DNA from: Neocallimastix lanati (nom. inval.)
Taxonomy: Eukaryota > Neocallimastigomycota > Neocallimastigomycetes > Neocallimastigales > Neocallimastigaceae
Length of the DNA stretch: 64,000 nt
Direction: 5' to 3'
NCBI GenBank assembly: GCA_016946835.1
Contig: JACVTC010000238.1
Span: 1 to 64,000, forward strand
Positions 1 through 64,000 of the stretch are shown in pieces (positions within the stretch are counted from its first letter, which is position 1; each line of letters begins with the position of its first letter). Position numbers and translations under genes: made by a program. The notes beneath the pieces are model-generated. The model was not told where the DNA came from and made no database searches. It saw nothing but the letters and a program-made list of their open reading frames with translations.

Positions 1-311
1 TTTGGTAAAATTAAACCTTACTATATCCATTAATAATTAAAAAGGATAATATTTTATTAGTAGAAATTTCATTGTGCAAAAAAAAGATTAGTAAAATTTT
101 TATTTTGTAAATAAGAAAAATAGTTTAAATTTTGTAAATAGTTAAAAAAGGAATATTATTTTGTATATATATATATTTGTATAGAAATTTTTAATTTATT
201 ACCCTTTTTCCTCAAAAATACCATTTTATTTTGAAATAAATATATGAAATAAAAAGGAGAAAGGGGAAAAAAAATACAAATAATTTATTTTTAATATTAA
301 AACATTATATT
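1..311. other. AT-rich 5' flank of the giant scaffoldin gene
   Basis: No gene is visible here. The stretch is very A+T rich, with T-runs and a CCCTTTTTCC pyrimidine patch at about 202-212, followed by an AAAAAGGAGAAAGGGG purine patch at about 251-267, some 45-60 nt before the ATG at 312. These may be core-promoter or 5' UTR elements, but no specific motif can be assigned. Confidence 0.3.
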
Positions 312-596
312 ATGGTTAATTTAAAATATTTGGTCCTACCATTGCTGGTAGGCTTATTGAAAGTCGTAAAGGCTACTGGAGAAGAAGATACCAAAACATA
401 TCCTGGTTATTATAAAATTAAAGATAATGAAGGTAACCCTAGTGATAAAATTCGTCAATGTACAGCTAAGGAATGTACAGTAATTGATATACCAAAAGGA
501 GGAGAATGTTCATCTGAGGAGGACCTTGGAAAATTATATTTAGATGGAGAAGAGGTAAAACTTTGTGCTACAAAGTTAACCGATGATAACTTATAG
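312..596 (+). CDS. 5' portion of the giant scaffoldin: signal peptide and first module (separate frame)
   Basis: This 94-codon frame starts with a clear secretion signal: MVNLK, then a hydrophobic core of about residues 6-20 (YLVLPLLVGLLKVV), with likely cleavage after KATG. It then enters scaffoldin sequence: a PGYY unit near residue 32, then C-x(4)-C, then a 'GKLYLDGEEVKLC' unit near residues 72-84. The same order recurs inside the long frame that follows, so this is the true start of that protein. The frame ends at a TAG at 594-596, while the long frame opens at 580-583 in the +1 frame; the two overlap by only 17 nt. The overlap holds no long homopolymer. Possible readings are a sequencing or assembly error, a real frameshift that would leave the giant protein without a signal, or ribosomal frameshifting. 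The long frame shows no decay, which favours an error or recoding. Confidence 0.85.
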   Translation: MVNLKYLVLPLLVGLLKVVKATGEEDTKTYPGYYKIKDNEGNPSDKIRQCTAKECTVIDIPKGGECSSEEDLGKLYLDGEEVKLCATKLTDDNL

Positions 597-3500
597 TAGT
601 ATTGGATTTTCAGATAAAGAAGAAAATTATGTTGTTATGCATGCTACTGAAGGGGATGTCTTTAATTTTGATCGTAGTAAGACCTTCTATTTAGTGAAAG
701 TTACTGCAGATGCTATTTACTATGATGTAACGGCAGAGACACCCAAAGACTACTGTGCAGATACCGATGGCAAATTAATTAGTCGTAAGGAAGATTTCTG
801 TTCCAGTAAGGGTAGTGGACGTTACTACACCTGTAAAAATGGTAAATGTGATTCAAAATTACAAACGGATTATCAAGATGAATCCAATGGTGAAATTAAT
901 GACTGTATATTGGAAGTTACGGATGAAGAAGAAGGAACTTTGGAGGTCAGGGATGAAGAAAAAGGAACTTGTGGTGTAGTACATGGTAAAACTTGTGGAA
1001 GCAGTAATAATGGTTATCATTTGCTTGAAAGTGGAGATCTTGTACTTTATAATAAAGATAACGAAGGTGAATCTTGTACCGTAATTTCATCACCAGTGGA
1101 TGGATATTACTGGAATGACTACCAATATAATGAAAACGTTATAATGTGTGTAGGTAGTAAATGTTCCGAAATTGATATTCTTGATGCTGAATGTACAGAT
1201 AAAACAACTAATAAATTGGTTGATTCTCATTATAAATTAGACTTTTGTTTAGGATCAAATAAGGAAGAATTGAACATGATTACTTATGTTCAGGGTGTAG
1301 AAGAAAGTGCTTTTTCTGATACGGAAAAGAATTACGCAATAAAAAGATATGATTACTCGATTACTGTGGATGTAGAAGTTACTGGTGATCAAATTGTCGG
1401 AGAAGTCAGTTATACATGTGAGAAGGGTATATGTTCAACAAAGAAAAAAACAATAATCACTATTGATGTTAATAATAATAATAATGATATTTCATGTAAA
1501 ATTGAAAACTACGAAGGTGTGGAAGCAATAAGATTTGTTAATAAAGAAGGTAATGTTGTTAAAGATTCTGAAAACGATGGTTATCTTATTAAAATTACTA
1601 AAACCTCATGTAATGTTTTAATTCAACCAAAAAATGCTGGTTACTACATTAACGATAGTAAAATGTTCAAATGTGATGCAGGAAAATGTTATTTATTTGA
1701 ACCAACGTTTGAAAATGCTGGAGATATTAAATATTATTTAAATTCGTCTTCGAGTGATACTAATAAATTAATAAAATGTGATAATGGAAGTGGCTGTGAA
1801 GCTCTAAAAGTCAAAAAAGAAAGTTATTACATGGATTCTAGTTCTGATGGGTTAGGTTTAATTTATTGTACCACTACAACATGCACAACAACAAGTGGTG
1901 TCAATCGTTTTGCTTACTTATCCAATGCTTATGAAAATGATTATTCTGAAAGTATTATTATATGCAATAATAATGAATGCAAAAATATAGATGCTTCGGA
2001 AGAGAATGTTGGAAAGAACTATTTAAATGGAGGTTCTAATAAAAGTTCTTATCCACTGGTTGTATGTAATGAAGAGGAGGCTGTGAAAAAATGGACTGTA
2101 AGTACCGGAAAAGCAAATAAATTATTTGTAAATGCTAATGCAGTAAGTAAAACATCAAAACCATTTATTTTATGCTCAAGTAAAACGTCTTGCTCTGAAA
2201 TTGATGCTAATGGATCAGGAATATTTGTTGATATTGACACAAAAAAACTTTATAAGTGGGACACTGAACAATGGAACAATGAAGTAGATTTAGTACAAAA
2301 TGCTGCATACTATGTAAATTCTAATTTTGAAATAAAGTTAAATAATAGCGGAGAAAATGGAAAACTGGTGTATTGTAAAACAGTAAAAAAGGGAGATGCA
2401 AATGAAGAAAAGGTTTGCGAAGTATTAAGTTCTCTTTCCACATACTATGCTAATGCTTATGATCAAGGCTTAATAAAAACTGTTTCTAATGTTCCAGAAA
2501 TTGTCCCTGAAAGTGATATAATTGAAGGTTATTATATTAATAGTGCAACAAATATTGTTGAATGTGATAATAGTAAAAAATGTGGACTGTACACCCCCGT
2601 CAGTAAAAAGTGTAAAAAAGAAGAAGAGCAAGATGGTGATGATTTTAAATTAATAACTAGTGAAGGAAAATTATGTAACAAATTGGGTAAAGCAGCAAGT
2701 CCAATTTCATTACCATCAGCAAATACTAAATATATGCTTAATGTAAATGAAAAAACTAATTTATGGAATGTAAATACAAAATCTGTTACAGTAATTCATT
2801 CTACGAACGAGAACTATTTAATTGATGATGATAATAAAATTCAAAAAAGTAAAAATGTTAAAGGTACCTATTATAAATGTTCAACAGATGGGTGTGTATC
2901 AAAAAATGATGAAGGTGTATATTCCAATGATGATTTAGCTACTTCAAAAGTTTATCCATTAATTAAATGTGATAGTAATAATGAATGTAAAGGTGATACT
3001 AAGGGAGAAATGAATATTTATTGTTTAATTGATAATACTCTTAAATTGTGTAAAAAATGTGACACTACTACTCCAGAATGTATGGAACCAAATACAAAAA
3101 CAGGATTCTACCTTAATAAAGAAACAAAGAGTATTATCTCTTGTAATGGTGGCTGTGCTGATTATTCGTCTCATACAAAGGTTGGATATTATCTCAGTCA
3201 AGACGTTGCAGAACCACTTATTCAATGTAGTCTTTCGGTTGGTTCATCTATTCGTTGTACTAATAGTACTGTTAATGATGGATACTATATTACTAAGCCT
3301 TGGGAGGAAGGTGATAATTATAAAGTAAAATTAATTAGTTGTGAATCTGGAGTATGTACTGAAAAAGAAAAACCGGAAGGCTGGTATAGAAGTGGTGAAA
3401 ATGGAAAAGCAATTATATATTGTAAAGGAGAAGGGGAAGGAGATGAATATAAAACAAAATCGTGTATTTCCTATGCTATTCCAACCGTAGGATATTATGT

Positions 3501-6500
3501 AAATGGAAAAGGAGATGATATCACTGGTAAATATCTTATCCAATGTACAAAAGAAAGCAGTGGTGTAATTTGTAAGGAAGTGAAGCCTGTAATTACATCT
3601 GGTAATAAGTATTATAGTAATGCAGCACCATTAACATTAGCATTGAGTGGAAACGCGTTAATTAAATGTAGTACAAATGAATGTAGTACATTTGATTTTG
3701 ATTGTACTGGAGAAGGATGTTTATCAAAATATTATGTTAATGGTGATAATAATCAATTGATATATTGCTTGACAAAGAATATTTGTAGTGCTTATCCAAT
3801 TATTCAAAACCAAAAAAGTTGGTTTGTTAATTATGATGGAACTAAATTGATTACATGCAGTAATAAGGTCTGTAGTGAACAGGAGTCATCCAATGAAGGA
3901 TATTACTTAAATTCGGATCCACTTACATCATTTAATAAACCTATAATTAAAAAGGATGATGATGATGGTAAATGGAAAGTGAGTCTAAGTGATGGTAATG
4001 GATGGTATTTAAATGCAGATGATAAAGCCATTAATTCTGAAGTAATTATTCGTTGTACAAGTCCTTATTCTTGTGGTTATCGTGATTTGAAAAATTCGGC
4101 TTGTTCAAATAGTATTGCAGGCGAGTTCACTAAATTTTATGGAAAGATTAAATGGTGTAATGGACAAGGTGTAGCTGTTGAATTATCCGATAAAGTAGTT
4201 GTCACCCAATATAAATCAAACAACATTATTCCTGGAGTAAATTTACCGATTGGAAATAGTGAAGGATATGCTGTAATGGATGTAAAGTCTAATTCTATTT
4301 TTTTGAAGAACGATAAATATAACGGATATTATTATGATGGAAATGGGGAATATATTTATTTCTGTCCAAGGTATAAAAAAGGTATTTGTACTGCTGAAGT
4401 GCTAAATAACGGATATTATGTAGAATACAACAATGCGAATATTTATAAATGTTATGAAAGTAATGATAAAGGAAAAGGACATTGTGATGTTGTTACCAGT
4501 GAAAGTTGTGATGAAAATTCAAATGTAATTAAGTCTTCTGGAATAGAGTTGTGCAAATATTATAAAAGTGATAGCGAAAAATTAAAATTATCAGAAATTA
4601 AGAGTAATGAATATGCCTTGAATACTGGAAAGAAAGGTGAAGATTATATTTTCCCTGGATCAGATTCTGAATATGTCAGAGTTAATGTTGAGAAGTATTC
4701 AGTGAAATTAAATGAAAATATAATAAACTATACAAAATGTAATTGTAATAATCAAAATTGTAAAATAAAATATGATAAAGATAATAAGTTATTTAGTTGT
4801 GCTATTGATAATAAATATGAATATGATGAAGATACTAATTATGGTTTTTGGTTATGGGATGCAGGTGTGGTTAAAAAAATATTTATTCCAGTACAAAACG
4901 AGAAAGGTGATATTGTTAGTAAATTGGAATGTAATATAGGTGGATTTTGTTTAAAACAAAAATTGGCACCAAGAACTCGTGTTAGTTATGAAGTTATAAA
5001 TGGTGTATTGAATGCTGTATATAGAGATGGTGGAAAGAGCCCCGTTACCCCACCTATTGAAAAGGGATCATATTTCGGGGAAAACGGATCAAAAGAATAT
5101 TTCTGTGAAACAAATGGTGAATGTAAAGAAAAAGAAGGCTATAAAGATATAGGTAAATCATTTGTAGGTGGTCGATTAGAAATTACTTTACAAGGTTTTG
5201 AAAAACCAATTAAATCTAGTAAGAAACATTCGAAATTTGTAATGAAGAAATATTCAGCAAGCAGTCTTCGCAAAAGAGATGGAAACGAAGAAAGCTATGA
5301 TGAAGTATTGGAACTAACACATGCTTCTTATACAAGTTCTGATGAAACTAGAAATATATTTATATACAGGAATGAAGAAGATGAAGATGATGAAGAAAAT
5401 TATATGATGATTACTAATCAGGATAAAGAAATTGGTTTAGGCTATACATGCTATAAAGGAAGATGTTCCGAAATAGGAAAGAGCAGTAATGTAAGATATT
5501 ATTTAAATACCGCCCAAATTGGAAATGGTATAAATTGTTCAAATGAATTAGTAAAATGTGATTCGGAAAAATGTGATTTTGTTAAATTTGACCAAGATTT
5601 AACATCGATAATAGTAGAAAATGCAGCTTCAACTGGAACAGATGATGCTATTATATCATGTAATATAGATTCAGGTTGTCAAGCTGTTGCTGTAACTGCT
5701 TCAAATGGATTGCCAAAATGTAAGGCTGAAAATGGTAATTTAAATATCCACCAAACTGAAGCTGGTGCAGAATTGACTGATGATCAATACTGTTTATATA
5801 ATGGTATTCCATATGGTGGAAGTGAAGAATTGACTGAAGGTATATATATGTTTGATGTAACTTCAAGATATATCGATCATACAAAAGTAAAAGAAAATCA
5901 TATTTATGCTTCTCTATATAACTGTAAAAAGATTAGTAATGATTTGAGTTGTACCCAGACATACGGTTACATTATTAATAATAATGATGGATATTCAATA
6001 TGTTCTTCTACTGGATGTGAATATAAAAATTACAATGATTTGAAGGCTACCAAATGTGAAGTTGTAGGAAATGGAGGTATAATTAAGGATGGTCAAGAAT
6101 TAAAAATTTGCTTAGGCGATGGAAAGACAATAACAGAAGCTAAAGATAAAATTTATACTACTGATATTATTGTAAATGGAAGTTTTCCTGAAACGTCTTT
6201 TGGAAATAAATTACTTATTGGAATTAAAGATAATGTAGCTTATACCTTAATTGAAGATGGATATATTTTATTAAATAAGAATAATGCTATTGTATCTTCT
6301 CAAATTACTGAAGATACAACAAATATACTCTATGAGTGTAATAGTGAGAACAAGAATTGTTTACCTATTAAAAACGAATTGAAGAATTATGGTTACTACA
6401 AATCACCTTACAGTATAAAACCAATTGTTTGTAATGATAAAGGTTGTGGAATAGATAATATTGAAGTATCTTTCAGTGAAAAAGAAATTATCTATACATA

Positions 6501-9500
6501 TAAAGAAGATGGATTTGCCGGATTGACATATCCTGTCATATCGGAAGCAAGCAAAATGAAAATAGGATTATTAATTAAAAGTAATTATATTTTGTTATCT
6601 GGTGATAAAATTGCAACAACTGAAGCTTCTAAATTCATTTATCTTTGTAGTGAACAAATTGGAAAGTGTGAATTGAAAAATGATTATGGAGAAGATAAAA
6701 TTCCATATTCTGGATGGTATGTTAGTGGCGATGGAATTAATCAAGCGTATAAATGTGCTTCAGGAATGTGTAGTGTGGTTCAAAAACTTTCAGGAACATG
6801 CTCCAATTATGGTGATTTGGTTATTGAAGCAAGCACCGGCTTATACAAAATATGTGATAATAAAAGTAAGCCATCTGGACTTATTGAAAGCTCTGGTACT
6901 ATTAAAACTATTTCTATAGAAAAAACTGCGAAGAACGCCTTCCCTGATGCACAAAATGTTATTTTAATTAATGATAACTCTGTGTATGGTATTGATAAAG
7001 TAGATTCTACTGAATCTAGTGGTAGCAAATTAGTAGTTAACAGTAGCTATGTTATTACTGAATGTACTAGTGCAAGTAATCCATGCCCTAACAATTTAGT
7101 TGTAGATAGTTATTGCTTTGGAAAAGGTGTTTTAGCTATCAAAAAAAGTGATAAATGTGATAAAAAAGAAAAAAATACAGCTATTTTATTAAATGGTGGA
7201 AAAGAAGCTGAGGTTCAAGACATAGGTATTGGAACAAAAATGTATTATTGTGATAAAAATGAATCTTGTCGTGCTACAAGTGGCTACTATCTAAAAGGTG
7301 AAACATGGTATAGATGTGATGGAACTAAATGTAATCCTAACACCGGTTCAGATTCAATTGGTGATATAAATAGAAGTAACCAATTAGTATTAGGTAATAA
7401 TAACTTTGGAAGTACTAGTAATAAACTAAATTACTATTATATTAACGGAAATAGTAATTTCCCAGGAACTGAAAATATAAAATCCGTTCTAATTGAAGCT
7501 GGAGAGAATTATTTTGTTGTATTTAAGGGAGAGGGTTATTACCTTATTAATCAAAGTAATGAAATTGAAAATACTGATTATTACGGAAATCCCGATGTTT
7601 CTAATGTTAATGAAGGGGAAAAAACAAGAAGGGATTCTAATACTGAGAATAAATTATATTTCTGTAAAAATTCAGATATGAGTTGTTCTTTAAATGAGAA
7701 ACCATTAGACGGATATTATCTGAATGGAGATCAGCAAAATATTCCAAATCAAAAGGAATATTTAGCCCCGATTGTTTGTTCAAATGGAAATTGTATTATT
7801 GCTGGCAGTGAATCTGATACATTTTATCCAACATCTATTACAGAAAAGGAGAAGGGTTATAGAAGCATTATTTATGAAACATCATCATGCAATGAAAAAA
7901 CAATTGGAAGATTAATAAGAACAAAAGATAAAAAGACATTGAAGTTATGTATAAGTAAAACTCAGGGTGAAGGATTTAGTAATAATGAAAAATACTTTGT
8001 TATGAGCATCACTTCCGGTAATAAATTTGGAAGTATTGCGATCAGTAACAATGAAAAAAATTTAAACGATAAAGCAAATATAATTGTTCGTATTGATAAC
8101 ATGTCAATGACACAATATGTGAATAAAGGATATATCCTTTACAGTACCCAAAGAGATATACCAAATGTTACATCAAAAACAGGAACTCTTTATTATTGTG
8201 ATGAAAAATCATATCTAGTAGATGATGAATTAGAAACTGCAATAACTGTCCAATGTAATGAAGTGAGTGGAATTAATAATGGTTGGTATTTCAATGATAA
8301 ATTTAAAGATAATCATTTCATTGAGTGTGCTAGTAATAATTGTAAAATTGCTGAAGCCCAAAAAATTAGTAACTGCACCTCTAGTGGATCATTAATTTAT
8401 AATGATGAAAAATTTAAGCTTTGCCAGACGATGTTGAAGCAAGTTGAAGTAGGAAAAGAAAGTTATAATGCTATAATGAATGTTTCAAATATGGCTACAT
8501 TCCCTAGTATTTCAGCCAATAATACAGAAATTATTGTATCTGTTAATCCATACAATGTAACTAGCATAAAATGGAATTCTTATAAGATTGTTAATCCCGA
8601 AGATATGAAAATTATCGATAAAGTGACTAGCGATAATACTATATTTACAGAAGCTGGTATATTATATAAATGTGAACAAACTGGATCTTGTGATAAAATT
8701 GAATTACCAAATAAAAATTGGTATATAAAGGCAAATATGACAGGTATCGCTACCGAATTAATTTATTGTAAGGGAGATAGCGGTAGTAATTGTGTGGTAA
8801 ATGTTAAACCGTCAGTAGGATATTATGTATCTTCAAATAAAGCAAAGCCAATTATACAATGTATACAAACCGGTCTTGAATTGGATGGTATTGTGGATAC
8901 AGAAAATAATCCTGTAATTTGTAATGAAATGGATTACTTTGAGGGATGGATGTTGAATTCAAAGGTTAGTGTGGATATATTAGAACATAATGCAGGAGAT
9001 ATAATTAAATGTACTAGCGAAAATGGATGTATTGAAAAGAGTAGTGAAGAAATTGGAAATGGTTGGTATATAAATGCTGGGTATAACTATGGTTTGAGTA
9101 AATTAACGAATTCAACGGATACAAATAATTTCTATCCATTATTAAAATGTACAAAAAGTGGAGGTTGTGAGGTATATAAAGAAGAGATCGGAAAAGAATG
9201 TAAGAAGGGTGGTGAAATTGTGAAAATAAGTGGAAAATATAAGTTATGTAAATCGGCAAAGACTACTAATTTTGATGGATCAGTAGATTTTGAGAAAGTT
9301 ACTGGTTCTGAAACTCAAATAGTTCAAATAGCTAATTATGGCGATTTTCCTGATGCAGATTCCTCCACAGGATATATATTAGTAAATATATCAAAGAATG
9401 AAGTAATTCAAAATATTTATGATGATGAATTTGATCACTTTGTTCTGAAGGATAGGTTGATGTATAAATGTAATAAAGGTGTATGTAGTTTAATAACTGA

Positions 9501-12500
9501 TGATAATAGTAATGATAAGACTGTTTATGAAGAGCTTTCAAAGACTTTGTATACTGGAAGATGTAGTAATTCAAAATGTGAGTGGACTAATAAATATAAC
9601 AAAGAAGAAATTATCTTCCTTGATAGTGATCGTAAATTGTTTACAAATAATTCAGCAAATGAAAAGGATATTACTGATATTAGTTATGTTTATAAATGTA
9701 AGAAAAGCTCCGTGTGTATTATAATATACGATAAAGTACAAGAAATTAGCCATAGAGGTTACTTTATTAATCCATATCATTATGATAATAATAATAAAAA
9801 AGAAGTAAAAACATTATATAAATATGATGAAGGTAATTGGAGCATTGTCGAAAGTGAAACTAAATGTTCACCATATAATTCGAATAATAATATATGTTAT
9901 ATTTCTTATTCTGATGAGAAGTTTGAAGACGAATTAGAGGAAGATGGTAATATGGTGAAAGCAGGAAATATGTGTGAAACTAGTAATGGAAAATATTACT
10001 TTGCATTCGAAGAAGTTAATACTGGCATTGACAAAATTAATTGTATATTGATGCCTACCGATTCAACAGTGAATTATTATAAAATTGGAGACGAAGCGTA
10101 TGTAGTAGATCAATTTAGTGCTTATAATTTAGATTTAACAAACTACATTAATTCTATAACTGAAAATATTATAACAAAAGAATTTATGGATGTCTTTGAA
10201 GCTGGAATTTATCGCGAAAATACATTATTCAATGGAGATAATACGATTACATGTAATGGGGAAATCTGTACTGCTTCAGTAACAGCAAAATGTAACTACA
10301 GTCACCAAAAAGAAAAATGTAAGTTGATATCGGGATCTGTTAATGCAGGTCAAACTTGTGTATCTACAGAAACTGGAATAACGTATATTGCTCTTGAAAA
10401 ATTGAGTTCGGCCGAAGGTAAATGTGTAAGATATAATGAAGAAAGATATTATTATCCGGATGATCCGGAAAATGATAAATTAGTGGTAAATAGAGAGACA
10501 CAATGGAAGTATTATCCAATTGATGGAAGAATGTATAAAATGAATAGAAATGGTGATGTATTATTCCTTGGTGAAGGTGTATACATAATTGATAACGCTA
10601 ATTATTCAGTGGCATTTGAAGATGAGAGTCATGCAATTTCAGTTACCAGTGATAGTATTTATAAAATTTATGTTTGTAACAGCGAAGGATGTAAGCAAAA
10701 GAATGAGTGTAATAATGGCAAAGATATCGAATATATATATGATAAAATAAAAAGTAATGTAGTTGTATGTAATCCTGAAACGAATACAATTACTAGAACG
10801 CGAAATCCTGGATATTATTTGAACAAATCATCAAATGATTTAATTAAATGCTATGCAAATGGTGAATGTAAAGAAATAAATTCGAAGGCTGGTATGGAAG
10901 GTTATTATTTGAATGAAGGAAATGAAAAAATGATTATTGCTTGTAAACGTGATGGAGATAAATTTGCTTGTGTTGAAGAAAAATTAATCGAATGTACATT
11001 TAAAGAAAGTGAAAGTCTTTGTTCTGCCCCAATTGATTTGTATAGAAATAGTTATTGTTACTACAGTGTCATTGATAAGGTATTAGGAAAAATTGAAAAA
11101 CTAGTTTATGTTGAGAATTTCATCAAAACTGGAAGTGAAGGCAGATGTATAACTGGAAATGATAATGAGTACTTTATTCATTACAAAAAATCTAAATTTA
11201 TGGGTCATGAAGAACGTTCTGATCTTATTAAAATAAGTAAAGAATCTATTGTTAGTATTTTTGAGCCCGAAATTGGTTATTACATTATTGATACCAAAGA
11301 AGGAAAAGGTATAACTAAAAATACTCAATTGAAGAAAACTCGCATGTATGTATGTAGAAAGAGTAACTGTACTGAAGAAAGAGCACCAGTTGATAAAGAA
11401 ATTTACGTTAACAATGCATCCACTGAAAAATTAGTGTATTATAATGGAGAATCAGATGTTCATATTGATAGATTAGGTAATAAATGGACTTCAGGAATAT
11501 GGGAGATTGTAAATCATAAATGTGAAGTTGATTCTGTTAATACCCGTCTATGTAAATTAGATGATGAGGTTTACATTGGTAATGGGGATCTTGTTTATGT
11601 TGTTAAAAACGATGAAATTAATATTTCAGCCCTTATAGTGGAAGGATCATATCAAAGTGTAACTGTTAATACTATAAATATGCATCCTTTAATAAAAAAG
11701 ACATTTATTAAACCTGGTATTTCGTATACTAAAGACCACCAATATACTAGTTATTATAATGATCTTTATCTTTATGAACAAAATATGAAGTCTTTTTCTT
11801 ATAAACCTGGAGGAAACTATTATTTAAATAAATATGGCATTGATAATGAAGACGGTGAAAAAGATTATTATAACTTTAACTTAACACCTTATAAGTCTAC
11901 TGTTAATATTACTTCAGACAAAATTGGAGAATATATGAATGATTATAACATACCATATAACGAAGGTTATTTCATAAATAACGCAGATATTGATAACGAA
12001 GGTGTTGTACTTCAGTATATGCTTATACCGAAGAAAGAGAAACCTGAAAATGTTAGTCAAAGAAGAAAAAGAGAAGGAGATGATGATGTTGAAGCTGTAA
12101 TAAAAGCAATTGTTAATAAATGCACAAGTAAGACAAAGAATATTTGTGTAAATACTGACGATGGAAAGATCACAAGAGGATCACCATGTGTTGTTACTGA
12201 AGGTGATTGGAAAGGACTGTATTTAGCTATAGCCGATATAACAAAGACCTCTACAACAACCAATTGTGTTAGATATGATTCCGGTATAAGTAATGTATGT
12301 AATTATAATTCCGAAAAAGGAATCTGTACAAATGCAGTAGATGGTAAAGTTTTAGGAGAAAATGAAAGATGTATTGTTAATGACGTTAAAATTGGAGGTG
12401 TATATAAAGGAGAAGAAAATAAAAAGAACGGAAAATGTTGGAAATTAGGTAGTTATGATTTATCGTATAAATCATATCAATATATTGGTAATGGAAAAGA

Positions 12501-15500
12501 TACAAAAGCATATTTGTTTGGATCACTCTATGAAAATGAATTAGTAGAAATTGGAAAAGAGAAAATTAGACCATTTAGACATGATATAAGCGAAGTTGCC
12601 AGTTCAAATTTGGAAAATCGTAATGGAATTGAATATGGATACTTTATTTTTGACGATGGAAAAACCGATGGAAAGTCTAAATTTATTTTAAACACTCAAA
12701 AGTCAGGAACTGCTTATAAATGTGATTATGCCACTGAAATTTCAAAGGAAACAGAAGAAATGGTGGTAACGGGTTACACATGCGAGACATTTACAAAGGC
12801 AAGTGGTTATTATTATGGTAATATTGAAGACTTTAGATCTATTAGTAGCGTAGAGTATCCAATAGGAGGAAAGGTATACTTCGGTAATAATAATAAATGG
12901 AAATTGGAGGATACAAGAGGATATTACTTCTTTAATAAGAATTATTTACCAGCTAGGAAATATAAAGAACAAGAAAGTAAAGTTAAAGATGATGTATTTG
13001 TGAGTGTAGGAATTGGCAAAGCGAAATTTGAATACAATGGTCGTTATTTGAATAGCGCAATTGGAAAGAACGATAATGCGGTTTTAATTGAATATACCAA
13101 GCCAGATGAAGATGATTTATATGGTGACAATTTGAATAACTTTTCAATATCTGATAAATTAAAATATTGTAACATTAATAAAGATGGATCCTGTTCCTCC
13201 ACAAATGCGGAAGATCCATTAAGTCAAGGTGACGCATGTTACAATAACAAAGATGGAAAATTGTATATTGTAGATATTGAAACTGTTACTGAAGGTGAGG
13301 AACAAACGACTAAAACGGTATGCTTTACAGGAAGTGAAATTTTGAAGTATAAATTTATAAATAGTAAATTGTATCAACTAGATGGTCTTTCCATTCAAGA
13401 AATTGACAATAGCGGATATTACATATTAAATGAGAAATTAGAAAGATTTACGAGTAATTATCCTGAAGTTCCTTACAAGATAATAAATTGTAGTGAGGGA
13501 GGTTGTACTGAATTGGCAGATAAATTGAACTTGGATCAAACCGTAATGATAAATTTTGCTCGTAATAATACTGATAAAAGAATATCTGAACCAATATTTT
13601 TACGATACTATAATGAAGACGTGGAAAAGTTTATGTATTTAAAAGATGATTATAAATGTTATTGTTTGAATGAGGAATATCATGTTCCAATTACAGTAGC
13701 ACAAGAAATCGATTATTGTATATACTCTCATGGAAATTGTGGTAACAATTCAATTAAATTAAACTATGCTAGTGCAGGAGAAAATATGATACTAGAGGGT
13801 TATGATAATTCAATTGATAATTCGTACTCGTATAATAAGGAATTAGATGCTATACAATATAAGAATGAATACAACTTAAATTCGGAAAGAGTCTTCAAAT
13901 ATATTAATAATCGATTATACCTTTTGGAAAGAAGACAAATAACAAGAATTGTTGATGAAGGTATTTATTTGATGAAAGATGGAAAGGCATTTAATAGTAC
14001 AGAATGGACATCATTCAGCGGCAATAGTGAAATTTGCTACAATAATTATGGTGGTGGTTGTAATGCTGATAAGATGAAAGAATATCGTGGATATAAATAT
14101 AATATTAATAGAGCTATGAGGGAAGATACTATAGTAGAATACGATGATAAAACTGATATGTGGAGAACTGTAAGAGATGATGGTTTGTATTTCTTCTTTG
14201 AAGACGAATACGCTATAAACAAAGAAGACCGCAGAGTAGGTGTTGTTTATCAAATTGTTAGTGGTAGAGTAAGGAAAGTATTTGATAAAGATAATGATTC
14301 CCTAAAGAATAATGGATTTAACATATTTAATGATTTAGTAGTCGAAAGAAGTGCTAATGGATGGGAAGATGGTATTGTTGCTGTTGAAAATGTTGAAGTA
14401 CAAGGAAGTAAGAAGTGTAAAGCTATTGAAACAGGTGAACTCATTGAAAATGATGAACTTTGCTATTCAAGCGAAAAAGGATTATGTGTTGTAAAGAGTT
14501 CATTCAGCGACACCATAGTGAATGACAATAACTGTATGTTTGGTGATAATGAGAATTACTTCTACGTTATTGGAAATAACTTGTATATGACTAATGATAA
14601 AAGTTACCAAAAAGTTGTAACTAAAGGAATGTATGTCATCGATAGTGAGAACAAGGCATATGATAACAAGAAAGAAGGACAAGCTAGTGCTTACAGCTGT
14701 GATGAAGAAAAATGTAGTATAATAGACAATTTAGAAAGTCAATATTACTATAACAGTGCCAGTAATAATGTATTATATTATAATTCAGAAAACGGAACAT
14801 GGAAAAAAGAAGTTGACGAAAAGAAAGACTTCTTCTTCAATGAAAATGGCTATCCAGTTAATGGAAATGAAGAAGTGGAACACTATATCTATGAAAATTC
14901 GAAAAATATATTTATAAGCATGAGTAATCCAAGTAAAAATATTTTGGTTTACCACGAAATGAATTGGGATACAGGAAATTATGAATATAAGGTGAATGAA
15001 GTGCCATCATGTACTGTTGAAAATGGAATAATAAAATCATCTGTTAAAATGGAAGCTGGTGATTACTGCATGGATAATGGTAGGATTGTATTTATTAAAA
15101 AAGAAAAAGAATTAGAAAAACGTCAAGAATCAGAAGAGAATGTTGAATATTTATACGAAGTGGTAATTTCAGATGAAAATGAAAAAGTACTTAAATATAC
15201 ATATAATGAAGTAACAAATGAAATAATTATAATTGGAAATAATGGTGTAAACAAATATAATGTTAAGGATTATGAAATTGAAGGAAACATAATTGTGAAC
15301 AAAGAAACCTCCATACCAATTACTAGTACAGAAGGAGAAGACGCAGTAGTATACAACTGTGATAAAAAGAAATGTTCAATAATAGATGGAAGCAAATTTA
15401 CTGAAGGAAAGAGATACATTAATTGGTTTGGTAAAGAGAAATTACTGAGATTCATGGGTAATGGAAAATGGAAAGTGGAAGATGAAGCTGGTTATTACTT

Positions 15501-18489
15501 CTTTGATGAGAGTGGAAGTATCAGTGTCGGATTGAATGTTGCTCCAATTATTGCGTTTGAAGTGTATGAGAAGGATGGTAAAATGGTTCAAGAGAGCATA
15601 ATAAATAATAATATAATTGGTTTCTTCTTAAACAAGGCTTCCAACAATAAGTACATGATTAATAATAATAGTAATTACTATTCCAAAGGAATGGAATTAC
15701 ATGCTTGTAATGTGACTGTAATTGAAGATGGTGTGTTGTGTAAGACAACTAATGAGACCATTACGTACGAAAAGGGAGATTATTGTTACCACTCCAAAAC
15801 TAAGCAAATATACTTGTTATTAGATGATGCCACGAACACAGCGGAAGAAGCCAATTGTATCGCTGGTACAAATGAAAAACCAAAATACATTGAATCAAGT
15901 GAATTCGGAAGTAAGCTCAATGGTACAGAGGTCTATGACCGATTAATAGAGTTGAGTGAAGACGCCATACGTATTGCTAAGCCTGGCTACTACATTGTCG
16001 ATGGAAATTACACACTAACCGATAATAATAATGATGAGGATGCTGACATCAATATCTTCAATTGTAGTGATACTAAATGTGAAGAAGTAAGTATACTTGA
16101 TGAAGAAAAGATAATTACCAATGATGGAACGATATACCAAATGGATGAAGAAAATAAATTACAAAAGGTTAATAATACTGGTATTTACTTCTTCGACTCC
16201 AACGGTAATGTATGTAAGGATGAAGAAAGTGAAGTAAGTAAGATTGTTGAAATAACAGAGGAAGGAAACAAGGTATTGGAAGAAGATGCTTTGGAAGAAG
16301 GTGTATACATTAACGCAGGAGATAAGAATTCCGTTGGTATATATAAAGATAAAAAATGGTCTATTAAATCGGTAGGTTGTACCTACGTTGAAAACACTGG
16401 AAGCTGTACCAATGACGATATTGAATTAGACGTTGGAAGTTACTGTGTTGTTAGTGATGAAAAGGAAAGCAAGCTCTATATGATATATGAAGTGAAGGAA
16501 GATCTGAAGAAGTGTATTCCAGGTAATGAAGAAAAACCCTTGTACATTAACAATTCCGAAGGTGACTTACTGATGGTGAAGGCCAAGAGTGTTAAGGTAG
16601 TAAACGACGAAGGATACTACATCTATGACAGTAAGACCTATGAAGCCTTAGTTTCGGAAGAAGTAGTTCCAAGTAAGCTTATACACTGTGATGGTGATAA
16701 ATGTAGTGACGATAAGCCATCCATCGGTAGTTACCTTAATAGAGCACCAGTTGAATTTAATATCGCTCAATATGAAGACATTGAAAAAGAAATGGCAAAG
16801 ACCCTCAGCAAGAGCTGTGATGTCAGTGGAGAAAAGTGCACTACTAGTGAAGGTAGTTTAGTAGCTGGTGATGTATGTATCTATTCAGAAGCTCTTTACC
16901 TTGTAGAAAGTGACAGCAAGTGTTATAAGGTTGAAAATAATAATGTGAGATACCAATTTATTTCTGGAAAACTCTACATGTTAACGATGGACTCTGTCAT
17001 TCAAGAATTTAATGGCTACTACTTCATAAGTAAGGATAATCGTGCTATCATAAAGAAGAAGGATTACAGTAAGGAGGGTGTTGTAGCTTACCTATGTAGT
17101 AATAAGGGTGACTGTTATGAAATACAACCACACCCAGGACGTCTCTATCCAGATTACACCACTAAGAAGGGTAACAACTTTGCCGTTGTGAAATACGATC
17201 CAAGTAAGGTTTCAAAACGTGATGGTGGCAGTAGTGGATATGAAGCACTTTCTGAAGAAGGTATATTCCTATTAGATGATGGTATCTATGCCGAATGTGA
17301 ATTTGATAATAATGATGAAATTTCATGTCATGAAATTGAGAAGACTGGTACCTACAAGAGTGATGTCGATGAATCAGGCGAAGGCACATTGATTAACTGT
17401 ACGAAGACTGAAGAAGGAGCAGTTGAATGTATTCAAGTTACTAAAGGAGGTTACTATGTTGTTGAGAATGAATTGATGTTATGTACACCAAATGAAGATA
17501 AGAACCAATTGGTATGTTCTAGTATGGATAAAGAAGGTTACTTCCTATCCAACTCGAATGGTGATCTCTTTGAATGTATTGAGAAGGTGGAGTCTGCTGA
17601 AACTGCAAGTATAAGTAGTGTATATGAAAAGTTGAATGTAGCTATTGCGGAAACTATTGTCATTGACGAAAGTCAAGCAGGTATAGAAAATGTTACAAAA
17701 AGAGAAGAACCAGCCAATGACCAAAATGCTAATGGAGAACCAGCCGATGAACAAAATGCTAATGGAGAACCAGTTGATGACCAAAATGCTGAAGGAGAAC
17801 CAAATGAACCTGAACCTGAAGTCAAGCCTGAACCAAAGGATGTTGAATGTAGTGTGGTGAAGTGTGAAGAAGAAGGTGAATTAATTAAATTGGTGGTAGA
17901 TGATGAGGAAGGAGAAAAAGAAATATACTTGTGTAAGTCCACAAAGGAGGATAAACCAGACGAGGATACAAATGCTGAAGAGGAAGAAGAGGAAGAAGAG
18001 GAAGAACTTAAGTGGGTTGCCCAAGGTGAATGTGAGTCCTATGTCAAATTAGGTGAATACTACAAGTGTGAAGAAGAAGCTACAGATGAATTGGAAGTTG
18101 TTGTCCCAACGCCAAACAAGGAACACACTTCCACTGTAGATAACTACACTCCGACAACCACGAAATCAGTAACTACCTCAGTAACTACAGGTGGTGCTGA
18201 GGAAGTTCCTACCAACGCTACGACAGCTACAAGTATATCTAGTGATACCGATGATAAACCTACAGGTGGTAAGACGAATCATTCAGCTCCTACAGGAGCT
18301 ACTACAAAAACAAAAACTGGAGACAAGGCTTCCACTTCTACTACTTCTACTACCACTAAGACTTCAACCACTTCAAAACAACCTTCTGCAACGACAACAA
18401 CAGGTGGTGCATTATCCATCATCAGAAGTATACCATCCTTTACCTTCTATCTTATTCTTTTTATATTTACATATTTTGTTTTAAACTGA
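583..18489 (+). CDS. ScaA: Giant ScaA-type cellulosome scaffoldin, intronless, about 5,970 residues plus the upstream 5' portion
   Basis: An uninterrupted frame of 5,968 codons encodes an extracellular Cys-rich repeat protein. The dominant unit is about 30-45 residues: GYY(L/I/V)N ... LI(K/Q)C ... C. It is interleaved with longer units (C..G.LI...LC...FG/FP) and, from about residue 3,000 on, YYFF/GY(Y/F)I units. Six basic processing-like sites occur at residues about 1563-1565 (RKR), 2349-2350 (RR), 3827-3830 (RRKR), 4846-4847, 5545-5546 and 5706-5707 (KR). The tail has three 10-residue EPxDxQNAxG repeats, an all-Glu run, a Thr/Ser-rich stretch and a final hydrophobic segment of about 20 residues (ends FIFTYFVLN), as in GPI- or membrane-anchored wall proteins. 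In gut fungi such giant proteins are scaffoldins that recruit dockerin-tagged cellulases; here that role is inferred from repeat style, size, signal and anchor. The first ATG at 583 is internal; translation should begin at 312. Confidence 0.85.
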   Translation: MITYSSIGFSDKEENYVVMHATEGDVFNFDRSKTFYLVKVTADAIYYDVTAETPKDYCADTDGKLISRKEDFCSSKGSGRYYTCKNGKCDSKLQTDYQDESNGEINDCILEVTDEEEGTLEVRDEEKGTCGVVHGKTCGSSNNGYHLLESGDLVLYNKDNEGESCTVISSPVDGYYWNDYQYNENVIMCVGSKCSEIDILDAECTDKTTNKLVDSHYKLDFCLGSNKEELNMITYVQGVEESAFSDTEKNYAIKRYDYSITVDVEVTGDQIVGEVSYTCEKGICSTKKKTIITIDVNNNNNDISCKIENYEGVEAIRFVNKEGNVVKDSENDGYLIKITKTSCNVLIQPKNAGYYINDSKMFKCDAGKCYLFEPTFENAGDIKYYLNSSSSDTNKLIKCDNGSGCEALKVKKESYYMDSSSDGLGLIYCTTTTCTTTSGVNRFAYLSNAYENDYSESIIICNNNECKNIDASEENVGKNYLNGGSNKSSYPLVVCNEEEAVKKWTVSTGKANKLFVNANAVSKTSKPFILCSSKTSCSEIDANGSGIFVDIDTKKLYKWDTEQWNNEVDLVQNAAYYVNSNFEIKLNNSGENGKLVYCKTVKKGDANEEKVCEVLSSLSTYYANAYDQGLIKTVSNVPEIVPESDIIEGYYINSATNIVECDNSKKCGLYTPVSKKCKKEEEQDGDDFKLITSEGKLCNKLGKAASPISLPSANTKYMLNVNEKTNLWNVNTKSVTVIHSTNENYLIDDDNKIQKSKNVKGTYYKCSTDGCVSKNDEGVYSNDDLATSKVYPLIKCDSNNECKGDTKGEMNIYCLIDNTLKLCKKCDTTTPECMEPNTKTGFYLNKETKSIISCNGGCADYSSHTKVGYYLSQDVAEPLIQCSLSVGSSIRCTNSTVNDGYYITKPWEEGDNYKVKLISCESGVCTEKEKPEGWYRSGENGKAIIYCKGEGEGDEYKTKSCISYAIPTVGYYVNGKGDDITGKYLIQCTKESSGVICKEVKPVITSGNKYYSNAAPLTLALSGNALIKCSTNECSTFDFDCTGEGCLSKYYVNGDNNQLIYCLTKNICSAYPIIQNQKSWFVNYDGTKLITCSNKVCSEQESSNEGYYLNSDPLTSFNKPIIKKDDDDGKWKVSLSDGNGWYLNADDKAINSEVIIRCTSPYSCGYRDLKNSACSNSIAGEFTKFYGKIKWCNGQGVAVELSDKVVVTQYKSNNIIPGVNLPIGNSEGYAVMDVKSNSIFLKNDKYNGYYYDGNGEYIYFCPRYKKGICTAEVLNNGYYVEYNNANIYKCYESNDKGKGHCDVVTSESCDENSNVIKSSGIELCKYYKSDSEKLKLSEIKSNEYALNTGKKGEDYIFPGSDSEYVRVNVEKYSVKLNENIINYTKCNCNNQNCKIKYDKDNKLFSCAIDNKYEYDEDTNYGFWLWDAGVVKKIFIPVQNEKGDIVSKLECNIGGFCLKQKLAPRTRVSYEVINGVLNAVYRDGGKSPVTPPIEKGSYFGENGSKEYFCETNGECKEKEGYKDIGKSFVGGRLEITLQGFEKPIKSSKKHSKFVMKKYSASSLRKRDGNEESYDEVLELTHASYTSSDETRNIFIYRNEEDEDDEENYMMITNQDKEIGLGYTCYKGRCSEIGKSSNVRYYLNTAQIGNGINCSNELVKCDSEKCDFVKFDQDLTSIIVENAASTGTDDAIISCNIDSGCQAVAVTASNGLPKCKAENGNLNIHQTEAGAELTDDQYCLYNGIPYGGSEELTEGIYMFDVTSRYIDHTKVKENHIYASLYNCKKISNDLSCTQTYGYIINNNDGYSICSSTGCEYKNYNDLKATKCEVVGNGGIIKDGQELKICLGDGKTITEAKDKIYTTDIIVNGSFPETSFGNKLLIGIKDNVAYTLIEDGYILLNKNNAIVSSQITEDTTNILYECNSENKNCLPIKNELKNYGYYKSPYSIKPIVCNDKGCGIDNIEVSFSEKEIIYTYKEDGFAGLTYPVISEASKMKIGLLIKSNYILLSGDKIATTEASKFIYLCSEQIGKCELKNDYGEDKIPYSGWYVSGDGINQAYKCASGMCSVVQKLSGTCSNYGDLVIEASTGLYKICDNKSKPSGLIESSGTIKTISIEKTAKNAFPDAQNVILINDNSVYGIDKVDSTESSGSKLVVNSSYVITECTSASNPCPNNLVVDSYCFGKGVLAIKKSDKCDKKEKNTAILLNGGKEAEVQDIGIGTKMYYCDKNESCRATSGYYLKGETWYRCDGTKCNPNTGSDSIGDINRSNQLVLGNNNFGSTSNKLNYYYINGNSNFPGTENIKSVLIEAGENYFVVFKGEGYYLINQSNEIENTDYYGNPDVSNVNEGEKTRRDSNTENKLYFCKNSDMSCSLNEKPLDGYYLNGDQQNIPNQKEYLAPIVCSNGNCIIAGSESDTFYPTSITEKEKGYRSIIYETSSCNEKTIGRLIRTKDKKTLKLCISKTQGEGFSNNEKYFVMSITSGNKFGSIAISNNEKNLNDKANIIVRIDNMSMTQYVNKGYILYSTQRDIPNVTSKTGTLYYCDEKSYLVDDELETAITVQCNEVSGINNGWYFNDKFKDNHFIECASNNCKIAEAQKISNCTSSGSLIYNDEKFKLCQTMLKQVEVGKESYNAIMNVSNMATFPSISANNTEIIVSVNPYNVTSIKWNSYKIVNPEDMKIIDKVTSDNTIFTEAGILYKCEQTGSCDKIELPNKNWYIKANMTGIATELIYCKGDSGSNCVVNVKPSVGYYVSSNKAKPIIQCIQTGLELDGIVDTENNPVICNEMDYFEGWMLNSKVSVDILEHNAGDIIKCTSENGCIEKSSEEIGNGWYINAGYNYGLSKLTNSTDTNNFYPLLKCTKSGGCEVYKEEIGKECKKGGEIVKISGKYKLCKSAKTTNFDGSVDFEKVTGSETQIVQIANYGDFPDADSSTGYILVNISKNEVIQNIYDDEFDHFVLKDRLMYKCNKGVCSLITDDNSNDKTVYEELSKTLYTGRCSNSKCEWTNKYNKEEIIFLDSDRKLFTNNSANEKDITDISYVYKCKKSSVCIIIYDKVQEISHRGYFINPYHYDNNNKKEVKTLYKYDEGNWSIVESETKCSPYNSNNNICYISYSDEKFEDELEEDGNMVKAGNMCETSNGKYYFAFEEVNTGIDKINCILMPTDSTVNYYKIGDEAYVVDQFSAYNLDLTNYINSITENIITKEFMDVFEAGIYRENTLFNGDNTITCNGEICTASVTAKCNYSHQKEKCKLISGSVNAGQTCVSTETGITYIALEKLSSAEGKCVRYNEERYYYPDDPENDKLVVNRETQWKYYPIDGRMYKMNRNGDVLFLGEGVYIIDNANYSVAFEDESHAISVTSDSIYKIYVCNSEGCKQKNECNNGKDIEYIYDKIKSNVVVCNPETNTITRTRNPGYYLNKSSNDLIKCYANGECKEINSKAGMEGYYLNEGNEKMIIACKRDGDKFACVEEKLIECTFKESESLCSAPIDLYRNSYCYYSVIDKVLGKIEKLVYVENFIKTGSEGRCITGNDNEYFIHYKKSKFMGHEERSDLIKISKESIVSIFEPEIGYYIIDTKEGKGITKNTQLKKTRMYVCRKSNCTEERAPVDKEIYVNNASTEKLVYYNGESDVHIDRLGNKWTSGIWEIVNHKCEVDSVNTRLCKLDDEVYIGNGDLVYVVKNDEINISALIVEGSYQSVTVNTINMHPLIKKTFIKPGISYTKDHQYTSYYNDLYLYEQNMKSFSYKPGGNYYLNKYGIDNEDGEKDYYNFNLTPYKSTVNITSDKIGEYMNDYNIPYNEGYFINNADIDNEGVVLQYMLIPKKEKPENVSQRRKREGDDDVEAVIKAIVNKCTSKTKNICVNTDDGKITRGSPCVVTEGDWKGLYLAIADITKTSTTTNCVRYDSGISNVCNYNSEKGICTNAVDGKVLGENERCIVNDVKIGGVYKGEENKKNGKCWKLGSYDLSYKSYQYIGNGKDTKAYLFGSLYENELVEIGKEKIRPFRHDISEVASSNLENRNGIEYGYFIFDDGKTDGKSKFILNTQKSGTAYKCDYATEISKETEEMVVTGYTCETFTKASGYYYGNIEDFRSISSVEYPIGGKVYFGNNNKWKLEDTRGYYFFNKNYLPARKYKEQESKVKDDVFVSVGIGKAKFEYNGRYLNSAIGKNDNAVLIEYTKPDEDDLYGDNLNNFSISDKLKYCNINKDGSCSSTNAEDPLSQGDACYNNKDGKLYIVDIETVTEGEEQTTKTVCFTGSEILKYKFINSKLYQLDGLSIQEIDNSGYYILNEKLERFTSNYPEVPYKIINCSEGGCTELADKLNLDQTVMINFARNNTDKRISEPIFLRYYNEDVEKFMYLKDDYKCYCLNEEYHVPITVAQEIDYCIYSHGNCGNNSIKLNYASAGENMILEGYDNSIDNSYSYNKELDAIQYKNEYNLNSERVFKYINNRLYLLERRQITRIVDEGIYLMKDGKAFNSTEWTSFSGNSEICYNNYGGGCNADKMKEYRGYKYNINRAMREDTIVEYDDKTDMWRTVRDDGLYFFFEDEYAINKEDRRVGVVYQIVSGRVRKVFDKDNDSLKNNGFNIFNDLVVERSANGWEDGIVAVENVEVQGSKKCKAIETGELIENDELCYSSEKGLCVVKSSFSDTIVNDNNCMFGDNENYFYVIGNNLYMTNDKSYQKVVTKGMYVIDSENKAYDNKKEGQASAYSCDEEKCSIIDNLESQYYYNSASNNVLYYNSENGTWKKEVDEKKDFFFNENGYPVNGNEEVEHYIYENSKNIFISMSNPSKNILVYHEMNWDTGNYEYKVNEVPSCTVENGIIKSSVKMEAGDYCMDNGRIVFIKKEKELEKRQESEENVEYLYEVVISDENEKVLKYTYNEVTNEIIIIGNNGVNKYNVKDYEIEGNIIVNKETSIPITSTEGEDAVVYNCDKKKCSIIDGSKFTEGKRYINWFGKEKLLRFMGNGKWKVEDEAGYYFFDESGSISVGLNVAPIIAFEVYEKDGKMVQESIINNNIIGFFLNKASNNKYMINNNSNYYSKGMELHACNVTVIEDGVLCKTTNETITYEKGDYCYHSKTKQIYLLLDDATNTAEEANCIAGTNEKPKYIESSEFGSKLNGTEVYDRLIELSEDAIRIAKPGYYIVDGNYTLTDNNNDEDADINIFNCSDTKCEEVSILDEEKIITNDGTIYQMDEENKLQKVNNTGIYFFDSNGNVCKDEESEVSKIVEITEEGNKVLEEDALEEGVYINAGDKNSVGIYKDKKWSIKSVGCTYVENTGSCTNDDIELDVGSYCVVSDEKESKLYMIYEVKEDLKKCIPGNEEKPLYINNSEGDLLMVKAKSVKVVNDEGYYIYDSKTYEALVSEEVVPSKLIHCDGDKCSDDKPSIGSYLNRAPVEFNIAQYEDIEKEMAKTLSKSCDVSGEKCTTSEGSLVAGDVCIYSEALYLVESDSKCYKVENNNVRYQFISGKLYMLTMDSVIQEFNGYYFISKDNRAIIKKKDYSKEGVVAYLCSNKGDCYEIQPHPGRLYPDYTTKKGNNFAVVKYDPSKVSKRDGGSSGYEALSEEGIFLLDDGIYAECEFDNNDEISCHEIEKTGTYKSDVDESGEGTLINCTKTEEGAVECIQVTKGGYYVVENELMLCTPNEDKNQLVCSSMDKEGYFLSNSNGDLFECIEKVESAETASISSVYEKLNVAIAETIVIDESQAGIENVTKREEPANDQNANGEPADEQNANGEPVDDQNAEGEPNEPEPEVKPEPKDVECSVVKCEEEGELIKLVVDDEEGEKEIYLCKSTKEDKPDEDTNAEEEEEEEEEELKWVAQGECESYVKLGEYYKCEEEATDELEVVVPTPNKEHTSTVDNYTPTTTKSVTTSVTTGGAEEVPTNATTATSISSDTDDKPTGGKTNHSAPTGATTKTKTGDKASTSTTSTTTKTSTTSKQPSATTTTGGALSIIRSIPSFTFYLILFIFTYFVLN
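17704..18489 (+). other. C-terminal linker, acidic run, Thr-rich stalk and anchor of the giant scaffoldin
   Basis: Just after the last KR site the protein changes composition. First comes a 30-bp tandem repeat, three units at 17707-17796, encoding EPANDQNANG-like decapeptides. A Pro/Glu linker follows, then C-x(4)-C-type units with an intervening run of Glu codons near 17980-18006. From about 18110 there is a Thr/Ser stretch rich in TTT and TST triplets, expected to be heavily O-glycosylated. The protein ends in GGALS followed by a hydrophobic tail of about 21 residues. GGALS is a plausible GPI attachment site, by inference from composition. The same stalk and tail occur in the broken paralogue at 50494-50925 on the minus strand. 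Confidence 0.7.
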
Positions 18490-20850
18490 ATACCAATTAA
18501 TTAACAAACTAAAAAAAAATGAATAGTGAATAAGTTTAAAAAAAAAAAATAAAAAATAAAAAATTGAAAATATTTATTATTAAAAATTAATAATTATAAT
18601 TATTATATAATACCAAATTTTAATATTTTATGATAATGAAATATTTATTTTATATTAATTTTTATTAAAACAAAATCGATACCATTATTTAATATATATA
18701 TTTTATAAATAATTAATATTTATTATATATTTAAAAAGTATAATATAAAATTATAGGAAATAATTAATTGATGAACATAATTACTAATTTTATTAATATT
18801 TTATAATAAAAAAATTGATATATAATGTATATTTTAAATTGAACATACAATATATATATATTTATGAATAATATACAGAAAGTATTTGTATAATAATAAA
18901 GCAATTATAAATTATTAAATAATTGTATAAAAAAATTAAAATTTTAAAATAAATAAATTATAGCAAATTAAAAAAATAAAAAAAAAAATATAAAAAAAAA
19001 AAACATTCTTTAGTAAGTGTTAAATTATTGTGTTGAATAAATGAATAAAACAGAAAAGTATATTTGAAAAGAGTGTTTAAAAACTTTTGAATTGAAATAA
19101 TTAAATGAAACATATCTATAAATAGGTAAATTTAAATATAATTTTATTCAAAAAATTACTTTTTTTTTCTAAAATTTTTTTAAGAACAATTTTAAACACC
19201 AAATATAAAAGTTTTAATTTATGTAATCTTTTATTAGTTTTATTTTTGAATTTATAATTATCAATAAAAAGATTAAGAAGATAAATTTTATTTTTAAGGA
19301 TCATAAAACAATTTATATCATTCATGAAACAGTACATTAATTTATTCATAACAAATAATTGGATTTATTTAAATTAATAATAAAAATGAATGTTGTTTTT
19401 ATTTCCAACAAATTTTAATTAAAATTTTTTATTATATATATATAAAGACATAAATCTATAGGAAAAAAAAATTAATTATAATTTATTTATAAATTAATAT
19501 ATAATAAAATATATTAATAAATAAGTTAAAAATATATTTATATACAATTAAATTAATTAATCCATTAATTATAATAAATCAGTAATTAAATTATAATAAA
19601 TTATAGTAATTTAAAAATTTAAATTATTATTAATATTATAATTAAAATTATTATATAATTATCCACCGATATAATTATATAATATAATAACATTATAATT
19701 TATTTAAATTATTATTTAAATTTATGAATATATTTTTTATAGGTTTAATTATATTATAATAAATATAATATATATAGTATTATTAATTTTAATTTATGAT
19801 ATAAAAAGAAAAAATCAAACCTTAATTAATATAAAATAGTTTTTATTATATTCAAACATAAATTAATGTCATAAATCAAATTTAAATCTTATGATTTTAT
19901 TATATTTTTAATATGTGACTTGATTTCTTTATATTAATTATATTTATAATTAATAATAAATTTTATATCATAAATCAATACTTTTAATTATATTCTTTTT
20001 TATATTTATATTTATATAGTTATTAAATATTTCCTTAATTATTAATAGTTTATTCTGATCACAAGAACAATTAATTAAATAGTTAATTATAACTAAATAA
20101 CATAAAAATAAAGCATTTCTCGGAATTAAGAGAAATGTTAAGTTCAGTTAAAAAGTTATGTCGTGTTTAGTAATGTTAAGTTAGTTTGTAATTAAAAGTA
20201 TAAGAAAGTTGTTAAATAGACTTTTTAAATATATGTAGTTTTAAAATAAAATTAAATAAATAAATAATAAACTAATAAATAATAAATAAATAAAAACCAA
20301 CAAAAAGTACATCGAACTTTTGAGTTGTATATCATTTATTACAACATAATTACATTTCATATAATGAATTATTGGTAAGTGATATGAGATAAAATTAATT
20401 TAATTTATTCATCGTTACATAAAATAAATTAAAAAATTATATGATATTAATGTGATCAATAGCTTGATATACTTTTATGTGCAATAATTTATAAGCAGTG
20501 GGTTGTAAATAATGGTAGTTTAGTAAATTTTATTAATAAAATTATAATATTCGTACAATTAAAATAATAATTCTAATTCCTAAAAATTTACAAGCGAGTT
20601 CTCTATTTCTAATACAAATAATTTAATTTATTTATAAGAAATAGGTTAAATATTAATTATATATTCTAATATATAGAACTATATAAATTTATATGTATTA
20701 AAGTATTATAATTATTATTATTATAATAATACATATTGAAATAAAATAAAATAAAATAATTATTGACAGAAGAGATATAAATATAATATTTAATAATTAT
20801 TATTAAATATACAAATAGGTTACTACACCTATTTGCTTTATATCAAACTA
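18490..20850. other. Intergenic AT-rich DNA
   Basis: No gene is supported. The stretch is dominated by A/T runs, TATATA tracts and short tandem AT repeats. A 77-codon minus-strand frame at 19116-19349 is made almost only of Lys, Asn, Phe, Leu and Ile and is most likely chance. A slightly less AT-rich patch at about 20115-20220 shows nothing recognisable apart from a small inverted repeat (ATTTCTC ... GAGAAAT, about 20117-20138). Confidence 0.5.
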
Positions 20851-21130
20851 TCGTTTAATATTAAATTTTAAAGTTTTTTTTAGTTTTTTCATGATAATAA
20901 TTGTTTTCTCTACTAAAAAATGTTTCAATTAAATAATTTTTTATAGTATTTAAAGTTTAAAAAAATTTTAATTAAAATTATTTAATTAAATAATTTTAAT
21001 TTATTTTAAAATTCCACTAAAACTTTAATTTATAATATTTTTTTAATCAATTTATAAATATTTTTTTATATTCAAAAAAAAAAAAAAATATATTTTTTTT
21101 AATTTTTATTATTGAACTTTATAAATTAAA
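20851..21130 (+). repeat. Dispersed AT-rich repeat 'X', copy 1
   Basis: This block of about 280 bp (start CGTTTAATATTAAA; core AAATTCCACTAAAACTTT then AATTTATAATATTT; end TTTTTATTATTGAACTTT) recurs in recognisably similar form at 31385-31500 (partial), 31846-32090 and 34746-35020. The order of sub-motifs is kept: TATTTAAAGTTTAA, then a T/A stretch, then CCACTAAAACTTT, then a TATATTCAAAAAA run. It has no coding potential. It could be a decayed mobile-element end or part of a duplicated intergenic segment. Confidence 0.55.
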
Positions 21131-21540
21131 AAAAAAAAAAAAAATGTTCAATTAATAATAAAAAAAAAAATTTGATTTTGTTAAAAAAATTTCTATTTGT
21201 TTAATCATAATAAAATAATTTTAAAATTTCTATTATAGAATATTATTTAAAAATAATAAAAAATTTTATTCTAATAAAATTAAATAAAAATAAGCAGTAA
21301 AAATAAAAATAAAATGACAATTAAACTACTTATTAAATATTTAAATTTAATTTTAAAAATTTATTAATGGCATAGGGTTAGGTTTTATACGAGTTTATTA
21401 ATTTTATTAAAGTTATTTATTTTTAAATAATACATGAATTTAGATAAAAATACATGAAATAAATGAAAGATATTTTAAATAAGTAATAAAATTAATAATA
21501 AATAATAGAAAATAAAATGGAAAGTAAAAAAAAAGAAAAA

Positions 21541-21890
21541 TAAAAAAGTTAAGAAGGAGTTTTTCCTTTTTTCTTTGAGTTAGAAATAGAAATTGAAAAA
21601 GGGGAGCGTGGGCGTTTTCTATAATTAGATTTTGTAGTAGATAGTAAGGTAACGAGGAGACCTGAAGCTATCCAAATAATCAATTGCCTGGCGAAAGGCA
21701 GAATATTCATGATGGTTGAGAAGAGAGTCAAGAATATTATATGAGGAAGGAAGAGTATAGAAGGAGAGATCTTCATGATAATATGACCAATGCTTATTTA
21801 GAATGAAAGGAGTGTTCAATCCGAAGATATTGCGGTTATTCACATGAGCTCTATTAAATTTTCTAAAGCATACAGGACAAATAATAGAAG
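21541..21890 (-). pseudogene. Coding-like fragment with CPVC motif, possibly the 3' end of a LINE-type element
   Basis: Base composition rises noticeably above its surroundings. On the minus strand, a frame running from about 21887 down to 21625 (about 85 residues) reads CPVCFRKFNRAHVNNRN followed by a mixed, protein-like sequence with LNKHWSYYHE and SAFRQAIDYLDSFRS. The C-x2-C then basic/His spacing resembles the zinc-knuckle region near the C-terminus of LINE-type polyproteins; this is a resemblance only. There is no start codon and an upstream stop lies just before NSSIICPVC, so it is a fragment. A second overlapping minus-strand frame (21549-21776) is the less convincing reading. Confidence 0.35.
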
Positions 21891-21947
21891 AATTTTAAAA
21901 AGAATTAGTCCGTCATAGTAAAAGTAACATATAGAATTAAGGTTAGA

Positions 21948-21959
21948 CCCTAACCCTAA
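21948..21959. repeat. Interstitial telomere-like motif (CCCTAACCCTAA)
   Basis: Two perfect units of the common fungal telomere repeat (TTAGGG on the other strand) lie here, just 7 nt outside the MITE's left target duplication. A weaker opposite-strand match, AGGGTTAGG, lies at about 21374-21382. Confidence 0.5.
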
Positions 21960-21965
21960 ATGTTA

Positions 21966-22229
21966 CTTTTTGATGGGTGTGGGGCATTTCGCCAAATTGC
22001 ATTTCGCCAAGTTGCATTTCGCCAAATTGAGAATTATTAAATAAATAAATAAATAAAATTAAATATTACTAATATCGAATAAAAACAATTTTAAAAAAAA
22101 TTATTTTGAATTAATATTTATTTATTTATTCATTTATTTATATCAATACTCTACTTGTCGAAATGCAACCTGGCGAAAAGCAACTTGGGGAAATGCAACT
22201 TGGGGAAATGCAACTCTCCCCTTTTTGAT
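21966..22229. mobile_element. Foldback MITE with 9-bp target-site duplications
   Basis: A 246-bp element (21975-22220) is bordered by the direct repeat CTTTTTGAT at 21966-21974 and 22221-22229. Its ends are inverted repeats of about 60 bp built from degenerate 15-17-bp units: (TT)GCATTTCGCCAA(G) repeated three times at the left, and the reverse complement (GGCGAAATGCAA / GGGGAAATGCAA) repeated four times at the right. The AT-rich centre codes for nothing. Duplications of 9 bp and long TIRs are typical of Mutator-like elements; 8 bp would suggest hAT. It is non-autonomous, and no transposase is seen in the window. Confidence 0.75.
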
Positions 22230-23369
22230 TATCCTTTTTTTTATTATAATAAATTAAAGATTTTAGTTATTCATTTTTACAATTCTCATTCATAAAGTTT
22301 CAAAATAAATTTTATTTATGATTATTTTTTAATTATACTATAATTTTTCTAAAATTTATAAAAATGATCTATGAAAGACTTTAAATTTTATATTTTTTAC
22401 TTTCACCTTTTTAGATGATAAATAATTCATTATTTTTCTTTTTTTTCAGCAAATATTTCAGTTGAAATCGCAAACTGAGAATTTATTATTTATAATTTTT
22501 GGTAGTGAAAAAAATTAAAACAATTTTTAATTAATATTTCATTTAAAATTTTTTTTTTATGAATTAAAGTAATTCATAATAAATTCCAAGTGTGAGATTT
22601 AAATTGAATATTAGTTGAAAATAGAAAAAAATGAATTATTTAACATATAATAAAGTGAAAGTTAAAAATAATAAAAAATTAAACTAAAAAAGTAAAACAA
22701 TCTATATATATGTAGATAAATTATAAAAGATAAATAATAATTTAAATAATTTTTTTATTTACATATATATATAATTTTATTATTTTATGTCAAAAAAATA
22801 ATAAAATCATGATAATTTTTTATTATTTTATGTCAAAAAATAATAAAATCATAATAATTTTTTATTATTTTTTAATTAATAAAAATTATATTTATGAATA
22901 TTTTATTTTAAAAATTTTTGACTATTTCTAATAACAACTACTTATAGAATTCTTTGTTTATAATTTATTTTTTATTCAATAAAAACTTTAAATGTACACT
23001 CAAAAATAAACATAAATAAAAAATTACTTTATTTATTAAAAATAAAAAAAGAAATTTATGCGAATAATAAATATTATTAAATTAATTTATAATAAAAATT
23101 TTTTTATTTAGCTTTTATAAATTAAACTTAAAATTTATATATTCCAAAATTCCAGATTTAAGGAAGTAGCCATTTTTGTAATTAAATATAATTAAAATTT
23201 ACTTCTAATAATAGTTAATAATCTTTAATTTCCTTCCACATAATATCATAAACGATAGTTAAATCAATTTTATTCCATATGTAATATGAAATAAAAATAA
23301 GTGTAAAAAAATAATTTAACAAAGATAATAATCTTTGTTAAATTTTTATTTTATATCTATTTATTTTAA
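22230..23369. other. Intergenic AT-rich DNA with a hairpin-forming tandem pair
   Basis: No gene is supported. At 22774-22870 a unit of about 45 bp, TTTTATTATTTTATGTC then AAAAAATAATAAAATC, occurs twice in tandem. Each unit is itself an inverted repeat, so it could form hairpins. The rest is A/T-run DNA. Confidence 0.5.
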
Positions 23370-23610
23370 TAAATAATGATAATATGTAAAATCAAATTTT
23401 TAACTAATTTTAACTTTTAATTAGACCTAAATGAAATTCCATAATTACCATTTTTTAAAGTTAAATGTTTTGCTGAATTAAGAATGAATAAAAAAATAAT
23501 AAAAAATAAATAATTTACCTGAATACGATATACAAAAAATAATTAATTGTAAATAAACTTTATTAAAATTTCAAAATTTACTTTTTATTGTAAGCTTAAT
23601 TTTTATAAAT
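23370..23610 (+). promoter_or_regulatory. Conserved upstream block, copy A (before the 14-exon gene)
   Basis: This stretch (AACTAATTTTAACTTTTAATT, then CCTAAATGAAA, then TTAAATG-TTTTGCTGAATT, then AAACTTTATTAAAATTTC) lies 360-600 bp before the first exon of the spliced secreted gene. Closely similar blocks occur at about 32580-32800 and 45440-45680, in the same orientation and with the same order of sub-motifs. It may be a promoter or upstream part duplicated together with family members. Confidence 0.45.
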
Positions 23611-23969
23611 TCAATAATAATTTTATTTTTATTTTATTTATTATAATATTATTTATTAAAATTGTTTTTTTTTTTATATATTGTATATTAATTTTTATAT
23701 AAAACTTATGTTTGATTTTAGTTAACTCTATTATTGGAAACGATATAAATTTCATTTCAAGTTTTCAATCTTTTTTGAAAAACCAAAAAATAATAAAATA
23801 ATTTAATTATTCTAAAGAATAAATTATTGTATTAAAAAAAAATTTCCAATATAAATATTATTTGTAATAATTTTTGTATTATATTGTATATAATAAAACT
23901 TTTTTTTTTTGTTTTATAAACAATTAATATTAAATAGACAAAATAAATAAATTGTTTTAAATGCTTGGA

Positions 23970-26832
23970 ATGAAAATTTTAAGGTAAATACTTCCTTACG
24001 ATTTTATTCTCTTCTCCTTTTATTTATAGTTAAATTAATAAATAATAATTAAAAAAAATTAAATTCAATTAATAATATTGATATAAAATAATATTACTCT
24101 AATATATTATCAGTAGTATAAAAAAAAGATTAAAATAAATATCAATATATCAAATATTTAATATTATTACAATAGATTAGTCTTAATTCATAATTAATAA
24201 TTAGTAATTGACAATTAAATAATGAATATCCTTAACATTTTAACATTTATTTACTTTTTTATTCAACTTTAGTCTTGTTGTTGTCTTATTACTAAGTAAT
24301 ATTAGACCTACAAAAGCAGATCCTGTAACTGTAACAACAGGTAAATTAAACTAAATTTTTTATTTTTTTTTTTTTTGACCTATTCATTAAAATATTTATG
24401 AGATATACATGGAATTTTTTATTAAAAAATTATTTATTATATTCTAAACTAATTTAAAGATTTAACCGAATGTTCAAGTGCAACTATTCAAAATTGTAAT
24501 TCTACTAAAACTGCTAGCAAATATTGCTATAAAGATGACAAAATTTTCACATTAGATGAAGATGGCGCTTACACTATTGAAGAAGCAATAACATTAACGG
24601 CTGGAATTAAAATATTTGATTTTACAACAAAAGCTGAAGCGGTGACGACCGGTGCACTTGAAAATTTAGACACCATTGTTCTTTTTAATTGCGTTGAAAA
24701 TGGTACAGTGACATGTAAGAGAACCTATGGTTACGTAAAAACTGATACTAAGTCTTATCGTATTGGTGCTGATGGAAAAAATGAAGAGGTCGTAAGAGGA
24801 CCCGCTGACACTACATCAGGAGTTTTAAATCCAGCTAACTTCAAATTAAATGTATCAGGAGTCTCTAAACTCTTAGAGGGATATTTAGATTCCGATGTTT
24901 TCAAATTAAATGTAGAGAATGGGTTTGAATTTGTTGATTCTGGTTATATTGATTCAGTCTATTTAGTTGAATTAGCAGATAATGGTATATACTTATCCAC
25001 TGAAGATTATAATACAGCCATTGCTGCTTCTAAAACTCATATTGCTATCAACGCTGTCAGGAATGCTTTTGTTTTTGATAATACTTATGAAAGTATGAAT
25101 TTAAAAATTATTTATTATATTATTTAATATTATTTAATAATAATTATTATAATGATGATATTATTTATTTTCATTATAATAGTTGAATCTTAAATAGATA
25201 TTAAAATTATATTTATATGATTTTGATTTATTTAAATTTTTTATTTAATAAAATAAAAAAAATATAATAATAATAACAAAATTACTTGAATATTACCTAA
25301 ATGAAGAGGAAATAGAATGTGCCTTACATTATACTAGTAGTTTTTTAAAGCTTGATATAAAATATAAGTCCGCCAATAGTAGTCCTTTCGACAGTTTATA
25401 CAGTTGTACGAATGGTCTCTGTAAAATATCATCTGGTAAAATCGGTTTTTTTTTTTTTTATTTTTTTTATTTAATTCAATATAAAAAATTTTTTTAATTC
25501 AAATAAAAATTAAATATATATATGTATATTTATTTATATTCAAGTGAAATAAAAAATTAAAATAAACTTTTATAATTTTGAATTAAAATGAATAAAAACT
25601 TTTAAAAAAAAATTAAAATATATTAATCAAAAAAAAAAAAAATTTATAAATTTTCTATTGTATCATTTTTAAAAAGTAATTAGTTAAGGCTGGTAAATAC
25701 GTTTTTAAATATACTGTTGGATATCCGTTAGATTTATATGTTTGTGAAGGTAATCCAATAATTTGTGAAAATGAAGATGGAACTATTGATGGTATTAAGG
25801 TTTTCAAAGAATATAACGATGAAAATGGTAATACTTTGTTCAAATTAATTGAAAATTTAGATTCTCTCGATCCTGAAAATGAAAAATATCAAATATACCA
25901 TTGTAAAAATAGTTACTGTGATCGTACCAGTGGCTATATGAACTATGGAAAAGATCTCGTTAATACATGTAAATGTACTGAAAATGATAACTGTACTGTT
26001 CAATCTGGAACAGATGAGACAGGATTAACAGGAAATGCTGGTACATTAAAGTACTCAGGCAGTGGTTTTACTTATACAGCTAAAAGTGGTGAACCTAAAG
26101 ATATTACTAGTGAAAATGACTATTTCTTTGTTGATTCAAATTCCAATTATGATTACATTCTATTCAGCAACGCAAACTTTGTAGCTTTTGATAAATTTGG
26201 TAAATTTATTTAAAAAAAAAAAAGATATTCAAATTAAAAATATAATTAAAATTAAACAAAGAATTTTATAAAAATAAAAAAAAATATATTACTATTTTAT
26301 TAATATTTATATAAATATATATTATTTAATTCCATTTTTTAATTTTTTTAAATTTATTTCAAATTATATATTTATTTTTTTTTTATTATTATAACTAACA
26401 ATTTATATTTATATTTATATTTATTATAAATAATTCATATTTAAATAATTTTTTTTAATTAAAAAAATAAAAAAAAAAATGGAATATAGTTTTTATTTAT
26501 GTGTAAACTAAAATTTAGTTAAAAAGAATTGGAATTCTAGCATATACATCACTATTAGTACAAATGTCGTTGGTAAAGGTGCTGAAAATTGTAATTCTAA
26601 TATTTATTATCGCTATGTTATTGATTATACCGAAATAAATAGTTATTATTCATTTGCATGTAAGTTATTTTTAATAAAAATTACAAATATAATTTAAACT
26701 AAAATATTAAATAACGAATTCTTTTAAGATATAAAAATTACTATATTCGTTTTTGTAGAACATATTTTAATTTTTAATTTTTTATTTTAAAAAAAAAATC
26801 AATATCTATATTAAACCTTTTGTATTTTTATT

Positions 26833-26864
<32 letters not shown>

Positions 26865-29800
26865 GGTAAAAACCCTGAGGCCACTACTGGAAATTGTAAT
26901 TATTGTTTTTCTTCATATCAAATTTAAATTATTTATTTATGTTAATTATAAAAATATTTCATAATTTAGTTTTTATTTGTTTTTTAATTTTATTTTAATT
27001 TTAATTTTAATTTTCATATTCTTAATTAATTACAGTTTTGACAGAATGTGAAAATGCAACTATTAAAAGTTGCAGTTCAGGTAAAGAGGCAAGCAAGTAT
27101 TGTTATAAAGATAACAAAATCTATTCATTAGATGATGATGGAGCTTGTACTACTGCAGAACCAATAACCATATCATCGAAGGAAGGGGTTAAAATTTTTG
27201 ATTTTACAACAATGAACGAAGCTGATACTACAAGCGAACTTTCAAATTTAGAAAAAATTGTACTTTTTAATTGCTCTTATGATGATAGAATTGGGTATAT
27301 TCAATGTGTAAGAACCTATGGTTATGTAAAAACTGGTACTAATTATTATCGTATTGGAGCTGATGGAAAAAATGAAGAGGTTGTAGAAGGAAACGCTGAT
27401 ACCACAGCTGGAGTTTTAAATCCTGCTACTTTTAAATTAAATATTGAGGATGGTGTTGAATTTGTTTCTGATGAAAATGCTTCAAACTATTTTGTCAAAT
27501 TAGCAAATAATGGTATATTTTTATCCGTTGAAGATTATAATAATGCCATTGTTGGATCTAATACACATATTATTATCAAGGCGGTCAGTAATACTTTTAT
27601 TATTGAAAATTTATATGGTGGTATGAATTAAGTTAAAAGAATTATATATTATATTTTTAAATATTATTTTTATAATACCTACTATAATAATATTATTTTA
27701 TTAAAATAAATTGAATAATAAATATTTTAATATTAATTTTTTTAATTAAAATTTAATATATTGATATAAAAAAAAAAATAAAACAAATAAAAGGAGAATT
27801 CTATGCCTTAAAATCTAAATATATTAATTCAAGTAAGGTTATTGATTCCTTCGACAAAGTATACATATGTAATATTGATGGTCTATGTAGAATATCTGTA
27901 TCAATTGGTAATTTTTTTTTTTTTTGTTTTTTAAAATTTTTTTAAAATTAATATTTTAATTCTTATATAATTCAAAGTTTTAATATTTATATATATAAAT
28001 TTATACGAATTCAAACAAATTAAAATTAAAATAAACTTTTTTTATTTAATGAAAAATAAAAAAGCATATTTTAAAAAATAAAATTTTATTAATCAAATAA
28101 AATATATATATAATATTAATATTATATCATTATTAAAAATTAAATAGTTGAGACTGGTATATTTAATTTACATAATCGTCTTTATGTTTGTGAAGGTAAT
28201 CCAATAGTTTGTAGTAAAGATGATGGAACAAATGATGGTTTAAATGTTTTTAAAGTATATGATCTTGACGGAAATGGTGATATTTTACTCAAATTAACAG
28301 AAGATTTAGCTTCTGTCGATCTTGAAAGTGAAAAATATCAATTATTTAATTGTAAATCTGCTGATTGTAGGAGTACCAAAGGATATATCAAATATGGAGA
28401 AGGTTTCTCTAGTATAGGAAGATGTCCTAATAATGCTGATTGTACTGTTCAAGCAGAAGCAGATAATAAAGGACTTGAAGGACTTCACAGTATCCATAGT
28501 ACATTAAAATACTCGGGTACTGGTTTTACTTATACAATCCAAGACGGCTCACCTAAAGATATTACATCTGGTAATGATTATTTCTTTTTATATGAAGGAT
28601 ATGATTATGATTACATTAGCTTCAGCAATGAAAACATTGTAGCTTTCAATACCAATGGTAAATTTATTAAAAAAAAGTTTCAAATATTAGAAAAAAAATA
28701 AGAAATAAATAAAAAAATAGTTTTTTCATTATTGTTTAATTTTATTATCATTAATTTTGTGTTTTTTTTTTTAAAATTTTTTGATTGCTTTTTTAAATTT
28801 ATTTTCAATTTTATAATTAGTTTTATTTATTTATTTTTTTCATATATTTTTTATAAATAATTCTTATATTTTAATATTAATAATATTAATAAAGAATTTT
28901 TAATGTTACTCTTTCTTAATTATTTTATACACTAAAATTTTAAAGTTGGAAATGGACCTTTATACATCAATGCTAGCACTAATGTTATTGTTAGTGGTAT
29001 TGAAAATTGCAATTCTGATATATATTATAAATACATCAATAAATATGGAAATTTTGAATTTGATTCAGCTAATTGTAAGTATTTTTTGATAAAAATAAAA
29101 TGTACAATTTAAACTTCTGAATAAAATAAAAAAAATAATTGAAAATAAATTTTTAAAAATTATTTTATTTTTATTTTCATTTTAATAGAATATATTTTAA
29201 ATTTATATTATTTCTTTTTTTTTTTTTAAAAAAAATAATTAATAATTATATATTATAATTTAATAATATTTTTTTCACATAAAAAAAAAAGGTATAAATC
29301 TAGGTTTCAATTGTCCATTGTCAAATAATAATGCAATCATAGATGATATTCATACATTAGATGAAAATGGTGCTTGTTCTACTATACAAGAAGTAACATT
29401 AACAGAAGGTGTTAAAATATTTGATTTAACAACAAAAGCTGAAATTAAAGTTGCGTACGACCTTTCGAATTTAGAATCAATAGTTCTTTTGAATTGCTTT
29501 TATATTGGCAAAATTATGCAGTTTCAATGTAAAAGAACCTATGGTTATGTTATGACATATAGCGATGAATATTTTAGAATTGGAGCTGATGGAAAGAATG
29601 AAGAGATTGAATTTGGAGACCCTGACACCACAGTTGGAGTTTTAAATCCAGCTACCTTCAAATTAAACATATCGGGAGCTGTTAATTCCAATGGTAAAGT
29701 TTTAGATCTAGCTACTTTCCAATTAAACTTTGAGGATGGTGTTGAATTTAGTGATGAATCCAGTGCTTCTGTCTATTTAGTCAAATTAGAAGATAACGGT

Positions 29801-31340
29801 ATATTTTTATCTTCTGAAGATTATAATACTGCCATTACAAATTCTAAAACTCATATTTGGATCATATCTGTTAGTAATACTTTTGTTTTTGATAACATTT
29901 TTAATGGTATGTATATTACGATTTTATAAACAGCATTTTAAGTTTTGGATTAAATTAAATTATGATTTTTTATATTATTTTTAAAGTAATTATAATAATA
30001 AATATTAATTATTTACTTTAATTAAAATATTTGAATCTTTAATTATTAACAAATATAATTAATATTATTATAATATTTTTTAATTATATATTAATTTAAT
30101 AAAATGAAATAAAAAAATAAATATAAAAATAAAATTACATATATATCATATAGATGATCAATTGTGTGCCTTACTTTTAACTGATAGTTATATTTCAGTG
30201 AATAATAGAATTGGATATTATGATTTTGAACTATGTGAAATACCTATATCATATGGTAAGTTTTTTTTTTTTTTATAATAATTCTAAATTTTTTTTAATT
30301 CAATTCAAAAGAATTAAAATTAAATTTATTTATTGTATAAAAAAGATAAAAAAAAATAAATGTATTAGAAAAAAAAATTTCTTAAATAATAATTTTTAAA
30401 TCCGTAAATTAAAATTTAAATTTCAATTTTTTTTTTATTTTTAAAAATCAATATTCATTTATTATTATTATAATTTTTTTATGTCATATCTAAATTAATT
30501 ATTACTAAGAGTTAAAAAAATTTATAATTTATTCTTTTTTTATTTTTATTTTCATTTTTTTTATTTATTTTATTTTAATTTTATTTACTCATTACGTATA
30601 AATATATTTATATAATACCATTTAAAGCTACTGAAAATGAAAATGAAAATGAAGAAGAAAAAGAAGAAGAAAATAAAGAAGAAAGTGAAAATGAAAATGA
30701 AAATGAAAATGAAAATGAACAAGAAAATAATAAAGAAAATGAAGAAGAAAATGAAGAAGAAGATATAGAAATAGAAAATGGTGTTATTGGCTATATTATT
30801 TCTGATGAAAATAATATTTCTATTTGTAAACGAAATTCAAAGAATATAATTTGTGAGGAATATACAATTACGGAAACCTCATGTACTTCAGATAATATAG
30901 GAAAATTATTTAAAAATAATGAAAAGAATTCTAATGAAAAGACTTCTAGTGAAGAAACTCCTAATGAAGAAAATTCTAATGAAAAGATTTCCATTTGTCT
31001 CAACTATTCAGATAAAGAATATAGTGTAGAATTAAATGATGGTAATCAAGGAAATTATGTATTATATAAGTCTTCTACTACAAATGAAATTTTCGGTACC
31101 AGTTATAATAAGCCATATGTTATTATTACTGTTAATAAGGACTCTGTTTTATTAAATACTAAATACACAAATGGATTAAGGTATGTATATATTAATAAGG
31201 AAGGAAGTTCAGCATCCTCAATGTACAAAATCATGAATAAAGGAGATAACTGTCCAAAGGATATAGAAAATTCATCAGTTTTGATTGAAGAAAGTATATT
31301 AGAATTAGAATGTGACAATGGATTATGTTCTGAACCTTGA
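23970..31340 (+). CDS. Secreted scaffoldin-like modular protein, 14 exons, about 1,432 residues
   Basis: Assembled here from splice sites and reading frame. Exons: 23970-23983, 24273-24340, 24460-25092, 25307-25435, 25684-26199, 26519-26659, 26866-26895, 27036-27620, 27794-27907, 28148-28657, 28946-29074, 29292-29906, 30154-30255, 30628-31340. Total 4,299 nt, in frame throughout. Exons 1-2 give a signal peptide (MKIL-SLVVVLLLLSN, cleavage near TKAD). From exon 2 onward every intron sits in phase 1. The body is a tandem series of exon types: A (exons 3, 8, 12: YCYKD, LDEDGA, KIFDFTT, C-x(6-8)-C-RTYGYV), B (4, 9, 13), C (5, 10: LYVCEGNPI, YQIYHC), D (6, 11) and a 10-residue exon E (7). The last exon holds a Glu/Asn stretch and a 7-Cys cap. 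Exon A matches a stretch of the giant scaffoldin near residues 1,710-1,810 (YCLYNG, MFDVTS, C..TYGYI). Function unknown; a secreted scaffoldin relative is the best reading. Exon edges, mainly of exons 1, 4 and 7, need cDNA. Confidence 0.75.
24460..26895 (+). repeat. Exon cassette 1 (A-B-C-D-E) of the 14-exon gene
   Basis: Five exons (24460-25092, 25307-25435, 25684-26199, 26519-26659, 26866-26895), each with phase 1 at both ends. The same order recurs in cassette 2, where exon A is 27036-27620. Exon lengths are close: A 633 vs 585 vs 615 nt, B 129 vs 114 vs 102 nt, C 516 vs 510 nt, D 141 vs 129 nt. Exon A of this copy carries an extra stretch (FKLNVSGVSKLLE) that repeats the neighbouring FKLNV unit. 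Confidence 0.7.
27036..29074 (+). repeat. Exon cassette 2 (A-B-C-D) of the 14-exon gene
   Basis: Exons 27036-27620, 27794-27907, 28148-28657 and 28946-29074 repeat the order and phase of cassette 1. Introns keep similar positions but differ in length. Exon D ends AAT-T|GTAAGT as in cassette 1 (GCA-T|GTAAGT). No separate small E exon precedes cassette 3: its first exon starts with the same GT-ATA/GT-AAA join, so E and A are fused there. Confidence 0.7.
29292..30255 (+). repeat. Exon cassette 3 (A-B only) of the 14-exon gene
   Basis: Exons 29292-29906 and 30154-30255 are types A and B; C and D are absent before the terminal exon. The A exon has lost the LTEC ... YCYKD part present in the other two and joins directly from an E-like start to LDENGAC. 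It carries its own doubled FKLN/FQLN stretch. This looks like a shortened third copy. Confidence 0.65.
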
Positions 31341-33545
31341 AATATTTTATTTCTTTATTAAAATTAAAAGTAACATAATTTTTTTTTATATTTTTTAAAG
31401 TTTAAGAAAATTAATTTTTATAAATTAAATTTAACTTAAAATTAAACTCATTTAAAATTTCATCAAACTTTAATTTATAATATTATTGTAAATAGTAAGT
31501 AAATCAATAAATATTGTTAAAGTTCTTGTTAAAAAAGTAAAAGGTTCGTTTTATTTATATTTATAGAAAATGAAAATCTAATTTCGTCTATTTTATTAAA
31601 AGGAGTTGTTGTTGAAGAGATTTATATTATAAAATATTTATAGTTATTTTATTAAGGTTACACAAATATATTATTAGTCTTATACCTGAAAATATATAGA
31701 TTAAAATATATCACAAAACTCCTTAATATTATATATATTCAAAACTTCAATATTTATATTTTAACAGTTCTAAATAATTGCCAATGGAATAATTAAAATA
31801 TAATAATAAAAATTTTTTTTTATCATTTATTAAATTTGATTTCTTTAGTAAAATAACTTAAAAATATTTCAATATAATAATTTTTTATATTGTTTAAAGT
31901 TTAAAAAATTTTTATTTTTTAATAAAATTTAGATTATTTTAATTTATTTTAAATTAATTTAATTTGAAATTTCCCACAAACATTAATTTATAATATTTTA
32001 TATTTTAATTAATAAAAAAAAACTTTTTATATTCAAAAAAGGAAAAAAAATTAATTTTTAATTTTTATTATTAAACTTTATAAATTAATTTATATATAAT
32101 TTAATATTCAAAAAAATATTTATTTTATTTATATTAATTTTATTTAATAGTTTTTTATTTTTATTTTTTTTTTGTTTATATTTTGTGATAATTTTTTATG
32201 CAATTCGTTGTTTATAACTTTAATTTTTAAAAAAATGAAAACATTTTAACTTAAAAAAAGCACTTAAGCATAAAAACTGATAGTAAAATAAATTTACATA
32301 ATCTAATAAAAATTAAAAATTTATACTTTAAATATAATTAAAAATAAATAAAAAATAGATATTAATATTACAAATAATTTTATAATAATCTAAATAATGA
32401 TTTATAATAATAAAAGAAAAGAAAATAAAATAATTTTTGAATATTTTTAATTTTCTTATATAAAACAGATACAATAAAAAAATATTATTATTTCTATTTT
32501 TTTGAACTTGATATTAAAATATTATTATTTCTAATTTTTTGAATTTGATATTAAAAAAAATATGATTAAAATATTAACTAAATAATGATAATATAAAAAT
32601 TTAAATTTTGAATTATTTTAACTTTTAATTATTCCTAAATGTAAATTTAAAGTTATCTATTCTTAAGTAGAATGCTTTAATGAATTAAAATTAAAAGAAA
32701 ATAATAAAGTAAAATAATAACAAACTTTATTAAGATTTTAAATTTTCTTATTTTTCTTAAATGCTTTTTATTTGAAATTAACTTTTTATAATTTATTGAA
32801 TTCAAATTTTAAATCCTCAATTTTATATAATAAGGAATTTTTGAGTATTTCCATATGAGTGTTATTTAAATATTTCATAAATTATTTTGTGATTGAATAT
32901 ATTCTAATTTTATAAATTTTTTTTTTCTCTAATATAATGAATTCTAGGTTTTGCTTTGATTTTTGCTGTTGAAGATAGCACTTTGCTATTTATTTTTATT
33001 TTAATTTATATAATATGATAATATTATTCTTTCATTAAGTTTAACTGACTAGCTTAAATTAATTACATAAAAGATTAATAAATTTAAAAATTTTCTAATT
33101 TTTTTTGTTTATTTATTTGATTTTTGTTCTAAGTGGAATACTATATGTAGAGAAAATTATTAAAGCAATTATAGATAATACAATTTTTTTCGTTTGAGTA
33201 ATGTTAATTTTATATACAGAATTTTATCAATATTAATCATTTATTATTATTGATAAAAATTTATTGACTTTTTTATGAATAAAAAATTTCATTTAATACA
33301 AATTTAATACTTCTTCTTTCAATTTTTATACATATTCTATTTTTTTTTGTTAATAATAATAAAGATAATACTAATAATAAATAATAAATTATAATAATTA
33401 TTATTATTATTTATTATAATCATAATAGTAATAATACTAATAATACTAATACAAATAATAATTAATTATTAATTAAAAATCAGCTTAATTTAATAGAATA
33501 AACTTGTAAAATCTTTTTATTTGACTATTTTTTTTAAGTGAATAC
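31341..33545. other. Intergenic DNA with repeat X copies and upstream block copy B
   Basis: No intact gene. It holds a partial X repeat at about 31385-31500, a fuller X at about 31846-32090, and the conserved upstream block (copy B) at about 32580-32800. Some 150 bp after block B, at about 32946-32985, a short open stretch reads GFALIFAVEDS right after TTCTAG. It sits where a signal-peptide exon would be expected by analogy with the 14-exon gene, but no further exon can be followed. A decayed family member is possible. Confidence 0.4.
32580..32800 (+). promoter_or_regulatory. Conserved upstream block, copy B
   Basis: Similar to copy A: AATAATGATAATAT, then TTTTAACTTTTAATT, CCTAAATG, GAATGCTTTAATGAATT and AACTTTATTAAGATTTT in the same order. 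No intact gene follows, so this copy may be an orphan left by loss of a paralogue. Confidence 0.4.
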
Positions 33546-33695
33546 ATGAGAATAAAAATTCTTGGGACCAATGGTAAAGGTTCAACAGACTATTTAATTA
33601 ATATAAACATAATAGATTGTGGAAAAATACGAATCGATATAAGAGGAGTAATATATCAGAAAACAAATAATAGTCTTACTCAATCTGTGTATTGA
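33546..33695 (+). pseudogene. Short fragment resembling the start of a metallo-beta-lactamase-fold protein
   Basis: A 49-codon frame starts MRIKILGTNGKGSTDYLI and continues to NIIDCGKIRIDIRG before a stop. A beta strand with LGT-x-G, a short loop and then (L/I)IDCG is how many MBL-fold hydrolases begin. The HxHxDH metal site, which would lie downstream, is not found in any frame nearby. Base composition is visibly richer than its surroundings. It is best read as a broken host gene fragment; chance is possible. Confidence 0.35.
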
Positions 33696-35024
33696 CAAGC
33701 ATATAATCACAATTTAATTTTTGATTTTTTGACTAAGATAATCACAATAAAAAAAAAAAATATAAGGGTGAAAAAGAAATTTCAGATATTCAAATACTAA
33801 CCTTTTGGATATTTATGAAATTTTTCAATTTTTTGATTTTAAAGCCAAAAAAAAAAAAAAAATAATTTTTTATTTTATATATTAAATTTATTATATATAG
33901 TTTTTTTTCTATTTATGGGTGAATTATAATAGATAATTAATTAATTATTATTATTACTTTTTATTTTTCATTAATGAATTTATTGCATAATGAAGTCTTT
34001 TTAAAAAAAGAAATTTGTAACAAATTTTTTTTTTAATTTTATTTTGAATAGTTTAAAATAATAGAATATATTAATATTCCTATATCAATATTAAATAGAA
34101 AACAAATTTAATAATATTAATATAAAATTGTATATTTTTTGTCGATTTATTACAAAATCTTAATATTAAATTCATATATTATTGTAAATCATTATATAAT
34201 AAACATAAAAAAAATAATAAAGTTTAAAAAATTTTTTGACTAAGATAAATTACAAAATTTTTAGAATAAATGAAGAAGAGGATTACTATTATTAATATAA
34301 TTTTTTTTTAATTATTGTAATAAATTATTGTATATTCTCAACATTCTTTTATTTTCATTCCCTGCAGATAAGTTTTGAGAATTTGAAAAATAAACAACTG
34401 TAAATAGTTAGAAATAATTATAAATCTGATTATATTTTATTTATCAAAAAAAAAAAAAAAAAAAAATAAAAATAATAAAATTTTAAGAAAAAAAGAGACT
34501 TAAATCTTTTTATCCATTGATATTTATTTTTATTTTGAAATAAAAAATTATTAATCTGTACTCCTTAATATTGAAATAATATAGGAGAGAGTATAATTAT
34601 TTCAAAAATATTATTTATACTTTCTCAAAAATATTTTTATCATTTGTATAAAAAAATAATAAAATTTAAAAATAAATTTTTACATATATTATAATTTATT
34701 TATTATAAAAATAAAATTAAAAAAAAAATATATATATATATATTTCGTTTAATATTAAATATTAAAGTTTTTTATAATAATTTTGTTCTCTATTAAAAAA
34801 TGTTTCAATAAATAAATATTTTATATTATTTAAAGTCTAAAATATTTTTAATTTAATTTAATTAATTTTAATTAATTTAAATTAAATTTAATTTATATTA
34901 TTTTAAAATTCCACTAAAACTTTAATTTATAATATTTTATTTAATTAATTAATAAAAAATTTTTTATATTCAAAAAAGGAAAAAAAAATTATTTTTAACT
35001 TTTATTATTAAACATTACTAAATT
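33696..35024. other. Intergenic DNA with repeat X copy 4
   Basis: No gene is supported. A-runs and AT-rich DNA fill most of it. The last 275 bp (about 34746-35020) are a copy of repeat X (CGTTTAATATTAAA start, CCACTAAAACTTT core), which directly abuts the LTR of the copia element. Confidence 0.5.
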
Positions 35025-35266
35025 TATTAAACACCAAAAACAAATATTGAGAAAATTAGATATATTTTTAGAATAACATTTTATATATGATACTTAATAT
35101 TTAATTTTATTTATCTTTATTTTTTATGATTACAAAAGTGTATATATTTTTAACAAGGTTACATTTTATTTCTTTTATAATTTTATTTAAATATAATAAT
35201 ATTCTGATTGGGTAAAATATATTAAAGTCATTATTAAGTATTTATTTTTTTTTTTATATTCTAACA
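35025..35266 (-). repeat. 3' LTR of copia copy 1
   Basis: Element strand TGTTAGAATAT ... GGTGTTTAATA. It is preceded on the element strand by a purine tract, TTAGGAGGAA, the polypurine tract expected for plus-strand priming. Confidence 0.85.
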
Positions 35267-35276
35267 TTCCTCCTAA
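35267..35276 (-). other. Polypurine tract of copia copy 1
   Basis: Element-strand TTAGGAGGAA directly before the 3' LTR, the usual position of the plus-strand primer site. The second copy has TTAGGAGGAG at 56561-56570. Confidence 0.7.
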
Positions 35277-38200
35277 AATATGACTTTCCTAAAATGTCAT
35301 ATTTTTTATTTATATTATTTCAAATAAATTATAAATCATCAATTTTTGTTAATAAGGAATTTCTAAATTTATCCATTAATGTCACATTTAAATACTTCGT
35401 AAACCCATCAGCGAGATTATTTTCAGATTTTATATATTTAAGATAGATTTTATTTTCTTTGACTATTTCTCTTATGTAATGGACCCTAATGTCTACATGT
35501 TTAGTTTTTGGGTTGATAGTTTGATTTTTAGCATTATAAATATCTGCTTTATTGTCAACATTTACTTCAATATTTTTAATATTTAAGTTCAATTCTTCGA
35601 ATAAATTTAAGTACCATATACATTGTTTACCGCATTCACTAAGACTGTAATATTCGGACTCGGCTGTTGAAGTCGATATTGATTTTTGTAACTTTGAACA
35701 CCAGCTTGTTGGTGCACCACCAAATGTTATTAAGAATCCTGTTGTTGAACGTCTAGTTTCCAAGTCACCTTCGTAATTCGGATCGACATATGCTTTAACA
35801 TTCGGATTATTTGTGAAATTTATTCCATATTTTTTAGTTCCTTTTAAATATCTTAATATTCTAGTCTTCCATATTTGGTTCCTTTGCTCTTCTAGCTGCT
35901 TTTGATACTGAGAAGATAATGTCGAGTCTTGTACATATACTGAGATATAATAAATTTTCTATTATGCTTCTATATTTTGTTTCATCTACTTTTACCTTCC
36001 TAAGATCTTCATTTTCAATTGGAGTCATAATTCTAAGAGGTGTACAATTTTTCATATTAAACTTAGAAAGTAATTCATCTATATATCTGTGTTGATGTAA
36101 AAAGTAACCATTTTTATGTTTTATAAATTTTATTCCAATAATATAATCAACATTACCTATATCTTTCATTTTGAACTTTTTCTCAATTAATAATTTTACA
36201 CTTTCTATTGTTTTCTTTGATCCTGATATTAAATTTCATCCACATATATTGCTAACATACTTAAATGTTTTCTTTTATTAAATTTAACGTACAGACAAGG
36301 TTCACTTATAAGTCTTTTATATCCAATTTTTATTAGATAGCCGTTTAATTTATCATTCCACTTGGCACCACTTTGTTTCAGTCCATATATTGCCTTCTTC
36401 AATTTCCAAAATTTCTTATTGTAATCTTCATGTCCTTTGGGTGGTTTCATATACAAATCTTCATTTAATTCAACATTTAAATAGGCGGCAGTTATATCTA
36501 TTTGGTTTATTTCAAAATTGTTCTGAGTGGAAATTGCTGTAAAGATTCTTATTGAATCCTGTTTTAAGGTAGGTGCAAAGGTTTCTTTATAATCTATGCC
36601 GTATTCTTGCGTAAATCCCTTTGCTACTAATCTTGATTTTCTTTTGATTATTTCTCCATTTGAGTTTCGTTTGAATTTGAAAATCAATCTTGATGATATT
36701 AAGTTTGCGTTCTTAGGTATTTTATCAATTGTTTCATATACTTTTAGATTTTTCATATTGTCGAGTTCATTATCGACTGATTTTAACCATTCATTTTTAT
36801 CATTTAATTTAAAGATATCATCATAATTATTTGGTTCGCGTAATTCTTTTAATGATTTTTGTTTTTTGTTATTTGAATTTAATATGAAGTTTTCATTTCT
36901 ATTTCTTTTTCCTAAATGTATGGAAGATTCTATGTTAAATAATTTGTTATTCATTAAGTTATTAATGATTCGTTGTTCATTGTTGTTATCGTTATTATTG
37001 TTTGAATTATATCTGTCTGTATTTGAATTATTATGATTGTTTTTATTACTGACAGTGATCATATTGTCGTTTTTATTAATATTATTATTTATTTTGTTAT
37101 TATTGCTGTTGGTAGTGTTGTTGCTGTTTGTGTTATCGTTGTTATTAATTTTATTGTTACTTGTGTTATTGTTATTATTATTGTTGTTGTTGTTAATTTT
37201 ATTATCTTGAGATTCTATATTATTATTATAATCTTTGTTTTGATTATTATTAATATTTTTGGTGTTGTTATTATTGTTGTTTCTTCTTTTGTTATATGTT
37301 CTTTTATTTTTTATTTGAATGTTTTTACTTGGTATATTATTTTCATTTATTTGAGTATTATTGTCTAATATTTGAATATTATTTGACTTATTGTTATTAT
37401 ATTGATAATACTGATTATTATTGTTAGTATTATTGTAGTCTTTGTCATGGTTTATATCATACGTGTTATCATAAAAGTAGGTATTATCATTCCTCCTTAT
37501 TATATTATTGGGAATAAAATTTGAGATGTCATTATCGCAATGAGATAAATGTGAATTTCCTAGTGTAAATTCAAAGAATTCAACATTTCGTGAAATTATA
37601 ATTTTATTATTTGTTATATCAAGAATTTTGTATGCTGTGGGATTATCAACATACCCAAGAATATGCCAGGAGATGAGTTATTTTGAAATTTGGTACGGAA
37701 TAGTTTTGGAACATAATAAAAAATTTACATCGGAAGACACGTATGTTTGAATAATCAACTTTGTTATTGGTTAAAAGTTCATATGGAATTTTATTATTTA
37801 TCCCTTTATGAGAGATTCGATTATGAATGTAGTTCGAAGTAGAGACGGCGTCTTCCCAAAATTGTAAGCTAAGTTTTGCGTCATTTAACATTGACTTTGC
37901 AGAATTGATTATAATGCCGTTGAATCGTTCAATCCTACCATTTTGTAGTGGGTGGTAGGGAACAGTAAATTGATGTTGTATTCCAAAGTCAATGCAAAAT
38001 TGTTTGAAATTTTTGTTGTTAAATTCGGTACCATTATCTGTACGGATATATTGAATTCTTTTGTTAAATTGATTTTTTATTTTATTAAACCAATTAAGGA
38101 AGTGATAAAAAGTTTCTGATTTACTCTTCATAAAGAGAGTCCACCCAAATCTTGAATGGTCATCCAAAATGGTTAAGATATATTTATTGTCATAGATAGA

Positions 38201-40495
38201 GTTTTGTATTGGACCTATAAGATCCATGTGTATGAGTTGAAATATATTTTTGGCTCTATTATGTGATGATTTGAAGAGCTTATTTTTAAGTTTTGAATAA
38301 CTACAAATAGGGCACTTTGAGTTTATGTTGATTTTTAAAATTTTATTTTTGATACTATTGATATTAAAATGGGCAAAGCGACGATGCCATAAATTTAGTT
38401 TATCAATTGATTTTAAATGTGTATAATTGATTTCAACCAAATTATTATTATGTTGGTTGTTTTGAAAATTTAATGGTTGAGTTGAAATCCAAAATTTAAA
38501 TGTATTAGATTGGTTCGATTTAATTGATAATATTCTTTGATTGTGTTCGTCATAAATAAGTGCATATGATTTATTATTAGTATTATTGAAAATTATTTTG
38601 ATTCCTTGTTGTGTAAGATTTCCAATTGATAATAAATTTATATTTATTTTTGGTGAGTAATAAACATTCTTAATGATTATTTTGTGATTACTAATGTATC
38701 CTATGAGATTTCCTTTAAATTGTGTTGATATAACTTGATTATTAGCTAAATAAACTTTGTCATTGCACTTTTGAATATTATGTAATTTATTTAAATGACC
38801 AGTAATATTTATTGATGCACCGGAGTCCAATATCCAACACATCATTTCTTTTTGTTTATTTTCTTCGTTTTGTTTATTTACTTCGGCAAAATTAATATCA
38901 AGGTTTTCTTGAGAATTGTAATCCTTGGTAAAAGAATCGGCAAAGCTTGTATCGTACCTTTCTTTTCCCATGAAATTTGCATAATTTCTACGTTTATTAA
39001 ATTTTCTTTTAAAATTATTTCTTCTTCTTTTGAAAATTTTTCTTCTTTTGTTATTATTTTTATCATCTCTTCTAATTTTACAGTCATAAAAGAAATGGCC
39101 CCATTTACCACAATAATTACATCTACCATTTTTGGTCTTTTTAGTAGATGTTTTTATTTTAGTAAGTTTTTTCTTATTTGTATTAATGTTAGTATTATTT
39201 TCTATTGAAAATATATTTTTATTATTTTGATTATTTGTTAAGGATTCTTTTAGGTTTGAAGAGATTATTTCAGGCAATACATCCTTAACATATTCACTGC
39301 ATTTATTCCAATCATTTTTAAATTGAAACACATTAATCCAACGGAGTTCTTCTGGGAGGCTTCTGTTAAGGATGCCTACTTTAACACTTGATTCAATGTC
39401 ATTATCTATTTTCTCGAGTTCATCAAGTGTGTTCTGTAGTTCAGCAATAAATATATTAATGTCCACTTCTGGGTTATACTTCAAATTATCGAGTTTGGTT
39501 TTAAGTTCTAATTTACGCGTGTTGATGTTTTTGGTAAAAGATCTTTTTAGAATCTTCCACAATTCAAAGGCGGTTTTATTTGATCCTTGCACAATGTCTT
39601 GTGTTTTTTCTCCAATACTGTTTAGGACGATCCATTTTGTTGTGATATCGTTATTGAAATCAACTACATTGGTGTTTTTGTCATACACCAATGTGTCATC
39701 AAATTCATCTTCGATATACTCAGATAGGTCATCTTGTATATCTCTCTTCCTTAATTTCTTAACTTTTTCTTTGGTGATATAGACAACTAGGTTGTTAATT
39801 GATAATAGATGAAGGATTTTGGTTCTCCATCTATTATAGTTTTCAGTATTTAATTCAACTACTCTGTTAAAATTTTCAGAGTAGTTAAATTTAATTGTTG
39901 GCCTGATGTCAATGGGTTCTTCAATGGTAATTACTTCATTTCTATTGTTTCTTCTTGTGTTAGCCATTGTGGAGAATTTTAAATTAATTTATTTTTTAAT
40001 AATTTATTAATATTTTATATTATGCGAATATTTTTTTTTATTTAAAATTTTAAAGAATAATAGATGAGGGATATGTTGTATGTCTGGATTGTTTATTTAT
40101 ACATATTCAATATATTGATTAAAACCTTATTCTATTTTCATTAAATAAATGTAAATTGAAATATATATTGTTTAATATTTCCTTGATAATTTATAATGAA
40201 CTTTAATAATATATATTTTTTGATAATTGGTTAAGTTATATTTATTACTTAATAAAAAAAAGTTATAAAATAATATATTTCAGAATTATGATTGGTTTCT
40301 ATTTTTATCTTATTTTTTTAATGTAATATTTTTCATTATGCTATTTGAAATTAATTTAATTAAACATTTATATTATTGGTTTTTTATGTTTAAAAAAGGT
40401 ATTTATACTTGATTTACATTTATTAATATTAGAATTAAAAATATATATGTTTTTTTTTTTTTAATTTTATTATTAATAATTGACAATAATATTTT

Positions 40496-40773
40496 CAGTT
40501 CAAATTAATTATTTGACTGACCATATGATTTTCAGTTCAAATTAATTATTTGACTGACTATACTATTTTTACAGTTCAAATTAATTATTTGACTGACCAT
40601 ATGATTTTCAGTTCAAATTATAATTGACTGACTATTTTATTATTTTATTTTATTATTAATTTTTTTTTTTTTTTTTATTTCAATATAAAATTTTATTGAT
40701 AATACTAATTTTCAGTTCAAATTATAATTGACTGACTATATTATTTTTTCAGTTCGAATTATAATTTGACTCA
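40496..40773 (-). repeat. Tandem palindromic repeats in the copia leader
   Basis: Six units start at 40496, 40533, 40572, 40609, 40713 and 40750. Each reads CAGTTCAAATTA followed by ATTATTTGACTG or a shorter variant, and is an imperfect palindrome (CAGT-x-CAAAT ... ATTTGACTG). Spacing is about 37 bp in the first four. They lie in the long leader, 325-640 nt inside the PBS, and do not code. Confidence 0.75.
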
Positions 40774-41100
40774 TTATAATATATATGTATATTTTTATAT
40801 ACAATGAATGAATAATGATATTATTAAATTGTATTAATCCCTCATTAATTTATTTATTTTTTTTTTTTTTTTTTTTAAAATATTTTTGATAATATATTTT
40901 GATTTAATTATTATGAAAATAACAAAGTTAATTATGTAGATTCATAATTAATTAAATTATTTCTTTGATAATTCAAAATTAGATGTTATTATTGATAAAT
41001 ATAAAAATGATTTTTAATATTAAAAATAAGAAAGCGTTAGTTCAATTTATTTATAAGATGAATATATTTATATTTTAATTATGTAAATTATAACTTAACT

Positions 41101-41137
41101 TATGGTTAAGCTCAGTTGTAGACTGAGACTCTTAATC
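41101..41137 (-). other. Primer-binding site matching a tRNA-Lys(CUU) 5' half
   Basis: Immediately inside the 5' LTR, the plus strand reads GGTTAAGCTCAGTTG then TAGACTGAGACTCTTAATC. This is the D-arm and anticodon arm (loop CTCTTAA, anticodon CTT) of a tRNA-Lys-like sequence, ending in the 3' side of the anticodon loop and stem. The element strand is its complement. Ty1/copia elements such as Drosophila copia are known to use tRNA halves cut in the anticodon loop as primers; the Lys(CUU) identity is inferred from sequence. Confidence 0.65.
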
Positions 41138-41377
41138 TATTAAACATCAAAAACAAATATTGAGAAAATTAGATATATTTTTAGAATAACATTTTATATA
41201 TAATACTTAATATTTAATTTTATTTATCTTTATTTTTTATAATTACAAAAGTGTATGTATTTTTAACAAGGTTACATTTTATTTCTTTTATAATTTTATT
41301 TAAATATAATAATATTCTAATTGGGTAAAATATATTAAAGTCATTATTAAGTATTTATTTTTTTTTATATTCTAACA
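41138..41377 (-). repeat. 5' LTR of copia copy 1
   Basis: On the element strand it runs TGTTAGAATAT ... GATGTTTAATA. It matches the 3' LTR at 35025-35266 with about five substitutions. The right-hand flank is AT-rich DNA. Confidence 0.85.
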
Positions 41378-42279
41378 AATATAAATATTTTCTTGCCAAA
41401 AAAAACACAAATTATATTAAATTTCGGAAAATTATTATATTAATAAATTTTTAATAAATTATCTAATAAAATATTTTATTAAATAAAGTTATAAAATTAA
41501 TTAAATTAATTAAAAATAAAGTTTATTATATTAATTAATTATTAAATTAAAATATATTAAAAAATAATTATTGTATCTGCTAATTAATTATTTGTGGCTT
41601 TATTACAATAAAGAGCTAGCACAAAAATATAATTGTATTATATAAATATTAAATTATAATAATTTTTATAATTAAAAAAGTAGAATCTAATAATATAAAT
41701 ATAAAAGAAATCACTTAAAGAACAGAAATAAAATTAAAAAAATTTAATTAATAATTAATAAGCAAAAATTATTAATCTTAATTAATAAATTTATTTAAAT
41801 TAAGAACAAAAAATCTAATTAATAAAATTTATTTTAAATAATTTCAAAGAAAATAAAACAATAAATATAATAAATAATTATATTATAATATTAAATATAT
41901 GAAATAAATAATTAAGTTATTCTTCATTTTTTCACAAATTTATTTATAATATTAGAAATGTTATTATTATACCTTTTAATAATATTTTATATTATATATT
42001 AAATTTAAATAAAAATTTAAATTTACAATTCTTGTATTTTAATATAATTCTTATATACATATTGTACTTTATCAAAGGATTATATTTTTTTTATTAAAGT
42101 ATTATCCAAATATTTTAAAAAATATTATTAATACTATAATGCTTTTAATAATAAAAATTTTATTTTACAATTTTATTGTAATCATATTTTGGTGATTTAG
42201 ATATTAATAATTTTTCATACTCTTATATTTTTTTTATTTTCTTTTACTATTTTTATTTTATTTTTTATTTCTTTGTTAT
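41378..42279. other. Intergenic AT-rich DNA
   Basis: Nothing recognisable beyond A/T runs. The last part (42200-42279) is T-rich on the plus strand and serves as the 3' flank of the minus-strand glycosyltransferase. Confidence 0.5.
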
Positions 42280-44088
42280 TTAAGTTTTTGTTTCATTTTC
42301 AATTTTGATTTTATCCGTATATAATTCATTTAATTCATTATTATAATTATGCCATATGTCATAAATATATTTATATTTAGGTTTATTTGATTTCCAAGGT
42401 TTTAAATTAACGTAATGAATTATTTTTTCATCAGTAATTTTTCTATTATTTCCATAAAATACAGTTTTCACAGTATTATAAATATTAGATACTAAAGTTA
42501 CTTTTATATTATTTTTAAGGAAATAAACTTGCATAATATCTTGATCAGGAAGTCCATTATAAAATGGAAATGATTTATTATATTTTAATGTTAAATTTAA
42601 CATTCCATTAACATGTTTCTTATCTAACATATTTTTATTAATAAATATTACACCATTATTTATTTCTGTCCTTCTTTTTCCATTAAAAATATTATTCCAT
42701 ATTTCTTTATTTTCCACCGAATATATATGTTTTGCTATGCATATTAAATTTTCATTTCGATTAAATAATTCATAAATATTTGAAATCACTAGAGTATCAG
42801 AATCCAAATATAAAACTTTATCATAATCTATTAAACCAAAAATCTCAAATTTTATTAAAGGAGGTATAAATCTTTTTGAAATTGACTTCATATTTACTTT
42901 ATCATATTTTAATGTATTTATTTTCAAAAATTTTACATTAGGAAATTTAGATAGTATTCCTTTTTTAGATTCATTTGATAAAACACTGTATTTGTCATCA
43001 TGTATTACTAAAATATCTCCATTAAACCAATTATTATGTTTATAAAATGAATATAGCATTGTTTCAAAACCTACGACGTATTTGTCATTGACTATTGTAC
43101 ATAAACAATATTTATAATTTATTAATTTAAATTTTTCATCTAATTTCTTTTTAAAATCAGGAAATTCATTAATTAAGTTTTTTAAAATTAAATCGTAATT
43201 TGTATCATCTACCCTATATAATGAAGTACCTTGTGAATCTCTAATAATATCTTTTGAATAATCGTAAATTTTAGATGACTGACGTAACACTTTATTTTCA
43301 ATAATATTAAAACACCATTGCCATGATTCATCTGATGAAGGAGATAATTTCATTAATAAATCTTCTTCAAAAAATCTTTTATCTGTAAATGTATTTATGG
43401 GAAATAAGATACCCCCAAATCCATTCATAGGTTTTCCGGTATTAATAATCATATTTTTAATTGCATTTAATTTACCAGCCTCTGATTTTAAATATAAATA
43501 TTTATATGATTCCCATTTATATTCAGCTGTTAAATATTGATTTGATGCACCAAAAATTATGTCATTAGGATATTTATTATGATCTTCCAAAAACATATTT
43601 ATCCACCATTGTTTTCTAATAATATGATCATCACAAATTAATATTGGATTATTAGGATATTTCTTTAAGGTTGGAATTAACCTTTTATGGCTATTTATAT
43701 TTCTTTCATACCATAAGATTTCAATCAAATCTGGATATTTATTTATAAATTCCATTAAATTAACAGGTAAATCATTTTCTTTATTAGGAAATTCAGGAAT
43801 AGCTAAGACCAAAACAATATGATACATTGAATATGGTACAGATTGATTTACCAATGATTCAAGCACGAGTTTTACATATTTAATTCTATCAGGATACGAT
43901 GTTAAAGAAACAATAAGTTTTTCTTGGTTTTCATATAAATTTAAGGAATCATGCTTTATATTATTATCAATTAGTTCATTCTTTGTTAACGAAACTACAT
44001 TTTGTTTTTTATAATTTTTTTCTAGAGATAAAATACTAGTAAATACAAATATATAAATTATTATAGCACAGTTTTTAAAAATTTTCAT
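42280..44088 (-). CDS. Two-domain glycosyltransferase: GT2-like N-terminal domain fused to GT8
   Basis: 602 residues, intronless. Residues about 8-21 are hydrophobic (IIIYIFVFTSILSL), a signal peptide or membrane anchor, so it should act in the secretory path. The first domain (about 58-300) begins VSLTSYPDRI, has LVNQS and an acidic ICDDH motif at 151-155, then IIFGA and GFGGILF, as in GT2-like transferases common in bacteria. The second (about 325-570) has GT8 hallmarks: MLYSFYKHN, YLDSDTLV with DxD at 429-431, NNGVIFIN at 477-484, PDQDIMQ at 514-520 and HYVNLKPW at 558-565, where His and DxD would bind Mn and UDP-sugar. GT8 enzymes transfer hexoses from UDP-sugars; donor and acceptor here are unknown. 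The fusion and absence of introns fit transfer from a gut bacterium, but this is inference. It could glycosylate wall or secreted proteins such as the Thr-rich scaffoldin stalks. Confidence 0.85.
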   Translation of the reverse strand: MKIFKNCAIIIYIFVFTSILSLEKNYKKQNVVSLTKNELIDNNIKHDSLNLYENQEKLIVSLTSYPDRIKYVKLVLESLVNQSVPYSMYHIVLVLAIPEFPNKENDLPVNLMEFINKYPDLIEILWYERNINSHKRLIPTLKKYPNNPILICDDHIIRKQWWINMFLEDHNKYPNDIIFGASNQYLTAEYKWESYKYLYLKSEAGKLNAIKNMIINTGKPMNGFGGILFPINTFTDKRFFEEDLLMKLSPSSDESWQWCFNIIENKVLRQSSKIYDYSKDIIRDSQGTSLYRVDDTNYDLILKNLINEFPDFKKKLDEKFKLINYKYCLCTIVNDKYVVGFETMLYSFYKHNNWFNGDILVIHDDKYSVLSNESKKGILSKFPNVKFLKINTLKYDKVNMKSISKRFIPPLIKFEIFGLIDYDKVLYLDSDTLVISNIYELFNRNENLICIAKHIYSVENKEIWNNIFNGKRRTEINNGVIFINKNMLDKKHVNGMLNLTLKYNKSFPFYNGLPDQDIMQVYFLKNNIKVTLVSNIYNTVKTVFYGNNRKITDEKIIHYVNLKPWKSNKPKYKYIYDIWHNYNNELNELYTDKIKIENETKT

Positions 44089-46326
44089 TTTACAATAATT
44101 ATTACTTTATATAATTGAAATTCAAGTTTAATTATCTGCCAACAAAATTTACGAGGAAAGATCGTTTATATTTATAGAATGAGATAAAGTAAATTAAAAT
44201 ATTTAACATTAAAAATTCTTAAGATTTAAACTGAAATTCGAAATCATAGTAATTATCAAATTCAACAAGAAATGGAATAATTTTGTTTGTTTTCTGAGTT
44301 TTGAATATTATATATTTTATAAAATATTATTTTTTAATTACAATTTTTAAATTTAAGTTTCATTGTTTATTTTTTTTTTTTAAATTTTAAAATGTATAAT
44401 TCACTAATTGAAGTAAATTTAAATAGTAAATTAATTCGGCAGTTTAAATTATTTTGAAAACATGCTTTCTAAAATTAATAACCTTATTATATTTAAATTT
44501 TAAAATGATTATTTATTTTAAATATAAAAATTATTTTAATTGCTTATTTACAATATAATTTAAATAATATTTTGAAATAGTATTATTTATTTTTTAGATT
44601 TATATTTATAACATTAATACAACAAGATTTGTTTGTTTGTTTTACTTAAAACTAATAATAGAGTTGTTTTTTTTTAAGTTTAATATAGAAAAAATAGATA
44701 AAAAATTATATATATTTCTATTTTACCTTCCTATATAACTTAATATTTTAAAAAATAATTATAATATGAAATTTTCTGTCATTTAATTAATATTATTATT
44801 TTAGGTTAGAATTTTAATAAAATAATATAAACATTTTATTTTAATTTTAAAATTAAAGTGATATTTTTTAATTAATATATAATAATTTTTTTAATTTACA
44901 ATAAAGAAAAATTAAATTTTTAATTGTAAATTATATAGTTTCTTAATGAAAATAATATAAATTATATATAATAATAATTTTTTTTAAGGTATCAATTATT
45001 TATTAATAAAATTAATTATTTTAAAAAAAAAAAAAAAAACATAACACAAAAATAAATATTATTAGCTTAATTTGAATTTAATAATAATATTTCTTTTTTT
45101 TCTTCATTTTTACATTACAGTAAAATATATAATTATCACTAAAAATTAAAACAAGTAATTTTAATGTTACTCTTCTTTTATAATAAATGAATAATATTAA
45201 AATAATTAGATAATTTATTACCAAATTATCTAGATTTATATTAATATTAATTTTTATTTATATAAATACATATAATAAAATGAAATTGATATTTGAATTT
45301 ATCTATTTCAAATCAATAATTTAAAATTTAAATTTACAAAGAAGTGAAAAATAATGAAAATTATATTTACAAATGAACATTAATAATATATAAAAAATAA
45401 TAATAAATAGATAAAAAATAATAAATAAAATTAAATAAAAACTTTTATTTATTTTATCTTTTAATTATACCTTAATGAAAATTTATAGTTACTATTTTTT
45501 TAAGTTGAATGCATTATTGAATTTAAAATAAAAAGAAAATAATAAGGAATAAATATTTTCCCAGAATCAAATATAAAAAATTATGAAGTATAACCAAACT
45601 TTATTAAATTTTAAATGTTTACTTATTCTAAGTCCATTTATTTTATACTTATTAAAATTTCAATAAAAATATTTTTTATATTTTTTATAATATTTATATT
45701 TTATTTAAATTTTATATAAATTTATTTCAAATTTTAGTGAATTTCATTTTTAAAAAATAAAAAATAAAAATTTTAAAATTTTAACTTATTTCTAAAAAGA
45801 AATTTTTTTTTAAAAAAAAAAAAAAGATAAAGGAATTATTTTTTATTACTAATTAAATTTTATTTACTTTTCTTAATTGTTAATAATTATAAAATAATAA
45901 TTAAATTTAAATAGATATCATAAAATTGTTGGAAGATATGAGAGTTAAAACTAAAAATCACTAATTTTAAATTAAAAAATTCTTTTTTTAGAAATTAAAA
46001 TCGTTAATAAACTCTCTTAACAAAGGTTAAAAGATTTTTAGTAATAGAAAAAATTGGTCATTAATAAAGTTTATTTCGAAAAAATTTTAAAAATAAAAAT
46101 CTTAAAAAGGTCTAAAAGAATACAAGTTATGCAATGGAAAACTAAAATTTTTATTCTATTTTATTTCATTTTAAGTAAAAAAAATATTAAAAGGTGAATA
46201 TGATTTTATAATTTTTCTTGTACATTACAGACTCAATGAATTTTTTTTTAAAAAAATAAAATAATTTTTTTTTATTTTAGTAAAGATTTTCTTTTTTAAA
46301 TGTGAATATTTTATTTTTTTTTACAG
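44089..46326. other. Intergenic AT-rich DNA with conserved upstream block copy C
   Basis: No gene is supported. At about 45440-45680 lies copy C of the upstream block (TTTATCTTTTAATTA, CCTTAATGAAAA, GTTGAATGCATTATTGAATTT, AACTTTATTAAATTTT). Several acceptor-like sites (TTACAG near 45120 and 46230) occur, but no continuous exon can be followed. Confidence 0.45.
45440..45680 (+). promoter_or_regulatory. Conserved upstream block, copy C
   Basis: Same sub-motifs and order as the blocks at 23370-23610 and 32580-32800. About 650-1,000 bp downstream lie the two orphan exons at 46327-46873, so this block again precedes a family-like, signal-level gene or its remains. Confidence 0.4.
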
Positions 46327-46873
46327 AAGAGATATGTTTAAATATTGGTAATTTTTTTTAATAAAATTAATTAATTAAGTATGAAAAAAAATTTTTTTTA
46401 AAAGAAAAATAATATAATAAATATGAATAATTATATGAATTTTATATAAATAATTATTGTCTATAAATAAAATGCGATTGTATTTTTTAATATATATAAA
46501 TATTGGTCTTTAATTAAAAAAATTTTTTAATAGTTGTATTAATACATGCATATATAACTATTTATTTAATATTTTATTTAGATAAAAAACATAAAAATAA
46601 ATATAAAATTAATATCTTTCTATAAAAAATTAATATTATTAATTATTTACTTTTTTTTTTTTATTTTTGTACTTTTACACAGTGTCTCTCAAAAGCGATA
46701 TTCTTAGTGATACAGCCTGTACATGTTATCGTTACAACATTATTGGAACTGGTTATTGGGTATTGACAACCTTGGTTCTTCTTTACTTCTATATTACTTA
46801 TTACTATTCGGAGCAAATCTTCACTCAAACCATATATCAATCCATACTACGCAATACCATATTTAAAAGTTAA
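46327..46873 (+). pseudogene. Orphan pair of exons with a C-terminal membrane segment (partial or decayed gene)
   Basis: A small exon (46327-46347, TTTTTACAG| ... G|GTAATT) reads EICLNIG, and a second (46683-46873, TTTTACACAG|) reads VSLKSDILSD, C-x-C-YRYN, then GTGYWVLTTLVLLYFYI and ends at TAA. Both joins are phase 1, the same phase as the 14-exon gene, and EICLN recalls the ISICLN unit of the cap domains. Codon choice in the second exon is richer in C and G than its surroundings, so it was coding. No signal exon or start can be found upstream, so this is either a partial gene whose first exons I cannot see or a remnant. The hydrophobic stretch would be a membrane anchor. Confidence 0.35.
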
Positions 46874-47639
46874 AATCATAACAAAATAAATGAATTTTAA
46901 AAACTAAAAAGTAGGGAAAATGAAGACATATACTATTAAATTATTACAAATAAAATATCAGTCAATTTGAAATAAGGATGGTAAAGAATAATATTTGATA
47001 TTTATATAGAAAATGATATTATACTTCACGACAATATAAAATTGATTTTAAATCCACATAAAAGAACGAATATCGAAAATTAATAAGCCTTAAAAATAAT
47101 ATTATTGAATTAAATATTTTATTATGGATTAATTTTTATTAATAATTTTTTTTAAATAAATTAGATTAATTATTAAAAATAATATAAAATAAGTATATAT
47201 TTGTATATATATTTTTGTTTTTTTTACATATAAAATGTAAATTTATTATTATTTTTTTTTAAATTTTTAAAAAATTTAAACAATCATTTTAATTTTATTT
47301 AATAATAATAATATTATTAGTTTAATATTCTTTTTAAATTTTTTTTTTTTAAATAACTTTACAAATAAAATTGAAATAAAATTTCAAAAAGAAAAAAATG
47401 ATTATATCTTGTTAAATGACTTTTTTTATTCTAAATATATTAATATAGATTAAAAATTATTTTTAAATAATTAAATGTTTAATACTAAATTTATTATTTA
47501 CTCTTGTGATTCTAAAAATTTTTAGTAATATTCAAATTTAAAAATTTAAAAATATTTCATTTCTTTTTAAATAAAAAATAATATTTTTAAATTTTTATTA
47601 ACGAAATATCTTAAATGATTGTAGTTTTTAATTGGAATA
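46874..47639. other. Intergenic AT-rich DNA
   Basis: Nothing recognisable; long A and T runs only. Confidence 0.5.
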
Positions 47640-47870
47640 AATTTGTTAAAGAAGTTAAACTATTTATTTTAAAATTTTATTTATATACCTTATTTAATCT
47701 AAAATGTATCAATTTAATATTTTATTAAATTTTATACTTACAATGAATTCGACATCTCCAATGTCTCTTATATTTAATTTTCTTTTAATAGATTACATTT
47801 TACTTTTTATTTTTAATGAAAATATCATTAACATACATAAAAATGAAACAGATTATTTCCTTTCATTTAT
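47640..47870 (-). mobile_element. Decayed Ty1/copia pol fragment
   Basis: On the minus strand near 47730-47790 a stretch reads LNIRDIGDVEFIVSIKFNK, matching the RT region of the copia copies (KMKDIGNVDYIIGIKFIK), with further weak resemblance on both sides. It is a fossil with many breaks and is clearly older and more divergent than the two main copies. Confidence 0.6.
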
Positions 47871-49166
47871 TTAATTTTATATAAATACACTATTCATTTT
47901 TAATTATGTTAAATTCAATTTAAATTGAAATTTTATTAAATTTATTATTCCATTTCTTATTTTATTTCTTTGAATCATAGTAGGTTTTATTTAATTTTCA
48001 AAAATCACATATTATGTGAAGGGTGACACCCTTATGCGGATATATATATATGCTAATTTAATAGATTATTGATATAAGTTTGATTTATATCTATTTATTT
48101 GATATTAAAATATTTATATAATGTAATAGCAATAATAATTCTAATAATGATTTATTTTATGTAGGTGTGAATGTAGTATTAACCAAAATTTAATACAATA
48201 ATAATGATAGTAGCAATAGCTATAATAATATTAAATTAAATAAAATATATAATGATAACAATAATATAATTAAAAAAATAAAAAATAAAAAATAATGATG
48301 AAAAATAATCATGATAAATAAAGATTTCTTTATCTATATAATACTTAGACTTATTTATATAAATGGTTCTACCATTATTATACTTTCTATGATGTGTTGA
48401 TTAAATTATATTAAATTCAAATATAAAATTTTTGATTATATGAATATTCATTTTATTATACCTGTAAGGCTTACATTAATCAATAAAGAAAATTTTAATA
48501 ATAATGAATTACTATCACTAAATCATAATAATAACGATAATAATAGTTTGCATAAAACTGAATAAAAAATAAAATAATTTAGTTTTTATGGATTGAAATG
48601 CACAATTGAATTCAATAAAATATATTGAAAAAAATCATAATTAATCAGTCAATGACGAGTTCTAAAATATTTTTTTAGATATATATATATTTATATATTA
48701 TCAAAAATTTTATATTTGAATTTATTATAGAAAGTTTAATATAAATATTTAAATATTTTATAAAATATAAATTTAATATATTATTCGTTTATAATTTTTA
48801 AATTATTTTTATTTTATTATTAGTATTTTATATTTAAATATAAATATAATATATTTTATAAATATATATTTTTCTTTTATTTAACTAATATATCGTCCTA
48901 TATGTCTCTTTGTAATATTCTGATGTCTTAAAGAAGTGATGTTCACAAAATAATTGTAGATGTTTTTATGTATAACTTTTTTTTCATTTTTTAATTTTTG
49001 GAGTACTAATATATATTATATATTATTAATTATTAAAATATATGAAATAGTTGTCTTCCAATTTCGAAAATTGTCTAATAATATTTCCCTGAAATAGTCA
49101 ACGTTTTCGGGAATAATTAAAATAGATTATTTTCAAAAAGAAATTATTTTCGATTTCGATAATATC
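47871..49166. other. AT-rich DNA, perhaps with further retroelement debris
   Basis: No gene. Asn-codon-rich stretches at about 48125-48300 and 48490-48560 recall the Asn-rich connection of the copia elements but cannot be assigned. A perfect hairpin-like sequence, AAGGGTGACACCCTT, lies at about 48019-48033. Confidence 0.4.
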
Positions 49167-49404
49167 TGTTAGAATATAAAAAAATAAATACTTAATAATG
49201 ACCTTAATATAATTTACCCAATCAGAATATTATTATATTTAAATAAAATTATAAACGAAACAAAATGTAACCTTGTTAAAAACATATACACTTTTGTAAT
49301 CATAAAAAATAAAGATAAATAAAATTAAATATTAAGTATTATATATAAAATACTATTCTAAAAATATATCTAATTTTATCAATATTTGTTTTTGGTGTTT
49401 AATA
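49167..49404 (+). repeat. Solo copia LTR
   Basis: 238 bp, TGTTAGAATAT ... GGTGTTTAATA, matching the LTRs of the two copia copies at roughly 95% by eye. No internal sequence lies next to it, so it is a solo LTR, normally left by recombination between the two LTRs of an element. No clear target duplication is visible. Confidence 0.85.
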
Positions 49405-50493
49405 AAATTATTTATATCACTGTTTTTATATTTAAAAAATTACTTTATATCTTTACTTGAAATTTCCCTTTTCATTATATGTAACTGACCTTATAAAAAT
49501 TTTAAATAAAATATAGTATATTTATACCATATATAAAGAAAAGATATGCTATATAAGTAATCTTAAAATATTTATTACTGTAAAAAATATATTTGATACT
49601 GATTATAATAAAAAATAAATATAATGATATTATTAATAGTATTTAAATATTTCTTCATTGTTAATATTTAGATAAATTGCCCATTTTTTTATCACGGACT
49701 TCCCAAATTCTTAAGTGCATCAGTATTCTTTTAAAAACTATTTCTAAAATTTAAATTTTTAAAAATTGAAATTTAAAAACATTGATTTCAATTATATTAT
49801 ATATCTATATTTAACATAAAAAAATATTTTATAAATTATAAATAAAAAAACTATAACATTTTTTTTAATATTTTTTTATTATTTATTTTATAATTGCTTT
49901 TATAATATATAATAATAATTATATTAATACAGTTTTATTTCTTTGTTTCATATTAATTATTACGTTATTATTATTTTTATTAATTAAATATAAAATTTTA
50001 ATCACTATACAAATATTTCAATATTTTAAATATTAATAATATTTATTATTTAATATATTATTTCAAATTTATATACTATAATAATTAATTATATAATTTT
50101 TAATAGGTAACTTCAACATTTTAATAATTGAAATTTCATCAAATGATATTTAAATATTTTTTAATAATTAATACAAAAATTAATAAACACCTTATTAATT
50201 TTATACTTCTAATAATTATATAAATTCATTTTAAAATATAAAACGTTAATAATATTTTAAGAATATAATTAAATCTTTGTGTAATATAGGAAATAATAAA
50301 TTTGTAGTGAATTTTGATTTAAATTTAATATTTTTTTAATAATTATTTTTAATAATATATTTTTATATAACACTAAATAAATATATAATTTTTTAAATAA
50401 ATTATTTAAATATAGTATTATATATATATATAAATTTTTATATTTAGATAAATCAAATGTTTCATTTTTTTTGAATGTTTTAGTTTTTTCAAA
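49405..50493. other. Intergenic AT-rich DNA
   Basis: Nothing recognisable; it serves as the 3' flank of the minus-strand scaffoldin fragment. Confidence 0.5.
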
Positions 50494-52528
50494 TTAATGA
50501 TTTAAAAAAATAGTAAATACAATAATAACAAGATAGATATAAAAGGATGAAAACGATTTATGGATGGAGGAAGCACCACTTGGTGCTACTGTCGTAGATG
50601 AAGGAGATGTGGTGGACTTCTTTGTTGAAGTAGTTGTTGTAGCCTCTTGTTTGGTTGTAGTAGTAGTTGTTTTTTCTTTGTCGGTTGCAGGCATTGCATT
50701 ACCTTTTGTGGTAGTCTTTGTTTTATTTGGATTATCATCCGATGTCGTGGTAACCACATTAGTAGTAGTGGTAGTAGCAGCCTCAGTAGTAGTTTTCGTT
50801 TTAATAGAAGTACTATCAGGCTCAACAGGAGTGTGTTCATCATTTGGTTTCTCAACGTTATTTTCATCTAATTTATTCTTTTCTTCCTCATATGTGTAAT
50901 ATTCTCCTTCCTTGACATAGCTATTATTCCGATTTCTGTCTTTTCACCTTCACTAACCTTAGGTATTTCTATAATGGTAGTAACTTTATCATCACTTTCA
51001 CTACATACCTTTCCATCACTATCAAAGAAGTAGTAGCCGTCCTGTTCAACCATCTTTAACTTATTTTCCTCTCCAATCTTATAAATGCTACCATTAGACA
51101 AGAAGATATCATTCTCTTCAACATTTACTTCAACGCATTCAGATTCATTGCAGGAGTAAATATGCATTTCAGTTTCTTCATCATCATTATTATTAATTAC
51201 ATTACCATCTTGATTCAGGATATAGTATCCAGGTTTGGCAAGGCGTATAGCATTGTTAGTTAATTCAATTAAATGACTTTCAATATTGACGCTATTTAAA
51301 ACTCTACCAATGACATCAGAAATAATATACTTCGGTTCATCATTGGTACCAAAGACACAATTCTCTTTCTCATTACCATAAACGGCATCATCCGTCAATA
51401 AGAATATTTGTTTTATTCCACTTTTATAACAATAGTCACCTTTGGCATAAGTAATTGTTTCATTAGTGGTTTGACATGAAATTCCTTCTTCAATTTCGGT
51501 TACATTAGAAGGATGTATTTCAATACCTTTCGACCAATATTTATTGTTATTATTCAATAACACCTTATTCGAATTTGCCTTATTAAAGTAAAATCCAACG
51601 ATTGTACTATCCTTAATGGATTTCTGCTTTATAAAACCGTTTTCTTTGTAGATTTCATAAGCCTCACTTGGAACACCATTTAATCCAACTGGGTTCATGT
51701 TCTTATCAAAGAAGTAATAACCAATTTCCTTCTCAATTATCCATTCTTCATTGACCATATATTTAACTAATTTCTTATCATCAGATAAATCATTTATGTA
51801 TCTTTTACCCTCAACTAAAGTAGAAGGATCGACTAATAAACATCCCTTTTTTATTTCACATTGATAGAGTGAACAATTTCTTTTATCTTCATCATTCAAT
51901 GGCAACGAAATATCATTATCGATGATTATTGAATATTTACCAGTAACTTCATTGACATGATTTTCATTCATGTATACTAATTTATTATCATCAGGTAAAT
52001 AGTAATACTTCTCTTCTCCATCTTTACCTTCTAAAATTACACTGTTATATTCAATGGTAGTGTTTTCATCTTCACGTTTGGCTTTCTTATTAATACCTTT
52101 TATTAACATGAATTTACCATTACTTCCTGAACAAATATCTCCTCCCTTTAAGGATACAGAAGAGGTTACGGTACCATCATCCGATACATCACAATTTGCA
52201 ATGGCAACGGTTGAATTCCATCCATCACTGTTGTAATGAATTATAAATATTTGTTCCGGATTACTTTTACTTATATATTTACCAATACCATTTATATTTT
52301 TAATGGTATTTCCGTTATCGCTTACAGAAAACTTATATTCTGGATTTTCGTCTTCACCTACAGGATAGCCATTCTCATTGAAGAAGTAAAGTCCATCCTT
52401 TTTTGTCTTCTTCCAAAGTTTTGATTTACTATCATAATATAAAATTACACTTTTTCCCATAGATTGGCTAGCAATATTTAAGTAGTACTGAGAATCCAAT
52501 TCTTTTTCAAGACTACATTTTCCATTTT
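50494..52528 (-). pseudogene. Broken ScaA-type scaffoldin: C-terminal fragment with internal deletion
   Basis: On the minus strand, codons from about 52528 down to about 50945 encode YYLN, YYFF, GYYFF and C-x(n)-C units that match the giant scaffoldin at about residues 4,718-5,230, in order and with clear similarity (for example TTNETITYAKGDYCY vs TTNETITYEKGDYCY). The sequence then jumps to a stretch matching residues about 5,815 onward (SYVKEGEYYTYEEE, Thr-rich stalk, hydrophobic tail YIYLVIIVFTIFLNH). About 585 residues are missing between the two parts, and the frame also changes at the join near 50920-50945. The 5' end is cut at 52528 by the copia junction, so no start or signal remains. 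A KKAKR site at about 52074-52088 sits at the same place as the KR site at residue 4,847 of the intact gene. A second scaffoldin gene existed here and is now a remnant. Confidence 0.85.
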
Positions 52529-52538
52529 CCCTAACCCT
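52529..52538. repeat. Telomere-like motif at the scaffoldin/copia junction
   Basis: The 10 nt CCCTAACCCT lie exactly between the last base attributable to the scaffoldin fragment and the first base identical to the copia element. They belong to neither in the other copies: the matching copia sequence at about 39299 continues into gag instead. Confidence 0.65.
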
Positions 52539-55500
52539 AGTGAATATGTTAAGGATGTATTGCCTGAAATAATCTCTTCAAACCTAAAAGAATCCTTAAC
52601 AAATAATCAAAATAATAAAAATATATTTTCAATAGAAAATAATACTAACATTAATACAAATAAGAAAAAACTTACTAAAATAAAAACATCTACTAAAAAG
52701 ACCAAAAATGGTAGATGTAATTATTGTGGTAAATGGGGCCATTTCTTTTATGACTGTAAAATTAGAAGAGATGATAAAAATAATAACAAAAGAAGAAAAA
52801 TTTTCAAAAGAAGAAGAAATAATTTTAAAAGAAAATTTAATAAACGTAGAAATTATGCAAATTTCATGGGAAAAGAAAGGTACGATACAAGCTTTGCCGA
52901 TTCTTTTACCAAGGATTACAATTCTCAAGAAAACCTTGATATTAATTTTGCCGAAGTAAATAAACAAAACGAAGAAAATAAACAAAAAGAAATGATGTGT
53001 TGGATATTGGACTCCGGTGCATCAATAAATATTACTGGTCATTTAAATAAATTACATAATATTCAAAAGTGCAATGACAAAGTTTATTTAGCTAATAATC
53101 AAGTTATATCAACACAATTTAAAGGAAATCTCATAGGATACATTAGTAATCACAAAATAATCATTAAGAATGTTTATTACTCACCAAAAATAAATATAAA
53201 TTTATTATCAATTGGAAATCTTACACAACAAGGAATCAAAATAATTTTCAATAATACTAATAATAAATCATATGCACTTATTTATGACGAACACAATCAA
53301 AGAATATTATCAATTAAATCGAACCAATCTAATACATTTAAATTTTGGATTTCAACTCAACCATTAAATTTTCAAAACAACCAACATAATAATAATTTGG
53401 TTGAAATCAATTATACACATTTAAAATCAATTGATAAACTAAATTTATGGCATCGTCGCTTTGCCCATTTTAATATCAATAGTATCAAAAATAAAATTTT
53501 AAAAATCAACATAAACTCAAAGTGCCCTATTTGTAGTTATTCAAAACTTAAAAATAAGCTCTTCAAATCATCACATAATAGAGCCAAAAATATATTTCAA
53601 CTCATACACATGGATCTTATAGGTCCAATACAAAACTCTATCTATGACAATAAATATATCTTAACCATTTTGGATGACCATTCAAGATTTGGGTGGACTC
53701 TCTTTATGAAGAGTAAATCAGAAACTTTTTATCACTTCCTTAATTGGTTTAATAAAATAAAAAATCAATTTAACAAAAGAATTCAATATATCCGTACAGA
53801 TAATGGTACCGAATTTAACAACAAAAATTTCAAACAATTTTGCATTGACTTTGGAATACAACATCAATTTACTGTTCCCTACCACCCACTACAAAATGGT
53901 AGGATTGAACGATTCAACGGCATTATAATCAATTCTGCAAAGTCAATGTTAAATGACGCAAAACTTAGCTTACAATTTTGGGAAGACGCCGTCTCTACTT
54001 CGAACTACATTCATAATCGAATCTCTCATAAAGGGATAAATAATAAAATTCCATATGAACTTTTAACCAATAACAAAGTTGATTATTCAAACATACGTGT
54101 CTTCCGATGTAAATTTTTTATTATGTTCCAAAACTATTCCGTACCAAATTTCAAAATAACTCATCTCCTGGCATATTCTTGGGTATGTTGATAATCCCAC
54201 AGCATACAAAATTCTTGATATAACAAATAATAAAATTATAATTTCACGAAATGTTGAATTCTTTGAATTTACACTAGGAAATTCACATTTATCTCATTGC
54301 GATAATGACATCTCAAATTTTATTCCCAATAATATAATAAGGAGGAATGATAATACCTACTTTTATGATAACACGTATGATATAAACCATGACAAAGACT
54401 ACAATAATACTAACAATAATAATCAGTATTATCAATATAATAACAATAAGTCAAATAATATTCAAATATTAGACAATAATACTCAAATAAATGAAAATAA
54501 TATACCAAGTAAAAACATTCAAATAAAAAATAAAAGAACATATAACAAAAGAAGAAACAACAATAATAACAACACCAAAAATATTAATAATAATCAAAAC
54601 AAAGATTATAATAATAATATAGAATCTCAAGATAATAAAATTAACAACAACAACAATAATAATAACAATAACACAAGTAACAATAAAATTAATAACAACG
54701 ATAACACAAACAGCAACAACACTACCAACAGCAATAATAACAAAATAAATAATAATATTAATAAAAACGACAATATGATCACTGTCAGTAATAAAAACAA
54801 TCATAATAATTCAAATACAGACAGATATAATTCAAACAATAATAACGATAACAACAATGAACAACGAATCATTAATAACTTAATGAATAACAAATTATTT
54901 AACATAGAATCTTCCATACATTTAGGAAAAAGAAATAGAAATGAAAACTTCATATTAAATTCAAATAACAAAAAACAAAAATCATTAAAAGAATTACGCG
55001 AACCAAATAATTATGATGATATCTTTAAATTAAATGATAAAAATGAATGGTTAAAATCAGTCGATAATGAACTCGACAATATGAAAAATCTAAAAGTATA
55101 TGAAACAATTGATAAAATACCTAAGAACGCAAACTTAATATCATCAAGATTGATTTTCAAATTCAAACGAAACTCAAATGGAGAAATAATCAAAAGAAAA
55201 TCAAGATTAGTAGCAAAGGGATTTACGCAAGAATACGGCATAGATTATAAAGAAACCTTTGCACCTACCTTAAAACAGGATTCAATAAGAATCTTTACAG
55301 CAATTTCCACTCAGAACAATTTTGAAATAAACCAAATAGATATAACTGCCGCCTATTTAAATGTTGAATTAAATGAAGATTTGTATATGAAACCACCCAA
55401 AGGACATGAAGATTACAATAAGAAATTTTGGAAATTGAAGAAGGCAATATATGGACTGAAACAAAGTGGTGCCAAGTGGAATGATAAATTAAACGGCTAT

Positions 55501-56809
55501 CTAATAAAAATTGGATATAAAAGACTTATAAGTGAACCTTGTCTGTACGTTAAATTTAATAAAAGAAAACATTTAAGTATGTTAGCAATATATGTGGATG
55601 AAATTTAATATCAGGATCAAAGAAAACAATAGAAAGTGTAAAATTATTAATTGAGAAAAAGTTCAAAATGAAAGATATAGGTAATGTTGATTATATTATT
55701 GGAATAAAATTTATAAAACATAAAAATGGTTACTTTTTACATCAACACAGATATATAGATGAATTACTTTCTAAGTTTAATATGAAAAATTGTACACCTC
55801 TTAGAATTATGACTCCAATTGAAAATGAAGATCTTAGGAAGGTAAAAGTAGATGAAACAAAATATAGAAGCATAATAGAAAATTTATTATATCTCAGTAT
55901 ATGTACAAGACTCGACATTATCTTCTCAGTATCAAAAGCAGCTAGAAGAGCAAAGGAACCAAATATGGAAGACTAGAATATTAAGATATTTAAAAGGAAC
56001 TAAAAAATATGGAATAAATTTCACAAATAATCCGAATGTTAAAGCATATGTCGATCCGAATTACGAAGGTGACTTGGAAACTAGACGTTCAACAACAGGA
56101 TTCTTAATAACATTTGGTGGTGCACCAACAAGCTGGTGTTCAAAGTTACAAAAATCAATATCGACTTCAACAGCCGAGTCCGAATATTACAGTCTTAGTG
56201 AATGCGGTAAACAATGTATATGGTACTTAAATTTATTCGAAGAATTGAACTTAAATATTAAAAATATTGAAGTAAATGTTGACAATAAAGCAGATATTTA
56301 TAATGCTAAAAATCAAACTATCAACCCAAAAACTAAACATGTAGACATTAGGGTCCATTACATAAGAGAAATAGTCAAAGAAAATAAAATCTATCTTAAA
56401 TATATAAAATCTGAAAATAATCTCGCTGATGGGTTTACGAAGTATTTAAATGTGACATTAATGGATAAATTTAGAAATTCCTTATTAACAAAAATTGATG
56501 ATTTATAATTTATTTGAAATAATATAAATAAAAAATATGACATTTTAGGAAAGTCGTATTTTAGGAGGAGTGTTAGAATATAAAAAAAATAAATACTTAA
56601 TAATGACCTTATATAATTTACCCAATCAGAATATTATTATATTTAAATAAAATTATAAAAGAAATAAAATGTAACCTCGTTAAAAATTCATACACTTTTG
56701 TAATTATAAAAAATAAAAGATAAATAAAATTAAATATTAAGTATTATATATAAAATGCTATTCTAAAAATATATCTAATTTTCTCAATATTTGTTTTTGG
56801 TGTTTAATA
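52539..56809 (+). mobile_element. Ty1/copia element, copy 2, 5'-truncated, broken
   Basis: A fossil copy of the same family as the element at 35025-41377, in the opposite orientation. It starts within gag; the 5' LTR, leader and gag start are missing. CCHC knuckle (near 52.73 kb), protease (near 53.0 kb), integrase (near 53.5-54.0 kb), Asn-rich connection, reverse transcriptase (near 55.0-55.6 kb), RNase H (near 56.1-56.3 kb), polypurine tract and 3' LTR are present. The internal part lines up with copy 1 over about 4 kb with no length difference (positions in the two copies sum to 91837 throughout), and it shares about three interruptions with it. It is not intact. Confidence 0.9.
56571..56809 (+). 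repeat. 3' LTR of copia copy 2
   Basis: TGTTAGAATAT ... GGTGTTTAATA, preceded by the polypurine tract TTAGGAGGAG. It differs from the 3' LTR of copy 1 at about ten positions with a 3-nt net length change, in contrast to the near-identical internal parts. Confidence 0.85.
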
Positions 56810-57864
56810 ATATTAACAGAGAAATAAAAATATAAAATAAATTTAATGTAAAATATCTCTTTGAAATATATATTCCAAAATCCAAAATCATATTTAATTA
56901 ATATTTTGATTGGTAATAAATTATAATTATTAATCTTAAAATATTTAAAATATTATTTCTAATTTTTACATCCTAAATTTATATTTTAAATATAAATTTT
57001 ATATTTTGAATAATAACTAAAATTATACCAATTGCTTTAATTTTTAAATTTTATAAATTAAATATATCTATAGAAATATATATATACAATAATATTTTAT
57101 CTTGGTAATTATATAATTGATTTTAATAAAATTAGATACAAATAAAAAAAAATTATAAATAACATTTATTTTATTAAATGAATTTCTTAAATTATTGATA
57201 TATATTAATATTTTTATTATAAATAGAAAATAAAAATAAATATCTTTTTTCTGTCATAGTAATTTATTAAATAAAAATTTGAAAATAATTCACCAAATAT
57301 TAAAATAAAAATACTTTATAAAATGTATTATAAAATTCCATTCTATAATAAGCATATTATTTTGAAGTAATATAAAATTTTTTAATTCAAAAAAATACTA
57401 AAATTTTAATTAATAAAAGAAATTAAAAATGAATTTTCATACTTTAAAATAAATTAAAAAAAAAAAAAAACTTTTTAATATGACATTGCTTAATTTTATT
57501 ATTTATATTATAAATTTATTATTTATTTTAAAATATTAAATGATTAATATTTTTAATTTTAATTATCTAATCCTTATTAAATAATTTTAAAAAATATATA
57601 ATTGATAAAAAATATAAAAGAATTATTATTTTATAAAAATTAATCATAAATAAAAAAAATATTCCGAAAGTTGAAATTGTAAAACTATAAATAAAAAAAT
57701 AACCTTTTATTTGCGATAAATATTTATTAATAATATATTATTATTATTATAATTATATATTTCAGATATTATAAATTGATATAATTAAAAATAAAAAATA
57801 TATATATATTTATATTTATTTATATAATTTCATTATTTAATAAAGTTAAATAAAAATTTAAAAG
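56810..57864. other. Intergenic AT-rich 5' flank of the acidic-protein gene
   Basis: Nothing recognisable beyond A/T runs. It must hold the promoter of the downstream gene, but no motif can be singled out. Confidence 0.5.
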
Positions 57865-60800
57865 ATGATATATTTTAAAGTTTTGCATATAGTATTATTA
57901 ATTATACTTATTTGTTTCCAAGTAGTGAATACAAAAAAAAAGGGTAATAGTATTGAAAATTATTATAGTGAGGAAAAGGAAATACAAAATAAAAGATATA
58001 TAGCATATGATAATAACAATATAGAAATAAGTGATAACAATAATGAAAATGTAAATATAGATGAACGTGCTGATGAGACAAATGAAAAAGAAGAGGAAGA
58101 AGAGGAAGAGGAAGAAGAAGAAGAAAATGAGGAAGAAGAAGAAGAAGAAGAAGAAAATGAGGAAGAAGAAGAAGAAGAAGAGGAGGAAGAGAAAGAAAAT
58201 GAGGAGGAAGAAGAAGAAGAAGAAGAAGAAAATGAGGAGGAAGAAGAAGAAGAAGAAGAAGAAAATGAGGAGGAAGAAGAAGAAGAAGAAGAAAATGAGG
58301 AGGAAGAAGAAGAAGAAGAAGAAGAAAATGAGGAGGAAGAAGAAGAAGAAGAAGAAAATGAGGAGGAAGAAGAAGAAGAAGAAGAAAACGAGGAGGAAGA
58401 AGAAGAAGAAGAAGAAGAAGAAGAAGAAGAAGAAGAAGAAAATGAGGAGGAAGAAGAAGAAGAAGAAGAAAATGAGGAGGAAGAAGAAGAAGAAGAAGAA
58501 GAAAATGAGGAAAATGAGGAGGAAGAAGAAGAAGAAGAAGAAGAAGAAGAAGAAGAAGAAGAAAATGAGGAGGAAGAAGAAGAAGAAGAAGAAAATGAGG
58601 AGGAAGAAGAAGAAGAAGAGGAAGAAGAGAAAGAAAATGAAGAGGAAGAAGAGGAAAATGAAGAAGAAGAAAATGAAGAGGAAGAAGAGGAAAATGAAGA
58701 AGAGGAAAAGGAAGAAGAAGAAAATGAAGAGGAAGAAGAGGAAAATGAAGAAGAGGAAAATGAAGAAGAAGAAAATGAAGAGGAAGAAGAGGAAAAGGAA
58801 GAAGAAGAAAATGAAGAGGAAGAAGAGGAAAAGGAAGAAGAAGAAGAAGAGGAAAAAGAGAAAGAAAATGAGGAGGAAGAAGAGGAAGAAGAGGAAGAAG
58901 AGAAAGAAAATGAAGAGGAAGAAGAGGAAGAAAATGAAGAGGAAGAAGAGGAAAATGAAGAAGAAGAAAATGAAGAGGAAGAAGAGGAAAATGAAGAAGA
59001 AGAAAATGAAGAGGAAGAAGAGGAAAATGAAGAAGAAGAAGAAGAGGAAAAAGAGAAAGAAAATGAGGAGGAAGAAGAGGAAGAAGAGGAAGAAGAGAAA
59101 GAAAATGAAGAGGAAGAAGAGGAAGAAAATGAAGAAGATGAAAATGAAGAGGAAGAAGAGGAAAATGAAGAAGAAGAAAATGAAGAGGAAGAAGAGGAAA
59201 ATGAAGAAGAAGAAGAAGAGGAAGAAAATAATGAAGAAGAAAATAATGAAGAAGAAAATAATGAAGAGGAGGAAAATGAAGAAAAAAATAATGAAGAAGA
59301 AAATAATGAAGAAGAAAATGAGAAAGAAAATAATGAAGAAGAAAATAATGAAGAAGAAAATAATGAAGAAGAATATGAGAAAGAAAATAATGAAGAAGAA
59401 AATGAGGAAGAAGAAAATAATGAAGAGGAGGAAAATGAAGAAAAAAATAATGAAGAAGAAAATGAGAAAGAAAATAATGAAGAAGAAAATGAGGAAGAAA
59501 ATAATGAAGAAGAAAATAATGAAGAAGAAAATAATGAAGAGGAGGAAAATGAAGAAGAAAATAATGAAGAGGAGGAAAATGAGAAAGAAAATAATATAGA
59601 AGAAAATAATGAAGAGGAGGAAAATGAAGAAGAAAATAATGAAGAGGAGGAAAATGAGAAAGAAAATAATATAGAAGAAAATAATGAAGAAGAAAATAAT
59701 GAAGAAGAATATGAGAAAGAAAATAATGAAGAAGAAAATGAGGAAGAAGAAAATGAGGAAGAAGAAAATGAGGAAGAAAATAATGAAGAAGAAAATAATG
59801 AAGAGGAGGAAAATGAAGAAAAAAATAATGAAGAAGAAAATGAGAAAGAAAATAATGAAGAAGAAAATAATGAAGAGGAGGAAAACGAAGAAGAAAATAA
59901 TGAAGAAGAAAATAATGAAGAAGAAAATGAGAAAGAAAATAATATAGAAGAAAATAATGAAGAAGAAAATAATGAAGAAGAATATGAGAAAGAAAATAAT
60001 GAAGAAGAAAATGAGGAAGAAAATAATGAAGAAGAAAATAATGAAGAGGAGGAAAATGAAGAAGAAAATAATGAAGAAGAAAATAATGAAGAAGAAAATA
60101 ATGAAGAAGAAAATGAGAAAGAAAATAATATAGAAGAAAATAATGAAGAAGAAAATAATGAAGAAGAATATGAGAAAGAAAATAATGAAGAAGAAAATGA
60201 GGAAGAAAATAATGAAGAAGAAAATAATGAAGAGGAGGAAAATGAAGAAGAAAATAATGAAGAAGAAAATAATGAAGAAGAAAATAATGAAGAAGAAAAT
60301 GAGAAAGAAAATAATATAGAAGAAAATAATGAAGAAGAAAATAATGAAGAAGAATATGAGAAAGAAAATAATGAAGAAGAAAATGAGGAAGAAAATAATG
60401 AAGAAGAAAATAATGAAGAAGAAAATGAGAAAGAAAATAATGAAGAAGAAAATAATGAAGAAGAAAATAATGGAGAAGAAAATAATGAAGAAGAATATGA
60501 GAAAGAAAATAATGAAGAAGAAAATGAGGAAGAAGAAAATAATGAAGAGGAGGAAAATGAAGAAAAAAATAATGAAGAAGAAAATGAGAAAGAAAATAAT
60601 GAAGAAGAAAATGAGGAAGAAAATAATGAAGAAGAAAATAATGAAGAAGAAAATAATGAAGAGGAGGAAAATGAAGAAGAAAATAATGAAGAGGAGGAAA
60701 ATGAGAAAGAAAATAATATAGAAGAAAATAATGAAGAGGAGGAAAATGAAGAAGAAAATAATGAAGAGGAGGAAAATGAGAAAGAAAATAATATAGAAGA

Positions 60801-62145
60801 AAATAATGAAGAAGAAAATAATGAAGAAGAATATGAGAAAGAAAATAATGAAGAAGAAAATGAGGAAGAAGAAAATGAGGAAGAAGAAAATGAGGAAGAA
60901 AATAATGAAGAAGAAAATAATGAAGAGGAGGAAAATGAAGAAAAAAATAATGAAGAAGAAAATGAGAAAGAAAATAATGAAGAAGAAAATAATGAAGAGG
61001 AGGAAAACGAAGAAGAAAATAATGAAGAAGAAAATAATGAAGAAGAAAATGAGAAAGAAAATAATATAGAAGAAAATAATGAAGAAGAAAATAATGAAGA
61101 AGAATATGAGAAAGAAAATAATGAAGAAGAAAATGAGGAAGAAAATAATGAAGAAGAAAATAATGAAGAGGAGGAAAATGAAGAAGAAAATAATGAAGAA
61201 GAAAATAATGAAGAAGAAAATAATGAAGAAGAAAATGAGAAAGAAAATAATATAGAAGAAAATAATGAAGAAGAAAATAATGAAGAAGAATATGAGAAAG
61301 AAAATAATGAAGAAGAAAATGAGGAAGAAAATAATGAAGAAGAAAATAATGAAGAGGAGGAAAATGAAGAAGAAAATAATGAAGAAGAAAATAATGAAGA
61401 AGAAAATAATGAAGAAGAAAATGAGAAAGAAAATAATATAGAAGAAAATAATGAAGAAGAAAATAATGAAGAAGAATATGAGAAAGAAAATAATGAAGAA
61501 GAAAATGAGGAAGAAAATAATGAAGAAGAAAATAATGAAGAAGAAAATGAGAAAGAAAATAATGAAGAAGAAAATAATGAAGAAGAAAATAATGGAGAAG
61601 AAAATAATGAAGAAGAAAATGAGGATGAAAATATGAATATAGAAACTGATGATATTGGATATATTATTGATGAAGATAATATTTACACATGTAGTAAACA
61701 AAGTTCAAACAATATAATTTGTAAGAAATATACAATTTCAGAAACCTCATGTACTTCAAATAATATAGGAAAATTATTTATAGAAGATGAAAAGATTTCT
61801 ATTTGTCTAAACTATTCGAATAAAGAATACAGTGTGAAATTAGATGAAGCTAATAATGGAAATTATGTACTATATAAGTCTTCAACTACAAATGAAATTT
61901 TCGGTACAAGTAATAATAAACCATATGTTATCGTTACTGTTAATGAAAATTCTGTTATATTAAATACTAAATATTCGAATGGATTAAAATATGTATATAT
62001 TAATAAGGAAGGAAGTTCAGTATCCTCAATGTATAGAATCATGAATAAAGGAGATAGCTGCCCAAAGAATGGAAATTCATCTGTTATTATGGAAGAAAAT
62101 ATATTGGAATTAGAATGTGACAATGGAATATGTTCGGAACCTTGA
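57865..62145 (+). CDS. Secreted Glu/Asn/Lys repeat protein with scaffoldin-like C-terminal cap, 1,426 residues
   Basis: Intronless. Residues about 1-23 are a signal peptide (YFKVLHIVLLIILICFQVV, cleavage near NTKKK). A short Asn-rich spacer leads to about 1,180 residues made almost only of Glu, with Asn and Lys. The first third is poly-Glu broken by EN or KEN; the rest is NNEEE, KENN, NIEENN and EEEYEKENN units. At about residue 1,257 it turns into a folded-looking cap of about 170 residues: DIGYIIDEDN, seven Cys, IGKLF, ISICLNYS, YVLYKSSTTNEIFG, YVYINKEGSS, ending CSEP. The cap closely matches the last exon of the 14-exon gene, with all seven Cys conserved, and shares the 'GYY...C...C...GKL...LC' order with scaffoldin units. 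Function unknown. A highly charged secreted protein might bind cations or basic partners or act as a spacer in the wall; this is speculation. The long antisense frame is a by-product of the repeat. Confidence 0.85.
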   Translation: MIYFKVLHIVLLIILICFQVVNTKKKGNSIENYYSEEKEIQNKRYIAYDNNNIEISDNNNENVNIDERADETNEKEEEEEEEEEEEENEEEEEEEEENEEEEEEEEEEEKENEEEEEEEEEENEEEEEEEEEENEEEEEEEEENEEEEEEEEEENEEEEEEEEENEEEEEEEEENEEEEEEEEEEEEEEEEENEEEEEEEEENEEEEEEEEEENEENEEEEEEEEEEEEEEEENEEEEEEEEENEEEEEEEEEEEKENEEEEEENEEEENEEEEEENEEEEKEEEENEEEEEENEEEENEEEENEEEEEEKEEEENEEEEEEKEEEEEEEKEKENEEEEEEEEEEEKENEEEEEEENEEEEEENEEEENEEEEEENEEEENEEEEEENEEEEEEEKEKENEEEEEEEEEEEKENEEEEEEENEEDENEEEEEENEEEENEEEEEENEEEEEEEENNEEENNEEENNEEEENEEKNNEEENNEEENEKENNEEENNEEENNEEEYEKENNEEENEEEENNEEEENEEKNNEEENEKENNEEENEEENNEEENNEEENNEEEENEEENNEEEENEKENNIEENNEEEENEEENNEEEENEKENNIEENNEEENNEEEYEKENNEEENEEEENEEEENEEENNEEENNEEEENEEKNNEEENEKENNEEENNEEEENEEENNEEENNEEENEKENNIEENNEEENNEEEYEKENNEEENEEENNEEENNEEEENEEENNEEENNEEENNEEENEKENNIEENNEEENNEEEYEKENNEEENEEENNEEENNEEEENEEENNEEENNEEENNEEENEKENNIEENNEEENNEEEYEKENNEEENEEENNEEENNEEENEKENNEEENNEEENNGEENNEEEYEKENNEEENEEEENNEEEENEEKNNEEENEKENNEEENEEENNEEENNEEENNEEEENEEENNEEEENEKENNIEENNEEEENEEENNEEEENEKENNIEENNEEENNEEEYEKENNEEENEEEENEEEENEEENNEEENNEEEENEEKNNEEENEKENNEEENNEEEENEEENNEEENNEEENEKENNIEENNEEENNEEEYEKENNEEENEEENNEEENNEEEENEEENNEEENNEEENNEEENEKENNIEENNEEENNEEEYEKENNEEENEEENNEEENNEEEENEEENNEEENNEEENNEEENEKENNIEENNEEENNEEEYEKENNEEENEEENNEEENNEEENEKENNEEENNEEENNGEENNEEENEDENMNIETDDIGYIIDEDNIYTCSKQSSNNIICKKYTISETSCTSNNIGKLFIEDEKISICLNYSNKEYSVKLDEANNGNYVLYKSSTTNEIFGTSNNKPYVIVTVNENSVILNTKYSNGLKYVYINKEGSSVSSMYRIMNKGDSCPKNGNSSVIMEENILELECDNGICSEP
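59401..61644 (+). repeat. 1,122-bp exact-looking tandem duplication within the acidic-protein gene
   Basis: The sequence from about 59401 to 60522 is repeated from about 60523 to 61644 with an offset of 1,122 bp (374 codons), and the encoded order of units is the same in both copies. The edges may shift slightly because the surroundings are also repetitive. Being a multiple of three, it keeps the frame. Confidence 0.75.
59941..60498 (+). repeat. 186-bp tandem repeats (62 codons) within the larger duplication
   Basis: The start AATATAGAAG recurs at 59941, 60127 and 60313, giving a 186-bp period. Each unit encodes NIEENN ... EEEYEKENN ... EENEKEN. The set is copied again 1,122 bp downstream (61063 on). 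Confidence 0.7.
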
Positions 62146-62771
62146 AATTAAAAATTTTTAACTAAATAAATTAAAAATTGTATTATAAAATATTATATTT
62201 TTTTACAATAATATTAAAATAATATTTATAATAATTAAAATATATTTTGGTTCTATTATTAAAAATAATTCCTTTTTTTTTGCATTTACATATATAGTAT
62301 AATATTAAGAAAAACTAAAATAAATATTACCAATTGTCATGAAAAAATTATAAATTTAATTAATTTTCATTTATAATGCTTTCTATTATTTAAATAAAAT
62401 ATATTTATTACAATTAAAACAAAAAAATAAAAACTTATATATTTTTATTTGTATAATTAATTTTTAATTTCAAATTCAAAAAATTATAATTTATTTAAAT
62501 TTTTTATTTTTTTCCAATTTTTAAATATGAGCAATTAGCAATATTATTTTTAAATCACACTTTTAATTTAATTTATAAAATAAAATAACTACAATATAAT
62601 TTATTTTTAAACAAAAATAAAAAAAATTAAATATAATATTTATTTCCCTATTTATTATTTATATATAATATTTATTTAATATATTATTTAATTATTTATT
62701 TTAAAAAAATATATTTTTAAAATAGAAAATCTTGTTAGAAATAAAAATATAAAGATTAATTAAAGGGGTAA
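62146..62771. other. Intergenic AT-rich DNA
   Basis: Nothing recognisable; 3' flank of the acidic-protein gene. Confidence 0.5.
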
Positions 62772-62929
62772 TGTTATATGAATTAATATATTAGTGTAAG
62801 ATATGTGACTAATAGTAACAAAAAGCCACATATTATGTTTACTATAAATATCATAAAAAAGTATAAAATTATGTACATATACTATTCTTTATTATTATAT
62901 AATAAAAAAAGAGATTTATACTTTTCACA

Positions 62930-62963
62930 GATTAAGAGTCTCAACTCTTTAGTTGAGCTATCA
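62930..62963 (+). other. Primer-binding-site-like sequence, tRNA-Lys(CUU) half
   Basis: Plus strand GATTAAGAGTCTCAACTC, then TTTAGTTGAGCTATCA; its complement reads GATAGCTCAACTAAAGAG, then TTGAGACTCTTAATC, a D-arm plus anticodon arm with a CTT anticodon. The first 14 nt (GATTAAGAGTCTCA) are identical to the PBS of copia copy 1. No T-arm or acceptor stem follows, so it is not a tRNA gene. Confidence 0.55.
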
Positions 62964-63249
62964 ATAAAGCTAAATTGAAATTTATAAAATATAAAATCAT
63001 TTTATCATTAATATTCAAACTAATAAAAATATATTTTTATTATTTTTATAAAATTTATTATAGAAACAAAACGTATTAACCAATATCAATAAGAAAATAT
63101 TACAGAACAATTGTGAGAATGTTAAGGATTTAAAATTTAAAATAAAATGCTTATTGTAATAGGTCATAGTTATTATTAATTTTCTAAAAATAAAAAAATG
63201 ATATAAATACATATACATATAATTAGATAAAAAGAAAATGTTAAAATAA

Positions 63250-63500
63250 AATAATAGTCAACTAGTCTATCTAAATAAATGTCAACTAGCTAAGTTGTGA
63301 ATAAATGATAATAAAATAAAAATAATTGTCAACTAGCTAGGTTGATTAACAATAAAAATAAAAATAATTGTTGATTAGTTTATCTAAGTTGTAAATAATT
63401 AACTATAAAATGATTGTCAACTAGATTAACTAAATTGAAAATAATAGATAATAAAAATAAAAATAATAGTCTAACTAGTGAAGTTTTAAATAATTAAATT
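63250..63500 (+). repeat. Degenerate palindromic tandem repeats (GTCAACTAGCTAGGTTG type)
   Basis: About six units carry GTCAACTAG(N)TAA/GTTG-like palindromes (for example CAACTAGCTAGGTTG near 63330), separated by AATAAAAATAAAAATAA spacers. The period is irregular, about 45-60 bp. They do not code. Confidence 0.6.
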
Positions 63501-64000
63501 TAAAATAATAGTCATTTTAAGTTATTAAGACTAAGAATTATCAATTACAAATAATCTGTTTATTCAAGTTAATTAAAAATTAATATCTTTAACTAAATAT
63601 TAATGAAACACATAAAATAAAAAATATTAACAACTAATTGAAAAAGAGACAAATAAAAATGATTTATAAAAATTAATATTATCATTAATATATAATATAA
63701 ACATAATTTATTTTTAATATAAATAAATATATAATTAATAAAATAATAAAATTATTAAATATTAAATAATATATCCTCATACACAAAATCTGTTCTGACA
63801 TTATACAATTCAAAATAATATAAAAAATTAATATAGATATATAATATGATTTAACTTAATTTTTAATATACAATAAAATACCATCAAGAAAAATTAACAA
63901 ATAATTAATGCTGAAACTAGAAAAAATCCACAGAAAATATAATAATAGAAATTTTAATAATTAAAGTTTTACACTAAAATTTTAACAAATAATGTTCAAG

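Follow-up and report, generated by a model that had tools for sequence, protein, structure and literature searches.

A multi-exon gene from a gut fungus, with phase-1 introns between modules, is most likely a counterpart of class 1-1 exon-shuffled proteins

This locus raises the question of whether a fungal gene, built from repeated multi-exon blocks, corresponds to the class 1-1 exon-shuffled proteins of animals. The gene occupies positions 23970-31340, on the forward strand, of the window (the whole 64-kb stretch of DNA analysed, on contig C155). Manual reading of the sequence and a phase-blind predictor both give 14 exons ending at 31340, the same count as in the preliminary description. 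Note that the predictor, a dynamic programming method trained on codons of a giant open reading frame (ORF) in the window, charges an equal cost for every phase. Its splice-site weights were chosen with the window gene in view. The acceptors of exons 2 (24306 predicted, 24273 read) and 12 (29304 predicted, 29292 read) differ between the two approaches, leaving phase unchanged. Candidate start codons are ATG 23970 and the in-frame ATG 23961. Features of the gene are as follows.

23970..23983, + strand: exon 1, first signal-peptide codons, donor in phase 2 (reading and predictor)
24273..24340, + strand: exon 2, remainder of signal peptide, donor in phase 1 (reading; predictor acceptor 24306)
24460..25092, + strand: exon 3, A1 module (reading and predictor; A comparison)
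25307..25435, + strand: exon 4, B1 (reading and predictor)
25684..26199, + strand: exon 5, C1 module (reading and predictor; C comparison)
26519..26659, + strand: exon 6, D1 (reading and predictor)
26866..26895, + strand: exon 7, E1, a 30-base micro-exon (reading and predictor)
27036..27620, + strand: exon 8, A2 module (reading and predictor; A comparison)
27794..27907, + strand: exon 9, B2 (reading and predictor)
28148..28657, + strand: exon 10, C2 module (reading and predictor; C comparison)
28946..29074, + strand: exon 11, D2 (reading and predictor)
29292..29906, + strand: exon 12, A3 module with an E-like start (reading; predictor acceptor 29304; A comparison)
30154..30255, + strand: exon 13, B3 (reading and predictor)
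30256..30627, + strand: intron 13, composite (intron comparison)
30628..31340, + strand: exon 14, Glu-rich linker and END module (reading and predictor; END matches elsewhere)

The cassettes run A-B-C-D-E, A-B-C-D, A-B and END. Relative to A2, identity is 64% for A1 and 56% for A3; C1 is 53% identical to C2. According to the phase-blind predictor, intron 1, which sits within the signal-peptide codons, is phase 2 and the other 12 of 12 are phase 1. Hence, recurring exon types with phase-1 borders, as previously described, are borne out by reading and prediction alike, and so is a shortened third cassette, which has A and B but not C, D or E. The claim of only phase-1 internal introns holds for 12 of 13. 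Because nearly all splice sites fall at one codon position, blocks could be added, removed or swapped in frame. In-frame stops are present in all 13 introns, and GC content is 29.2% in exons and 8.6% in introns. The exons are open, and join in frame to predict a cysteine-rich, multi-module protein of 1,432 residues. By eye, the protein appears to carry a signal peptide, with a phase-1 intron directly after it.

The phase pattern is not confined to this gene. We searched the genome (199 Mb, 762 contigs), which its AT-richness and the giant scaffoldin-like ORF suggest to be that of an anaerobic gut fungus, probably a Neocallimastix, and obtained 63 matches for exon A, 55 for END and 24 for exon C; some exons give two matches. 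Thirteen related models (the window gene, L009, L010, L011, L013, L014, L015, L018, two in C357 and three in L020) contain 114 introns after each model's first, and all 114 are phase 1. Without the near copies L009, L010 and L014, the count is 79 of 79. First introns are mixed, with nine in phase 2, three in phase 1 and one in phase 0. Left out of the 114 were L012 (cut by a contig end, its A2 frame broken), L016 and L017 (in-frame stops), L019 (mixed phases, partly retroelement) and a three-exon model in L018. Predictions for L012, L016, L017 and L019 include some phase 0 and phase 2 introns. At 24 distant loci, some of which look like alleles of one another, we counted introns flanked on both sides by a well-supported exon. 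Of these, 60 of 64 are phase 1, two are phase 2 and two are phase 0. Omitting L037, L041 and L044, which overlap a C357 gene, leaves 50 of 53. A joined stretch of C212 has five phase-1 introns out of eight; the remaining three lie next to the first exon as predicted, an exon of 14 bases and the cut end. As controls, antisense predictions, made with laxer costs, gave 79 phase-1 introns out of 285, and 14 kinase loci gave 3 of 11 robust introns (10 of 29 counting all). Furthermore, GT and AG recur at matching places in the 13 introns of L010 and L009 (the intron-1 acceptor being set aside) and in the first 12 introns of L011. Judged from sequence, the exon structure exceeds chance, since splice sites recur in copies and phases are unlike those of either control. 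Note that the introns are not independent trials, because the modules descended from one phase-1-flanked exon; such descent partly accounts for the uniformity. The exon-shuffling layout first proposed for the window gene is right, in its class 1-1 form, and extends beyond it.

If blocks are so easily exchanged, related genes might differ in length. L009, L010 and L012 share the architecture of the window gene. From intron 3 through exon 14, L009 is free of substitutions relative to L012, so the distinct near copies are those of the window, C390 and C245/C710. These three, about 96-98% identical in DNA, have the same cassettes. Their divergence is blocky. Exon 3 differs from that of L009 at 72 of 633 positions, mostly within 24670-25066, a block inside an exon rather than an intron. 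Exon 11 has 21 substitutions in 129 positions compared with L010, exon 7 has none in L010 or L009, and exon 10 (C2, 28148-28657) has 0 of 510 among the copies compared, while its flanking introns differ. Cassette number varies among more diverged paralogs. Two cassettes and END make up L013 and L014, the first A of L015-L017 is shortened and their first B is missing, and L018 has one cassette followed by a masked stretch. L011 has the window cassette array with a different last module. The exon-2 peptide is matched in L009, L010 and L013-L018. Near the cassette gene on C390 is a second gene (L015), and exons A and C have no match at the corresponding place in the window; gene number may vary between haplotypes.

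In a phylogenetic tree, A exons from different paralogs cluster according to their cassette position, with weak deep forks. A3 forms a clade (100/100), an A1 subclade (86/97) leaves out L011 and L018, whose rows have long branches, and A2 forms subclades. The C tree is more irregular, with the C1 exons of L013-L015 and L017 on the C2 side, across a weak fork (77/84). The idea that this gene may change length quickly is not supported, given the constant cassettes of the near copies and the clustering of A exons by position, though deep forks are weak.

Introns bear on how the cassettes arose. Among 78 pairs of the 13 introns, z exceeds 5 in three of six like-position pairs (i3-i12, i4-i9 and i6-i11) and in none of the 72 others. 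Since like-position introns resemble each other, multi-exon genomic DNA, introns included, was duplicated. Intron 13 is composite. The left part resembles the L011 intron after B3 (z 8.4) and the right part, from 30461, resembles the E|END intron of L013-L015 (z 10.9-15.0). Either recombination or loss of an E micro-exon explains this. Because L011 has a predicted 51-base exon at that place, the simplest reading is that a third E exon was lost and its two introns fused. The idea that the start of intron 13 derives from a window B|C intron gained no support (z 0.4 and -0.1).

The modules also link the gene to a second, much larger frame.

580..18489, + strand: giant intronless scaffoldin-like open frame, with the common module family (ORF list, profile searches)

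Exons A and C are members of a single module family, common to the giant ORF. Before iteration, the A-exon profile matches C357 exons (best E 1e-10) and the giant ORF in two pieces (E 2.4e-5 and 3.4e-5). With the C profile, matches are to C357 (best 3e-12) and to A exons (2e-4 to 4e-3). Shuffled rows reached 0.38 at best with the A profile and 0.049 with the C profile. After three rounds on the same 31 exons, an iterated profile, seeded on A exons, matches 31 of 31, one of them only at E 0.67. In a three-sequence search, it matches the giant ORF at E 2e-12 (best at residues 1751-1910), against E 3 for a reversed control. In 25 of the 31 exons, the module match stops 1-7 residues short of the exon border; this agreement of borders is partly circular, because the A-seeded profile was refined with these very exons and those of type A extend about 27 profile columns beyond most others. 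In a Pfam scan of the window protein, no family reached the cut-off and no cohesin appeared at E up to 1. NCBIfam gave no family for A2 or END, and a PDB sequence search gave a single weak match (E 0.021). With the A alignment as query, collections of viral and genome contigs, from which records of this genome may be absent, yielded no relatives. AlphaFold models from window-only alignments were poor (pLDDT 38.6 and 48.8).

Scaffoldin-like ORFs of the giant kind are long uninterrupted frames. The C390 allele has a signal peptide, by eye, and is open through the fetched stretch. At window positions 1-640 the start of the giant gene is interrupted, and the C390 copy, by eye, is open there. The interval separating the giant ORF from the cassette gene holds, at 21984-22215, two 15-base tandem arrays, each almost the reverse complement of the other. 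The giant ORF may be ScaA itself. For the cassette gene, the label "scaffoldin-like" finds support in module homology to the giant ORF, but the protein has, by eye, no C-terminal hydrophobic tail or membrane anchor. Elsewhere in the genome, at least ten frames exceed 1,000 residues, among 150 of 316 candidates scored. Nine are on C212 (four), C102, C511, C415 and C306 (two), several probably being alleles. These nine have smaller module frames within 12 kb, all upstream, with the giant frame at the 3' end, as expected from intron loss via reverse-transcribed mRNA. The tenth (C41) has no such neighbour among the candidates scored, and two short END matches lie 2-3 kb downstream. We offer, tentatively, a broader proposal: in anaerobic gut fungi, animal-style class 1-1 modules of extracellular scaffolds arose independently, and giant intronless scaffoldins are their intron-stripped products.

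Modules found in several contexts are a feature of shuffled proteins, and END has a second copy in the window.

61633..62142, + strand: another END module, 3'-terminal in the Glu-rich ORF 57868-62145 (tblastn 67% identity; DNA 80-82%)

This ORF (+ strand) is otherwise unrelated to the cassette gene. It is intronless, with a signal-like start and a huge Glu/Asn repeat (TRF 58117-61652) ahead of END, and has a copy on C390. Both END genes share Glu-rich repeats, within which no breakpoint can be located. Sequence matches indicate that END is in more than one protein context. L011 matches the window gene into its last intron and then has a different module. This terminal module (L011 8456-9155) is closest to L020 modules (31-34%, best E 3e-13) and does not match the window END at E up to 1.

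The window contains other features. Two copia-type retroelement frame sets, at 35329-39988 (- strand) and 52482-56508 (+ strand), lie in opposite orientation and each have frames of 482 and 209 aa; only the former was scanned, matching Pfam RVT_2, rve and Retrotran_gag_2. A glycosyltransferase family 8 protein is at 42283-44106 (- strand; PF01501, E 1e-12), and a tandem array with a 37-base unit is at 40489-40782.

Several histories might have produced the cassette gene. Plain tandem duplication within one gene lineage, where a phase-1-flanked module is copied in place and never moves between genes, is a serious contender, to which we give somewhat under even chances. Clustering of A exons by cassette position, and matching of like-position introns, speak for it. 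Similarly, all but three of the 24 exon C matches (two on C379, one at C710:840k) are in the near family. However, such a history does not provide for END on an otherwise unrelated Glu-rich ORF, or for L011, which keeps the cassette array and ends in an L020-like module in place of the window END. Unlikely, in our judgement, is late insertion of introns, at similar sites between the modules of a once-intronless scaffoldin. Giant scaffoldin-like ORFs do run uninterrupted, and it has been proposed that introns in animals insert preferentially in phase 1 at glycine-rich borders (PMC8001218). Yet introns are alike at three of six equivalent-junction pairs, so those introns were copied along with the exons.

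Logically, the open frames might instead not be one gene, or might be a partly decayed copy. The exon model is a prediction from sequence, and L016 and L017 have in-frame stops, the L015 copy being open. We regard this as very improbable, since the window exons are open and in frame and splice sites recur in copies. In addition, the window gene and L011, compared over exons 2-13, differ with dN 0.219 and dS 0.448.

We consider it quite probable that the gene encodes a secreted scaffold-related protein, with phase-1 module exons, whose multi-exon blocks were duplicated and lost via introns. Exon layout, intron phases, homology of cassettes and some introns, and paralog differences in cassette number and last module are the observed basis. 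Each large exon would be one copy of an ancestral module, with phase-1 junctions after intron 1. Unequal recombination between like introns would then have duplicated, and removed, whole multi-exon blocks, and because the junctions are in frame the resulting proteins would have stayed usable, much as in animals with class 1-1 exon shuffling. We infer a secreted scaffold-like role, given the signal peptide, the cysteine repeats and the kinship with scaffoldin-like ORFs. More weakly, the protein may serve the cellulosome system, as a scaffold outside the cell or as a binding protein linked to the wall.

Exon-shuffled modular proteins are described as restricted to animals, and tied to their multicellularity (PMC8001218). 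Likewise, an interaction signal of exon shuffling was reported in four animals and not in the fungus or plant tested (PMC3045794). The layout being "unusual for fungi", as first suggested, fits both accounts, but exon-domain alignment is also reported in some fungi and protists (PMC6547436). Phase-1 introns are in excess near signal-peptide cleavage sites (PMC1626468). In another gut-fungus family, introns lie beside duplicated coding sequence, with transcript support that is not firm (PMC6712302). Among the papers listed on exon structure or shuffling in anaerobic gut fungi, titles and abstract openings mention no such layout.

Bacterial cohesin scaffoldins offer an analogy only; they too have repeated modules in an extracellular scaffold, but the window protein has no cohesin match at E up to 1. 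ScaA-type scaffoldins of Neocallimastigomycota (PMC8262932), of which we use the description only, are closer. The window protein resembles them in module homology to the giant ORF, signal peptide and cysteine-rich repeats. They differ in size (>500 kDa, compared with about 1,430 residues) and in having a giant uninterrupted frame rather than 14 exons. According to the same source, classified scaffoldins vary widely in size and occur with and without anchors. Three Neocallimastix genomes are reported to have 60 to 98 scaffoldins (PMC12341934), and cassette shuffling is a possible route to so many. Like the window gene, animal class 1-1 proteins (Patthy, PMC8001218) have exon borders at module borders, inner introns in phase 1, secretion (here predicted), a phase-1 intron after the signal peptide (here by eye) and modules in several contexts. 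Unlike them, the window gene is fungal, matches no Pfam family at cut-off, and its intronic exchange is putative. We conclude that it is most likely a fungal counterpart of these proteins. A fungal extracellular family with this layout would be an independent case in which to ask what favours phase 1, and whether extracellular modules together with a signal peptide are enough.
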